NCBI GenBank assembly: GCA_019448385.1
Contig: JAGTXO010000017.1
Span: forward strand, 1 to 64,000
Direction: 5' to 3'
From: Diacronema lutheri
Lineage: Eukaryota > Haptophyta > Pavlovophyceae > Pavlovales > Pavlovaceae
Length of the DNA stretch: 64,000 nucleotides
Shown here: in pieces, positions 1 through 64,000 of the stretch
How positions within the stretch are numbered: the first letter of the stretch is position 1
Layout of the letters: every line of letters starts with the position of its first letter
Notes under the pieces: generated by a model
What the model was told of the DNA's origin: nothing
Databases searched by the model: none
What the model saw: the letters and a program-made list of their open reading frames with translations, nothing else
Position numbers and translations under genes: made by a program

Positions 1-769
<769 letters not shown>

Positions 770-994
770 AAGCTCTCGTCGGTCGACAGCCAGGCCGCCG
801 AGTACAAGACCTACTACGCGAACTCACGTGCTCGCCACCTGCAACGCCTCGAGTTCACGCACGCGTTCGAGTCTGTGCAGGCCGAGGTCGCTTAGTCCAA
901 GCGCGCCAAGGTCCCGGCTACTGGCGGCGGATCGACTCGCTGGCCGCGCAGCACGGCCGCGCGCAACACCCGCAGCTCGGCCAAGGGCAAGTAG
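770..994 (+). pseudogene. Truncated gene tail fused to the telomere
   Basis: A plus-strand frame opens directly at the telomere junction and reads as GC3-biased protein-like sequence (KLSSVDSQAAEYKTYYANSR and onward) to a TAG at 893-895. It then continues in the same frame as a basic, Lys/Arg/Ser-rich tail ending in SSAKGK and a second TAG at 992-994. There is no start codon because the telomere replaces the 5' part. I do not recognise the family. It looks like the 3' end of a gene cut by a chromosome-end event, with one internal stop. TAG is used as an ordinary stop elsewhere in the window, so recoding is unlikely. From 995 to 1285 I see nothing coding. Confidence 0.3.
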
Positions 995-1285
995 CGCTGC
1001 CCGAGCAGAGGGGGGCGCATCGGCGCACGGTATGCCGCAGCGAGCTCAGTCGCGAACACTGTCCGAGGCCGTGCCCTTCACGGGGTGCATCTGTTCTCAG
1101 TGCGGTCCGGTCATGCAGGGCGCCTCAGCTTGCGCGATGCCAGTTGCGACCTCCCCGAAATTTACTGGGCGTCAATCACTCGAGCCCTTCCCCTTCCCGT
1201 CGCCCGCATTCCGGCGTCGGACCCGCCGTCGGCCCGGCTCGGGCCCTCCGTCAGCCGCGCCCGCTCGACCCCAAATTCTACTCAA

Positions 1286-2731
1286 CTATCGCCAAACCTC
1301 CTCGACGGAACCGTCGGCACGGCGCTCGAGCACCAGCCCGTGCGCGGCTCGCACGGTGTGCGGCTCGCCCGCGTCGTCGAGCACGCGCCCGACCGAGCCC
1401 GCGCCATCGGAGCGCGACACCGTGTACACGCTGAGCGCCAGCCGCGACGCGCTCAACCGCACGGACGCAAAGCCGAGCGCGGCGGCGGCCCAACGCACGC
1501 GCGGCGCGCGCGCGGCTGGCTGCAGCGGGTGCAGATTGAGCCCGCCGCCCGCGCCGAGCACAAGCAAATGCACGCCGCGCTCGTGCGCGTGTTGCAGCGA
1601 ATGCTCGTCGCCCGCCAGATAGAGATGCGCGCCGCCCGCCTGCAGCCGCGGCGCGAGCGCGCGCAGCAGCTGCGGGTAGTCGCCGTGGCCCGCACCCGCC
1701 GAACGAATCGGCGAGTGACCCGCGACGATCGACCACGCGCGCGCAGCGCGCGCCGCGCGCAGCTGCTCGCTCAGCCACGCAAGCTGCTCGTCGCGCGCGC
1801 GCGGCGCGGCGCGGCTGCGCGCGGGCATCCGCCGGCACTCGCTCTGACGGCCGAGCGTTGCGTTCAAGCCGAGCGGTCGCGACGCGCTCGGCGGCCAGCG
1901 CGCCTCGGCCGCCGCCAATGCCGCGCGGCGAGCGGCCGAGCGCGCCGGCTCGCGCAGCACGCGCTCCACGTCCGCGAGCACGCTCGGCTCCTCGAAGGCC
2001 TCCGCGCCAGGCGCACAGACGAGCGAGCACGTGTCGACGAAGGCGAAGCGCGCGCCACCGCCGCGGCCTGCATCGTGGCCGCCGTTACCGCCGCCGGCAT
2101 CACCCGCACCGCGCCACGCCCACGCCCAATGGCGCGCGGGCAGCACGAAGGCGCGCGAACCGCCGGGCGCGTCGGCGCGCGGCCGGCTGCCCGCACGCAG
2201 CAGCGCCGAGACGTTGCCACGGCAGTCGTGGTTGCCGAGCACCGACAGCCACGGCAACGCCGCGAGCGACGGCGCGTGCGCAAACGTCTCGTCGAAGACC
2301 TCGTCCAGCCTGCCATCGTGCTCGCTGCGTACGCCGTTGAGGTAGAAGGCGTCTCCCAGCGAGAGAACGAACGCGGGCCCCGCGCGCCGCGCGACGAGCT
2401 CCATCGCGCGCGCGACGAGCCGCTGCGTCGCCTTGCACTCGGTGCGCTCGCGCGGCGCGCCCCAGTCGCCAATGACGAAGAAGCGCAGCTCGTCCCCGGC
2501 ACGCGCATCGGGCAGCAGCGACGGCGCGGGCGCGCCGGCCGCGGCGCGCGCGCGTCCGCCCGGAGCGTGCGCGCGGCCGTCGAGCGGCGTCGTCGTCTCG
2601 GTCTCGGAGAGGAGGACGTGGAGCGCAAAGAGGGCAAAGCCGAGGGCCAGGGGCAGCGCACAGCGGTCGCGGCGGTGCATTCGGCGCAGCAAGGGGGCGC
2701 TCCCGGCCGACGCCAGACTCGCGCTCGCCAT
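1286..2731 (-). CDS. Purple acid phosphatase-like metallophosphoesterase (TRAP type)
   Basis: A single-exon gene of about 481 residues. The calcineurin-like metallophosphoesterase motifs appear in order: FFVIGDWG, LSLGDAFYLNGV, VLGNHDCRGN, IVAGHSPIRS and LYLAGDEHSLQH. These supply the Asp, His and Asn ligands of a two-metal centre. The block order and size fit the tartrate-resistant (type 5) acid phosphatases, which hydrolyse phosphomonoesters outside the cell or in acidic compartments. The N-terminus has a hydrophobic stretch (ALPLALGFALFALHVLL) that would act as a signal anchor or signal peptide. The ATG at 2731 gives the longest sensible start; 2680 (MHRRDRC) is an in-frame alternative. 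A low-complexity insert lies between the NHD and the central blocks. The start is only 79 bp from the divergent gene at 2811, so the two probably share a promoter region. The stop is TAG. Confidence 0.88.
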   Translation of the reverse strand: MASASLASAGSAPLLRRMHRRDRCALPLALGFALFALHVLLSETETTTPLDGRAHAPGGRARAAAGAPAPSLLPDARAGDELRFFVIGDWGAPRERTECKATQRLVARAMELVARRAGPAFVLSLGDAFYLNGVRSEHDGRLDEVFDETFAHAPSLAALPWLSVLGNHDCRGNVSALLRAGSRPRADAPGGSRAFVLPARHWAWAWRGAGDAGGGNGGHDAGRGGGARFAFVDTCSLVCAPGAEAFEEPSVLADVERVLREPARSAARRAALAAAEARWPPSASRPLGLNATLGRQSECRRMPARSRAAPRARDEQLAWLSEQLRAARAARAWSIVAGHSPIRSAGAGHGDYPQLLRALAPRLQAGGAHLYLAGDEHSLQHAHERGVHLLVLGAGGGLNLHPLQPAARAPRVRWAAAALGFASVRLSASRLALSVYTVSRSDGAGSVGRVLDDAGEPHTVRAAHGLVLERRADGSVEEVWR

Positions 2732-2810
2732 TGGCCCAGCGCTCGATGCATCGGCGCTCGATTTTGAAAAGCAACGAGCGTTGAGGTTCGGTTTCGCCGC
2801 TCGCGGGGAG
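2732..2810. promoter_or_regulatory. Short divergent intergenic (probable shared promoter)
   Basis: Only 79 bp separate the phosphatase start (minus strand) and the start of the spliced gene on the plus strand. No TATA box is evident. That both promoters lie here is inferred from geometry only. Confidence 0.35.
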
Positions 2811-5749
2811 ATGGTGCCCGGCGGCGCGCGCGGGCTCGACGACGTGCCAATCGAGCCGCGCGATTGCCGTTGGGTGTGGGCGCAGCTGCGCGAGGTGTGT
2901 ACTGACGCGCACGACCGCGCGCCGCGCGCGCCGCCGCGACACGCCGGACTCCAACGCGCCATCGCGCCGCACCACCGGCGCCGCCGCGCCGCGCGTAGCG
3001 CGTGAAGGACGAGGGCGAGGCGTGCCAGCTGCTGATCCCCGAGACGGTCCTCTTCACGAACGGCGAGCCGTCCGTGTGGCTCCACTCCGACCCGCACGAG
3101 CGCATTGAAGAGCGCGCCCTCGCGCGCCCAGCGCGCGGCGGCGGCGTGAACGGCGGCGGCGCTCGCGGCGGCGCGAGCGCGCTGCAGCACCTGCGGCACG
3201 TGCTGCACGCGGCGGCGCACGCGTCGATGGCGACGCCCACGCTTGCGACGGACCGCGCAGCCGCCGACAAGGTCAACGGCCTCGCGCCGGCCGCGTCCGG
3301 CGCGCGCACGGCGGCGGCCGCGGCCGCGCTCGCCGCCGCCGACGCCTCGAAGCTGCCGCCGCCGCCCTTCTCGGCGGTCGCGCGGCGCCTGGTCAAGGGC
3401 GGCGAGCTGCGCGGCTTCTTGCTGCCCGCCGCGGCGCTTCGCGAGGTGCTGCTCGGCGGCGCGGGCGCCTCCGCGCTCCTCGGCGTGCTGCAGGCGTACG
3501 TGCACGCGGCCAACGGGCCGGGCGCTCGGTTGCGCTGCCGATTTGAGGTCGGCCTCGACGGGCACGCGCGCTCGTCGGTCTGCGCGCTCACGTACCCGAT
3601 CGACGCGGGCGGTGCGGGCGACGGCACCGGCTTGCCCGCCGCAAGCCGGTCCGTCTCCATCTCTGAGCTTGCCGAGCTGCCGCCGCCCGCGCCTGGCGCA
3701 CAGCCGCTGCGCTCGCGCAGCGGGCAGTTGCACGCCAAGGCGACCGACGCCATCGCGCGCGTCGTGCAGCACGTGCAGCGCGTGGCGCACGTGCAGGTGA
3801 TCGGGATGCTCGCTGACTTTGTGCTCGACGCCTTTGGCCGCCTCTGGTTCGTCAACTGCCCGCAGGCGCACGTGCGCGCACGCGCCACATCGCGCCGCGG
3901 CGCAGCGCGCGATGCGCGCCGCGCGCCGGCCCCGCGCCCACGCGCGCGCTCAACCACACGCCCGCCGGCGCGCACGCTCGCCGCGCACGCGCGCGCGCAG
4001 GTGCGCACGCGCGATCTGCCGCTGCGCTCGAGCAGCGACCAGCGCAGTGGCGCGCTCTCCCGCGGCGGCTCCGTGCGCGCGCATTCTGAGCGGGTGCTGC
4101 ACCGGCTGCTCCAGCGATCGGCCGCCGGCGCCGTCGAGTGGTGCTGCGGCGACCACTGCGCGGCGGGGTACCGGCTGCCGCGGAGGACGCGCGAGCACGC
4201 CGCGCGACGCGCGCCGCGCGTCGCGCCGCTGCCGCCGCCGGCGGTGGCGGGCGTTGGCGGCGCCGAGCGGCGTGCGGGCGCCCCTGCCGCTGCGGCGGCG
4301 CCTGCCGCCGTTGCCGACGCGTCCGGCGATGTGCGCGCGGCCGACGCGGAGAAGGACGAGCTTGGCGCGCTGCCGCCCGCCGAGCAGCCGCAACAGCCCG
4401 CGGCGGACTCGGCGGAGGCCACGCGCCCGACCGTTACGCCTGCCGAGCCCGTCGAGCCAGCTGCGGCCATGGCCGGCGCACCCGCGGCGGCCGCCGAGAC
4501 GCCGCTGCCGCCGAGCGCGCGCGCGCTCGCAAGCGCGCCCGCATTTGCCACCAGCGAGGGCGAGCGCGGTGCCGGAGGCGACGGCGACGGCGAGGGCGAG
4601 GGCGACGAACTTCTGTCCGACTCCGAGACCATACCGCCGCCATCGTTCAAGGTCCTTCTCGTCGACGCGAGGAGCGGCCTGACCTCACACGCACGCGGCT
4701 ACCGCACGCAATACAAGTCGGTTCTGCTCGGCACGCGCCACACGGCCGCCACGTGCCCCCGTGCGACGCGTCACGCAGTGCGCCTGCCCGCCGATGCACT
4801 CGGCGGGCGCCTTCAAGCTCCCGCAACGTGACCAAGGGCATCGTCACGCGGTGCGCCAGCCCGCCCACCGCAGCGCCCCCCGCGCCCTCGCCCTCGCCCT
4901 CGCCCCCGGTGTGCAGGCCGCCTTGAGGCGCTGCTCGGCCAGATGGTCGACGACTCCGCCGATGCGGGCGACACGTGGCACCAGGCGCTGCAGGCGCGGC
5001 TCGGCCCCTCTGCGTACCACCGCCGCCTGCCCGTCTGCGAGAGTTGCTGCGCCGCGTACAAGCGGCACGACGCTGCGCGGCGGCACGCGGCGGCAGACGT
5101 ACGCGCGCGGCCACGCGCGCGGCCGCGCACACCGCCGATGCACTCGAGCGCGCCCCCTGCCTGCGCATCGCCCCGAAGCTCACGCCCCTTCCCCCCCCCA
5201 CCCCCCCCACCCCGCCCCCCGAACGGCGCGCGCCCGCCCGCCGCGCAGGGCAGCAGCGCGCCGCTCGCGTCGCGCGTGCTCGACTCGGCCGCGGGTGGCG
5301 AGCGCAGCCTTGGCGGCGGCCGCGGCCTTGCGAGCCGGTCCGCGTCCGCGCCTGTCCTCCTCCCGCAGCTGTCCGCGCGCACGGCGGCCAGCGCGACTGC
5401 CGCCCCGTCCCTCCCATCACCATCGTCGCGGCTGCACACGGCGGGCTCGCGCGCGTCGCGCCGCTCGACGCCGTCGCGCCTCGAGGCGCGCGCGCTCGAG
5501 CCGCAAGCGCCCATCGTGCTTGGCGAGCTTCCTCGCCTCTCCATCGCACCGCAGCTCGTCACGGGCGCGCTTGGGCCCGACGTGGACTGGGCAGGCATGG
5601 CGCGCTCGGCCGATGCGTCTCTGCGCCGCGTCAAGGTGCCGCCAGACACGCAGCCGCGCCATTCGCACATCCGCTGGCCGACCGTCTCCGCCGGCGCCCA
5701 GCTCCGCCCGTCGCTGCGCAAGGTGCTCAGTCTACCGGCCGTCAAATAG
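2811..5749 (+). CDS. Unrecognised five-exon gene, cysteine-rich, about 850 residues
   Basis: My model is join(2811-2894, 2999-3865, 4001-4720, 4779-4827, 4917-5749), 2,553 nt in total. Exon 1 begins MVPGGARGLDDVPIEPRDC and ends at a GTGTGT donor. Exon 2 restarts RVKDEGEACQLLIPETVLF after a TAG acceptor and contains the ordered block VIGMLADFVLDAFGRLWFVN. The second intron (3866-4000) starts with GC, or with GT if moved six bases, and its length is a multiple of three. Later exons carry paired cysteines (EWCCGDHC, CACPPMHSAGAFKLP, PVCESCCAAYKR), suggesting metal-binding knuckles, and long disordered Ala/Pro/Ser-rich linkers. I cannot assign a family or function. The two short introns near 4.75 and 4.87 kb (58 and 89 bp) are the least certain part. 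The gene is followed in tandem by MutS2 after 164 bp. Confidence 0.6.
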
Positions 5750-5832
5750 GGCGCGAGACGGTCGGCCAGCGGCGCGGCGGCGCGAAACGGCAGGACGTGA
5801 TAGGCCGGGGCGGGCGCCGGGCCATCGCTGCG

Positions 5833-5906
5833 TACTTGTCTGGTGAGAGTGTGCCAACGCCCGTATACTTGTCTGGTGAAAGGCGCAACTTCTCGAAAGT
5901 TGCGCC
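5833..5906 (+). promoter_or_regulatory. Direct repeat pair and perfect hairpin upstream of MutS2
   Basis: The 14-mer TACTTGTCTGGTGA occurs at 5833-5846 and again at 5866-5879. It is followed by a perfect inverted repeat: GGCGCAACTT at 5882-5891 and AAGTTGCGCC at 5897-5906, with a five-base loop. The hairpin ends seven bases before the MutS2 ATG at 5914, so if it is in the mRNA it would sit just upstream of the start codon. Function is unknown. Confidence 0.5.
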
Positions 5907-5913
5907 CGGCACG

Positions 5914-7331
5914 ATGCGCGCGGCCCTCGTCGTCGCGGCGCTCGCGCTCGCCGCGCCGCCGGCGGACCGGCGGCGCGTGGTGCGGCCGCGCGCGCTGCGC
6001 GCGCGCGCGCTCGCGCTCGATCCCGCCCACGCTGCGAGCGCACCGCCCACGCCAGCCACGGTCGCTCCGCCGCCGAGGCCGCCGCCGGCCGCGCCGGCCG
6101 TCGACGTGGCCGAGGCGGCGCGGCTCCTCGAGGCGGAGGCGCTTGCCGCGCTCGAGTGGCCACGGCTCTCGGCGCACGTCGGTGCGTTTGCTTCCATGCC
6201 CACCGTGCGCGCGCTGCTGCAGCGCGGACCCGGCCTGCCGCTGCCCGGCTCGATCGTCGAGTCGCGCGCGCTGCACGCGCAGACGGAGGCGGCGCTCGCG
6301 CTGCGCGCGCTCAGCGGCAGCTGGCCCGCACTCAACGGCGCGTGCGACATGGACGCACTCGGTGTGGCAGCAGGCAAGGGCCTCATCCTGGACGAGGCCC
6401 AGCTCCTCGCCCTCGGCTCGGCGCTCGAAGTGAGCGCCGCGCTTGCCAAGCGGCTCCGCGCCGCGTGCGACGACGCCGACGCGGACGCCGACAGCAGCGG
6501 CGACGACGGCGGCAGCGGCGGCGGCGGCGGCGGCGGCGGCGCGCGCGCAGTCGAGCCGCTTTGGGCGCTGCTGCGCGGCGTGCCGCTCTGCGCCGAGCTG
6601 CGCGGCCTGATCGCCGCCACGCTGGACGATTCCGGGCGCGTGCGCGACTCGGCGTCCGCGGAGCTCGCCGCCGCGCGCTCGGCCGCGGCCGCGCGGCGCG
6701 CGAGCATCCGGCGGCAGCTGGTGGCGATCGCGCAGGGGCCGCGCTCAGACGCGCTCGTCGAGCGCGCGCCCGTCCTCCGCGACGGCCGTTACTGCCTCGC
6801 CGTCCGCGCGTCTCAGCGCAGCCGTTTCCGCGCGGGAGCCGTTGTCGCCGAGTCGCAGTCGGGGGGCACCCTCTTCATCGAGCCCGGCGAGATTGCAGCC
6901 GAGGCGGCCGAGCTCGGCGCGGCGCTGCGCGCGGAGGCGCGGGCGGTGCGCGCCATCCTCCGCGCGCTCTCGCGCGCCGTCGGCGACAAGCGCGCCGAGT
7001 TGAGAGCGCTCGGCGGCGCCCTCCACGCCGTCGACCTCGCGACCGCGCGCGCGCGCTACGCGGCCGCGACGGATGGCGAGCCGGTCGCGCTCACCGACGC
7101 GGTGGACGCGCCGGGCGTGTGGCTCCGCGCGCTGCGCCACCCGCTCCTCGAATTTGCCGGCGCGCGCGGACCCGCCGCCGAGCCGAGCCGAGCGGCCGAC
7201 GCGGCTGGCGACGCGCGCGCCGCGCCACCGCCGGCGCGCGACGGCGCCGCAGGCGCGCGCGCAGACGGGCCGCTGGGCGAGGCGGCGGCGGCGGCGGAGC
7301 AGGACGAGCGGGCGGGTGCGGAGGAGGCGGA

Positions 7332-7369
<38 letters not shown>

Positions 7370-9467
7370 AGCGCGCAGAGGCGGAGCAGATGGACGAGGC
7401 GGCGGACGGGGCCAACGTCCACGCGCCTCGCGACGGCGACGGTGATGGCAACGATGTTTTGCCGCCCGTTCCCGCGTCCGGCCGCACGCGCGTCACGCCC
7501 GTCGATTTTGAAATCGGCGCGGGCGTGCGCTGCGTGGTGGTGACCGGTCCAAACACGGGCGGAAAGACGGCCGGCCTCAAAGCGATCGGCCTCGCCGCGC
7601 TCATGGCGCGTGCGGGCATGCGCCTGCCCGCGCGGCCGAGCGCGGGCGCCGCCGCCGCCGCGGCCGCCGCGGCTGCCGCGTCCGCCGCATCGGGCACGGC
7701 GCGCGGTGTCGGAAGGGGCGGAGAGACGGGTGATGGCAGCAGTTGCGTGGCCTTCCCCTGGTTCTCGCAGGTCCTCGCCGATGTGGGCGATGGCCAATCG
7801 CTGCAGGCGTCGCTCTCAACCTTCTCCTCGCACGTGCGCCGCGTGCGGCTGATGGAGGCGGCAGCCGACCGCAGCGCGCTGCTGCTGCTCGACGAGGCGG
7901 GGATGGGAACCGACCCGGACGAGGGGGCGGCTCTCGCGGCTGCGACGCTCACCGCCCTTGCGGAGCGCGCGGGCCTCGTGCTCGCGACAACGCACCACTC
8001 GTCGCTCAAGGCGCTCAAGTACGAGCGGCCCGATTTTGAAAACGCGGCCGTGCAGTTTGACGAAATCTCGCTCGCGCCCACGTGCGCGCGCGCGTGCGCG
8101 CCCCCGCGGCGCCGCGGCGGTGACGGCTGCGGCCACGCTACCACCGTGCGCCCTCGCCATCGCTCTAGCCCGCGCTGACCTGACCCCAAACCCCTTGTGA
8201 ACCTCCCTTTCCCTTTCCCCCCCTTCCCCAACAGCTACCAATGGCTTTGGGGGGTGCCAGGCCAGAGCCGTGCCCTCGCCATCGCTCGCCGCCTTGGCCT
8301 CTCCGAGCGAATCCTCAAGGACGCGGCCTCGCGCATGGCGGGCGAGGCGCTGTCCGTCGAGGCGGTTGTCAACCAGCTCGCCGCGGAACGCGCGCGTCTC
8401 GCGCTCGCCGCCGACGAGGCGGAGGCGCAGGCGGCGAGCGCGCGCACCGCGCGCGCGCTCGCCGAGCGCGAGGCAGAGGCCGCACGCCGCGAGCGCGCCA
8501 CGGCCGACTCGGCCGCGCGCGCCGACTTTGCGCGCGAGGTCGCCGCGGCGCGCGCCGAGATCGGCGCGGCCGTCGCGCGGCTGCAGGCGGAGGGCGCGGC
8601 CGACGTGCGCGCGCGCTCCGCCGACGCCGCGCGGATGGCGACGCGCATCGCGCAGCTCGGCGCGCAGCTCGACGGCGCGCGCGGCGACGCGGCGCCCCTC
8701 TCCGCGCGCTCGGCAGCGAGCACGGCGGCGGGCGGCAGCACGCGCAACGTGCGCGCGTGCGCGCCGGGCGACGTGCTGCTGCACGCGACGCTCGGCGAGG
8801 TGGTGGTGCAGTCGACGGGCAAGAGCGGGCCAACCGTACTCGACGGCGGGCTGCGCGTTCGGGTGCGACGCGCCGCGCGCCGCGCGCGCGGGCCGCAGGG
8901 CGCGCGCGGGCAAGCGGCGCGCCGCGCACGCGCCCCTTACGCGCGCACGAAACGGCTGCCGTCCGCGGCATGCTCTGCGCCACGCGCCCACCTCGCCGCG
9001 CTCAGGCCAAGTGGGCTGACTGTGTGGCGATCGCACGCACAGCGGCGCAGGCGAGCGCGGCGGCAGGTGGCGGTGGCGGCAAGGGTGGCGCGTGGGTGCC
9101 TTCGTCCGGCTCGACGCCCGCGGCGCTCGTCGCGCGCCTCACGGGCGTGCCGCTCAAGGCGCGACGCGGCGGTTCGGGCGAGGGCGGTGGTGGCGGCGGC
9201 CTCGCCTCGCGACCGACGGCGCAGGTCTCGGCCAACACGGTCGACGTGCGGGGCGAGTACGCGGAGGCGGCGATCGAGGAGGTCGAGCGGGCCCTCTCGC
9301 GCGCGACGCAGTACGGCGCGCTCTACGTGATCCACGGGCACGGCACGGGCAGGCTGCGCGAAGCCGTGCGCGTCGCGCTGCGCGAGCACCCGTTCGTCGA
9401 ACGCCTCGAGGACGCGCCTGACAACAAGGGCGGCCGCGGCTGCACCGTCGCCTTCCTTCGCGGCTGA
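5914..9467 (+). CDS. MUTS2: MutS2-type ATPase with C-terminal Smr domain, probably plastid-targeted
   Basis: Model join(5914-8081, 8235-8862, 9006-9467), 1,085 residues. All introns are GT-AG and phases match across joins: exon 1/2 rebuilds APTYQWLWGVPGQSRALAIA, a MutS2 hallmark. Domains: MutS core with the Walker A motif VVTGPNTGGKTAGLKAIG, the FSQVLADVGDGQSLQASLST signature, Walker B LLLLDEAGMGTDP and ATTHHSSLK. A long coiled-coil follows (Ala/Arg/Glu rich, exon 2). The Smr nuclease-like domain comes last (VDVRGEYAEAAIEEVE, VIHGHGTGRLREAV). MutS2 proteins act in recombination control and, in bacteria, in rescue of collided ribosomes; they lack mismatch-recognition domain I. The N-terminus (MRAALVVAALALAAPPADRRR) is a signal peptide followed by a basic region, as in bipartite plastid leaders of complex algae, so plastid import is inferred. 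Acidic and poly-Gly inserts lengthen the protein. The stop lies 46 bp from the convergent TIR gene. Confidence 0.93.
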
Positions 9468-9513
9468 AGCGCGCGGCTCACAGCGCGACTATGTGCCGAA
9501 AATAGCTAGTTTT

Positions 9514-11522
9514 TCATGATTTGTCTTGTACACAGAGCGGGCGCACGGACGACACCGCCTCGGCTGACTGCGCGCAGCGCCGCAGCGTATACGGCGAGCG
9601 GGACGGGAGTGCTGGCAAGCGGCTGCGCCAGCTGAACGTCCTCATCAGCGGCTCTTTGGACGATCGGCGGGCGCGCCGCAATAGATTCTTGACCTGCTGC
9701 GCCGACGCGTCCAGCCGCTCGCGCAGCACGGCGCGCGCGACCGCGTTGAACGTCGCGAGGCCACCGAAGCCAATGTCGATCACCGAGAGCAGCCGCTCGG
9801 CCGTGCGCCAGTCGGCGCACTCGGCCTGCTCCACACGAAACGCCTCGAGCCCCGCATCCGCGCGCGCGATGGCGCATTGCTCCGCGTCAAGCCGCCGAGC
9901 GGTCACGTCGGCTTGCGGTGCGTTGCCGTCTATCATTGACAGCGTGTCGACCTCGGTGGCAGCGCGCGGCCAACCGGCGCACAGGAGCACCGTTGCGCGC
10001 GTGTCGCCCACGTGCATCCACACGAAGAGCTCGACGACGCACCACAGCCGCTCGAGGTAACTCGGCATGAGCAGGATGACGAACGACTTGCAGCTCGCGA
10101 CGAACACGGGCAGCAGCGCGAGCTGCGTGTCGAGGTCGTCCGGCGAAAGGCACGCCTTGTCCAGCCAGATGGTCGGCTCGCACCCGCCCGAGCTGTGCTT
10201 GAACTCCTCGCGGTACGCCTGCAGCAGCGCCCACTTGGTCGCCCCGTCGCACCGCCAGCTGTGCGAGATGAACGCTGCGCGGAGTGGCGGCGTCGCGGAA
10301 GCGAGTGCAAGCCCGTAACGCTAGGCCCGGCCCGCGCACGCGGACGCTGGAAGTGGCGCGCGCGCGCAGCACGCGCGCGCTCCGCCGTACGCAGCAGCGG
10401 CAACCAAGCGAGCAACGCTGCGCGCTGCGCACGCGCGCATCCCTCACCGTCAATTTCGCCAAACTTTGCCGGCTGCGAGAGGGCGCGCAGGGCGGGGTCA
10501 GCGGCGTTGGATGTTATGTCAATCTCGCGCAGCAGATCCATGCGCAGCGAGCGCAGCGTCGACAGCGCCTTGGACTGCATGTCATCAATCGGTCGCGAGC
10601 CGATGAGCGTCGCGATGCCGACCGCTGTGTACGCGCCCTCGCCACGGCTGGCGAGCCAGCTGTGCACGGCCTCGCGGACGTCTCGCACCCAAGTGAAGAG
10701 CGTCATTCCGCCCAAGGCAAGGCTGCGGGCGCAGACCAGCGCGAAGAGAAGCCCGTTGGCGGGCAGGACCCCGGCTGCAAGCATCGCCAGCGCGAGGCCG
10801 AGTTCGCCCAACGCGAGGCAGCACGTCGTCACGCCCAGCGTCGTCCAGACCGTGTCGAGCAGCGCGCTAGGCACGCGAGCAATCGAAGCGCGCGTCGCGA
10901 GCAGGAAGCGCGCGAGCGAGACGCTCACGCACACGGCGAGCGCGACCATGCACGCGATGCGAAATGCATGGCGCCCCTCGAGATACCAAGTGAGGAACCA
11001 GCACGGGGGGTCGCCGGCCAGCCATTGGGCGTGGCGCGTAGCGATGGCAAGGCCACGGCACGCACCCAACCCTGCGCTTTGCCCGGCCACTTGGCGGGTG
11101 TTGAGGTACAGCCTCCGCACGACCAGCGCGCAGCCGCACGCCGCCGCGCACGCGATCGACGCCGCGCACGCAACCACCTCCGCGCGCCGCGACGGCTGCG
11201 GCGAGAGGAGCAGCGCTCCCACACTCGCCGTGAGCAGCACGATAGCCACCGTTTCGGCGGTCGGCGACCGCACGAGCGTGAAGACGATGCCAACGCTCGC
11301 CGCGAAGCACGCGAGCGCGATCGCGAGCGGCGGCAGCTGCGTGCGGAGCTGCAGCGCGCGGCCTTGCGCGCGCGCGCTGAGCAAGAAGCCGCGCATGTCG
11401 GCGACGGTGCTCGGTCTCCGGCCATTACCGCGCGCCATGCGCTCGGCGGCCCTGTCAATGCGCCGCTTCGCGCGGCGCATTCGCGCGCTCTGCGGGAAGC
11501 CGTCGGGCAGGATTCGCGCCAT
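9514..11522 (-). CDS. Multi-pass membrane protein with C-terminal TIR-like domain
   Basis: Model complement(join(9514-10274, 10448-11522)), 611 residues. The donor is GTGAGG at 10447 and the acceptor GCAG before 10274; splicing joins FGEID to AFISHSWRCDGATKWALLQ. The N-terminal half is a series of hydrophobic segments (for example PLAIALACFAASVGIVFTLV, TVAIVLLTASVGALLL, ACMVALAVCVSVSLARFLL), so several membrane passes are expected. The C-terminal part has the TIR-like signature: FISHSW near its start, then IWLDKACLSPDDLDTQLALL, then SYLERLWCVVELFVW. TIR domains are either signalling adaptors or NAD-cleaving enzymes. Here the Glu of the WCVVEL motif is in the position often catalytic, but activity cannot be judged from sequence alone. 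The start ATG at 11522 was chosen because the sequence further upstream is palindromic repeat. MutS2 converges from the other side. Confidence 0.75.
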
Positions 11523-11602
11523 GCACACACGCAAAGCGGACACTCTCTGTCTCTCCAAAAAATCGCAGTGTTCGGCGTTTGGCGCCGCAGGCGAAGAAAA
11601 TT

Positions 11603-11735
11603 TTTGGCCCAACTGTTTGGAATGACGACCGTTTGACCAAACACTTGGCCAAACAGTTTGGTCAGCATGCCACCCAAACAAACAGTTTGACAAACAGTTT
11701 GGCCAGTTGGCCAAACTGTTGGCCCAACAGTGCAC
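11603..11735. repeat. Cluster of AAACAGTTTGG palindromes
   Basis: About 130 bp, AT-richer than its surroundings, is built from forward and inverted copies of one core. Examples are the perfect 13-mer CCAAACAGTTTGG at 11649-11661, AACTGTTTGG at 11611-11620, two copies in 11681-11702, and CCAAACTGTTGGCCCAACAG at 11711-11730. It lies about 80-210 bp upstream of the TIR-like gene's start codon. It could be a multi-site operator-like array for a dimeric DNA-binding protein, or the subterminal repeats of a transposon. Nothing in the sequence decides between these. Confidence 0.6.
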
Positions 11736-11808
11736 GTGCCCGGACTGTGCCGGACCTTGTCCGGAAACGCTGCCGCACTAGTCAAAAGTCACTCTAAGTC
11801 AGTATCAG

Positions 11809-12580
11809 TCAGTCACCCTCACACTCAGAGTCGTCACTAGCGGCCGCTGGCTCGCTGACATTGAATCTCTGCCCTGAGAGGTCGGGGTGCGCTCCGCGCA
11901 TGTGCTCCATGAAGCCAAAGTTGATGCGCAGGAGGCAGAGCATCTCGAGCTCCTCCTCGCCAAGGGGGAGTTGCCGGATGACAAGGAGGGTGTCGCCAAG
12001 GAGCTGCTGCTCGGCTTTGGAGAGCGTCATCATCCCGTCGAGGAACGTCTGCTTGGCCTTGCCCGCCGCCGCCGTCGCCGTCGCAGCTTGGCCGGCCACC
12101 AATGTCATCGACGCGACGCGCGACGAGCGCGCCACCGCGGAGCGATACAACGATTGCTCGGCCACAGTCGAGGTGGGGTGCTTCGCCTCCATGTGCCTGA
12201 CCGCCGGCGTCGTGACCCACGCGCCGTCAGTCCCGGACGTCCTTGTTCTTGACACCGCGGTTCATCTGGATGGCGTGGTTGCAGCGCCGGCCCGCGTCCA
12301 AGGCAAAGCAGCAGACGTGCGCCGGCATGTACGCGGAGTCCAAAAACCTCCCCATGCCATCCGCATTGCGTGGAGGCGGGCGACGCCCTCGGCTGTGAGC
12401 GGCCGAAAGATTTGCCACACGCTCGACGACGATCCTCGCTTACCCGTGACGACGGGGGGCGCCGTCGTACAGCAGGCTGGGAACGGAGCATGCCGGTCCG
12501 CGGCGGTCACAGCAGCCAAGCCAAGAGCTAGCATCGACGTCGGCGTCGTAGTCGCCAGGCTCAGCGTCGACGTCGCCATA
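11809..12580 (-). pseudogene. Decayed hAT-like transposase remnant
   Basis: Protein-like segments on the minus strand lie in alternating frames. First comes a piece with VWQIFRPLTAEGVARLHAMR (frame ending near 12,330). Then comes GRFLDSAYMPAHVCCFALD with NHAIQMNRGVKNKD (12,227-12,360). Then a 148-codon frame from 12255 to 11809 starts with GAWVTTPAVRHMEAKHP and ends in an acidic tail (SDDSECEGD). The FLDSAYMPAH...CFALD and GAW...P..R..EA patterns resemble the C-terminal half of hAT-family transposases, where LDPry and a Trp-containing block precede the dimerisation region. The frame changes and missing N-terminus indicate a dead copy. The 148-codon frame alone could be a separate small gene of unknown function. 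Confidence 0.4.
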
Positions 12581-12694
12581 GATGTCGATGTCGGCGGCGC
12601 CCCCGCCGGCGAACAATCATGTCGACGGCATCATGCATTTCCGACTTCCCCAGCCCTGTGCCCCCCGGACTCTCCCCGGAACGCGTAAATCATA

Positions 12695-13023
12695 CTAACG
12701 ACGCTTACAGGCGGGTCAGCAGGAGGGGCGCGCACGGGGCCGAGGCTGGACAAACGGAGCGAGCGAAAGGGCGCACGCAACATCAGGCCGAAATCAGGGC
12801 GTCGACCCTGTGCACGCCGGCAGCGGGAACGGCCGGGACGGCAAGGACGTGGCAGGACGCGTCATGGGCGGATCATAAGGTATATATCCGGCCACCGGTG
12901 CGGCGGCGCGCGGGCGGCGGCGCGCGGTGGCTAGGCGCGAGTGGGCCTTTGGGCCTGCTCCGCCTGGCGCCTCGCTGCGCACTTCCTGACCCCATCTGTT
13001 GACCCGTCGGAAAGCGTCGTTAG
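12695..13023. mobile_element. MITE-like element with terminal inverted repeats
   Basis: The left end CTAACGACGCTT (from 12695) and the right end (reverse complement of AAGCGTCGTTAG, ending 13023) are inverted copies. Counting the flanking bases, 27 of 31 positions match between 12692-12722 and the reverse complement of 12996-13026. TA dinucleotides flank both ends, as in Tc1/mariner-type insertions. The 329-bp interior has no convincing ORF and is GC-rich apart from a TATATATCC motif near 12,882. It sits just beyond the 3' end of the Fanzor gene, so the right repeat could instead belong to the larger element. Confidence 0.55.
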
Positions 13024-13458
13024 TATATATCCCCATAAGGGCATGGGGACCAAGTATAGATGGTCAAGCCAAATCCGATCAGGGGCACGATCGCGCCCCG
13101 AGTGCAGCGCGGGCCGTTCGGAAGGACGTCCTTGTGAGGGAGCTCTTCGCGTTTGGCGAGCGGGGGAGCACGACGCGCAGCGTTGCTGCGGCGGCGTGCG
13201 GGCGGCGAGCAGCGGTCGGGCTGCTCGCGACGAGGCCGGAGCAGACGGCGCCGTGGCCGCCGGCGCAGGTGACGCGCGCCGACGAGCCGTAGCGAGCGTC
13301 CGTGATCCGCACGGCGGTTGGAGCGGGCCGGCTGGTGCGGCGCGCTCGGCCACGGGTGGCGGCGTGCACGGTCGTGCCGCGCGCGGCACGCGTCGCCAGC
13401 CGCGCGCGACCTGGGCAGAGCCCGCAAAGCGTCGACCGCTGCGCGGCTCGGCCGTGCG
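13024..13458 (-). other. 3' flank of Fanzor gene; candidate guide-RNA (fRNA) region
   Basis: About 435 bp between the Fanzor stop codon and the inverted-repeat boundary has no coding potential. On the minus strand the last part contains a perfect six-base-stem hairpin (CCCCAT / ATGGGG, 13033-13050) followed by GGATATATAC, a 10-mer that also occurs near 12,880 within the adjacent repeat. In characterised Fanzor and TnpB loci the guide RNA is encoded at the 3' end of the nuclease gene and runs to the element edge. By that analogy this is where one would be expected. No RNA feature can be proven from sequence alone. Confidence 0.3.
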
Positions 13459-16400
13459 TCAACGCCGGCCGCGCTTCGGCCCGCGCGCGCTGCCGCCGCC
13501 GGCACTGGCGCTGGCAGCTCCGCGGGCGGGGGTGCGGGCGCGAGAGCCGCCGCCGCCACCGCCGCCGCGCCCGCCGCCGTCGTCGCCACCGCCGTCGCCG
13601 CCGCCGCCTCCCCCGCCGTCATCGTCGTCGTCGCCGCCGCCGCCTCCGTCGCCGTCGCCGTCGCCGTCGCCCTCGCCGCCGCCGCCGTCGCCGCTGCCAT
13701 CGTCGTCGTCGTCGTCGTCGCCCTCGTCGTCGCCCTCGTCGTCGCCGTCGCACTCGTCGTCGCAGTCGTCGCCCTCGCCGTGCACCATGCGCTCCTCACG
13801 CTCCCACACCTCGCCGCGCGCCCACCAGGCGAGCACGAGGGCAAAGCGCTCAGGCGTCGACGTGGTGTCGCGCCCGGCCGCGTGCGCCGCCATGTCGTGC
13901 ACGTCGTAGAAGATGTTGCGCGCGGCGTTGTAGTCGCGGTGCACGGGCTTCTTGCCGCCGTTGCACGCCGGGCAGATGACGAGCGCGTGCACCGTGCGCG
14001 TGCCGCCCTTTGCCACGGGCAGGCGCGGGTTCTGCGCGAGCTCCGCGCCGCAGCGCTGCAGCCTGCCGCCCTTGGCGAGCCGCGGCATCGAGCAGTGCAT
14101 CGACGTGTACGGCTCGGGCACGAAGACGGCCGCGACGCCGCGCCGCCGCAGCTCGCGCAGCAGCCCCACCTGGAAGGCGGGCGGCGCGCCCTTGGGCTGC
14201 GCGCCCTTGTGGTCGCGCAGCCACTTGCCCACGCACACGAGCAGCCGGTCGCGCGTCACGCCGTCGACACAGTGCGCCGCGATGAGCGCCTCGGCGACGC
14301 GCGCCGCGTTGGACCGCCCGCCGCTGTCGCGCCGCCAGCGCTCCTTCCGGCGCGCCGGCGCGTCGTACACGTGCTCGGCGGCGCGCTCGCGCACCCGCGC
14401 GCTCTCGCGGTGGAAGGCGATGTATTTGCCCGCGTCGAGCACCTTGGCGCTGTGCGCCTCGCCAAGCCGCGCCTCGTCCGCCTCCACGCTGAACTCCTCG
14501 CCGCGCCCGTCGGTGCGCACGCGCCGCCGCGCCGCGTTGGTCTTGGCCGTCTCGCGCGCAAAGCCCGCGGCGCGCGCGCGCGCGCGCTGCGTGAACTGCC
14601 GCCAGACGGCCGCCCGCCCGACGTGCGCAGAGTAGGTGGTGATGTTGCCCATGTTCGGGTCGGCCGCGACGACGACCGCCGCCTCGACGTCGATCGCCCG
14701 CCGCAGCTCGGAGCCGAGCGCGACGGCGATGCGCCCGTCCGGCCGGCGCCAGCGGTGCAGGACGCCCGAGCCGCCGGCCGGCGCCTGCGCCTTCGGCACG
14801 AGGACGGTCCCGACGGCGTGCACGGCGACGCCATCTGTCACCACCGACTTGACGGGCTGCCGGCCCGGGAGCGGCACGCGCGGCAGCGGCGCGAGGCCAA
14901 CCCACGAGCGCCGCGCGTGCCACGGCAGATCGGCCGGCGGCCGCTCGCGCCCGGCGTAGTCGAAGACGCGGTTGGAGATGTCGAAGCGCGTCGCAAAGAC
15001 CGCGTACCTGACGCGCACGTCCGACATCGGCGGGGTGTTGCCGTTTGTGCCTGTCCACTTGATCGGCTCGCCATCGTGGTCGCGCAGGTCCAGCGCCTTG
15101 AGCCGCGCGCGCAGCTCCTTGCGCTCGTCATCCGAAAGCGTCACCCAGATGGCGCTCGCGGCGAGGCGCACGTTGCGCGGCACCTGCGCGCAGCGCGCGG
15201 CGCGCGAGCGCGCGGGCGCGTGACCAACCTGGCCGCGGGGCGGCGCGCACGGCGGCGGCGCGCGCGCTTGGGCGCTCGGCGGCGGCAGCGGCAGCCACGC
15301 CTCGCGCGCACATTGTGCGTGCGCAGCGGCGCCACATTGTACCGCGGCGGCCGTCCGGTCAGCTGCGTGTGGATGTGCGCGAGCCGGCAGAGCAGCGCCT
15401 GCCCCTCGGCCACGTGCTGCAGGGTGCGGATCTGCACGAGGAAGTAGCGCGTCGTGTGCCGGTCGTAGTTCCACCTTTTCGTGGGCGTGCACTTGTAGTC
15501 GATCTTGTGGAGGACCATGTCGGGCAGGTGGCGGTCGAGCGCGGCGGGGCAGCCGACGCGCGCGCCCTCCACGTCGCCGCGCAGCAGCCGCTCGCACAGC
15601 TCGCGCACGCGCGCGTTTCGCTGCATCTCGGGCAGCGCGACGAGCGCCTCGTCGCGCTCGACTGCCGCGCGGACGACGTCGCGGAGCAGCCCGTTCACGA
15701 CGCGCGATGGGTGCATCAGGCACGCGGTGGACACCTGCGTCGCCTCCGCCTCGAGGATCTCCGTGAGGCCCACCGCGCAGACGGGCTGGACGCCCTCGGC
15801 CATCTCGCCGACGGCGCGCGCCGTCGCCGCCTTGGTCTGCGCGGCGGCTTGCTCGGCGGGCTTGCCTCGGGGCGCTGCACCGTACGTGCTCTCGTCCTTG
15901 TGCCAGCCGATGGCCGAGAAGATCGCACGGACGGTTCCCTTGTCCATCGTGGTCGACGTGTGCACGCTGGTCGACGGGCCGCCCGACGCCGCGCCGACGG
16001 CCTGCGCGCTCGCCACCGCAGCCTCGTCGCGCACCACCTTGTTGATGACGCGGTACGCCTGTGTCGTGAGCCTGTGCACGGCCGCCGCGATGCGCCGCAG
16101 CTCCTTCCGCGCACCGGGCTGCGCCGTCACCGCCTGCGGCCCCGCGTTGAGCGTCGAGCGCTTGACCACGAAGCCCGGGAGCACGCTGACGCGCGTGCGC
16201 GCCGTCGCGCCGCCGGCGGCGCGCGCGCTCGGCGCAGCGGGCTCGTCCACGCGCGCGCGCTCGACGCCGCGCGCGCGGGGAACGCTCGGCGCGCGCGCGC
16301 CCGCGGCGTCGCGCGCGCTCGCGGCGGCACCCGCCGCGGCGCGCTTGCCCGCGGCGCCCGACTCGCCGTGCGCGCGAAGCGGCGCCGACGCCAATGCCGA

Positions 16401-19400
16401 CGCCGCGCCCGCGCCGCCGCTGCCGCTGCCCGATACGCCCGCGCGCCGCTTCTGCTCGTCGCGCGTCTTGCGGAACTGGGCGACGAGGTCGCTGCTCACG
16501 TTGGCCTCAGGCTCCCACGTGTCGGCGCTCTCGTCGTAGCCCCGCCACCTGATCCGGAACTGGAACGTCACCTTCTTGCCCGCCTTGCGGCGCTCGTCGA
16601 CGACCGCCTCGACCTCGTACGTGCGCGCCTCCTCGTCGACGCTCGCGCCCGCCGCGCTCGCGCCCGTGTCCGGCCACCCAGCGACCGTGCCGCCCAGCCT
16701 CTCGGCGGCCGCGCGCAGCTGCCGCTCGCGCTGGGCGGCCGCGGCGCCTCGCGCGACCAGCGCGGGCAGCATGCCCGCGCCGCCCGCGAGGCCGTGCGCG
16801 CCGACGCTGGCGGTCATCAGCGCGTCGAGGCACGCGAACGTTGCGAGCGCACACGCGCCATCGTCGCCGCCGCGCGGCTGCGAGCGCACGACGGGCGATG
16901 GCCGCGGCTCCCCCTCGGCCGCGAGCAGCGGCCAGATCGCACTGGCCAGCGCGACGGCATGCGCGCCGACCGCGACGGCCACGTCCGCGTCGAGCGGCGC
17001 AAAGTCGTAGCGCACGAGCGCGGCCGGGCGCGAGTCGTCCGTCGGCCGGTCGGCGACGAGCAGCCCGACCGGGCGCGGCGGCTCGCCGGACGGCGCGGCG
17101 ACGGGCACGCAGAGGAGCACGACGAGCAGGCGCGGCGTGCCGCCGAGCAGCGCGCGCGCGGCATCCGCCCCGTCGGCTCCGCCGCGCGCGGCCGCGGCGA
17201 GCAGCTCGGCCGCGCGCGTCGGGCCCAGCGCCGTGCGCGCGTCCTTGCGCGCGCGTGCGCGGGCCGTGTACGCGGCGCAGGCGTCGTCGAGCACCGCCGC
17301 GCTGGGCGCGGTGCCAGTCGTCGCCCACGCGCGCAGCGCGTCGCGCACCCGCGTGACGATCGCCTGGTCGACCGCCGCCTCGCCGGCAGCGTGCGCCGGC
17401 GCGCACGCCGGCGGTGCGGCGGCAGGCGCGAGCGCGGGCGCGCCGTCGGCGCCGTCAACGCCGACGGCGCCGTCGGCGCGCCGCCACGCGAGCTTCGCCT
17501 CGATCTGCTGCCGGACGGCGTGGCAGTGCCGGTCGATGCCGCGCGCGTCGTCGAGCGCGGCCAGCGCGTCCTCAGCGGCGGGACGGCCGCTCGCGTCCGC
17601 GACGGCCTGCAGGCAGAGCAGCGCGGCCGCACGCGCGTTGCACGCGCTCTGCGGCTCGGGCGCGAGCGCGAGCTCGAGCTCGAGCGGCGACGCGCCTCGC
17701 GCCGCGGCGATCGCGTCCATCAGCACGTCCAACCGCTGCACCAGCGCCCTGTGCGCGTCGCGCGGCGCGCCCGTCGACGGCGCGCGCGAGCGCGTCGCCA
17801 GGAGCCCGAGCGCGCGCGCCGGCGCGCCCGCCGGTGTGTGCAGCACGAGCAGCGCCGCGCCCGCCAAGCTCGCGTTGCGCGTGACGAGCGCGAAGATGCG
17901 CGTCGCCTCGTGCGCGCCCACCGACGCCCAGATCGCAGCGCGATCGGCGTCCGTCTGCGCGTCGCACAGGTCGCGCACGTCGTCCGGCGCGAGCAGCGCG
18001 CCGCCGCCGGCGGAGCGCGCGACGATCGCCCGCGCCTCCGCCACGAAGACGGCCTGCGGCAGGTCGGCGTGGCGCGCGTCGACGATGGCGCGCGTCGCGT
18101 GCACGCCGAGCTCCACGCCGCGGTAGAAGGCGCGCGCGTTGGCCGCGCGCGCGTGCGCCGGCCGTCCGTCCGCGTTGCGCCTCGCGCGCGCCTGCTTGCT
18201 CGTGCGCGCGAGGCCGTCGCGTGGCGGTGGCGGCAGCGTGGCGAGGAAGCGCGCGGCGGGCGGCGGCGCGCGCACGCCGCGCTGCCGCCGTGCGATGGCC
18301 GCGAGCCGCCGGCCCGCCGCGCTGCCGCCCGCGCCGACGTGCTGCCAGCGGTTGAGCGCCGCCGGTGGCGGCGGCGGCGGCGGCGCGGCGGCGGGCGGCG
18401 GCGCGACGGCGGGCGGCGGCGCGGCGGCGGGCGGCGGCGCGGCGGTGGGCGGCGGCGCGGCGGCGGGCGGCAGCGGCGGCGGCGCGGCGGCGACGGCAGC
18501 ACCAGTCGGCTTGTCCGCCCACGCACCCGAGACGCTGTCCCAGGCCTTGCCCGGTGGCGCGCGCCCACGCGGCCGCGGGTGGCGGGCTCGAGCGGCGGGG
18601 GGCGGGCGGCCGGCGCGCCAGTCGAAGACAGGTGCAACCGTGGCGGCAGGCGCCGAGTGCAGCGCGTCGGTCACAGAGCGCGTGGTGCGCGCGGCGACCG
18701 TGGCGCGCATGGCGGGCGGGCGGTGAGCAGCGCCCGCCGGCGCGCCGGCGGGCGCGGCAGCCGGCGCGCCGGCGGGCGCGGCCGCCTCGAGCCCGGCGGA
18801 GGCGCCGCGCTTGCGCTTGCGCGTGCCGCCGCGCGTGCGCCTGCGCGCGCGCCCGCCGCGCGCCCGTGCGGCCTGCGCGTCGCCAGCCGCGTCGCCGGCC
18901 GCGTCGCCGCGCCGCACGTAGACGATCGCGAACGCCTCCTCGCCGGTCCCGTCGACGCCGCCGCGCGCGCGGCGTAGGACCGACCGCCACTGCAGCCGCC
19001 GCGCGCGGCCGGGCTCGCACGCAAACCAGCGCCCACCGCGCCTGACGACGGCCACAAAGTCGTCGTCGCGCCGCCCGCGCCGGCGCGTGCGCAGCAGCAC
19101 GCACTGCACGTCGAGCCAGCCCTCGTGCCAGTCGGCCGTGCTGGGGGCGACGCGAATCGACTGCGGGAGCTCGACGCCAAAGCCGGCGAGGCGCACGATG
19201 TGCGCGACGATGACGCTCGAAATGGCGGGGGCGCTCGACGGGTCGTCCGCTGCAGCGAGCACCGCCTCGCCCCAGTGCTCACGCGTGACGCAATCCGCGT
19301 CCTCGACGTGCACGTGCGCCACGCTCGCGCCGAGCTGGTGCAGCAACGCGCAGATGTCGGCGTCGACCGTCCTCTCCTCCTCGGCCGCCTCGGCCGTGCC

Positions 19401-21739
19401 GCGGGCGGCGGCGTCGCCCGCCGGCTGCCCGAGGTACGCGATCGCCCGCTCGACGGCCGCGCGCTCCGCACGCGCTGCGCTGGCGATCGCCGCATTGCCG
19501 ACGGGCGCGCGCAGCGCCGCGATCGCGTCTTGCAACGCCGTCGCGTCGCCCGTCGCCGCCGTCGCCGCCACCGCCGCCGCGCTCGCGGTGCCGTGCGCGA
19601 CGGCGTGCAGCGCGGCGGCGCGCGCGGCGGGGATGCGCCCGTCCAGCGCGAGCACGAGCGGCGGCCCGGCCGGCGTCTGCTGCCGCCGGTGCCGCCGGCT
19701 CGCAGCCGGGTGGTCGGCGCGCGCGCGCTCGAGCCGCGCGCGCCGCTCGACGACGCGCGCCCAGAAGGCCTGCACCCTCGGCTGCGCGAATGCAAGCCAG
19801 CCGACGCCGCGCGTCACGACGTGCACGACGATCCGGTCCTCGTGCCTGAGGTACTGCACGTAGAGCGCTTTGCGCACGCCGAGGACGTGCATGCCGAGCT
19901 GCAGCTGATCGCGGTGCGGCTGCGGCGGCCCGTCCTCGTGCGCCTTGGCGTCCGCCTTGGTGAGCGTCTTCACCTCGACGAGGACCTGCTCGTTGTCTTC
20001 GGGGAGGATGGCGAGCCCGTCCGGCGAGAAGGCGAACGGCGCGCTCTTGTCGTGCGGGTCCGCACGCACCATCGGCAGGTTGCACACGACGGCGATGCCG
20101 TACGCGGCCGCCAGCTTGCGCAGCGCGACGGCCTCGCCGAGGATGCCCGCGGTCGTCGCCTTGGTCCGCACCTCGCGCCGCCGCCGGTGCACGTACTCGT
20201 CGGTGAGCGTCTCGTGCGCGACGCCGGCGTTGTCGTTCACGACGTCGCCAACCTTGCTGCCCGTGACCTCCTCCCATCGCTCGTCGTGCCAGCGCGGGCT
20301 GCGCTGCGCGGGCGCGCCCGCGCCGACGGCGTCGAGCACGCGGCGCAGCGCTGTGCCGTCGGGCGCAGCAGGCACGCGCGCGCGGTCCTGGGCCTCGCGA
20401 GCGTCGAGGACGCAGCCCGTAGTGGAATCTTGGGGTAGGTCGAGCTTGCTCGCCTCGCCGTAGCGGCTCTCCAGCTGGCGCGGTGCGTCGGCAGGGCCGC
20501 CGTCCGTGCGCGCACCCGACGCGCCCGCCAGTGCACGGGGCGCAGCGTCCGAGGCGCCCGCCGCGCCCGCGCCGCCGCCAATCGCGCCAGCGCACGCGCG
20601 CGCCGCGACCTGCGGACGGCCAGCCGCAGGGACCTCGTCCGCTCGGCCGGCCGCTGCGTCGGCCGTCCGCTTGGCCACCTCGCGCACGTCTCCGAGCGCG
20701 AGCGTGGCTGGCGCCGTCGAGCTCCCGTGGCGTTTGTTCCAAAACTCGAGCAGCCCGCCAAGGAAGGGCGTGCCCGTCGGGCGGTCCTCGGGCACCTCCG
20801 CCAGGATCGCGTCGACGCGCAGCGCGGCCGCCACATCGCAAAACGCGCGCGCGGCGCGCGCCATCCGCTCGGCGCGCGCGCCGCCGTCGTCCGCCGCGCG
20901 GCGGATGGCGTGGCTCACGTGCGCGACGCGGAGCGAGACGACGGCGTGCGCCGGCGCGTCGGCGCCCGTGCCGAGCGTGTGCCGCCGGATGGCCAGCTGC
21001 CCATCGCCCATGCGCGGCGGGAGCGACGCGCACGCCGCGACGGTCGTCGTGCCGGCCGCGCTGTCGCACAGCGAGCTCGCCTCGCCGCCGCCCGCAAACT
21101 CAAAGGTCGCGAAGCCCTCGCGGCCGAAAAGCGCGACGAAGTGGTCGAGCACCGCCTTGTTGATCGCGCGCGCCGCCGGCCGCGTCGATGCGCCGCGGGC
21201 AGCGCCACCCGCCGCGCCGCGCGCATCGCTGCACGTCGCAGGGCAGGTGCAGCCGGACGCGCGCACGCCGTCCGACCGCGTCCGCGGCAGCTCGAGCTCG
21301 CGCACCTTGGGGCAGAACCAGAGCGGGTTGGACGCCTCGAGGCACAGCACGACGAGCCGCCCGTCCGTGCCGGCCAGCGCGCGCGCGTCGCGCAGCAGCT
21401 CGACGGCGAGCTCGGACGTCGCCGCGTGCACCGCCGGCTCGCCCGTCGCGCGGTCGGGCGGGAAGAGGCCGCCGCCGACGAGCGGGCTGGGGCAGCGGCC
21501 GAGCATCACGAGCAGCGGCGGCGGCGGCGTCTGCGGCGCCTGCTGCCCGACCGCAGCCGCCGTCAGCCCGGCCAGGTCGGAGCTCGTGCGGAGGGCCTTG
21601 AGCGCGACGCGCGAGCCGGTGCCCGCCTGCTCGGAAAACGTGGCGAGCATGGCGCACGTGCTCGCCCTCGCGCCGCACTGCCAGCTGACGCGCGCGAGGA
21701 GGCCTTCCAGCGTGTCGTTTTCCGCGCGGCCGCGTGACC
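13459..21739 (-). CDS. Giant multidomain protein: YqaJ exonuclease, protease-like domains, chromodomain, Fanzor (TnpB-like) nuclease
   Basis: Two exons are supported: 21677-15312 and 15183-13459. They join at PLRTHN|VPRNVRLAASAIW (GTGCGC donor, GCGCAG acceptor, 128-bp intron), about 2,696 codons. Order: an unassigned block; YqaJ/lambda-exonuclease-type nuclease (QRSPRWHDERWEEVTGS, GILGEAVALRK, FSPDGLAIL, VLVEVKTL; 19.8-20.3 kb); a USP-C-terminus-like piece (GGRWFACEPG...AFAIVYVRR; 18.9-19.1 kb); a Pro-rich linker; two Ulp1-like halves lacking the His (Q/C motifs near 17.6 and 16.85 kb); a chromodomain (FRIRWRGYDESADTWEPEAN; 16.5-16.6 kb); then Fanzor. Fanzor has RuvC-I Asp in VVVAADPNMGN (14659-14661), RuvC-II Glu in FVPEPYTSMHCS (14113-14115), a four-Cys zinc finger (HC, QRC, ICPAC) and RuvC-III Asp in VHRDYNAARNI (13933-13935). 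An acidic Asp/Gly tail ends it. Upstream, the frame is continued by the region to 27.0 kb through either a 61-nt intron (21678-21738) or a 1-nt indel. Confidence 0.75.
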
Positions 21740-24001
21740 GCGTCGAGCGCCGCCGGGCCGAGCTGGAGGCTGCCGGGCGTGACGCACAGCACCGCCTCGT
21801 GGTAGGCGCGCAGCAGCTCCCTCGGCAGCTGCTCGGCGGGCGTCGCCGCCTGCCCGCCCACCCACCGTGCACCGTGGCCGCCGTCGCCCGCGCCCGCGAG
21901 CCGCACCGCCGGCCCGCCCGTGATCGCCGAGGTCGGTGGCGTGCCGAGCGCGTCGACGAGCGCGCGCACGGGCGCGACACGCCTGCGCGCAGCGTCCGCG
22001 CCGACGGCGAGCGCGGCGATCTGAGCGCCCTCCCATGCGCGCTCCCTCGCGTCGTCCCGCGCGGCCGCCGGCGCGGCGCCCGGCCGCGCGCCGTGCGGCA
22101 CCGCGCACGCCGCCGCGACGACCTCCGCGCGCGCGCCGGCGGCGTCGGGCGCGTGCAGCTGCGCGAGCGCGCCAAAGAGCGCGGCGGCCGAGCGGTAGCG
22201 GCCGTGCGCCGCGACGAGCGCGTAGAGCACGCGCAGCGCGGCCACGCCCGCCTGGTCGGGCGCGTCGTCAGCGATGCGCTCGACCTCCCACGTGCGCGTG
22301 GGCGGCGGGCTGCCGTCGGCCGGGTCCGGACGCAGCGCCCACGCGCGCTCGACGATCGCGTTGAACACGCCGTGCGCGGCGCCCTCGTCAAACTCGGCGG
22401 CGCCCGCCGCGTGCGCGCACCACCCGTGCACGCGCGACGTGGGCGCGTCCACGGCGCGCTGCACGACGAGCACCGCCGGCCGGTCGACGCAGCCGAGGCT
22501 CACCGCCGCGTGCTTGCCCTCGAGCAGCGCCGCCGCCGCAGCCTCGACCAAGGCGTCACCAGGCGCGTCGCCGACGACGACGGCACAGCCGTCGCCGTAC
22601 TCGGCCTGCATCGCGGCGACGCACGACGCGACAAAGTCGCCGCCCGCGGCCGCCGCGTGTCGCGCCGCCAGCATCCGGCGCGCGATGGCAAGCCAGACGT
22701 ACTCGGCCGGCGCGCGCGCGGCGCGCGCGCGAGGCGCGCCGGCCGCGCCGCGTGCGCCCGCGCGTGCGCCTCCAGCGGCCGCAACGGCCGAGGCGGCTGG
22801 AGCGGCGGTGAGCGTGCGCCGCGCGCGCTTCGCCGGCCGCGTGATGGGCGATGCACCCGCCGTCGCACCGCCCGCAGCAGCCGGTGCGGCCGCCACAGCG
22901 CCCGCCGCGACGCCACTCGTCACGACGCCCGTGGCGGGCGGCGCGGCGTCGGACGCGGCCGCGTCGACGGGCGTCGCGCAACTACCGCCAGCGGTCGCGG
23001 ACGCGCCCGGCGACGCGTCGGCGAGGAGGTGGCGCAGCACGCCGCGCGCGAGCGCGACTCGCACGGCGAGCGTCAGCGCGCGCAGGCGGTCGGAAGGCGA
23101 GGCGTCGCGCTCGGCGTCGGCGGACGTGGCGGCAGCAGGCGGGGCGGCGGGCGGCGCGGCGGCGGACTGGGCGGCCGCCGGCGCAACCTCGTCGGCCTTG
23201 GCCAGCCAGACGAGCCCGGCGACTGCGAGCACGACGCTGTACGCGCCGACATCGTCACCCGCAACGCGCGCCAGCCGGGCGTGGGCGTCGGCCTCGGACA
23301 CGGCGACGCGGAAGAGCACGTCGTCGCGGGCAGCTTGCTCGGCAAACTGACGCAGCTGCTTGGCCATCGTCACGCCGGCGACGCACGCCTCGCCCGCCTC
23401 TGCCTCGACCTGCTCGTCCTGGCCGATGGCGGACGCGCCGGCCTCGGCGCCAGCGTCGAGTGTCCGGCGGCGCTCGAGGGCAAAGCCACGCACACAGACG
23501 CTCTGGAGGCCGCCGAGCGCGCCCGCCTTCTCGTGCAGCGCGCACGACAGCTCGACCACCGAGTCCACGCGCCTCGCGGCGGCGCCCCCCCGCTCGCCGC
23601 GCGTGGCCGCGCGCACGACGAACACCGTGAATTGCGCGCGCTTCGCCGCGCGCGCCGACGCGCACGCGTGCTTCAGGAGCCGGCAAAGCGCGGGCCTTTG
23701 CGCCGCTGCGCCCCGCGTGCACAGCAGCAGTTGGCCGCGCTCGTCGCCCAGCTCCTGCTCGACGGCGGCCTCGAGCGCGTCGTCCGTCAAATCGCCGTGC
23801 TCCGTCGAGGCGAGCGCGCGCGCAGCCGCGAGCGCCAGCTCGCCTGCGCCCGCGCGCCGCCGGCGGCGCGCATCGGCGGGCGCGTGCGGCGCCGACGCGT
23901 GTGACGACGCCGCCGCGTCCGCGCGCGCACACGCGGCGCGCAACGCCTCGCGCGCCGAGGCGGCCGCGCGCGCCCTGGGCGCGAGCTTCAAGAACGTGCG
24001 C

Positions 24002-24049
<48 letters not shown>

Positions 24050-27017
24050 TCGCCCTCGTCGCCGGCACGCGGCGGCGGTGGCGGCGGTGGCGGCGCGGCC
24101 ACGGCGGCGGCAGCAGCGGCAGCGGCGGTGGTGGTGGCGGCGGCGGCGCCCAGCGCGGGCGGCGGAGGTGGCGGCGGCGGCGGAACGGCGGCAGCGGCGG
24201 CGGCGTCTGCGGCGGCCTTGGCGCCGCGCGTCTGCCGCGGCGCTTCGGCAGCGCGATCGCGGCTGCCCCCGCCGCGCACCGCGCCCGCCCCGGCGCAGGC
24301 GCCGCTCGGCGCACGCCCGCTGACCGCGCCAGTCAACGCGACGCGGAGGTGCTCGCCAACAGCGTACATGTCCGCCACGCTGAACGTGCGCGGCGCGGAT
24401 GCACCGCCCGCCGCAGCGAGCGCGGCGTCGTTGAGCGCGCCCACCACGGCGAGGCCGCACGTCGCGCCACGCTGCGCCGCGTTGTCGAGCAGCCGCGCGC
24501 GGCGCACGGGCAAGACGTCGAGGCCCGCCGCGTGCAGCGTGGCGGTTATCGACCTGGCACGCTTGAGCGCCTGCCTGCTCGGCGACGCGAGCGTGTCGAC
24601 AAGCACCGCGTCGTAGCGATGCTCGCCCGCGCGCGCGACGCGCACGAGGCGCAACGCGGTGAAATGGCCGGAGGCGGGCGGCGTGCCATCGTCACTGCCC
24701 GCACCGCCGCGCCCGCCCGGCGGGCTCCACATGCCGATGACCGCCTGCGTCGTCGCCTCGCTGTGCAGGCGGTGCAGCAGCGCGGCGCGCTCGGCGCCGT
24801 CCTGGAACGCCGCGGGCTGAGCGGCAAGCGGTACGTGGCAGACGCGCCCTTCGCCGGCCTGCCCGTGCACGCGCAGCACGACCTCGCAGCAAGCGTCCAC
24901 AGTGGAGGCGAGCATGTCGCCGCCCGCAATGCAGTCCACCTCTGCCTGCGGGATGCCGGCGCGCGCGGCGGCATCGGCCAGCCGGAGCGCAGCCGCGTCG
25001 CCCGCCCACGCGAGCAGCGCCGGGGCGGCGGACTGGACGTCGCGCTGCGCCACGGCGGGCTCGGCCGCGGCGGGCTGGGCAGCGGCTGGCTCGGCAGCGG
25101 CGGGCTGGGCGGGGGCTGGCGCGGCGGCGGTGGGCTCGGCGGCCGACGATTGCGTGGCAGGCTGCGGCGCGGCCAAGGCGGCGGTCGGGCGGGCGGCGGA
25201 GGCGAAGGCGGCCCATGCGGCGGCCGAGCACACGGCGACGAGCCAAAAGGCGGTGGCTGCAGACGGGCGAGCGGCCGGAGCAATGGCGGCCCGGACGGCA
25301 GAGGCGGCGACGACACTCGCGAAGATGCCGACGGCGCACCGGACAGTGGCGACGGCGACGGCGGCACCGGCACACGGGCGGCGGTGGGGGCTGTCGGGCT
25401 CGGCGGCAGGCTCGGCGGCATGCTCGGCCGAGGGCCGATCGGTGCGCGACGGCGGGCTGCGACTCGCGCGGCGGAGCGGCTGCGGTGCGTGCTGGCCGCC
25501 CGTCGCGCACCTGCGCTTGCGCTCGCGGCGCGCGTCGCCGCCACGCAATCGGCGGCCGACAGCCCGCTCTGACCTGTCGATTGATCTCCGCAGCCGGTCG
25601 CGCGCGCGCTTTGCCGCCCGCCGTGCGCGCCGCGGCGGTGCGCGCGGGCACTGGTCGGGCGAGCTGCGCGCGGCAGGCTCGCAGCAGCCGCCGTCGCGTG
25701 CGTGCGCGCAGCCTCGGTCGCACGGCGCGCAAACGAGGTCGTCGGCGCCATCGACGCCGTCGAGGCCGTCGCCGCGCGCTGCGGCTGCGAGCGCGCGTGC
25801 CACGCCGTCGTCGCCGGCCGCCGGCGCCGCTGCGGCGGCCGCGGCGTCGGCTGCACGGCGCTCGGGCTGCGGCTCGAGCGGCGGGACGGCGCCGGCCGCC
25901 GCGGGCGGCGCCGTGTCGAGCGGAGCAGCCGCGGCGCGCGCGCGCGCGCGCGCGCACCCTTTGCGCCTACCGCGAGACGCCACCCGCGCGGGCGCCACGC
26001 GCGCCGCGGCTCGGCGGCCGCGCGACCGGCGGTGCCGGGCGTGGCGGCGAGCGCAGCGCTCGAACTTGCGTCTGGCTCGGTGGCGGCGAGCCGGCGCAGT
26101 TGCCGCGCAATGCAGGGCTGCACGTCGAGGTGCGCCTCGTCGAGTCGCGAGAGGAGCTCGCGCGCGCGAGTGCCGAGCGCGGCGCCGTCGCACTCGGCAC
26201 GCGCGCCCGCCGGAGCCACCGAGCCTTCGGGGTCGCGCGGCGCGAGCAGCTCGCGCGCAGTCGCGAGCAGCTCCGCCTGCTCGGCGGTGGGGATGCAGGC
26301 GCGGCGCAGCGCGAGCTCTGTGTGCGCGGGCAGGTGGGCGCCCACGGCCTCGGCGTGCATGAGTAGCGCGCGCGCCTCCGCAGGTGCGTCCGCCTCGCCC
26401 ATCTCGGACGCGGCGAGCACGCCCGCCGCCTCAGCGGCGAGCGCGAGCCGCGGCGACGCGAGGTCGCGCAGCGACCGCAGCAGGTGCGGAGGCAGCGCGT
26501 GGCCACGCGCCTTGACGCGCTCGAGCAGGGCGCGCGCGCGCGCTGCATCGTCCGCAGAGCCCAGCGCGCACTGCTCGATCAGGCGGCCGGCCGCGCGCTT
26601 GTCCTCGCGAAAAAGCTGCTCGCGGTGGAGCGCGCGGCGGGTCTCGCGCTTGGCGAGCGCGTCGGCACGCGCCCTGCAGCCCTCGTCGGCGGCGGCGGCG
26701 AGCTCGGCAACGCCGCCAGGCTCGGTGGCGGCGGCAAGCGTGGCGGCGACGGCGCCTACCTCAGCGGCAGCAATGCGGTCGTCAGCGCGCTTGGCGGCAG
26801 CGCATTTGACGGCGGGCTGGTCGGCTGGCTTGGCGTCAGGCACGGTGGGAGGCTGGGCCGTGGACTGGGCGGCGGGCTCGGCGGTGGGCTTGGCAGCGGC
26901 TGGCTTGGCGGCGGGCTCGGCGGCGGGCTGGGCGGCGGGCTGGGCGGCGGCGGGCTCGGTGGCGGGCACGTCCGCCTCGGCCAACAAGAGCGGCTCGAAG
27001 CGGTTGCTCGCGCGCAT
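21740..27017 (-). CDS. N-terminal part of the giant protein, or separate gene: helical repeats and Ulp1-like protease
   Basis: This region starts at ATG 27017 (MRASNRFEPLLLAEADVP) and is coding-like in one frame to about 26.0 kb, then in a second frame to 21739. The switch lies between roughly 26.01 and 25.84 kb and is probably an intron, but I could not fix its ends. The first part has an Ala/Pro/Lys/Gln linker and three similar helical units of about 50 residues (LLERVKARGHALPPHLLRSL, LLMHAEAVGAHLPAHTELAL, ELLSRLDEAHLDVQPCIARQ). The second part has a Ulp1/adenain-type protease pattern in the order His (SGHFTALRL, 24664-24666), Asp (VLVDTL), Gln and Cys (AQRGATCGLAVV, Cys 24457-24459). Such proteases cleave SUMO or viral polyproteins. 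Poly-Ala and Pro runs (24.0-24.2 kb) and a long Ala-rich unassigned stretch follow. That it forms one protein with the Fanzor region is inferred from strand, order and phase. Confidence 0.5.
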
Positions 27018-27105
27018 GCTGGCGCGCGGATGGCTCGGCGGCAGAGCAGCGGGCCGAACGCCAGCGCCCGCGCCGAGGCCTGGCCGCGCTGGCTGCCAGG
27101 GCTGC

Positions 27106-27230
27106 TCGCGCTGCTCGCGCTGCTCGCGCTGCACGCGCTGCACGCGCTGCTCGCGCTGCTCGCGCTGCTCGCGCTGCTCGCGCTGCTCGCGCTGCTCGCG
27201 CTGCTCGCGCTGCTCGCGCTGCTCGTGCTG
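27106..27230. repeat. CTGCTCGCG nonamer array
   Basis: About 13 tandem copies of a 9-bp unit, with CTGCACGCG variants. On the minus strand one frame reads as repeated Arg-Glu-Gln. The array lies just upstream of the ATG at 27017 and could be coding if an earlier start is used. Confidence 0.85.
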
Positions 27231-27288
27231 CGGGCACCACGTGCGCTTGCGCCAGTTGTGCTGCGCATCCCCGCCCTCCGCTGCCGGC

Positions 27289-28895
27289 TCAAAATTTGCG
27301 CATGCCCAGATTTGGCCGCGCCCAACAATTGGCGTGCGCTGGTCCTGCGCGCGGCCGGCGGGCAAGAGGTCGGGCGGGCGGGAGGCGTAGGGGATGCGTG
27401 AGGGTGCTGCACGCTATACGCGCAAACTTTACCTGGCGCGAACGCAAGCGCCGGGCGCCACGCTGTGGACAGCGGACGGCGTGCGCGTGCGAGGCACTCA
27501 CCGCCATTGGCAATGCGCGCGTCGCGGAGACAACTTGGCGGGCCTCGCACGCAGCTGGGCCGATCGCCGCCGCAGAGGTGTCTGCAGCCGTCTCCGCGAT
27601 GCCGATCGTCGCATCTGTTGGCACCGCTGCCATCTGCCGCACCCGCGACCAGGCTGCCGACAGGGTCGGCGCGTCGGGCGCCGAGCTCGGCCACGCAGGC
27701 GATGCGGCCGACGGCGGTGACGCTGAGCCCAGCGCCGGGTCCAACGGTTCCGCGTCGAGCCGGCTGTAGAAGAGCATGCTCGCACCACTTGCCCACGCCA
27801 GCGCGTCGGACTGAGACAAGTTGTGCATCTGCGCGGGCAACGCGCGTGCGTGCGGCAGGCGCGCGGCGCGAGCTTTCAGGCCACGCGCGCGTGCCGCGCG
27901 GGAGGACGGGGCGGCTGCGGCTGCGATCAACCGCCGGTCGCGGCGCCAAGCGGCCGTGCGCGCCGCCGCACGTTGTCGTCGTCGCACAGAAACCAAGCCC
28001 CGTTGCGGAGCACGATGGCGACAAGGTGCCCGCTCGTCGACTCCTCGCCCAAGTGCACGACGGCGGCGACGAGGAGGTAGTCGCGCCCGCCGAGTAGCAG
28101 CCGCGGCGCGCACACGAACGCGTGCTTGTTCTTGCACTGCGAGCCATTGCCGCGCGTCGTGCGCGGCACCTCGACGGCAATGCTGGCTGGCATGAGCACG
28201 TCCGAGCGGCACGCGTCCGGGCTGCCACCCTGCGGCGGCCCAGCGACGCCCCCCAGAGCGTGTGCGAGCGTGCGCGCCGCATCGCCGCCAATGCTGACGA
28301 GGATGGCGATGCCCTCACCGCGCTCGCTCGAGGCCACAGCGATCGGCTCGAGCACTACGCGTCTGTCGTCTTCGAAGGCAGCAGCGAGCCCGGGCACTCG
28401 GCCGAGTAGCATCTGGAAGAACTCAGCAGCGTCCTGCTGCGTCCCTCGCGTGCCACGGCCCAAGATGACGTCGACGACGGACACAAGACACAGCTGTGCC
28501 GGCGCCTCGGTGTCCTCGAGCAGCGTGCCAAAGTCCCGAAAAAGCGCCTTCTCGACTCTTCCCGCACGGCGCGAAGCGGAGCGGGGCATCGGACGGAGCA
28601 CGTTCAAGGCGACGAGCGATTGCGCGAGGGCGTTCACGTAGCACGCGTTGCCCTCGTTTTTCACGCCTGCGCCGCGCCGCGCAGCGCCGGGTGTGCGGGG
28701 TGCGCACGCAAGGTTTACGGCGGGTCGGAGAGAGGCCGACTGGGAACGCGCCGAACCCGGCGAGCCGTGCAGGCGCTCACCACGCGGCACGTCGGGCACT
28801 CTCACCGGCCACATCGGGCCGATGAACGCGCCCCCCACAGGCTGCCGGCCGACGACTCGGAAGTTGCTCCAGGCGCTGCGCCGTGCACGCGTCAT
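27289..28895 (-). CDS. Ubiquitin-specific protease (USP, peptidase C19)
   Basis: Model complement(join(27289-27828, 27972-28895)), 487 residues. The 143-bp intron has a GTGCGG donor and GCGCAG acceptor, and joins FLCDDDN to MHNLSQSDALAWASGASM. Catalytic boxes are in the right order: the Cys box GVKNEGNACYVNALAQSL (Cys 28641-28643), the QQDA box GTQQDAAEFFQMLL, the His box TSGHLVAIVLRNGAWFLCDDD (His 28026-28028, Asp just after), and the C-terminal ASGASMLFYSRL strand typical of USPs. These enzymes remove ubiquitin from proteins. The start at 28895 (MTRARRSAW) is a choice; the frame is open to 29150. It is compact for a USP and lacks an obvious zinc-finger insert. It lies between a broken Pif1 helicase and the giant Fanzor region on the same strand, so it may be cargo of the same element. 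Confidence 0.82.
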
Positions 28896-29150
28896 GCGCG
28901 CGCTGTTGCGGGCTACGCAGCAGAAACGACGGGGGAATAGGCGAGCGAGGGTTGGGCGCAGATCAGCGTGGTGGCGCGGCAAGACGAGCGCGCGCCGGGC
29001 GCCTGGCGCGGAGGCGCCCCGCGCGAGGACGCGAGCCGCTTCTCGCACCGGACGGGCGCCCACGCGCAAACCGGCTTTAGAGGGCCAGATGGATGGTGGC
29101 CGATGACGAATCAGCGCGGCACCCGCCTTTGAAAAAGGGCGTCGCGGCAC

Positions 29151-29885
29151 TGCCCGAAAGCGGTACGGACGAGCCGGGCGCCATGCATGGAACGATGCGA
29201 CGGCGGCGTGAGCGCGGGACGATCTTGCCCAGGCAATTGTGCGCGTTCAGCGGGCGGCGCGCGCGTTGCGCGTGACGGGGCGCCGAGCGGCACACCGGCG
29301 GGGACCCGCTCGCCGCTGCCGTGGCATCCTCCGCTGCCGGCGTGCTGGCACGCACGCGCATTGCCGGCGCGAGGGGACGGCGAGTGCGCCTCGGCCGAAC
29401 AGGCGCGAACGTTACGCCCGAGCGCGTGGCCGAGCACCGGATGGAAGCATGCTTCGTCATGCGGCGGCGACCCGCGCCGATTGCACGCAGCGCCGGCCTA
29501 GGCGCGCATCCGCCCGACGCGGATTTGGACGACGCGTCGACCGGCACGCCGAGCGTCTGCGTCTGCCTCGCGGCCGGTCGCGCCGGCCCCTCTTCGGCTC
29601 GCGGCCGCACGTGCGCCGCGCGCCGCTTCGGCGCGCGGCGCGGCGCGCCTGGAACGCGCGGAACATACGCGCGGTGCGCGGGCACGCCCGCAACGCGCCA
29701 TTTTAGCGCGAGCAGTTCGGCAAGCTTGCAGCTCGCGAGCAGCCGGGCATGTGCCGCGGACACACAGTTCGCTGTGTGCGCCGGCCGCGACGACACGGCG
29801 TAGCGGCGCGAGGCTGGCGGCCGGGGCCACGGGCGTAATCGTGGCGCGACGCCATGGCATGAGTAATAAATCCATGAGTAATAAA
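29151..29885. other. Non-coding gap with a short direct repeat
   Basis: I see no convincing gene. ATGAGTAATAAATC is present twice in direct orientation (29859-29872 and 29874-29887), an AT-rich island in otherwise GC-rich DNA. The rest is GC-rich sequence with only shadow ORFs. Confidence 0.4.
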
Positions 29886-32170
29886 TCACGGGCCCAAGCT
29901 CACGCGCTGTACGGCCTCTCCCGCATGGCGTGCCAGGACCGCATTTTCGCTCGGCCACGCAGCGGACCACGGCGCGTTGTGCGCGCCCGGCGCGAGTGGT
30001 GCGAGTGGCGGGCCAAGCCGCGTCGCCCACGGAGCCCGCCCCCGGCTCGGCGGCACCGCTACCGCTTGCTCGCCGGGCCGCGCACCGCCGTCGCCGCCGC
30101 TGCGCGCTTGCCCTGCTTGCCGGCAGGCGGCGGCGGCGGCGGCGGCTGAGGTTGCGGCAGCGGCGCGAGCGCGACGCCGGACGGCGGCAGCGCCGACGGC
30201 ACGCGCGCGGCGGCGACCCACGCGGCGTCGGGCAGCGCGCCGGCTTGAGGCCCCTGCTTGCCGGCCGCATTGGCGCCGCCCTGCGCGCCCTAGAAGGGCG
30301 CGCAGGTACGCGGGCCAGTCGCGCGGCGCGCGGTGTTGGCGAGCACCCGCCGGCTGCGTGTCGGCCGCGAGCGGCGCGACGGGCGTCGCGCCGGCGGGTG
30401 CTGGGCAGCACCGCGCGCCGGCGTCGCGCCCGCCGCCAGCGCGCCGCCCGCCGCCGGCGCCGCGCGCGCCGTCCGAGCCGCGCCCGCCGCGCCCGCCGCC
30501 ACCGCGCGCCGCCGCCGCGCATTCGCGCGCGGCGGCGACGGCGGCCGCGGCGAATGCCGCCGCCGCCGCCGCCGCCTCGCCACCGCTGACCGCGCGGAGC
30601 ACCTCTTTGAAGACGACGGTGCGCGTCACATGGTCCGGGCCAAGCGCAAAGCGGATGCGCGACGCGTGCCCGACGCGCGAAGCGGCCACGTAGAGCTGGC
30701 CGTGCGTGAAGCACGGCTCGGCGAGCCACACGCCCGCGCACCCGAGCGCTTGACCCTGCGCCTTGTTACGCCGGCCGCACCGGGAACTGGCGGTGCAGCC
30801 ATGCAAACGCGAACGTGCCCTCGTCGGGCGAGTGGTGGTCGATGCGCGCGATGAGCACGGTGCTGTCGCGCCCGGCGGCCGCGCCGGGGCGCGCGCACTC
30901 GAGCAGCCGGCCGCCGGCGCGCACGCCGCGCACGACCAGCCGCGTGCCGCTGCACAGCCCCTCGCCGAGCGAGAGGAGGCGAGTGGCTACGAGCTCCGCC
31001 GGGTAGGCCGAGACGCCTCGGGCAGCTGCACGAGATCGAGCGGGAATGCGCCGGGCATGGCCCCCGCAGGCGGCACCGCCGCGGGAAAGGCGCCGTCGCC
31101 GAGGCTGCGCGGCAGCTTCGCCCACTCGCCCGCGCCGAGCGCGTCGCCCGTGTCGCGCGCCGCGTTCGAGGCGCGAGAGTTCTCGACCAAGGCGTACGGC
31201 CGATCGTGCTGCCACGATGCCGAGTACTCGAGGCAGGAGCGCACGATCTGCGCGCGCGAGCCGCGCCGCACCACCGGCAAGCACTGGCAAAAGTCGCCGG
31301 CGAGCAGCAACGTCTTGCCGCCGAAGCGCTCGTCGACGCCCGTCACGTCGCGCAAACACCGATCGAGCGAGTCGAGGCGGCCCCGCTTCTGCATCGGCGC
31401 CTCGTCCCCCACGATCATTCGCCGCGGCGGCCACGGAGCGCCCGCGCTCGGAGCGCGGCACGCCATTGAACGGCTTGCCCGTCCGAGTCGGCGCCGACGG
31501 GCACCTTGAAGGTCGAGTGGAAGGTGCGGCCGTCGGGCAGCAGCGTGGCGGCGACGCCCGAGGACGCGCACACGACGACCGCGTGCCCATCCGCGCGCAC
31601 GGCGGCGATGATGGCGCGCTCGACGAACGTCTTGCCCGTGCCGCCCGGCGCGTCGCAAAAGTGCAGCCGGTCGCCCACGCCGCGCAGCGCCGAGTCGACG
31701 ACCGCGCCGTGGAGCGCGCGCTGCTGGCCGGTCTCGGCCATCGCCGCGCGCGCCGCCGCCGCGCTCGCAGCCTGCTCGGCGCGATCGTAGCCCTGCGCGC
31801 GCGCGAGCTCGCGCCCGCCCGGCCCGGCCGGCGCGCGCGCCGTGCGCAGACCGGCCACCGCCGCGAGCGCCGCCGCGCGCTCGCGCTCGTCGGGCACGTA
31901 CAGCCCCGTGGAGTCGAACGTGTCGGCCCAGGCGGCCACGCTGTACGAGGCGAAGGCGTCCGAGCCGGGCTGCGGCCGCTGCTCGGCGCGCTTCGGGAGC
32001 ATGACCCCGCACACGTTCCACTTGGTGCCAAACATCGAGCCCGTGAGCCCCGTGTAGACGCAGTCGAGCTGCGTGGCGATGGCGCAGACGTCCTCGTGCC
32101 GGATCTCGTCGACCGGTTCGCCATCCGTGGCGTCCAGGATGGCGACTGCGCCCGGGCCGTGACGCCGCGG
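29886..32170 (-). pseudogene. Frameshifted, internally deleted Pif1/Helitron-type helicase
   Basis: Helicase motifs lie in order on the minus strand but in changing frames. An N-terminal piece (AIATQLDCVYTGLTGSMFGT) leads to Walker A HFCDAPGGTGKTFVERAI (31.63-31.65 kb) and VVVCASSGVAATLL. A frame change then gives Walker B MIVGDEAPMQKRG and LLAGDFCQCLPVV. Another change leads to LGEGLCSGTRLVV and FAFAWLHRQFPVRPA, followed by a stop. A fourth frame has RRNKAQGQ, FTHGQLYVAASRV and VVFKEVLRAV, the C-terminal helicase signature of Helitron-type Pif1 proteins. About six residues expected between QFPVRPA and NKAQGQ are missing, and a larger central stretch is absent. Unlike the neighbouring genes, no GT-AG introns repair these breaks, so I call it decayed. 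No HUH Rep domain was seen. The coding-like sequence ends near 30,590; the remainder to 29,886 is low complexity. Confidence 0.7.
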
Positions 32171-32325
32171 CGTCGTTCGGCTGCGTCACGGAGGAGCGCC
32201 ATCCGTGCGCCACGGAGGAGCGGCAGGACCACGACGCGGCGTGACGCTGGACGACGCCATGCTGTCGAGGCGCCATGCTGTCGAGCTATGGGGACCAATT
32301 TTAAGGAAGCCTGAGTTACGCGTCA

Positions 32326-33903
32326 CTAGCTCAGGCTGGTGAGCGTGATCGTCGCGCCGAGGGCAAACGAGACGGCCGAGACGGTCAGGTTGACGGACAC
32401 CTTCGACATGTACAGCAGCGCGCGCGAGGCGAGCGCCGCGCCGGTCACGCAGCATGGCAGCACGATCGCGAGGCATGCGAGCATCTGCGGCCGCACGACC
32501 TGCGGCTTGTCGACAAAGTTGGCGAGGAGCGCGGCGCACTGGAAGCACATGAGCGCCACGCCCGTGCCCGTCGCAAGCGGCAGGTCGTCCACGCCCCAGA
32601 CGAGCATGATCACGCTCACGTACATGACGCCGCCTCCACTGCCCACGATGCCGCACACCGCGCCGAGCACGCCGAGCAGCAGCGCCGTCAAGCCCATCCG
32701 CCGCCGGCGCGTGCGCACGCGCGCGGCGCGGTCGGCCGCGCGCGCGCCGGGCGCGCCGTGCACGATCTGCGAGCGCAGGAGCATGCGGCCGGGCGAGGGG
32801 GCGGGCGGGCTGCGCGGCGGCGAGAGCGTCTCGCGCGCCCACGAGAAGGCGCGCGCGGTCAGCGGCGGCGAGCCGAGCGGCGTCGACCAGCCGCCGCCTC
32901 CTCCTCCGCCGCCCGCCGCCTCCTCCGCCGCTCGCGCCGCGTCGCTCGCTGAGCGCATCGCTGGCTGTGGCGCGGCGCACGGCGGCGGCTCGGCGCGCAC
33001 GGGGCGGCCGTCCGCGTGCACGCGCGCGGGCGTGCGCGGCTGCGCCGGTCCAGCCGAGTGCACGCGCCGGCCGGGCAGGCGGAGGGGCGGCAGCGGCTGC
33101 AGCCAGCCGCGCGGACGGTTGGCGCGCGACGGCGACGCGCCACCGCGCGGGGGCTGCTCCTCCAGCCAGCGCGGGCACGGCGGCGCGTCGAGCGCGTGCG
33201 CGCTCGGAGTGCCGTACGCCGCTGCCTTTGGCGCGAGCGCGCGCGCGTGCGTCGGCAGCGAGTGCGAGCGGGTTTGAAAGTCGGGCAGCAGCTCGACACC
33301 GTCGCTCCCCGACCAGCCGCTCGAGCCGGCGTCGTCGGGCGGCGGGTCGGCGCACCCGTCCGCGCGCGGCGCGCCGAGCGCCGCCGCGCCGATCGCGCGC
33401 ACCCGCGCGTGCTCCTTGGCCGCGCGCACGGCGAAGAGCAGGCCAAAGAAGAGCGGCACGTACCCGACAGAACCGCGCAGCAGGTGCGTGTGCGACTCGA
33501 GGAACGAGTCGGAGAGGCGGGACGAGACGGCGCCGGCGATCGCGGCGACGCCGCCAAAGTGCAGCACAAACGGCTTGTCCACCTTGCCATGCTGCAGGTA
33601 GAGCAGCACGAGGACGAGCGACGACGCCGTGTCCATCATCACCGACAGGAAGAGCGCGTCGTAGAGCGCAAAGCCGAGCCAGTTGAAGAGGAGCGGCATC
33701 ACGAGGTTCCAGCACGTGAAGCCCGCCGTCGCCACGGCGAAGCCGAGGAAGAAGCTCGCCGGCGCCATGACCGACGCGAACACGCCAAAGCCCGCGCCCG
33801 CGCCCACGGCGTACATGGCCGTCGCCGTGCCGCTGCAAAGTGCCACCGCAAATCGCGGCGGAGGCGGGAAACGGGCCAGCGGGCGAAAATGAGTAAACAC
33901 CAT
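32326..33903 (-). CDS. TauE/SafE-family membrane transporter
   Basis: A single-exon gene of 525 residues. Two hydrophobic halves, each with about four membrane segments, carry the family's glycine-rich pattern. Half one runs from AVGAGAGFGVFASVMAPASF to YVPLFFGLLFAV; half two includes LTALLLGVLGAVCGIVGSGG, followed by MYVSVIMLVWGV and ATGTGVALMCFQCAALL. Members of this family export sulfite, sulfoacetate or related organic anions, or act as permeases; the substrate cannot be predicted here. The halves are separated by an unusually long, about 230-residue, Pro/Ala/Ser/Gly-rich loop, presumably cytosolic and disordered. The stop is next to a short inverted repeat (CCTGAG...CTCAGG, 32310-32334). 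The broken Pif1 copy lies immediately downstream, so the mobile-element block ends close to 32.3 kb. Confidence 0.82.
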   Translation of the reverse strand: MVFTHFRPLARFPPPPRFAVALCSGTATAMYAVGAGAGFGVFASVMAPASFFLGFAVATAGFTCWNLVMPLLFNWLGFALYDALFLSVMMDTASSLVLVLLYLQHGKVDKPFVLHFGGVAAIAGAVSSRLSDSFLESHTHLLRGSVGYVPLFFGLLFAVRAAKEHARVRAIGAAALGAPRADGCADPPPDDAGSSGWSGSDGVELLPDFQTRSHSLPTHARALAPKAAAYGTPSAHALDAPPCPRWLEEQPPRGGASPSRANRPRGWLQPLPPLRLPGRRVHSAGPAQPRTPARVHADGRPVRAEPPPCAAPQPAMRSASDAARAAEEAAGGGGGGGGWSTPLGSPPLTARAFSWARETLSPPRSPPAPSPGRMLLRSQIVHGAPGARAADRAARVRTRRRRMGLTALLLGVLGAVCGIVGSGGGVMYVSVIMLVWGVDDLPLATGTGVALMCFQCAALLANFVDKPQVVRPQMLACLAIVLPCCVTGAALASRALLYMSKVSVNLTVSAVSFALGATITLTSLS

Positions 33904-33956
33904 TTCAAACCGGCGTGCCGCCGGCCGGGCGCGCGGCCCTGCGTCGTCGGCGCGTG

Positions 33957-34229
33957 CCCACCGTCGATCTCGTCGTCGTGCTCAACGGTGCGGGCTCGGC
34001 CCCTCAGCTCGTGCAGACACTGTGCGAGCTCAAGTCGATCTCGTACTGCCCCACGCGCGGCCAGTCGGACACGCGCCGCTGCCAGGCCGCTGAGCGGCGG
34101 GCGGCGGCCGTCGGCGGCGAGCGGCGGCGTGCGTGCGCTCAACTCGACGAGGAGCTCTTCGGCATGCAGCCGGGCCAGGTGGGCCCGATGCAGGCGCGCC
34201 TCAACTCGCAAGTCGCAACCGTCTTATGA
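33957..34229 (+). pseudogene. Dispersed gene-fragment copy (VGPMQ motif), copy 1
   Basis: A plus-strand frame reads VDLVVVLNGAGSAPQLVQTL, then a filler, then QLDEELFGMQPGQVGPMQAR before TGA at 34227. The last part matches a second fragment at 56.67-56.76 kb at both DNA level (GTGGGCCCGATGCA shared) and protein level (LD-E-F...G-VGPMQ-RL). I do not recognise the parent; it looks like a piece of an amplified gene or transposon. The rest of 33,904-34,445 has no gene I can support. Confidence 0.4.
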
Positions 34230-34445
34230 GTCACAACCCGCACAGTCAGGCCGCAACGCGGTGCGCGGTTGAACTCTGGTCCACGCTCAGGTCGACGATG
34301 GCGGCGACAGCGATCGACGGGACGTGTGGACGGCCCAAATCGACACGCAGGCTGCGCGCACGTGGACCAGGCGCTGGGCCAGGCGCTAACGGTGCTCGGG
34401 CGCCAAAAAAACATCGCCACACGCTCGCCACAGTCCGCGCGCTCG

Positions 34446-36373
34446 TTAGAGCGCGGCTGCAAGGGCCAGACTGACGCGCACACACGCCGCGCCGCTCGGC
34501 TGCAGCCGCAGGTGCACGCGGCCCGACGGCGCGGCAGTCGGCGCCAAGCTCGCGCCGCCGTCGAGCCCCACGGGCGCGGCCGCTGGCGCGGGCGCCGCGG
34601 CCGGCGGCGCCGCGGCCGGCAGCGCCGCTGCCGCCGGCGCGCTGGCGCGCGGGGGCGAGGGCGCTGGCTGCGCGTCGGCCATTGGCGAGGCGCGCGCGTG
34701 CGTCGGCGCCGCCGGCCGCTGGAGCGATCGCGGCGCGGTCGCACCGCCTGCGGCCTTGGCGTTCGCCGCGCACACGGCCGAGATGGCCGCGAGCAGCTCG
34801 GCGTGCAGCGCGCCCTCGCCGTCGTCGGCGCCGGCGCCGGCGGCCGCCGCGAGCGACGGCCCGGCGGCGGCGGCGCTCGCGGCCGCGGCCGCCGGCGCGC
34901 CGGGCGCGAGCGTGCCGAGCGGCGGGTGGGTGGGCTGCGCCGCGTCGAGGGCGAGGTCGTGCAGCCGGTCGTTGTGCCGCATCGCCGCGGAGAGCGCGAG
35001 GAGCCCGGCGATGCCAATCTCGTTACGGCGCAGGTCGAGGCGGCGAATGCGCGGGTTGCCCTCGAGGGCCTCGGCGATGGCGATCACCCCCTCCGCACCG
35101 AGCTGGCAGCTCGCGAGGCCGAGGGTGTGCAGCCGGCAGTTGACGCCTGCCCGCAACGGCGGCGCGAGCAATGGCGGCGCGAGCGATGGCGGCGCGAGCG
35201 ATGGCCACGTCCCGCCACAGAGCGCACGCGGCAGGTCACGCGGCGGTGGTGGCGGCGGTGGTGATGGCGGCGGCGGCGGAGGGCAGCGGCGGGCGCGCGC
35301 GCGCCGTGCGCGCCGGCGCGCGCCGCACCGAGGGCAGCCTTGAAGGCATCGGCGGCGGCGGCAGTCAGCTCGTTCTCGCCCAGGTCGAGCACCTCGAGGC
35401 CGCTGCCGCCCTCACGGCCGTACAGCGAGGGCGCGTGCCGCGCGCTCGCACCGTTGAGCCCAACTGACACGGCAAGCGCACACGCGCCGGCTGGCCCAAT
35501 CCGGTTGCCCCACAGGACGAGGCAGCCGAGAGTCCGGTTGGTCTCGAGCGCGGGCGCGAGCGCGGCCGCGCCCTCGTCGCCGAGCGCGTTGTGCCGCAGG
35601 TCGAGCGACGTGAGCGTGCGGTTGGCGACGAGCAGCCGCCCGAGTGCGGCCGCAGCGCGCACGCCGAGCGAATTCTCGTCGAGCGCCAGGTTGAGCACCG
35701 AGCTGCGTTGGCGGTTACACGGGTGATCAAGGGAAGCGGGGTGGGCTGTGTGAGAAGACCGGCCGCGAGAGCGAAGGGCGGGCGTGCGCGCGGAGCGCAT
35801 CCGGCGGGAGCGGCAAAAGACGTTACGCACGCACGCAGGCGCGCACGCGTTGCTCTGCAGGCCGTCAGCGAGCGCCTCGACGCCACGTGGGCCGAGATCG
35901 CAGTTGCCGAGCTGGAGCAGCTGCACGCGGCACAGCTCGGACGCGAGCGACGCGGCGAGGGGCTGGATCGGCGACCAGCCGAGCAACGATGGCCTGAGGG
36001 AATTGCCGCTCAGGTCGACGCACAGCAGGCTCGGCGAGAGCTCGAGCAAACGGCCGATGGGGCGGAGCTCGCGCAGGCCATTGTACCCGAGGTCGAGGCG
36101 GAAGACGGACGGGTGCCGCGCGAGAGCCTCGCACACCGCCTGCAGCCCCGCGTCGTGCAGCTCGCACGACTCGAGGCGGAGGACCGTCACGTCGCGGTCG
36201 CGGCTCAGCACGGCCGCGAGCGCCGCGCCGCCGCGGCGGCCAAGCGGCTGCTCGCAGGCGGCAAGCTCGATGAGCGGCGAGGGGCGAGCGAGCAGCTCCG
36301 AGACGTGCACGTTGGGCTCGCACCCCTCCGCGCCGCACGCCGCCAGGTAGACCTCCAGCCGCGTCTCCTCCAT
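34446..36373 (-). CDS. Leucine-rich repeat (RNI/NLRC-type) protein
   Basis: Model complement(join(34446-35146, 35329-35702, 35847-36373)), 533 residues; all introns are GT-AG with matching phases. Repeats of the ribonuclease-inhibitor type, about 28 residues each, run through exons 1-3. Examples are SVFRLDLGYNGL, LLQLGNCDLGPRGVEALADG, LTSLDLRHNALGDEGAAALA, LVLWGNRIGPAGACAL, LEVLDLGENELTAAAADAFK and LASCQLGAEGVIAIAEAL. Such horseshoe domains bind protein partners. No nucleotide-binding or kinase domain is present. The C-terminal quarter is Ala/Pro-rich and disordered. Start MEETRLEVYLAACG is the first ATG in the frame. The upstream 36,374-36,726 gap contains a long pyrimidine tract (36,645-36,720) and no gene. 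Function is unknown beyond protein binding. Confidence 0.85.
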
Positions 36374-36726
36374 GGGAGGAAGGACACTTTTCTAGTCGGC
36401 GTCTCTTCTCCCGCTGACTGTCTGTCTTGTTGGGCGGTTGGCCTAAAGGTGGCAATCCCGAGCCCGTGAGGCAAACTGTCTCACTCTCACGTCTGCGATG
36501 AGTTCGTTGAATGCGCAACGCATGCGGCCAAACCGTAGGGCGTAGGCAAAGGCCACCCGCCGCGCTTTCACGCGTCGCACTGCCGAGCGGCGAGCGCGCG
36601 CCCTCGCAGCCTGCGAACGGGCAAGCCGCGCGACGCGGCCGCGCTGCCCCCCCTCCCCCTCCCCCCCGCGCTTTTCTTTCCCCCTTCCCCTCCCCTTCCC
36701 CCCTTCCCCTCCCCTTCCCCTTGCGC

Positions 36727-38277
36727 TCAGAGCGCGCGCTCGTCGCCGCCGTCCGCAGCGACGAGCGGCACGCGGCACGCCGTCGCGCGCACGCGCCCAT
36801 CTGCGCGCAGCCGCAGCGCACGCGCGCCACCGGCCACGCCGCTGATGGCGATGGTGGCGACGAGCGCACCCGCCGCCGCGCCGAGCGCAAAGGGAGCCGC
36901 CCATGGCTGCGCGCGCTCGCGTGCCGTGCGAAGGAGCGTCGGAGGCTCCCGCGCGGCGGGTGGCGTCGGCTCGGCGGGGATGGCCGCCTGCCCGCCCGTG
37001 GCGCTATCCGCACTGTCGTTCCGGCGGTCGGCAGCGGGCACGGCGAGCGGGGGCGCAACGGGCACGAGCAATGGAGGTCGGTATGGCGGGAGGGTCACCT
37101 GGCCTGGCGCCATCACAAGGGCGGGCGGTTGCGGGAAGCGGTCGTATCCCACGGACTGCAGCCACCAGTCCGGGTAGGGCAGCACAACCTGTTGCAACGT
37201 GGGGGCGGGCGCGGCGCGCAGCGAGGGCGGGAGCGGCCGCGGCGCGCGTGAGACGCGGCGCACGGCGGGCGGGCGGGCAGCGGCAGCGGCGAGGGGGGGG
37301 GGGGGGGGGCAGCACAGCGCCGACGGTTACGGCCCGCTCGGCAGTCGGCGCGGTGCCGCGCACCTCCAGGTTTGAGCCGGGCTGGACGACGTGGTTGAGG
37401 TAACCCGAGCGGAAGCGGAGCATGAGCTGCCCGAAGAGGTCAACCCACCGCCCGATCCCCTCCGCCCAATGCGCCTCGACGGACGCGGCCACCTCGCTCA
37501 ACGCAGCGGCGCGCGCGGTCTCATTCGCATCGGCGCGCGCGGCGGCGATGTGCGCCTCAAAGCGCAGCGCGCGTGCGGCGGAGAGCTTCTCCCAGTCGGC
37601 CTGCGCCTCGGCCACCTGTCGGAAAGGGGAGCGATGGCGGCGGGGCGATGGCGGCGGGGCGATGGCGGCGGGGCGATGGCGGCGGGGCGCGGCAGCGGCG
37701 CGTGCGCTCAGCCGCCGCCATCGCTGCGCCTCCGCTCGCGCGGCCGGCGCGCGGCGCGTGCGCGCGTGGCGATCTGTGCGCGCACAAGGGGCTGCATATA
37801 TCTGTAGTTGAGGTCCATCACGTATTTGACCGGGTTGACAGCCCACCACGCGGACTGCGAGGGCTCGAAGGCGGCCTCGTTGGCGATGCGCAACGCGCTG
37901 GGCACGGCGGCGAGCGCAGGCAGCAGCGGCGAGAAGAAGGAGGCGTGCGGCGTGTCCGCGCCAAACCAGACGACGCTCTCCCCGCCGCCGCGCTCGTGCG
38001 CCGCCGAGCCGCCGCCGCCGCCGTCGCCCGCGCGCTGCTGTGCGCGGGCGTCGACCTGCTCTGCCGCAGCCCCGGCCTCGCCCCCGGCGTCGCGCTCGGC
38101 TCGGCCCGGCACGGCGACAAAGGCGAAGAGCGTGCGGTGCATCGAGATGGCGCGCTCCCACGCGCCGGTCACGCCGCCCTTGCGTGCACCAGCGTAACGG
38201 TTGGGCGTGCCCCACGGGCCCGAGGCGAGGCCGCGCGTCAGGTCGTAGGGCGTACCCTCGTAGTGGTCGCTACCGGG

Positions 38278-38319
<42 letters not shown>

Positions 38320-40013
38320 CGCAGCACGGGCCTGGGTGCACGCACGCGTCGCGACGGAGGCGGCGTGGGGCAGCCGCGGGCGTGGCAACGGCACGCACCG
38401 ATGTATGGCGACAAGCCGCTGCGCAGTGAGCGGCTTCTCCGCCTTGACTGAGAAGGGGTAGGCGGGGCGGGTGGGGATGTGCCCGGCTGTTGGGTCCAGG
38501 TGCAGCGCGGGTGCGACGAGATCGAAAACGCGCCAGATCCTCCGCCCAGTGTAGTAGCGGTTCACCTGCAGCTCAGTCACGTCAGTTGGCTCGTACCCAA
38601 AGGCGGCGGTAAAGTCGAACGGACCATCTGCGGGCTGCGCGGGCGCGCCCGCCTCCTTGCCGCGCGCGTACTCGCCGCCGTCCGAGCTCGCCGCGGTCGT
38701 CGGACTTGGCGACGTGCTCGGCGACGACCCGCCATAGAAGCCGTTACGCCGTGCAACATCGATAGCATTTTCCGAGCGCATGCACCAATCGGGGCCCGCC
38801 TCGCAGCTGCGGATCACAAAGTTGTTTGCCACCACCGCAAGCTGCGGGCCGTGTGTCGCGCGGCGTGCGGCGTGCGGCGGGGTGAGCGGGGGTGAGCGGG
38901 GGTGGGGGGTGGGAGGGGAGGGAGGCACGCGGCTGCGGCTGCGCGGTGGCCGCGCCGGCGCGCGCGCGCGTCGCGGGGCCGCGCGCGCAGCCACGCCGCC
39001 ACCCCCCTCATCCGCGCACAGCCGCGCCGCACCTCGTCGTCGGGCACGCGCTGCGCTGCCCAAACGGCGGAGGAGGCCGTGTCGTCGGGCGCGACGTGGA
39101 AGACCCACGCCTCGCCGCTCACGCGGTCGGCGATGGTGAGCGCCTCGCCGGCCTCGGAGAGCTCGCGACCCTCCCACGGCACGGGCGAGGGCGGCGGCGG
39201 CGGCGCGCCGGCCGCCGCCGACTGCGCGGCCGGCTGGGCGGCTGGCGCGGGCGCGGGCGTGCCGTACTTGGTGCCGTACGCTGCGGCGCCTCCGTAGAAG
39301 CCATACTGCACGGCCAGGTCGCCCATCGTGCGGATGGCGCAGCGCGCGCTCGCGCAACGCTCGAGCGCCACCTTGGACAGCTCCTCGATGCCGAAGAGCG
39401 CCGAGCCGTTGTTCACGCCGCGCGGAGCGGCGCCAAACTTTGCCGAGCAGGTGCTCTCGCCCATCGCCAGCCCGGCCTCGTTAGCCATCCCGTAGTCGGC
39501 GTCGATGTAGCCGTACGTCGAGGGCACCTGCGGGATGTAGCCGAGCGGCACGTACCACCCCTCCTCGAGCACGTGACCCGCCGGCAGCGCGTCGCGCGAA
39601 TAGTCCGCCGAGCGCTCGGGCGCGATCAGCCGCGGGAACGTGCCGACGGACAGGTAGACGGGCCGCATCGAGCCGGGGGCGTGCGTCTTGCCCGCAACGC
39701 GCACGACGCGGATGTCCGCCGCGCCGCCCGAATCGTCCGAGTGCGTCACCATCGGCGAGCCGCTCGTCGATGCGCGCCTGCCCACCGCGATCGAGGTGCA
39801 CGCCAGCGCGCGCTGCGCGCGCCGAGCGCGCGCGCGCCGTGGGCCGGGGGGGGAGGGGAGGCGGTGGCGGTCAATGGTGCGGATGTCGCGCACGGCACGT
39901 GTGCGCGCTACTTGCGCGCGCCACGCCTAGCTCACCGGCGCGTGCATCAGCGCGGCGATCGCGACGACGAGCGCGAGGGAGCCCGCTTTCGTCATGCCGA
40001 CGACCGATGCCAT
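36727..40013 (-). CDS. Peptidase family C69 dipeptidase with signal peptide and C-terminal membrane anchor
   Basis: Six-exon model complement(join(36727-37188, 37364-37615, 37786-38269, 38399-38841, 39033-39812, 39936-40013)), 832 residues; every phase matches. Exon 1 encodes a signal peptide (MASVVGMTKAGSLALVVAIA). Exon 2 opens with ACTSIAVGRRASTSGSPMV, where the Cys is the expected N-terminal nucleophile of C69 dipeptidases. Family blocks follow: MVTHSDDSGGAADIRVVRVA, YGYIDADYGMANEAGLAMGE, EAWVFHVAPDDT, AVVANNFVIRS, and IHRDHYEGTPYDLTRG across an exon junction. The catalytic domain is followed by PYPDWWLQSVGYDRFPQ. The last exon ends with a hydrophobic segment (PFALGAAAGALVATIAISG) and a short tail. 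A type I membrane protein of the secretory or lysosome-like pathway is inferred. The intron at 38270-38398 contains a 39-bp G run, and that at 37616-37785 a tandem repeat. Confidence 0.88.
37627..37690. repeat. Intronic 14-bp tandem repeat
   Basis: About four copies of GATGGCGGCGGGGC lie inside intron 4 of the dipeptidase gene. Confidence 0.85.
38281..38319. repeat. Intronic poly-G run (poly-C in the dipeptidase pre-mRNA)
   Basis: 39 consecutive G on the plus strand. In the sense of the minus-strand dipeptidase gene this is a poly-C tract ending about 11 nt before the AG of the 38270 acceptor. Confidence 0.95.
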
Positions 40014-40114
40014 CGATCGTGCGCCAACCGACCCGAAACGGCGAAACGTCACTCCGACTCTGACCGGACAATACTTACTTGCCCCGAAAAGACGCGTCAG
40101 TTTGCGGCCCTCGC

Positions 40115-40592
40115 TCAGTGGCCGCTGCCGCCGCCTCCACCGCCGCCACTGCCGCCTGGCGGGGGCGCACCTGCGTGCCAGGGCCGTTGCGCGCAGTCGT
40201 ACTGCTCGTACTGCTGCTCGTACTGTTGCTCGTACTGCTGCTCGTACTGCTGCTCGTACTGCTGCTCGTACGGCGGCTCGTACTGCGGCTGGCCGGCGCA
40301 CGGGTGCGGTGGCGGCGCGGCGCACAGCATTGGCTGCGCGCCATGCAACACGCCGCCTCCGCACGTGCACGCGCCGCAGCCGCCGCCGCCGCCCATCGCG
40401 TAGGGCGAGCAGTGCACGCCGCCCTGCGCGCACTGTGCGTACGCACCCGACTGTGCGTACGCTCCCGACTGTGCGTGCGCGTGGTGGTGCAACTGGGGCT
40501 GTGAGACACAGGCCAGGCCGCCTCCGCTGCCTCCGATCAGGTAGCAGCCTCGCGCCGCCATCTGCTGCCGCTGCTGCGCCTGCGCCGCCATG

Positions 40593-40636
<44 letters not shown>

Positions 40637-42085
40637 CTGCTGTGCCTGTGCCTGCGGCTGCGGCTGCTGCGCGTAGCCGTGCGGCTGTGCGCACAGCGAG
40701 GAGGCGGCGGCGCTGCAGCAGCCGTGCGCGTGGCAGCAGGCGGCATGCGGTTGCGCCGGCAGCGATGGCGGCAGCGATGGCGGCTGTGGCTGCGCGCAGA
40801 TGCGGCACGCGCCACCTGCCGCGGCGACGCAAAAGCCGTTCGGCCCGCAGCCAGCGGCGGCACCTCCGCCCACGCCCGGCACCCCACCCGGCCCGCACTG
40901 CGTGTAACCGTCAATCCCGCCGCCATGGCCGCGCGGTGCGTTGCACACGGGGCCACCGCCGCCGTAGAGGGCGGCGGTGGCGGCGGCCGGCGGCGGCGGC
41001 TGCCCGCCGGCCACGCCGCCGCCGCCGTGCGCACACTGCTGCGCGCCGTGCGCCACCGGCTGCGCGCTGCCTCCGGCCGCGCCGCTGGCTGGCGCGCGCG
41101 CCGGCACGGCTGGCGAGGCGGAGGCGGAGGCAGAGGCGGCGGCGGCGGCGGAGGCGCGCGCGGGGTCGCCGCCGGCGAGCGGGCCGTTGGCGACGGGCGG
41201 CTGCGGCTGCGGCGCGGCGTTGGGCGGCAGTGCGGGCGGAGGCTTGGCAGCCTCGTCGGCCGTGGGCCCACCGGCCCTGCCGCTGCCACGCGCGCCGCCG
41301 CGCGCGCGGCCGGCTCCGCCGCGGCCGCGCGCGCCGCCACGCGCACCGCGAGCGGCGCCGCCGTCGGCGGCGGCGGGCGCGGCGACGCCACGCCCGCGGC
41401 CGCGCGCGCTGCCGCCGCGCCCGCCCGTCGCACCGCCGCCAGCGCCGCCGCCGCCGTCCATCGCGACCGCCCCCGCGCCCGCGTCGGCGCCACGGCCGCC
41501 TTCCTCTGTCGCAGCCGCGGCCGCGGCCGCCGCCGCCTCGGCCGCGCGCTCGGCCTTGGCGGCGGCGCGCGCGCGCGCCGCCTCCGCCGCCTTCGCCTTG
41601 GCCTGCCGCGCGCGCGCCGCCGCCATCTCGCCGAGCGCCTCGAGCGCACCGTCCGGCACGCCCTCGTCAACGCCCTCACCCGCGCCCAAGAATTGAAAAG
41701 CGGACGCTGCGGTCAGCGACAGATCGAGGGCACTCGGCGCGGCCACGAGCGACGGCGCGAGCGGGGGCAGCGATGGAGCACTCAAGGCACCGCCGCCGCC
41801 GCCGCCGCCGCCGGCGGCGGCCGCGGTCGCGGCTGCGCCAGCTGCCTTGCCCGCCGCGCCTCCCGTGCCCGTGCGCTGCGCCTTGGCAGGGCGCGCACCC
41901 GACGGCTCCGCGCCGCCGCCCGCCGCGCCGGCGTCGCCGCCGCCGGCCGCGCCGGCCGGCGGTGCGCCGACCGCCACGCCGGCGTCGCGCGCCTTCTTGC
42001 CGGCCGCGCGCTTGGCCATCGCAGCCGATGTTCCGCTCGCGCCGCCGCCCGCCGCGCCGCCCTTGCCCGCCTTGCCGCCCGCGCT

Positions 42086-42124
<39 letters not shown>

Positions 42125-43219
42125 GCGTTTGCCGGCCGCCTGCGCGTCCGGCGCGGTCGCGTCGCCGGCGGCCGCGGCGTTGCTGTCGATTGCGGCGGCC
42201 TGCCTACGCAGCGTGTACTCCGCGAAACGGTTGGGCCGCACGATGGGCGCGAGCTCCTCCTCCGCCGCCGCCGCCTCCGCCGCCGCCGCCGCCTCAGCCG
42301 CCGCCTCCGCCGCCGCCGTCGGCGGCGGCGGCAGCGGCTGGCCGACGCCCGCACCCGCGCCCTCCGCGGCCAGCGGCGCTTGCCGCGCGGCCCACGCGTC
42401 GGGCGGCGGCCAGCGCGACAGCTCGGCGGGCGGGAGAAGCTCGCTCACCGTGACAAGCCGCTCCGCCCAGCCGCCATCGTCCAGCATGGCCGCCGTCGGC
42501 TCGCCGCCGTCGGCCGCGGTGGGCGCGCCCGCGGCCACGCCCGCGTCGAGCGCGCGCGCGGACGCGGCAACGGCGGCCTGCTCGCGCCAGAAGGAGGGCA
42601 GGTCGATTTGCGCAACGGACGCCTCGCGGGCCGCCGCTACGCCCGACGCGCCGCTGCCGTCCGCGCCGCCGTCCGCGCCGCCTTCCACGCCACCTTCCGC
42701 ATCGCCGCCAGCACCGTCCGCGCCGCCGCCACACGCGTCGCGCCGCTCGCCCTCGCGCGCGCACGCGCGCCGCAACCCGTGCGCCTCGCTCGCCGCTCGA
42801 AATGTCGACGCTGGTCGCCGCTCGCCCGCCGCCTCCGCCGCGTCGGCGGCGGCGTCGGCGTCCACGGGCGGAGCGGTGCGGTGTGGCGGCGGCAGCTGCG
42901 CGCGGAAGAGGAGCGCCGCGACACGCAGCAGCTGACCGACTGCAGGCGGTTCGAGCACGGCGCGCGCGAGCTCGGGCACGCGCGCCGCGCTCGCGCCCGT
43001 CCGCGGCGTGAGCGTGCCCGCGAGGTCGCCACACAGCGCAAGGCTGGCTCGCGCGGCCGCGAGCGGGCGGCCCTCGGCGCAGCCACCCACGCCGGCCGCG
43101 CCGAGCGCGGCGACAACCTGGCGCGGCGGCGGCGGCTCGGCCAAAATGCCACGCGCGGCGGCGGCAGCGGCGGAGAGCACGCGCGGCGACGTGCCGCACC
43201 CGCGTCCGCCGCCGCCGCT

Positions 43220-43264
<45 letters not shown>

Positions 43265-45850
43265 GCCGCCGTCCGCAGCGTCCGCGCGCTGCGGCCGGGC
43301 GAGGTGGGCCAAGGCCGCGCGCGTGGCCGCGTGCACGCTCAGCTCCCGCGAGGCGACGAGGTCATCGTGCGTCCGCACGAGCTCGCCAAGCCGAGCCGCG
43401 TCGCCCGACTGCGCAGCCAGTCGGCCGGCGCCAAGCCGAGCCGCGCTGGCTACGTCGCCGCCCGCGCCGCCCGCGCCAGCCGCGCCCGTCCCCGTGGCGC
43501 CGCCCGCGCCGCCCACGCCGCCGCCGGGGCGCGGTGACGTTGGCTCCGCCGCGCGCTTGCGGCCCGACGTGCGCGCGGCCGGCGGCGCGCCATCAGCCGA
43601 CTCGCCGCCGGCCGCGCCCGGCGTCCGCCGCTCGCGCGCGCGCGCACCGGCGGCCACCGCCGCCGCCTTGCGCCCTGCGGCGAGCAACGCGACGCATGGC
43701 GGCGGCGGCTCCGCGGCGGGGCGGCGCGTGAGGAGATGAGCTGATGCCTCGGCGGAGGCGGCGGCGGAGGCGCCGCCGTCGTCGCCCGCCTCGGCGACGT
43801 AGCCGTAGCTGCCCGCCCTGTCTGCGCCATCCCTCGCCTCGCCCTTCCCCTCCTTCTCCCGCTCGGCAGCCATCGCCCGCCATCCCAGCTCGCACTGCTC
43901 AGCGCTGCGCCCGCCCAGCGATGGGCGCGGCAACGCGACGAGCGAATGGGCGGCGAGCTCCCACGAGTCGACGCCCCACGCCTGGCGCCGCGCCGGCGGT
44001 CGAGCGGGCGGGGCACGCTCGGACGGGCGCATGTCAAATCCAGCGGCGTGAGGCGAGGCGACGGCGTCGGTGCAGGGCGCAGCCGGTGCAGGGCGCAGCC
44101 GGTGCAGGGCGCAGCCGGTGCAGGGCGCAGCCGGTGGAGGGCGCAGCCGGTGCAGGGCGCAGCCGGTGCAGGGCGCAGCCGGTGCAGGGCGCAGCCGGTG
44201 CAGGGCGCAGCCGGTGCAGGGCGCAGCCGGTGTAGGGCGCAGCCGGTGCAGGGCGCAGCCGGTGCAGGGCGCAGCCGGTGCAGGGCGCAGCCGGTGCAGG
44301 GCCGGTGCAGGGCGCAGCCGGTGCAGGGCGCAGCCGGTGCATGGCGCAGCCGGTGCAGGGCGCAGCCGGTGCAGGGCGCAGCCGGTGTAGGGCGCAGCCG
44401 GTGCAGGGCGCAGCCGGTGCAGGGCGCAGCCGGTGCAGGGCGCAGCCGGTGCAGGGCGCAGCCGGTGCAGGGCGCAGCCGGTGCAGGGCGCAGCCGGTGC
44501 AGGGCGCAGCCGGTGCAGGGCGCAGCCGGTGCAGGGCGCAGCCGGTGCAGGGCGCAGCCGGTGCAGGGCGCAGCCGGTGCAGGGCGCAGCCGGTGTAGGG
44601 CGCAGCCGGTGCAGGGCGCAGCCGGTGTAGGGCGCAGCCGGTGCAGGGCGCAGCCGGTGCAGGGCGCAGCCGGTGCAGGGCGCAGCCGGTGCAGGGCGCA
44701 GCCGGTGCAGGGCCGGTGTAGGGCGCAGGCGGTGCAGGGCGCAGCCGGTGCAGGGCGCAGGGCGCAGCCGGTGCAGGGCGCAGCCGGTGCAGGGCCGGTG
44801 CAGGGCGCAGCCGGTGCAGGGCGCAGCCGGTGCAGGGCGCAGCCGGTGTAGGGCGCAGCCGGTGCAGGGCGCAGCCGGTGCAGGGCGCAGTCGGTGCAGG
44901 GCGCAGCCGGTGCAGGGCGCAGCCGGTGCAGGGCGCAGCCGGTGCAGGGCGCAGCCGGTGCAGGGCGCAGCCGGTGCAGGGCGCAGCCGGTGCAGGGCGC
45001 AGCCGGTGCAGGGCGCAGCCGGTGCAGGGCGCAGCCGGTGCAGGGCGCAGCCGGTGCAGGGCGCAGCCGGTGCAGGGCGCAGCCGGTGCAGGGCGCAGCC
45101 GGTGCAGGGCCGGTGCAGGGCGCAGCCGGTGCAGGGCGCAGCCGGTGCAGGGCGCAGTCGGTGCAGGGCGCAGCCGGTGCAGGGCGCAGCCGGTGCAGGG
45201 CGCAGCCGGTGCAGGGCGCAGCCGGTGCAGGGCGCAGCCGGTGCAGGGCGCAGCCGGTGCAGGGCGCAGCCGGTGCAACGCGCGCAGCCGGCGCGCCGCT
45301 GCGCGTGCCGCCCCGCGGCGCCGCGCACCGCCGCGCTACGCAGCGCCGCGGCGCGGCGCCGCGCCGCGCCGCGGGGCGCCGCGGGGCGGGGCGGGGCGGG
45401 GCCGGGCCGCGCAACGTGGCGTGCACCGCGCGTGGCGCGCATTGCGTTCCATCGCCACGCACCTGCACGTGCCGCTGAAGGAAGGCGAGCTCCGACGCCG
45501 TCAGCGGGGACGACGCGGCCGGTGCGGCTGCGAGCGCCGCGCGCCGCGCCGCGCTCAGCGCCGTGGACGCGCCGACGTGCGCGCCGCCCGCCATCGGCCT
45601 GCGCGCGAAAAGTCCCTCGCCCGCGCGCCGCGCGCTGCCGCCGTAGCCCGCCTCGTCATCATCATCATCATCGCCAAACCCATCGGCTGTCCGTTTGCGC
45701 TTGGCCGCTCCGCCCTTGGCCTTGGCCGCCATCAGCCGCGAGCGCGCGAGCTTGTCGCGCTGCTCCTTGCTCTGCTTGTGCGAGAGCAGCCCGCCGCCCC
45801 CCGCCAGCTGCACGCGGAGCCGGCAGTGCGAAGCGAAGGAAAAGGGGCAA

Positions 45851-45891
<41 letters not shown>

Positions 45892-46381
45892 GGCGGCAGG
45901 GCGGGCGCGCGTGAGCGCACGGCGCGGCGTGCGATGCGCACAGCCCGCGCCGGGCAGCGCAGCGCAGAGCGGCGCATTGGACGGGCGCCGCTCGGCACGG
46001 GGGCAGCGCAGTGCGCGCAATGCACGCCGCGGTGGCAGTGGTAACGGCGGTGGTAACGGCGGTGGTAACGGCGGTGGTCACGGTGCGCGCACCGTCTCCT
46101 CCTCCAGGCGGCGCTTCGGCTTGACCGGCCGTCCCGACCGGCCGGAGAAGCGGAGCGGCGGCTCCGCCGAACCGTTCGCCCCCCCGTCGCCATCAGCGCC
46201 AGCCAGCAGCTCCTCCCAGCCGCCGTCCGACCACGCCTCATCCTCCGCCTCAAAGTCGTTCGCCGCGCACGCCACACCACTGCCACTGCCGCGTGCCACC
46301 TTGCCGCCACCGCCGCCGCCACTGGCCGCGCTCGTCGCCGCCCACTTGAGCGGCCGACGTGCGGCCGAACCGGGTTCGCCA

Positions 46382-46431
<50 letters not shown>

Positions 46432-47884
46432 CGCGTCGGCGTCGGCGTCGCCCGCGGACGTGCGATGGCCGCGCCCCTTTTTAATCCTGGCGGCCTTTGC
46501 GGCGGCGCGCTGCTCCTTTTTCGACTTTGCGCTCATCCGGCGGCCATCGTGCGCGCCGCCATCGTCCGAATCGCCAGCGTCGCCCGGCGTGGGCAGGGCC
46601 AGGCCTGCGGCGGGGCGTGCACGCGGGCGGGCGGGCGGTCGGGCGGGTGGGCGGGCGCGCGCGCGCGCGGCGGGTGGCGGGAGAGCGTCATCGCAACCCG
46701 GCCAGCAGCGCACGCGATGGGGAACCCTTTGGCCTTTCGCAACCCGGCCAGCAGCGCACGCGATGGGGAACCCTTTGGCCTTTCGCAACCCGGCCAGCAG
46801 CGCACGCGATGGGGAACCCTTTGGCCTTTCGCAACCCGGCCAGCAGCGCACGCGATGGGGAACCCTTTGGCCTTTCGCAACCCGGCCAGCAGCGCACGCG
46901 ATGGGGAACCCTTTGGCCTTTCGCAACCCGGCCAGCAGCGCACGCGATGGGGAACCCTTTGGCCTTTCGCAACCCGGCCAGCAGCGCACGCGATGGGGAA
47001 CCCTTTGGCCTTTCGCAACCCGGCCAGCAGCGCACGCGATGGGGAACCCTTTGGCCTTTCGCAACCCGGCCAGCAGCGCACGCGATGGGGAACCCTTTGG
47101 CCTTTCGCAACCCGGCCAGCAGCGCACGCGATGGGGAACCCTTTGGCCTTTCGCAACCCGGCCAGCAGCGCACGCGATGGGGAACCCTTTGGCCTTTCGC
47201 AACCCGGCCAGCAGCGCACGCGATGGGGAACCCTTTGGCCTTTCGCAACCCGGCCAGCAGCGCACGCGATGGGGAACCCTTTGGCCTTTCGCAACCCGGC
47301 CAGCAGCGCACGCGATGGGGAACCCTTTGGCCTTTCGCAACCCGGCCAGCAGCGCACGCGATGGGGAACCCTTTGGCCTTTCGCAACCCGGCCAGCAGCG
47401 CACGCGCCGCCACAGTCGGACGCGCGTTGCGATAGGCCAACGGGTTCTCCATCGTGACCACCCCCACCACCCCCCTTTTTAAGCTCACCCGCATCGTTGA
47501 GCAGTTTGAGCTCCAAAGCCGCGAGGTCCGCCGTGTTCTCCAGGCCCCTCGCATTCTGCTGGAGCAAGTAGTGGATTGTGTGCAGCGATGGGTTGTACGC
47601 GTCTCCATCCTCGCCCTCCTCGCCCTCGCCGCCGTCAGCTGCGCCCCTGCCGCTCGCGCGCGTGTAGAGCAACTCGTCGTCCTCGTCGTTGCGCGCCTCC
47701 TCCTGCTGCTTGATGCGGTACAGCTGCGTCAGCTCCCACGCCTGCTCGTCCTGCAACAGCTCCGCGCCCACCGCCGTCGGTGCGTCGACCACCTTGGCCA
47801 CCTCCTCCAAAAAGCGCAAAGCGTACCTGCGCGCGTGGGAGCGGCAGGCGGGCGTGGGCGGCGTGAGCCAGTGGGAAGGAGGAT

Positions 47885-47947
<63 letters not shown>

Positions 47948-50639
47948 CTGGGTGGAGGCGGGCGTGGGCGGCATGAGCGCGCGCGCGGCGGCTGAGCGTC
48001 GGCTGAGCAGCCGACGCGGCGGTTGGGCGCTTTTGCGCTGCCGCGTGCAGCATGTCCCCCCCCCCCCCCCCCCCTTCCCTTCCCCTCCCATCCCCTTCCT
48101 GTCCCCCTGCCGCCTCACCTCTGCACCGGGTTGAGCAGCGCCTCGACCGCCTCGGCAGTACGCTCGTCGCCACCGCCGCCCGCACCGCCGTGCTCAATGC
48201 CGAGCTCGTCGAGCAGCTCCTCGTCGCCGGCGCACTCCATCGCGCCGTCGCCGTCGCCACCGCCACCGCCGTCGCCACCGCCGCCGTCCGCGCGCTCGCC
48301 GCCCGCACGCGCCGCGCCGGCAGCCGCGCCCCCTGCCGTCCCGTCGGCCTCGTCCGCCTCGTCGGGCGGCGGCTGCGTCTCGTCAAACTCGGACTCGGCC
48401 TCACGCGCGCGCGCGACCGCCGCCTCCTCCTCCTGCGCGTCCTCCTCGTCGAGGGCGAGCAGCGTCGTCGCGTCCTCGCCGTCGTCGGCACCGTCGCCCG
48501 CGCCAGCCGCCGCGCCGGGCGCGGTCTCGGCGGCCGCGCCGGCCGCGTCTGCGCCTGCCGCGCCCGCCGCCGCGCCGCCGCCGCCGCCGCCCTCGCCCGC
48601 CGCGCCGTCGCGTGCCCCGTCCTCCGCCGCCGCGCCGGGCGGCAGCTGCGCGACGAGCATTTCGGCGAGCGCGCCCTTTTTGAAAAAGTCGGTGGTGAAA
48701 CCGCCCGCCTGGATGACGACGGAATCGAGGAGCTGCTTCTGCGTTGCCTTGCGCAAGATGTTCTCCTCCACCGTCGCCTCCGACACGAGCCTGTACACGT
48801 GCACCTGCGCCGCGGCGGCGGCGGCGGTGACGACGGCGGCGGCGGCGGCGGGGCGCGGACAACCGCGTTTAGACCGCAGGCGGCGGCACGCGCGGCGCGT
48901 GTGTGCGTCCGGCTGGCGCGCGTGCGCGCGCGCGCGCTCGCAGCGCTGCGGGGGCGGGCAGCGGGCGGGGGACGGGCGCCGCCCACCGCCCGCGGCGGGG
49001 GCGCACCTGCCGGGTCTGCCCAATGCGATGCGCTCGGTCCTGCGCCTGCAGGTCGATGGTCGGGTTCCAGTCCGAGTCGTAGAAGATCACCGTGTCCGCG
49101 CCGATCAGGTTGATGCCCAGCCCGGCGGAGCGCGTCGAGAGGATGAAGAGGAAGATCTTTGGCGAGAGGTTGTAACGGTCCATCAGCCGTTGCCGGTCCT
49201 CCACCTGCCATAGTGGGGGGGAGGGGAGGGGAGGGGGAGGGGAAGGGGAGGGGAGGGGGAGGGGAGGGGAGGGGGAGGGGAGGGGAGGGGAGGGGAGGGG
49301 AGGGGAGGGGGAGGGGAGGGACCCGGGGGGAGGGGAGGGGCCCGGGGGGAGGGGGGACGGTTTAATGGCGCGGAGGGCACCGCGGCGCGCGGCGGCTGGC
49401 CCACGCGCGGCGGCTGGCGCGCGCGCGGCGGCTGGCCCACGCGCGGCGCGGCGTGCGCGTGCCCGCGTCGATCCGTCGAGTCGCAAATACGTGTAGCCGG
49501 CAATGTTGATCCACGCCTCGAGCACGTCAAGCATCTTGGTCATCTGCGTGAAGAGGAGGCAACGATGGCCGCCCGTGTGCAGCGTGCGCAGCAACGCATC
49601 CAACACCTGCAGCTTGCCGCAGTCCCACTGTATCAGCCGCTTGTCCGGGAAGAAGATCGACTGGCGCATGCTCAGCGGACGCAGCGCGAGCGCGCACCGG
49701 CCGCTCGCCGCCGCGCGCGCGGCCGCGTCGCGCACGCCCGCCGCGCCCGCCGCGCCCGGCGGCGTGCGCGACGCGGCGAGCGCCGCCGGCCGCGCGGACG
49801 CCTGCCGCGTGATCGCGGTGAAGTTGCGTACGACGTGGCTCAAACTGTCGAGGCGGGCACGGTAGCCGCCAACGAGGCCGATGCAACGGCGCGCGCGCTC
49901 GCCCACCGTGCGCCGCGCGCCCGCCTCCACGACGGGCGGCACGAAGGGCGCAAAGTCGGGCACATCGCCGCCCGAGCCAACGCGGCCGCCGCTCGCCGGT
50001 GCGCACGCCAAGCCCGTGGCCGTGTCCTCGTCCGCGGCCGCGGCCGCGTCGGCTGCGGGCGCGCGCGCGTCGGCGAGCGGCGGCGCACCACCGCTGCCGC
50101 TGCCGACCGCGCCGTCGCCATCGCTGTCCAATTCGACGATCAGAGGCCGCGCGCGCGGACCCGCCGCACCCGCCGTTGCGTCCGTGGCCGGCGCGGCGGC
50201 GTCCGCGTCGCCGCTGCCGCCATCGCCGCCATCGGCGCACGGCTCCCACCCGCCGCGGAAGGCGGGGCCGCACGCGAGCAGCTCAAGGTGCGTGCGCAGC
50301 GGGCCGCGCAACGCGCTCTCCCAGTCGAAGCCGCCACCGAGCATCGGCCGTGCGTCCTCGGCCCCCTCGCCGTCGGCGCCGTCCGCACGCCGCGGCGCGC
50401 GGTGCCCACCAGTGGCCGGCCCGTCGCGCAGCGAGTCGGCGTACTCGGCCATCGCCGCGAGCAACTCGGCGCGCGGCGGCACGGCGACGGCCGCGCGAAG
50501 CCGCCGCCCGTAGAGCGGCGCGCGCGCACAGCGCGCCTCGGAGAGGCGGGCGGCGCGCGCGAGCACGGCCGCACGCCAGCGCGCATCGCGCTCGGCCGCC
50601 TTGGCCAAGAAGGGCGCGACGCGGCTCGTGCGCGCGCAA

Positions 50640-50671
<32 letters not shown>

Positions 50672-51255
50672 CGAGCGCGGTGTCGCCGCCGGCTCGACGG
50701 CGCAGCCGCTCGCGCGCGGCGACAGCGCGTCGCGCCCTTCGCCGCCGTCGCCGCCGGTGCAGTCGCCGCCGCCGCCATCGCCGCCACCCCCACCGCCGCC
50801 GCCGCTGCCACCGCCCGCCGCACCGCCCGCCTGCGGCTGCGCGCCCGTCGGCGCTGCCTTGCCAACGCGCGCGCCGCCACCGCCGCCTCCACCACCGCCG
50901 CCACCGCCGTCCGCCCCGACCGCGAGCAGCGCGCCCGCCTTGCCAAAGGAGAGGGTCGTCGCGGTGCCAGCGAGCAGCGAGACCATCGCCGCACGGCGCG
51001 CGTCACACGCGCCGCGCGCACCGCAGCCGCCGCTCGGCCGCGCGCCCGCCGCGCCCGCTGCGCCCACGCCGCCACCGACGCCGCCACCGGCAACGTCGGA
51101 CGCGCGCGTTGCGCACGCGGCGCCGTCGGCGGCGGCCGGCCGCCACGCCGTGCCGCCGCTGCCGCCACCAAGCGACGGCGTGCGCGTGACGAGCGGCACG
51201 AGCAGCGGCGGCGGCCCCGCCGCCCGGCCCGCCGTGTCGGCACCTGCACCGTCTC

Positions 51256-51304
<49 letters not shown>

Positions 51305-51729
51305 GGCCGCGGCGCTGGCCGCGGGCGGCGGCGGCGAGGCGCGCGGCGGTGGCAGCCGCCCGGCGCGCACGCACACGGCGGGCAGCGCCAACTCAGCCGC
51401 GCGCGCGCACGCGAGCTCGTCGAGCCCCTCCGCCTCCGCGTCGGCGAGGTCGCAGTTGAGGAGAGACCAGAGCGGCCCGCCTCCAACCCCGAGCGGGTCG
51501 CTGCTGCGCGCGGCTGAGCGGCTCGCGACGAGGGCCTGGTAGGGCGCGTGGACGCGCAGCGGGCGCATTTCGTGCGGCAGCAAGATGGGCCGCTCCTCGA
51601 AGAGGTCCGGGTGGTTGCACACCTTGCGCAGCTGCATGAGCACGTTCATCATACCCACGAACGAACCCGAACGCAGCGTGCCGCGTGTCTCGGACGAGGC
51701 CATAAAGTCCTCGTACCTAACGAGCCAAA

Positions 51730-51761
<32 letters not shown>

Positions 51762-52996
51762 GGGGGGGCGCGGCCGGGGCGGCGGTCGGAGCGGCGCCGC
51801 CGCGCGTGTGGCTGTGCGGCTGTGCGGCTGTGCGGCTGTGCGGCTGTGCGGCTGTGCGGCTGTGCGGCTGTGCGGCTGTGCGGCTGTGCGGCTGTGCGGC
51901 TGTGCGGCTGTGCGGCTGTGCGCGCACAGGAGACGCTGTCGCTTGGAGAGGGGGCAGGGGAGGGTGTGGAAGATCTTTGGCAACAAGGACTTCTCCACGT
52001 CCGCCTTGAGTCTGCGCAGCAAAAAGGGGCGCAAGATGGAGTGCAGCCGCTCGATGAGCGCGTGGTCCACGTCGGCACTCCCGTCAATCATCCCGGACAC
52101 CTGCGCCGGGAAGGGCGGTTTGAAAAGGGGCGCACGAGGCGGTTTGAAAAGGGGCGGCGGGAGGCGGAGGGCAGGCGGCGCAGCGAATGAGCAGCGCACG
52201 GGCCGATCAACGCGCACGGCGCGCGGGCGCGCCGTGCGCGCGGGCGCCCCCCCCCCCCCCCCCCCCGCGCCCTTCTGCGCGTGGCGCGCACAGGCGTGGA
52301 GAACCACTCCTTGAATTCCTTGTGGCTCTCGAAGACGTGGGGCATCAGAAAGTGGAGCAGCGACCAGAGCTCCATCAAGTTGTTCTGCAGAGGCGTGCCC
52401 GTCAGCAGCAGCCGGCGCTTCGAATTAAAATGGAGCAGCGTCTGCCATCGCACCGAGCGGAAGTTTTTAATGTGGTGCGCCTCGTCGAGGATCAAGTACT
52501 TCCAACGCTTCCGACGAAACGCAGCCTGCGCGCACGGAGCGCACGCGCGCGCCGCGCCGTGAGCGCGCGCGCGCAAGCGGCCGCGCGGTGGGCACGCGGC
52601 CGCGCGCCGCGCCGCGCCGCGCCGCTCGGCCGCGCGCGCGCGTGCGCTCACTTGGTCCTGGATGACGAGCTTGTACGAGGTGATGCAGATGTGGAACGCG
52701 TTGGTGCGGCTCCAGCCCTGCCGCTTCCCCTTGCGCTCCTTGAGCGAGCCGAGGTACGTGAGCACTTTAAAAGCGGGCGCAAACTTTTTGACCTCCATCT
52801 CCCAGTTGACCACCACCGACGAGGGCACGACGATCAAATGGGGGCCCCACACGCCCTTCTCGACGGCGAGCCACGCGAGCAGCGCGATGGTCATCAGCGT
52901 CTTGCCCAGCCCCATCTCGTCTGCCAAGATGCCGTTGAGGCATTTTGCGTACATGGAGACAAGCCAGTCAAGCGCCACATGCTGTGCACAGCCAGA

Positions 52997-53051
<55 letters not shown>

Positions 53052-56000
53052 ACAGGCACAGCGGCACAGCGGCAGGGCGGCGCGGCGGTGAGTGGCTGCC
53101 CAGCCTATACCCCCCCCCCCTCTCCATTCCCATATCGCGCACCTGATACTCGCGCAGCGTGGCGCGAATGAGGTGGGGCACGGCAACACGAATGCCGCTG
53201 CCGCTGCTCGCCAGCGTGTGACCCGTTGGCGCCGCCGCGTTCGCCGAGTCGATCGCCGCTTGCATCCGCTCGCCCTCGGGCAGCGCCTGCAGCGCGCGCC
53301 CGGCTGCGTCGTCGTCGTCGTCGCCGTCCGACCCGCCACCGCCGCCACCGCCGCCCGCGCGCCGGCGCACGCCGCGCGAACGCGCGCCGCCCGCCGCGCC
53401 GCGCGCGCCCGCGCCGCTGCCTGAGGCGCCGCCGCCGCCGCCGCCACGGTCGGCGCCCTCACCCGCCGCCGCGCCCGCCGCTTCGCCCGCCGCGTCGCCG
53501 TTGACAAGCGCAGCCGCCTCGCCGGCCGACGCGGGCGCGCCTGCGAGCGCCGCGTGCGCAACCCCGGCCCCGCCCCCGGCCCCGCCCCCGCCTCCGCCCT
53601 CGCCTCCGCCTCCGCCCTCGTCCCCGCCCCCGTCCATCCGACCGCCCTCGCCGCCATCCGCGCCGGCAGCCGCGCCAATCAGCTGCAGCGCCGGCTGCGT
53701 CTCGCCAGTCAGACCGCCAGCCAGACCGCCAGTCAGACCGCCAGTCAGCGCCGGCTGCGTCCCGCCCGGCACCTCCGCGCCGTCGCCCGTGCGGCGCGCG
53801 CGCGCCGCATCCGCGCGGTCGGGCAGGCGCGGCAGCTCGACGAGCGGCTCAGCAAAGGTGGCGGACGAGACACGTGTTCGCCGGCGGTGGCCGACGCCCG
53901 GCAGCGCGTCGTGCGCGGCGGGCGCGCCCGCGCTCGGCCCGCCGCCGCAGCCCGCGGCCGCGTCCGCCGCCGCGTCCGCCGCGCCGGGCGCGCCGCCCAC
54001 CGCCCCCGCGGCGGGCAGGGCGGGCGCGGGCAGTGCGGCGGTGGGCGGCGGCGGGGGCGCGGCGTGCGCGAGGTCGTGCATCAACATCGTCGAGTAACGC
54101 TCCGTCTGGCCGACGAGGAAATCGAGCTGCCGGTTGCGCGCCTCCTGCCGCACCTTCGAGAGCGCCAACTCGTGCTTCCACCGCACCACTCGCTCGACCT
54201 GCGACCAGAAGGCACGCACCTGCTTCGCGACGCGCGCAGCGGCGCGGCGCTGTGCGCCGAGCGCGTCCGCCTCGCCCTTGAGCCGCCGCCGCTCCGCGTC
54301 GTTGTGCCACCGCTCCACCGCCTTGGCCACGCGCTTTGCCTGCGCCTGCTTCCACCGGCGCTCATCGGCAAAATCCTTGGCGAGCCATGCCAGCTCATCG
54401 AGTAGGTAGTCGTGGTGGCTTTTGGGCCTGCGCGCACCGCATCGCACGCGGCACGCGGCGCGCAGGCGCAGGCGCAGGCGCGCGCGCGCGCCGCCGCCGC
54501 CGCCGCCGCCGCCGCCGAGCGCGCGCGTGAGCGCAGGCCCGGGCAGAGCGGCGTGGCAGCGGGCTGCGTGCCTCTTCGGCCTGCACGCTCGGCGCGGGCG
54601 CGCGCGCGCGCGCAGGCGCGGGCGCAGGCGCGCGCGCGCGCGCGCGCGCGCGCGAGCTGGCGCGCGAGCTGGAGTGGCGCACCTGCGATCGCGGTCTGCA
54701 GCCTCGGGGGCGCGGACGAGCGAGCGCAGGGCGCCGAGCGCCTTCTCGTGGTCGATGCGCACGCGGTCGGCGGCGAGCAGCGTCGCGACCTTCTCGTCGT
54801 CGTCGCGCGCGCCGCCAGCCGCGCCCGACGGCGCGGCGCGGCCGGCGCTCGCAGCGCCCGCCGCCGCGTCCGGCGCGGCGGCGGGCGCGGCGGCCGGCAT
54901 CGCGGGTGGCAGCGGCGCCTGCGCGCTGCGCAGCGCACGAGACTCGCGCACGGGCGGCACACGCGCGCCCGCGCCGTCGCCGGCTGGCGGCGACGGCGCG
55001 CCGGACGCCGCGCCCACCACCGCGGTGCCACGGCCCGCGCCGCGGCCGCCGCCAACGCGCGCCGCGCCGCCTGCCGCTGCGCCGGCCGGCGACGGCGCGC
55101 GTGGCGGCGGCGGCGGCGGCGGTTCGACGGCGGCGGCCACCGCCGCGCGCGGGCGCAGCGGCCTCGACGCGCCCGCGCCCGCGGCCGCCTCGCTGGCGAC
55201 GGCGCCGGCCGCGCCCACGCCGCGGCCACGCGCGCGCCCGCGCAGGGGCGAGCTGCCGCCACGCGCTGCGCCGCCGCGGCCGAGCGCCCGCCCGCCGCGC
55301 GCGCCCGCAGTCGCAGGCGGCGTGGTTGCGTCGGCGCCGCCCCCCTGCCCGGAGGTGCGACGCGCGCCTCCCTCGTCGCCGTCCGCGTCGCTCGCCTCGT
55401 CGTCCGAGCCCGACTCGCCCTCCGCCTCCGCCTCGCCCTCATCGTCGCACTCCGACGCCGACGGCGACGCGGCGCCGTCGTCCGCGTCACCTCGCGCGCG
55501 CGCGCCGCCCACCGCCGCCCTCGAGCCGGCCGCCGGCGCCTTGCCGCCAGCGCCGCCCGTGCCCGCGCCGCGGCCGCTCGGCGCCCCTGCGCCGTTGCCT
55601 GTGCTCGCGCGCGCGCCCGTCTCGCCGCCGTCCGTCTCGTCCTCGGAGTCGACGATGCGCCGCCGCACGGCTGTCACGCCAACCGTCACGCCATCCGTCA
55701 CGCCATCCGTCGCGCCGCGCTCGCCGCCGGCCGGCAGCGGCGACAACGGCGGGGCGCCAAACGTGGGCGCTGCGGCGCGGCGCGGCCGCGCGCGCTGGCG
55801 CGTGCCCGCGAGCTGCGCGGGCAGCAGCCGTCGCCCGCTCGGCGCGCCCTCGCCCCCCGCGAGCGGGCCGCGCGCGCGCGGCACGCGCGGCTCGAGCGAT
55901 CGGACGGGCGCAAAGAGCGCGCCGCCCGCGCCAGTGCGCGAGGCGCCGGCGCTGCTCAGCGCCAACGCTCGCGCGCCGGCGGGCGCGCAGCCGCGCGCAG

Positions 56001-56431
56001 CCTCCTCGCCGCCCGACTCGTCGCCGTCGTCGCTCCCGCTGACGCCGGCCGCGCGCGCGCTGGCCGCGCGGCCCGCGTGCAGACGTCCGGCCGCGGCGAC
56101 CGCGCGCGAGCGGATGTCCGAGCTGCGCGCAGCGTGCGCGCCAATCTCGGCGGCGACGGCACGCATCGCCTCGTGTGGGTCGAGCGCCTCGCTGCGCGCG
56201 CGCAGTTGGAGGCGCGCGCGCCGCGCGCCGCGCGCGTGAGCCGCACGCGCGCACGTGCGCAGCACGCGACGCGCGCGCGGTCGCGCGCACGCGCGAGCGC
56301 GAGCGCGAGCGCGCGACGCCGGGCGATGCGCGCCGGCGCGCTCGCGATGGCAGTGCGCGCCGCGCGCACCTCTGCTCGCCCGTCCCTCCCATCCCGCGCG
56401 CGCCAGGGCCGTCCCCTGCGCTGCGTCGCAT
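40115..56431 (-). CDS. SWR1: SWR1/EP400/PIE1-type Snf2 chromatin-remodelling ATPase
   Basis: Thirteen-exon model complement(join(40115-43981, 45463-45807, 46093-46604, 47489-47826, 48119-48804, 49007-49204, 49463-51716, 51928-52100, 52292-52525, 52652-52981, 53143-54427, 54683-56191, 56370-56431)), about 3,930 residues, all phases consistent. Domains: HSA ([20 protein letters not shown]); ATPase lobe 1 ([52 protein letters not shown]); [20 protein letters not shown]; then an approximately 650-residue low-complexity insertion; lobe 2 ([47 protein letters not shown]). The split ATPase plus HSA identifies the SWR1 class, which exchanges H2A for H2A.Z. A SANT-like domain follows ([24 protein letters not shown]), then a Gln-rich tail (poly-Q, YEQQ repeats), as in EP400/Domino. 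One intron (49205-49462) has a GC donor. The exon 13 length assumes no further introns. Confidence 0.92.
44070..45276. repeat. 16-bp intronic minisatellite (about 75 copies)
   Basis: Tandem GGTGCAGGGCGCAGCC, almost perfect, with scattered single-base variants (GTGTAGGG, GCAGTCGG, GTGGAGGG) and several shortened units (GGTGCAGGGCC). It fills most of the 1,481-bp intron 43982-45462 of the remodeler gene. It keeps every frame open and creates misleading repeat ORFs. Confidence 0.97.
45851..45890. repeat. Intronic 40-bp poly-G run
   Basis: Located in the remodeler intron 45808-46092. In the sense strand it is poly-C, ending about 43 nt upstream of the acceptor AG. Confidence 0.95.
46691..47410. 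repeat. 46-bp intronic minisatellite (about 15.5 copies)
   Basis: The unit starts CGCAACCCGGCCAGCAGCGC and ends TTTGGCCTTTCG, with a period of exactly 46 bp (46,695; 46,741; 46,787 and so on). The copies look identical throughout. It lies inside the 884-bp intron 46605-47488 of the remodeler gene. There are no unique spacers, so it is not a CRISPR array. Confidence 0.97.
47887..47947. repeat. Intronic 61-bp poly-G run
   Basis: In remodeler intron 47827-48118, sense-strand poly-C about 60 nt before the acceptor. A short C run (48,056-48,074) lies near the donor side on the plus strand. Confidence 0.95.
49213..49355. repeat. GGGGA-type purine tract in an intron
   Basis: Imperfect GGGGA/GGGAG repeats on the plus strand. 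In the remodeler's sense strand this is a CCCCT pyrimidine tract directly upstream of the acceptor at 49205. Confidence 0.9.
51730..51760. repeat. Intronic 31-bp poly-G run
   Basis: In remodeler intron 51717-51927, sense-strand poly-C starting about 13 nt from the acceptor. Confidence 0.95.
51808..51921. repeat. 8-bp intronic repeat GTGCGGCT
   Basis: About 14 perfect tandem octamers in remodeler intron 51717-51927, next to the donor. Confidence 0.95.
52999..53049. repeat. Intronic 51-bp poly-G run
   Basis: In remodeler intron 52982-53142, sense-strand poly-C about 17 nt before the acceptor. Confidence 0.95.
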
Positions 56432-56670
56432 CTTTGCGCCCAGCGCTGGGGCGTGTCAGCGCGCGCCAGTCGACCTGTGCTGCGCGGGGCTACTTAGTGT
56501 CTGCCAAAAAAAAAAATGTCCGCTGGACTGAAGGGCCGCGTCCAGTCGAACGGGCCAGCAGACCGCAGGGTTCGACGGGCCGGGGCGCGCGCCCGCGACT
56601 CGTCGGTAATCGCGCACTTCTCGAATCCGGCCGTCAGAGCGCTCTCGCCGACGCAGTCGCACCGCGGCGT

Positions 56671-56876
56671 GCGCGCTCACCTCGCTCGACCGGGAGGTCT
56701 TCGCGGCACTGGAGGGCCACGTGGGCCCGATGCAGCGGCGCCTCCACGAGTTCCCGCCGCGGTAGGCGGTCGTTGTCGGCAGTTTTGGCGAATGGTCGGC
56801 CGGGCTGGCTGCCCTCCTCAAGTCGCTCTCGCACAGGATCGGTGCCCTCCTCAAGGCGCCTTCCATCCTGAAATAA
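56671..56876 (+). pseudogene. Dispersed gene-fragment copy (VGPMQ motif), copy 2
   Basis: One plus-strand frame reads ALTSLDREVFAALEGHVGPM then QRRLHEFPPR, a TAG at 56763-56765, then AVVVGSFGEWSAGLAALLKS and SHRIGALLKAPSILK before TAA at 56874. The first part resembles the fragment at 34.13-34.22 kb. An in-frame stop and lack of a start make it a relic. An A11 run (56,507-56,517) lies about 150 bp upstream. The rest of 56,432-57,038 shows no gene I can support. Confidence 0.45.
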
Positions 56877-57038
56877 TGTCCGGGTCTGTGCGCTTGACGA
56901 AGGGCGTTCGTCCCGGGAGGGCGGCGGTCGTCCAGTCGACCGCGCGTAGCGTGCCACTGCCCCGCTTGCTGAAAGCACGTCTGCTCGCCAAGGATCACGA
57001 GGCGCGTGACGGCGCACGCGCGCGCTGAGCGTACGGCC

Positions 57039-58727
57039 ATGGTCACGCGGCTGCCCGCCGACGTGCTCGCGCGCGTCGGCGCGCTCATCGGGCCGGAAGA
57101 CGCGCTGTGCGTGCGCGCGTCGTGCCGCGCCTTTGCGCACGCGCTTCCCGCACCGACACGCACGCCGCGCTCTGCGATGCTGCGCTCGCGTGCGCTTGCC
57201 GCATGGGCGTGGACGCTGCCCGGCTTCAGCTCGGACGCCATTTCCGCGCGGAAGCAGACGTGGCTGTGCGCGCTGGCGGCGAGGGCTGGATGCGTCGGCA
57301 CGATGGCGTTGCTGCGCGAGCGTGGCTGCGGGTGGGACAGCGGCACGTGCTCCGCTGCAGCTGGGGGTGGCCACCTCGAGGTGCTGCGGTGGGCGCGAGA
57401 GCGCGGCTGCGAGTGGGACAGCGGCACGTGCTCCGCTGCAGCTGGGCGTGGCCACCTCGAGGTGCTGCAGTGGGCGCGAGAGTACGGCTGCGGGTGGGAC
57501 AGCGGCACGTGCTCCGCTGCAGCTGGGCGTGGCCACCTCGAGGTGATGCGGTGGGCGCGAGAGCACGGCTGCGAGTGGGACAGCAGCACGTGCTCCGCTG
57601 CAGCTGGGGGTGGCAACCTCAAGGTGCTGCGGTGGGCGCGAGAGCACGGCTGCGAGTGGGACAGCGGCACGTGCTCCGCTGCAGCTGCGGGTGGCCACCT
57701 CGAGGTGCTGCAGTGGGCGCGAGAGCACGGCTGCGAGTGGGACAGCGGCACGTGCTCCGCTGCAGCTGGGCGTGGCCACCTCGAGGTGCTGCAGTGGGCG
57801 CGAGAGCACGGCTGCGAGTGGAACAGCAGCACGTGCTTCGCTGCAGCTGCGGGTGGCCACCTCGAGGTGCTGCAGTGGGCGCGAGAGCACGGCTGCGGGT
57901 GGAACAGCAGCACGTGCTTCGCTGCAGCTGCGGGTGGCCACCTCGAGGTGCTGCAGTGGGCGCGAGAGCACGGCTGCGAGTGGAACAGCAGCACGTGCTC
58001 CACTGCAGCTGGGGGTGGCCACCTCGAGGTGCTGCAGTGGGCGCGAGAGCACGGCTGTGATTGGGATTGCTTCACATGCTACGTGGCAGCTGCGGGTGGC
58101 CACCTCGAGGTGCTGCAGTGGGCGCGAGAGCACGGCTGCGGGTGGGACAGCAGCACGTGCTCCGCTGCAGCTGGGCGTGGCCACCTCGAGGTGCTGCAGT
58201 GGGCGCGAGAGCACGGCTGTGATTGGGATCGCCTCACATGCTACGCGGCAGCTGTGGGTGGCCACCTCGAGGTGCTGCAGTGGGCGCGAGAGCACGGCTG
58301 CGAGTGGGACAGCGGCACGTGCTCCGCTGCAGCTGGGGGTGGCCACCTCGAGGTGCTGCAGTGGGCACGTGAGCACGGCTGCAAGTGGAACAGCAACACG
58401 TGCTTCGCTGCAGCTGAGGGTGGCCACCTCGAGGTGCTGCAGTGGGCGCGAGAGCACGGCTGCAGGTGGAACAGCAGCACGTGCTTCGCTGCAGCTGAGG
58501 GTGGCCACCTCGAGGTGCTGCAGTGGGCACGTGAGCACGGCTGCGAGTGGAACAGCAACACGTGTTACGCTGCAGCTGGGCGTGGCCACCTCGAGGTGCT
58601 GCGATGGGCGCGAGAGCACGGCTGCGAGTGGGATCCGAAGCTTTGTTTGCGCGGCGCGCTCTCTTCTGGCAACGCGCGCATGGCCGATTGGGTGCAAGCG
58701 CAGCTGGCGCAGCAGCAGCAGCCGTGA
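57039..58727 (+). CDS. F-box-like protein with about 16 ankyrin-type repeats
   Basis: A single exon of 562 residues. The N-terminus (MVTRLPADVLARVGALIGPE, then CVRASCRAFAHAL) fits an F-box. From about residue 90 the protein is a regular array of 27-residue units of the type GHLEVLQWAREHGCEWDSGT, continuing CSAAAGG, encoded by 81-bp DNA repeats that are nearly identical between copies. Such units are the ankyrin-like repeats common in haptophyte genomes and giant viruses. An F-box plus repeat architecture suggests a substrate-recognition subunit of an SCF ubiquitin ligase. The repeat ends in a short unique tail (GNARMADWVQAQLAQQQQP). The ATG at 57039 was preferred over an in-frame GTG at 57006 because it begins the F-box. 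The reverse strand of the array yields long shadow ORFs. Confidence 0.85.
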   Translation: MVTRLPADVLARVGALIGPEDALCVRASCRAFAHALPAPTRTPRSAMLRSRALAAWAWTLPGFSSDAISARKQTWLCALAARAGCVGTMALLRERGCGWDSGTCSAAAGGGHLEVLRWARERGCEWDSGTCSAAAGRGHLEVLQWAREYGCGWDSGTCSAAAGRGHLEVMRWAREHGCEWDSSTCSAAAGGGNLKVLRWAREHGCEWDSGTCSAAAAGGHLEVLQWAREHGCEWDSGTCSAAAGRGHLEVLQWAREHGCEWNSSTCFAAAAGGHLEVLQWAREHGCGWNSSTCFAAAAGGHLEVLQWAREHGCEWNSSTCSTAAGGGHLEVLQWAREHGCDWDCFTCYVAAAGGHLEVLQWAREHGCGWDSSTCSAAAGRGHLEVLQWAREHGCDWDRLTCYAAAVGGHLEVLQWAREHGCEWDSGTCSAAAGGGHLEVLQWAREHGCKWNSNTCFAAAEGGHLEVLQWAREHGCRWNSSTCFAAAEGGHLEVLQWAREHGCEWNSNTCYAAAGRGHLEVLRWAREHGCEWDPKLCLRGALSSGNARMADWVQAQLAQQQQP

Positions 58728-58901
58728 TAAGATGCCCACTCCCCCTCCCCTTCCCCCCCCCCCCCTCCGTCCTCCTTTTCTTCCCGAGCGCGCAGCGACA
58801 TTCGTCGGCCAGTCACTTGACAAAAATTAGTGTTGACAATCCAGTTCAGTGAAGACTCTAAGTATGGCGGAGACGAGACGAAAGCGCATGCAACGATGGC
58901 G

Positions 58902-59930
58902 TCACCTCCCGCCGGCGGCCGTCGCCGACCACGCGACCGCCACGCCGCCCGGCGCGCGCGCGCGCGTGAGGAGCCGCGCGGCCTCCGCCGCCTCGTCGGG
59001 CGGCCGGCGCGGGCGCGAGCCGCAGAGCGCGTCGCGCGCGGCACCTCCGCCGCACGTGACGGCCTGGTCGACGTTGTGCAGGCAGATGCGCGAGAGGGGC
59101 ACGCCATGCACGCTCCGCTTGACGGCACAGCGGAGCAGGTCCGGCTCCGAGCCGTCGCACGTGAAGCCTCGCGCGGGCGAGACGGGCAGCGCCGGCGCGA
59201 TGAGCGCCGCCGCGCGCGCAGCCTCGGCGGCGAGGCTGCCCGCCGGCGCACCGCTCGCGTGCGCGCTGGGCAGCTGCGCACGCGACGCGCCTGCGGGTGC
59301 GCTGGGCGCGGCCGTGGCCGTGGCCGCGGCCGTGGCTGTGGCTGCGCTGTTGCCGCCGATGCCGCCGCCGCCACTGCCGGCGGCTGCTGTACCGCCACGC
59401 TCGGCGAGCGCCGCGGCGGCGGCGGCGGCGAGCGCGGCGGCACGGTCTGCCGCCTCCGCCGCTGCGATGAGCTCTGCTGCCGCATCCCCGCGGTCCGGCT
59501 GGGCGACTTGTCCGGGCGCCGGCAGGCTGTCGCCGCCCCGCGCGTCCGCGCCGCTCGCGGCGCCGCCGTCGGCGCCGGTGGCCTCGGCCGGTGCCTCGGC
59601 CTGCGCGCGCGTCGCGAGCCGCCAGCGGTGCGCGGCGTCGTCCGCGGCGCGCTGCGCGGCGCGGAGCCGGGCGGACGGTTTGGGTGGCGAGATGAGGCGG
59701 TGGCGAGGTGGTAGGGGGAAGGAAGGAAGAAAGGGGGGGTGGGGGGGGGGGGGGGGGGAAGGGAGGGGCGGAAAGGGAAGGTAAGGGGAAGGGAGGGGGA
59801 CTTGCTGCCGCTGACCTGTGCGTCGATGTCCGCGAGGGCCTGCAAAGAGGCGGCCGCGCCCAGCGCAAGGGCCTCGTCGCGCAACGCGCCGATTGGACGA
59901 GTGGCGTGCCCGACGGCGAATGCCCTTTCC
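58902..59930 (-). CDS. SRCR-domain protein, 5' end missing or unclear
   Basis: Two exons are visible: 59816 to about 59930 (ALRDEALALGAAASLQALAD, then IDAQ) and 58902-59651. They are joined by a GTCAGC donor and GCGCAG acceptor at DIDAQ|RAADDAAHRWRLATRA. The coiled-coil-like start leads into an Ala-rich stretch and then the C-terminal half of a scavenger-receptor cysteine-rich domain (GFTCDGSEPDLLRCAV, RICLHNVDQAVTCGG). SRCR domains are extracellular ligand-binding modules. No start codon or signal peptide is seen. The upstream side runs straight into Copia retrotransposon sequence, so the gene may be truncated by that insertion. The intron 59652-59815 contains a G-rich run (59,733-59,758). 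The gene converges with the ankyrin gene; 58,728-58,901 holds a short C-rich tract. Confidence 0.6.
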   Translation of the reverse strand, partial: GKGIRRRARHSSNRRVARRGPCAGRGRLFAGPRGHRRTGQRQQVPLPSPYLPFPPLPSPPPPPHPPFLPSFPLPPRHRLISPPKPSARLRAAQRAADDAAHRWRLATRAQAEAPAEATGADGGAASGADARGGDSLPAPGQVAQPDRGDAAAELIAAAEAADRAAALAAAAAAALAERGGTAAAGSGGGGIGGNSAATATAAATATAAPSAPAGASRAQLPSAHASGAPAGSLAAEAARAAALIAPALPVSPARGFTCDGSEPDLLRCAVKRSVHGVPLSRICLHNVDQAVTCGGGAARDALCGSRPRRPPDEAAEAARLLTRARAPGGVAVAWSATAAGGR

Positions 59931-59988
59931 GATAAACTCGTCGACGCAGTAGCTCACTCCGACTCCATGTCCCCGAGTCGAGCGCCAC

Positions 59989-62263
59989 CTAGTGCTCGGC
60001 CTGGCCGAGCGCGGTCTTCGTTTGTTCCCGTCTTCGTTCAGACACTGAATCCCCAAGTAAGCCCGGCGAATCGTTTCGCCGGCCACCAATGGGATCCGCC
60101 GACGGACATCCGCCATGCGTGTCACACGGACATGCAGTCACACTCACACATGCAGCACAGACACAATGCCGACAGATCTCCGTCGGCGACTCCGACGGCT
60201 GGTGGAGGAAGTCGATGATGCTCCGGAGGTAGTCGACTTCGCGGCAGCATTCGCTCAATGCGACATACTCCGCCTCGCAGCTGCTGAGCGAGATGGTGCT
60301 CTGCAAGCCGCTGTGCCACGAGATCGGCGAACCGTTGAAAAACACGATGAAGCCGGTCGTGGACTTGCGCTGCACGGGGCCGTTGGCCCAGTCCGCGTCG
60401 GCGAACGCGCGCAGCGTTGCGCACTCGGCGTCCTCGCGCTACTTGAAGAGCAAGCCGAGCTGCTCGGTGCCGCGCAGGTACTGCAGCACGCGACGTGCGG
60501 CGCGCAGGTCGACGGCCCTCGGCCTCGACATCCGCCGCGCCAGCATGTTCACCGCGTGCGCAAGATCGGGCCGGCACGTCACCATCGCGCACATCAGCCC
60601 TGCCGTGATGGACTGGTACACGAGCTTGTCCTCCGTCGAGAGCAGCTCGTCGTCGTCGTCGTCTGACGACACGAGCGATCGCGCCTCGACCTCCGGCGTC
60701 GGCGCCGGTTGTCCTGTCGTCGCCTCGAAGCGCTCGAGCAGCCCGGTGACGTACGGTCCGAGGTGCATGTAGATGCCGTCCGACCACGTCTCAAAGATGG
60801 CGCGTAGGAACTTTTTGGAGCCTCGCCGACAGCTTGATCTCGTAGTGCGGCCGCAAGCTCGCGGCCAGCTCCTCGATCGCGCGCGCCGAGCGCGTCAGGT
60901 TGAGGAGGATGAGGTCGTCCACGAACCCTCCTGCGATGAGGTACTCGCCCGGTGCCGTCTCCTTGACGTAGATGCACGGGGCAGACGGCGCCTCGGCGAA
61001 GCCGAGCGCCGGCAGCGACGATCGGTGCAGCCGATGCCACGCGCGCCCCGACTGCCGAAGGCCTGGGTGCGCCTTGAGGCTCCGCCCGACTACCTTGTAG
61101 CCGGACGGCGCGACCGTCTTGGACACGTAGCCGTGGGGCAAACTGTGCAGCGGCCGCTCGTCCTCGTTGAGCGACAAGTTGAGGTCCGCGTCCTTCACAT
61201 CGCCCTTGGTGATGACGGCGAACGAGCCGATGGTCGCGTCCTTGAAGCGCTGCCTCTTGCTTGTCTGCATCTTGGCCCCGAGCGCGATGAGCAGACGAAC
61301 TTGCTCGGGCCGGATCGTCGGCGAGAAGACCTCCTGGAAGTTCACGCCGGGCCTCCGGTAGTTGCCCATCAGGACCGAGCGCGCCTTGAAGCGCTCGACC
61401 TTGCCGTCCGAGCCGACCTTGAGGGCAAAGACCCACTGGCTCGGGAGCGCCCACGTGCCGAGCGGCACGAGCACCTCCTCGAAGGTGCCGAGCTGCTCAT
61501 GCCCGACGAGGTGCTCCTGGACGGCGGCTTGCCACTGCTCGGCCAGCTGCGAGCGCATCGCCTGCTTGTAGTTCTTCGGGATGGCGACGTCTTGCGCCTT
61601 CCAGACAGCGAGGCAGGTCGCAGCCAGAACGCGAGGGAACAGCTGCGGGTTGGGCCGAGAAGTGCGATCACGGCGGTCCACGTCGTGCGAGAGATCGAGC
61701 TGCTGCTGCGACTCGTCCAGCACGTCATAGTTGGCGCCCGACTCGTCGCCCGACACGTCCTCGTGAGGCTTCGCGATCGGACTCAGCACGAGGTCGTCAA
61801 CGCCAGCCTCGTCGCGCGGCAGCGCGTGACCACGTTGGGCTGAAGTCACGTCCGCGCCCTGCGCGTGACCACGATCAGGAGAGGTTACGCCCTCTTCGTC
61901 GTCCGCACCGATCAGGCCGGAGGGCGACTCGCACGGCAGCTCGCGCCTCGGCAAAGCCCCGCACCACAGCAGCTCGCGCGTCGGCGCAGCCGCAACCTCA
62001 GGCAGCTCGCGCGTCGGCGCAGCCGCACTCTCCGGCAGCTCGCGCCTCGGCAAAGCCCCGTACCACGGCAGCCCGAGCGTCGGCGCAGCCGCAATCTCCG
62101 GCAGCTCGCGCGTCGGCGTAGCTCCGGTGCTCAGCGACGGCCTCTCGGAAGCTTCGAAGTCGACGTCCTCGCCACCGCCCGCACGGCCGCGCTCGAGCCG
62201 CGGCCTACACCACGCTCGGCGCGCACGCCGCCGCACATGGCTCGCGCTCAGCGTGCACGGCAA
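59989..62263 (-). mobile_element. Decayed Ty1/Copia-type retrotransposon fragment (RT and RNase H)
   Basis: In transcription order: an N-terminal linker with repeats (see 61,925-62,130); the start of the reverse transcriptase (ALPSQWVFALKVGSDGKVER, continuing FKARSVLMGNYRRPGVNF); HPGLRQSGRAWHRL; FVDDLILLNL, the diverged catalytic YVDD-like box; then, after a frame change near 60,790, CRPDLAHAVNMLARRMSRP and VLQYLRGTEQLGLLF. The RNase H piece follows (RKSTTGFIVFFNGSPISWHS, SLSSCEAEYVALSECCREVD). Gag, protease and integrase domains and LTRs are not seen. Changes in conserved positions and the frameshift indicate a dead copy. It lies between the SRCR gene fragment and the plus-strand gene at 62,345. 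Confidence 0.85.
61925..62130. repeat. Tandem repeat of about 33 bp inside the Copia remnant
   Basis: About six imperfect copies built on GGCAGCTCGCGCGTCGGCGC, in two alternating sub-types (one with CAAAGCCCCG, one with CAGCCGCAA). On the coding strand they read as repeated TRELPE-AAAP peptides. Confidence 0.8.
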
Positions 62264-62344
62264 ATGGCGCGCGCAGGGATGCCGGATGCACCGGACGGGG
62301 GGGAGGCGAGTCCGTTTTTGCTGTTACATAAAGGCGTCCGCGCG

Positions 62345-64000
62345 ATGGCGTCTCACGGCGTGAGGGCGCTCGCCGACCTCCCGTTCGACGTGCTCGCGCT
62401 CAAATTGGCCGAGGCCAAAGCGCACAACGCCGCGCTCAGCTCTACGCTGCACGAGCTTCACACCGAGCTGCGCCAGGTGCGGTGCGCCTCAGCTCGTCGC
62501 CGCGCGTTAAGCAGTGCGGGACGGGCTGCGGGCGTGCGCACGCGCGTGGCGCCCCGCCACCAAGCCCTCCGCGCGCGTGCACGCCTCGGTGCTGCGCGCC
62601 CCGCCGCGCTCGGCCGCGCCGCCCGGCCCGTATGTCCGGCCATGTTGCGCGCCTCCGCCCATCCGCCAACGCTCACCGCGCCTCGCCTCAGCGCATCGCC
62701 CGCTCCCGCGCACGCCTCCGCCGCCAGTTTGCGCCACCGCCGCTGACGACGAGCGCGGATCTCCACGAGCTCACGGCCGCGTCGATACGCGCGGCCGTCG
62801 CCGTCGCCACCGAGGCCGACGCGCGCGCGCCGCGCCCCGTCTCCTTCGCGGGCGGCAGCCTCGACGGCCACGCGCCACGCGGCTCCGCAGCCGAGGCGGC
62901 CAAGCGCGCGCGCGTCGCCGCGGCGCGCGCGGCGCAGCCGCGCACGCCGCTCGGCGCGTTGCGCATGGCCGGCTGCCGGCCGCAGACCGCCGGCGCTCCG
63001 GCGGCGCGCGGCGGCGGCGCCTCACCCGGCGCATCCGCGGCAGGCTCCGATCGAACGGCGCGACTGCTGAGCGCAACGGCTTTCGCGCCGCGCGACGGTG
63101 GCGCGCCCGCGGCGCAGCGCGCGCGCTCGCGCGACGCGCTCGCCAGCGCCGCGCTCGGCGCCGCCTCGCCCGCCCTGCACCCCGCCCTGCACCCCGCCCT
63201 GCACCCCGCCCTGCATCCCGCCCTGCACCCCGACACGTCGCCGCATCGGCTGCCCGCCGGCCTTGCGCACGGCGGCGGCGGCGGTGGTGAGGGCGGCGGC
63301 AGCTCGCTCTCCTCGGCGTGGGCGTCGCCGCAACGCATCGCACCGCTCGCACGCACCGCCGCCGCCTCGGACGGCGACGGCGCGCGCTGGGCCCGCGCCT
63401 CGACGGTGTCGCTGGGCGCGTCGCCCGGGGGGCGGCCGCCGACGGCCGCCGGCCTCGGCGCGCGCCTCGGCTCCACGCGCTCCGCCTCGGCGTCGGCGCT
63501 GACGCTGCCGCCCGCGCACGCGGCGACGATTGCGCGCGCGCACGCCATCGCGCGCGCCAACAACTATTCGTTCGACCGCCGCCTTTTTGAGCTCCGCGGC
63601 CCTCGCCGCGCGCCCGGCCGCGAGGCGACACGGCGCGAAAGCGGCACGGGCGGGCCGGCGACGGCGGGCGGGCGGTGCGATGAGACGCGAGCGCCCGCCT
63701 CCTCCGCTGTGTGGGCCGACGCACCGACGGCGGCCATCGTTGGCGACGCGCGCGGCGCGGCCGCTGCCGCCGAGCCGCGCGCACCGCCGCCGCCGCCGCT
63801 GCGGCCCGACGGCGGCGGCGTTGGCGACGACGGCGCGCTGGCCGATGCGACCGCCGGCGACGATGGCGGCACGGCGGCTCAGCTGCCCGCCACCGGTGCC
63901 GCTCCGCCCGCGCAGCCCGCCAACGCCGACGCCGACGCCGACGCCGACGCCGCCGACACCGCGCGGATTGACGTGGCGGGCGCCGGCGCGGCGGTGGACG
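62345..64000 (+). CDS. Coiled-coil / disordered protein, partial (runs off window)
   Basis: Exon 1 (62345-62476, 44 codons) encodes MASHGVRALADLPFDVLALK, continuing with a short coiled coil (AKAHNAALSSTLHELHTELR). It ends at CAG|GTGCGG. Exon 2 starts at 62728 after a GCCAG acceptor (FAPPPLTTSADLHELTAAS) in matching phase. It stays open to the end of the window without a stop, which explains why no closed ORF marks it. Exon 2 is mostly low complexity, with a five-fold LHPA repeat (63,175-63,230) and Ala/Arg/Gly/Asp-rich stretches. One more ordered segment stands out (ATIARAHAIARANNYSFDRR, then LFELRG). No family is recognised. A TTACATAAA motif lies just upstream of the ATG, about 15-20 bp away. 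Confidence 0.6.

Follow-up and report, generated by a model that had tools for sequence, protein, structure and literature searches.

The element and its copies

The locus raises the question whether a Fanzor nuclease, a chromodomain and a YqaJ-type exonuclease that lie next to each other in GC-rich DNA belong to one giant protein, and what kind of genetic unit carries them. The window, i.e. the whole stretch of 64,000 nucleotides that was analysed, is the start of contig C46 (1–64000) in a source assembly of 43,492,796 bases and 103 contigs. Its GC content is 66–82% across 2-kb steps and a telomere-like (CCTCAC)n repeat is found at its start. When the window was compared with the rest of the genome it became clear that the Fanzor, the chromodomain and the YqaJ-type nuclease are parts of a transposon and not of a lone host gene, the copy in the window being a single 5'-truncated member, on the minus strand, of a family with more than 100 copies in the 43.5 Mb genome.

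13054–32286, minus strand: 5'-truncated transposon copy (sharp 3' end common to other copies; other copies extend further 5')
32126–32286, minus strand: segment that in C69 has the opposite orientation with respect to the helicase; the 5' truncation point of the window copy is at its end (copy comparison)

An earlier note on this DNA had recorded neither the high-copy transposon, nor the truncated and frame-broken state of the copy, nor the Helitron-type helicase and ubiquitin C-terminal hydrolase (UCH) upstream.

A search of the genome with the TNB profile gave 148 matches among the best 150 of 306 candidates. Many of the TNB matches share the 1,015-aa frame of the window and others belong to different Fanzor families. 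The 3'-terminal 300 bases of the element were found with 100% identity at 40 of the 40 places scored (the best 40 of 280 candidates), and a 1,022-base stretch from the 5' side matched over its full length, also with 100% identity, at all 40 places scored (247 candidates), copy counts from such matches being lower bounds, i.e. at least these numbers. The latter query also returned 40 additional rows, which are short secondary matches. The family has apparently multiplied recently.

The full-length short form comprises 21,564 bases (G000:C14:231733-253296, measured between both ends) and the long form is ~7.8–8 kb bigger, giving a total of up to ~29 kb. The long form was seen in C69 itself, in C9 by a direct match to the extra stretch of C69 and in C28 from the distance between end matches; C71 is similar there by eye. 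Comparison of C14, C27 and C4 placed the full-length 5' end, TATATA[C/G]GGCGCGG. In the first 2.2 kb at the full-length 5' end ten ORFs were scanned, with a sub-threshold match to RES (E 0.027) as the sole result, and the antisense ORFs of the window copy gave no Pfam match.

Domains encoded by the element

The following features were identified along the coding strand of the window copy:

13459–15183, minus strand: C-terminal exon of the Fanzor with RuvC Asp/Glu/Asp, four-Cys finger (TNB), acidic low-complexity tail and stop (PF07282 and motif)
15184–15311, minus strand: predicted 128-nt phase-0 GT-AG intron within the Fanzor (sequence; junction PLRTHN/VPRNVRL)
15312–16190, minus strand: N-half of the Fanzor, in the chromodomain frame (continuity across the predicted intron and the same frame in C71; bounds by eye, without profile match)
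16467–16619, minus strand: HP1/CDY-type chromodomain (PF00385, E 3.4e-12; PDB CDYL 4.2e-11, HP1 1.5e-9)
19884–20291, minus strand: YqaJ/lambda-exonuclease-like nuclease, SPDG...EVK...QLQLGM (PF09588, TIGR03033)
21700–21740, minus strand: frame break in the window copy (one base more than in C71, L017, L019 and L021; L016 is without a readable stretch there)
24307–24951, minus strand: putative, candidate cysteine-protease-like (Ulp1-like) region (without profile or PDB match; dN/dS 0.40 for window against C71 and 0.46 for C49 against C71)
28401–28667, minus strand: UCH domain, N part (PF00443, E 7.3e-15; dN/dS 1.06 against C69, constraint not seen)
29886–32121, minus strand: Helitron-type PIF1 helicase in several frames (PF05970, 2.4e-23; the N-terminus, which C69 has, is absent from this copy)

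The Fanzor of the window matches Cas12f1-like_TNB (PF07282) above its cut-off (27.3 bits against 26.3) but its match to NCBIfam guided_TnpB is weak, at E 0.085 and 12.1 bits where the cut-off is 100. Its motifs run D-X184-TS-XX-four Cys-RD, with the catalytic codons at 14661–14659 (Asp), 14115–14113 (Glu) and 13935–13933 (Asp), which agrees with the pattern D-X(125,275)-[TS][TS]-XX-C4-X(5,50)-RD defined for Fanzors in the available text of Bao & Jurka 2013 (PMC3627910), and the RuvC triad and four-Cys finger that the earlier note had read from the letters are thereby borne out. The first Cys pair is unusually wide (C-X13-C). Judging from its domain family, a Fanzor of this type would cut DNA under the guidance of RNA. 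The stretch of the predicted intron is retained and free of indels in the 12 copies aligned. The 3'-terminal 200 nt of the element fold with a z of -1.29, 23 out of 200 shuffles folding equally well, and no Rfam match at gathering score was found. PDB sequences gave no Fanzor match to the window Fanzor ORF at E ≤ 10, and among the best 8,000 candidates outside the source genome one ENA entry matched the Fanzor, at 99%. Four further Fanzor loci (C86, C59, C22 and C49) were compared with the window family: C49 and C59 are relatives, C59 in the Fanzor C-half alone, and those in C86 and C22 gave no match.

The chromodomain that had been proposed from the letters was confirmed: at E ≤ 0.001 it matched 50 different sequences of the PDB, with names such as HP1, chromobox and CDY. 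In the alignment with CDYL the residues Y...W..Y, which we take to be those of the aromatic cage, are kept, and because of this retention binding of methyl-lysine is suggested as a candidate function.

The proposed YqaJ-type exonuclease was also recovered, close to the threshold: as part of the whole window ORF it scored below the PF09588 cut-off (E 0.009, 16.7 bits against 22) but as a cut-out just above it, with 22.5 bits in the window and 25.4 bits in C71, and a genome search gave C71 (28.2 bits) as the sole match among the best 150 candidates. The NCBIfam lambda-exonuclease profile TIGR03033 matched the region with 4.6e-6 and 26.8 bits (below the cut-off of 68), and the D...ExK core motif is present by eye. 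The lambda-exonuclease family acts in end resection, and YqaJ being a relative of it, resection of DNA ends is suggested as a candidate function here.

For the Ulp1-like protease placed further upstream in the earlier note no profile support was obtained: the region at 24.3–25.0 kb has no match to C48 (Ulp1) or other Pfam families in the window or in C71, and none to NCBIfam or PDB sequences in the window. A Ulp1 identity was therefore not adopted, an order of H/D/Q/C seen by eye being its sole support. The stretch between YqaJ and the chromodomain (16635–18359) likewise gave no Pfam match. A clear protease domain, UCH, lies at 28.4–28.7 kb, outside the interval that the note had covered.

The helicase, the ends and the mode of movement

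Three pieces of the helicase, two from C69 and one from the window, matched Helraiser (PDB 7lcc), which was the sole PDB match at E ≤ 0.01; the Helraiser residues matched are, in order, 1055–1112, 1136–1225 and 1426–1465. Rhodopsin also appeared, at 0.67, in one of these comparisons. The N-terminus of the C69 helicase gave no Pfam match and one ENA entry only, with 100% identity, among the best 8,000 candidates; this entry and the one matching the Fanzor are probably from the same or a near organism. No match to Rep (PF14214) was found in the ORFs of the element that were scanned. Genome-wide the sole Rep match lies in C63 and is frameshifted, the HUH motif reading HAR across the frameshift (by eye). 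The C63 peptide ahead of the helicase region looks by eye like that of the element; a masked tblastn gave no match.

At the 3' side the end is sharp at 13,054, whereas the copy stops at 32,286, before the full 5' end, and an 11-bp duplication flanks this truncated copy:

13043–13053: target-site duplication, copy 1, ATGGGGACCAA on the plus strand (flank comparison)
32288–32298: target-site duplication, copy 2 (set off from the truncated 5' end by a single extra base)

An abutting duplication is absent in 20 of the 20 copies in which both termini and both flanks were read, the comparison being confined to these parts (nine copies in one set, nine in another, and C43 and C47 compared by eye; C38 was omitted for its 5' end, C58, where the contig ends first, and C37 for its 3' flank). 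One 9-base word occurs in both flanks of C9a and words of 5–6 bases in others, none of them abutting the ends. The pattern is that expected of one-ended transposition as in Helitron2, with duplications in 0 of 20 full-ended copies and in 1 of 1 truncated copy, a single truncated copy having been examined; truncated copies are under-sampled in the junction set because copies were picked by having a match on the 5' side. Of 13 probes placed where the 5' end was expected, ten failed to show it, and a 5' truncation was suspected there. Reading of nine of these copies revealed a full 5' end in each, in a variant ~148 bp shorter, C38 as the tenth being left out of that tally.

At 18 of 21 junctions (C38 and C58 omitted) the 5' end is preceded by C, P being 1.1e-5 against the C frequency of 0.384 in the window, and the exceptions are G in C29, C14 and C9b; the element's 3' end is also C. 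The termini read TATATA...TATAC and the Helitron1 ends (5'-TC, CTRR-3') are absent. Terminal hairpins were no better than those of shuffles (z -0.57 and 0.66) and the best terminal inverted match, 9 of 10 bases, is about chance level by a rough estimate.

Because Rep was tested for and not found the element should not be classed as a Helitron, and it appears to behave like a non-autonomous Helitron2. We consider it probable that it is a Rep-less, Helitron-derived and apparently recently active transposon encoding a polyprotein of ~5,000 aa with a C-terminal Fanzor. The size is put together from ~4,457 residues between the upstream stop and the intron in C71 and 574 residues after the intron, counted in the window, and the predicted order would be a candidate cysteine-protease region, a YqaJ/lambda-exonuclease, an HP1-type chromodomain and the Fanzor1-type nuclease at the C-terminus. 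Copying would start at the 3' end and be one-ended, by a rolling-circle mode, with Rep supplied in trans or lost since; an early stop would produce a broken end, and the joining of this end to a staggered target would generate the duplication. A guide RNA may span the 3' end of the element into the flank, in which case the Fanzor would cut alleles free of the element, YqaJ would resect the cut ends and repair would then copy the element in, the chromodomain presumably keeping the complex on chromatin marked with methyl-lysine.

A different reading, which we hold to be unlikely, is that the giant protein mobilises the element by itself through Fanzor cutting, YqaJ resection and host repair, without any Rep. 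The many copies for which an intact Rep was not found, and the joining of nuclease and exonuclease in one fusion, speak for it, but the 21 junctions at the 5' end have the preceding C alone in common, a homology that could guide repair not being visible, and the duplication-free ends together with the Helitron helicase favour a rolling-circle origin; a diverged or unassembled Rep is also conceivable. The most ambitious form of this reading, a Rep-free and self-copying transposon whose polyprotein unites chromatin reader, resecting exonuclease and RNA-guided nuclease and which would spread by guided cuts at chromatin-marked sites followed by repair copying, with no transposase, seems to us quite unlikely.

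Reading frames and the fusion

The window copy has a Fanzor C-half ORF at 13459–16506, an ORF with chromodomain and YqaJ at 15141–22499 and an upstream ORF at 21100–26430, the breaks being the predicted intron (15311–15184) and one extra base near 21.72 kb. The domains had been described as lying in the same open frame, which is wrong for the window copy because the frame is broken twice there, and this copy probably yields no complete protein. Elsewhere the description holds: C71 has a frame of 4,518 aa, in 4,259 read residues of which the candidate protease, YqaJ, the chromodomain and the Fanzor N-half follow each other, and which enters the GT-AG stretch after PLRTHN, the following exon resuming with VPRNVRL. 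Among 146 chromodomain matches (the best 150 of 260 candidates minus the first four, which have other scores), assigned to the family by near-identical score and not by reading each, 102 are found in frames that reach or exceed 4,000 aa, whereas for 31 the frame is shorter than 3,000 aa (median 4,501), the 102 not being independent observations since the copies are near-identical. As far as open frames go, YqaJ, chromodomain and Fanzor are indeed fused.

We consider it improbable that YqaJ, chromodomain and Fanzor are adjacent independent genes whose frames merge by chance in GC-rich DNA. The three overlapping frames of the window copy would fit such genes. The earlier note had cautioned that open frames persist by chance at this GC content, and an antisense frame of C71 is open for 2,902 aa and corresponds to no known gene, so that below ~3,000 the length of a frame is by itself weak evidence. 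The longest stop-free frame in 300 second-order Markov simulations of the 14.4-kb C71 stretch (forward strand, three frames) had, however, a median of 1,049 and a maximum of 2,311 codons; the 2,452-aa frame of the window is slightly above this maximum and the 4,518-aa frame of C71 far above it. The share of near-identical copies with frames of 4,000 aa or more, and the absence of any Met between the chromodomain and the Fanzor N-half in the window, also argue against separate genes.

Substitutions were compared to see constraint in the separate parts. Between C49 and C71 five segments, covering the candidate protease, the pre-chromodomain stretch and the Fanzor C-half, gave a pooled dN/dS of 0.51 with a synonymous excess over expectation (P 5.5e-5), the single values being 0.61, 0.35, 0.69, 0.29 and 0.46. 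The pre-chromodomain constraint (dN/dS 0.61, P 0.046) is again at odds with adjacent genes. A frame control on three stretches, the Fanzor not being among them, gave for the candidate protease 0.46 in the true frame against 0.99 and 1.39 in the others, and for two pre-chromodomain stretches a less clear separation (0.67 against 0.94 and 1.08; 0.63 against 0.63 and 1.46). C49 has no YqaJ, chromodomain or Fanzor N-half and still has a 972-aa frame; this comparison is consequently no test of YqaJ or of the chromodomain. For window against C71 the dN/dS values are 0.53 for YqaJ (17 changes) and 0.77 for chromodomain and Fanzor N (9 changes), too few changes to make these parts fit for a selection test, 0.40 for the candidate protease, 0.36–0.77 on few changes for other segments and 1.80 on nine changes for the Fanzor C-half. 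Helicase and UCH, compared between window and C69, gave 0.77, 0.87 and 1.06 and may for this reason be decaying.

Across 12 near-identical copies the substitutions by codon position were 65/60/52 in YqaJ-chromodomain-Fanzor N, without third-position excess, and 17/22/29 in Fanzor C, with a slight one, and one copy of the 12 has a frame-breaking 25-nt deletion in the linker between chromodomain and Fanzor. The missing excess and the deletion would suit adjacent genes, but 8 of 13 coding indels are multiples of three, whereas none of the 4 in the 3' non-coding part is. Our reading of these comparisons is that selection acted on the frame in the lineage, with individual copies drifting.

Other conceivable origins of the element

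The truncation and the duplication suggested a LINE-like retrotransposon, in which both would result from target-primed reverse transcription. A truncated 5' end next to an intact 3' end, and the 11-bp duplication with one extra base, are what such an element would leave, but this reading was given up on account of the 20 copies with both termini and no duplication, and we now regard it as very improbable: no reverse-transcriptase match was obtained in the ORFs scanned (a subset of frames), poly-A is absent from the 3' junctions read, all 12 aligned copies have the intron stretch, free of indels, and the element contains a Helitron-type helicase. An integrated giant-virus fragment carrying Fanzor and YqaJ, suggested by the Fanzors of large DNA viruses (available text of PMC3627910) and by Pfam terming YqaJ a viral recombinase domain, is highly improbable in view of a discrete repeat unit with sharp ends and a Helitron-type helicase, no capsid or packaging families in the ORFs scanned and no relative in viral contigs, a search that reaches close relatives only and from which records near this genome are possibly omitted.

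Relation to known systems

The Rep-less, Helitron-derived transposon has its nearest counterpart in CRe-1,2,3 of Chlamydomonas reinhardtii, which are likewise non-autonomous elements of an alga with a nuclease of the Fanzor1 type and, as far as the available text of PMC3627910 goes, show the same pattern of an intact 3' end, no duplication at full-length copies and ~7–19 bp duplications at most 5'-truncated copies. The window family differs in its size of 21.6 to ~29 kb, its polyprotein with chromodomain and YqaJ and its helicase and UCH, in its target (after C, as against TTTT in CRe-1,2,3) and in terminal hairpins that are no better than shuffles. The occurrence of Fanzor1 in Helitron2 elements was published in 2013 (available text of PMC3627910), which qualifies the view of the earlier note that most known Fanzors are compact or accompany ordinary transposases. 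Helraiser (PDB 7lcc) and the element both have a PIF1-family helicase; unlike Helitrons, the element has no Rep that could be found and its termini are unlike those of Helitron1. In SpuFz1 and other characterised Fanzors (PMC10432273, available text) the C-terminal half likewise contains the RuvC region and the zinc finger; the Fanzor of the window family is, by contrast, fused to more than 4,000 upstream residues. The genome contains a second Fanzor family (L059, C69:649.9-655.8 kb), which also has its Fanzor at the C-terminus, in a frame of 1,681 aa; it shares 30% identity with the window Fanzor over 115 positions and TNB is the sole match in its frame, chromodomain and YqaJ not being matched.

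No relatives of the chromodomain-Fanzor piece outside the source genome were found among the best 8,000 candidates, and none of the window family in viral contigs, where the search reaches close relatives only. A literature search found no paper with Fanzor and YqaJ together and no chromodomain-Fanzor fusion, the latter search lying mostly outside subscription papers and bioRxiv preprints. In the texts as far as available, PMC3627910 mentions no fusion, protease, Ulp1 or exonuclease, PMC10432273 no fusion and PMC11423790 none of six terms of this kind, PMC10711439 uses "fused" for tagged constructs only, and in PMC6338049 chromodomains are mentioned for LTR retrotransposons and Fanzor, separately, for DNA transposons. 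The architecture is unusual; the setting, a Fanzor1 in a Helitron-like element, is of known kind.

Significance

The role of Fanzors in eukaryotic transposons is unsettled, and this family is a test bed for it, with many near-identical copies in a small genome, defined ends, a preference for insertion after C and both intact and truncated copies. It also poses the puzzle of what moves a Helitron-like element in which an intact Rep is not seen. The natural fusion suggests roles that may accompany the nuclease, namely tethering to chromatin and resection of ends, and the joining of chromodomain and Fanzor offers a natural model for chromatin-directed RNA-guided nucleases.

Transposon traces and related copies

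Two open reading frames are situated beside the transposon insertion in the window:
32326-33981, TauE-like ORF
35084-36391, leucine-rich-repeat ORF

Closer to the contig start, beside telomeric repeats, positions 768-1283 of the window and the full-length transposon's 5' region (L045:3951-4457) share 84% identity. The transposon 3' end was found within 13 bases of the contig start in five of the six contig starts fetched (C1, C6, C12, C26 and C29), and these starts are probably assembly breaks at the repeat.

The helicase gene has a longer N-terminus in the copy on contig C69 (L023:1285-2500); this N-terminus has no Pfam match, and its sole database match, with the best 8,000 candidates scored, was an ENA entry at 100%. 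The sole Helitron Rep found in the genome is degenerate and located in stretch L060 (C63:31000-40900), where it adjoins a WAREHGC-type repeat gene with 84-87% identity to the window at 57.0-58.6 kb.

A diverged transposon copy on contig C49 (L067, C49:209500-216300) lacks the chromodomain and the N-terminal half of Fanzor; in it a frame of 972 aa runs on into the C-terminal half of Fanzor, and the N-terminal part of the ubiquitin C-terminal hydrolase domain (UCH) is joined in frame to the candidate protease.

The same genome also harbours a second, distant Fanzor family (L059, C69:649900-655800), in which a threefold protein repeat was seen by eye upstream of Fanzor and where, as in the transposon, long open frames (1,681 aa in L059) have Fanzor at their C-terminus.
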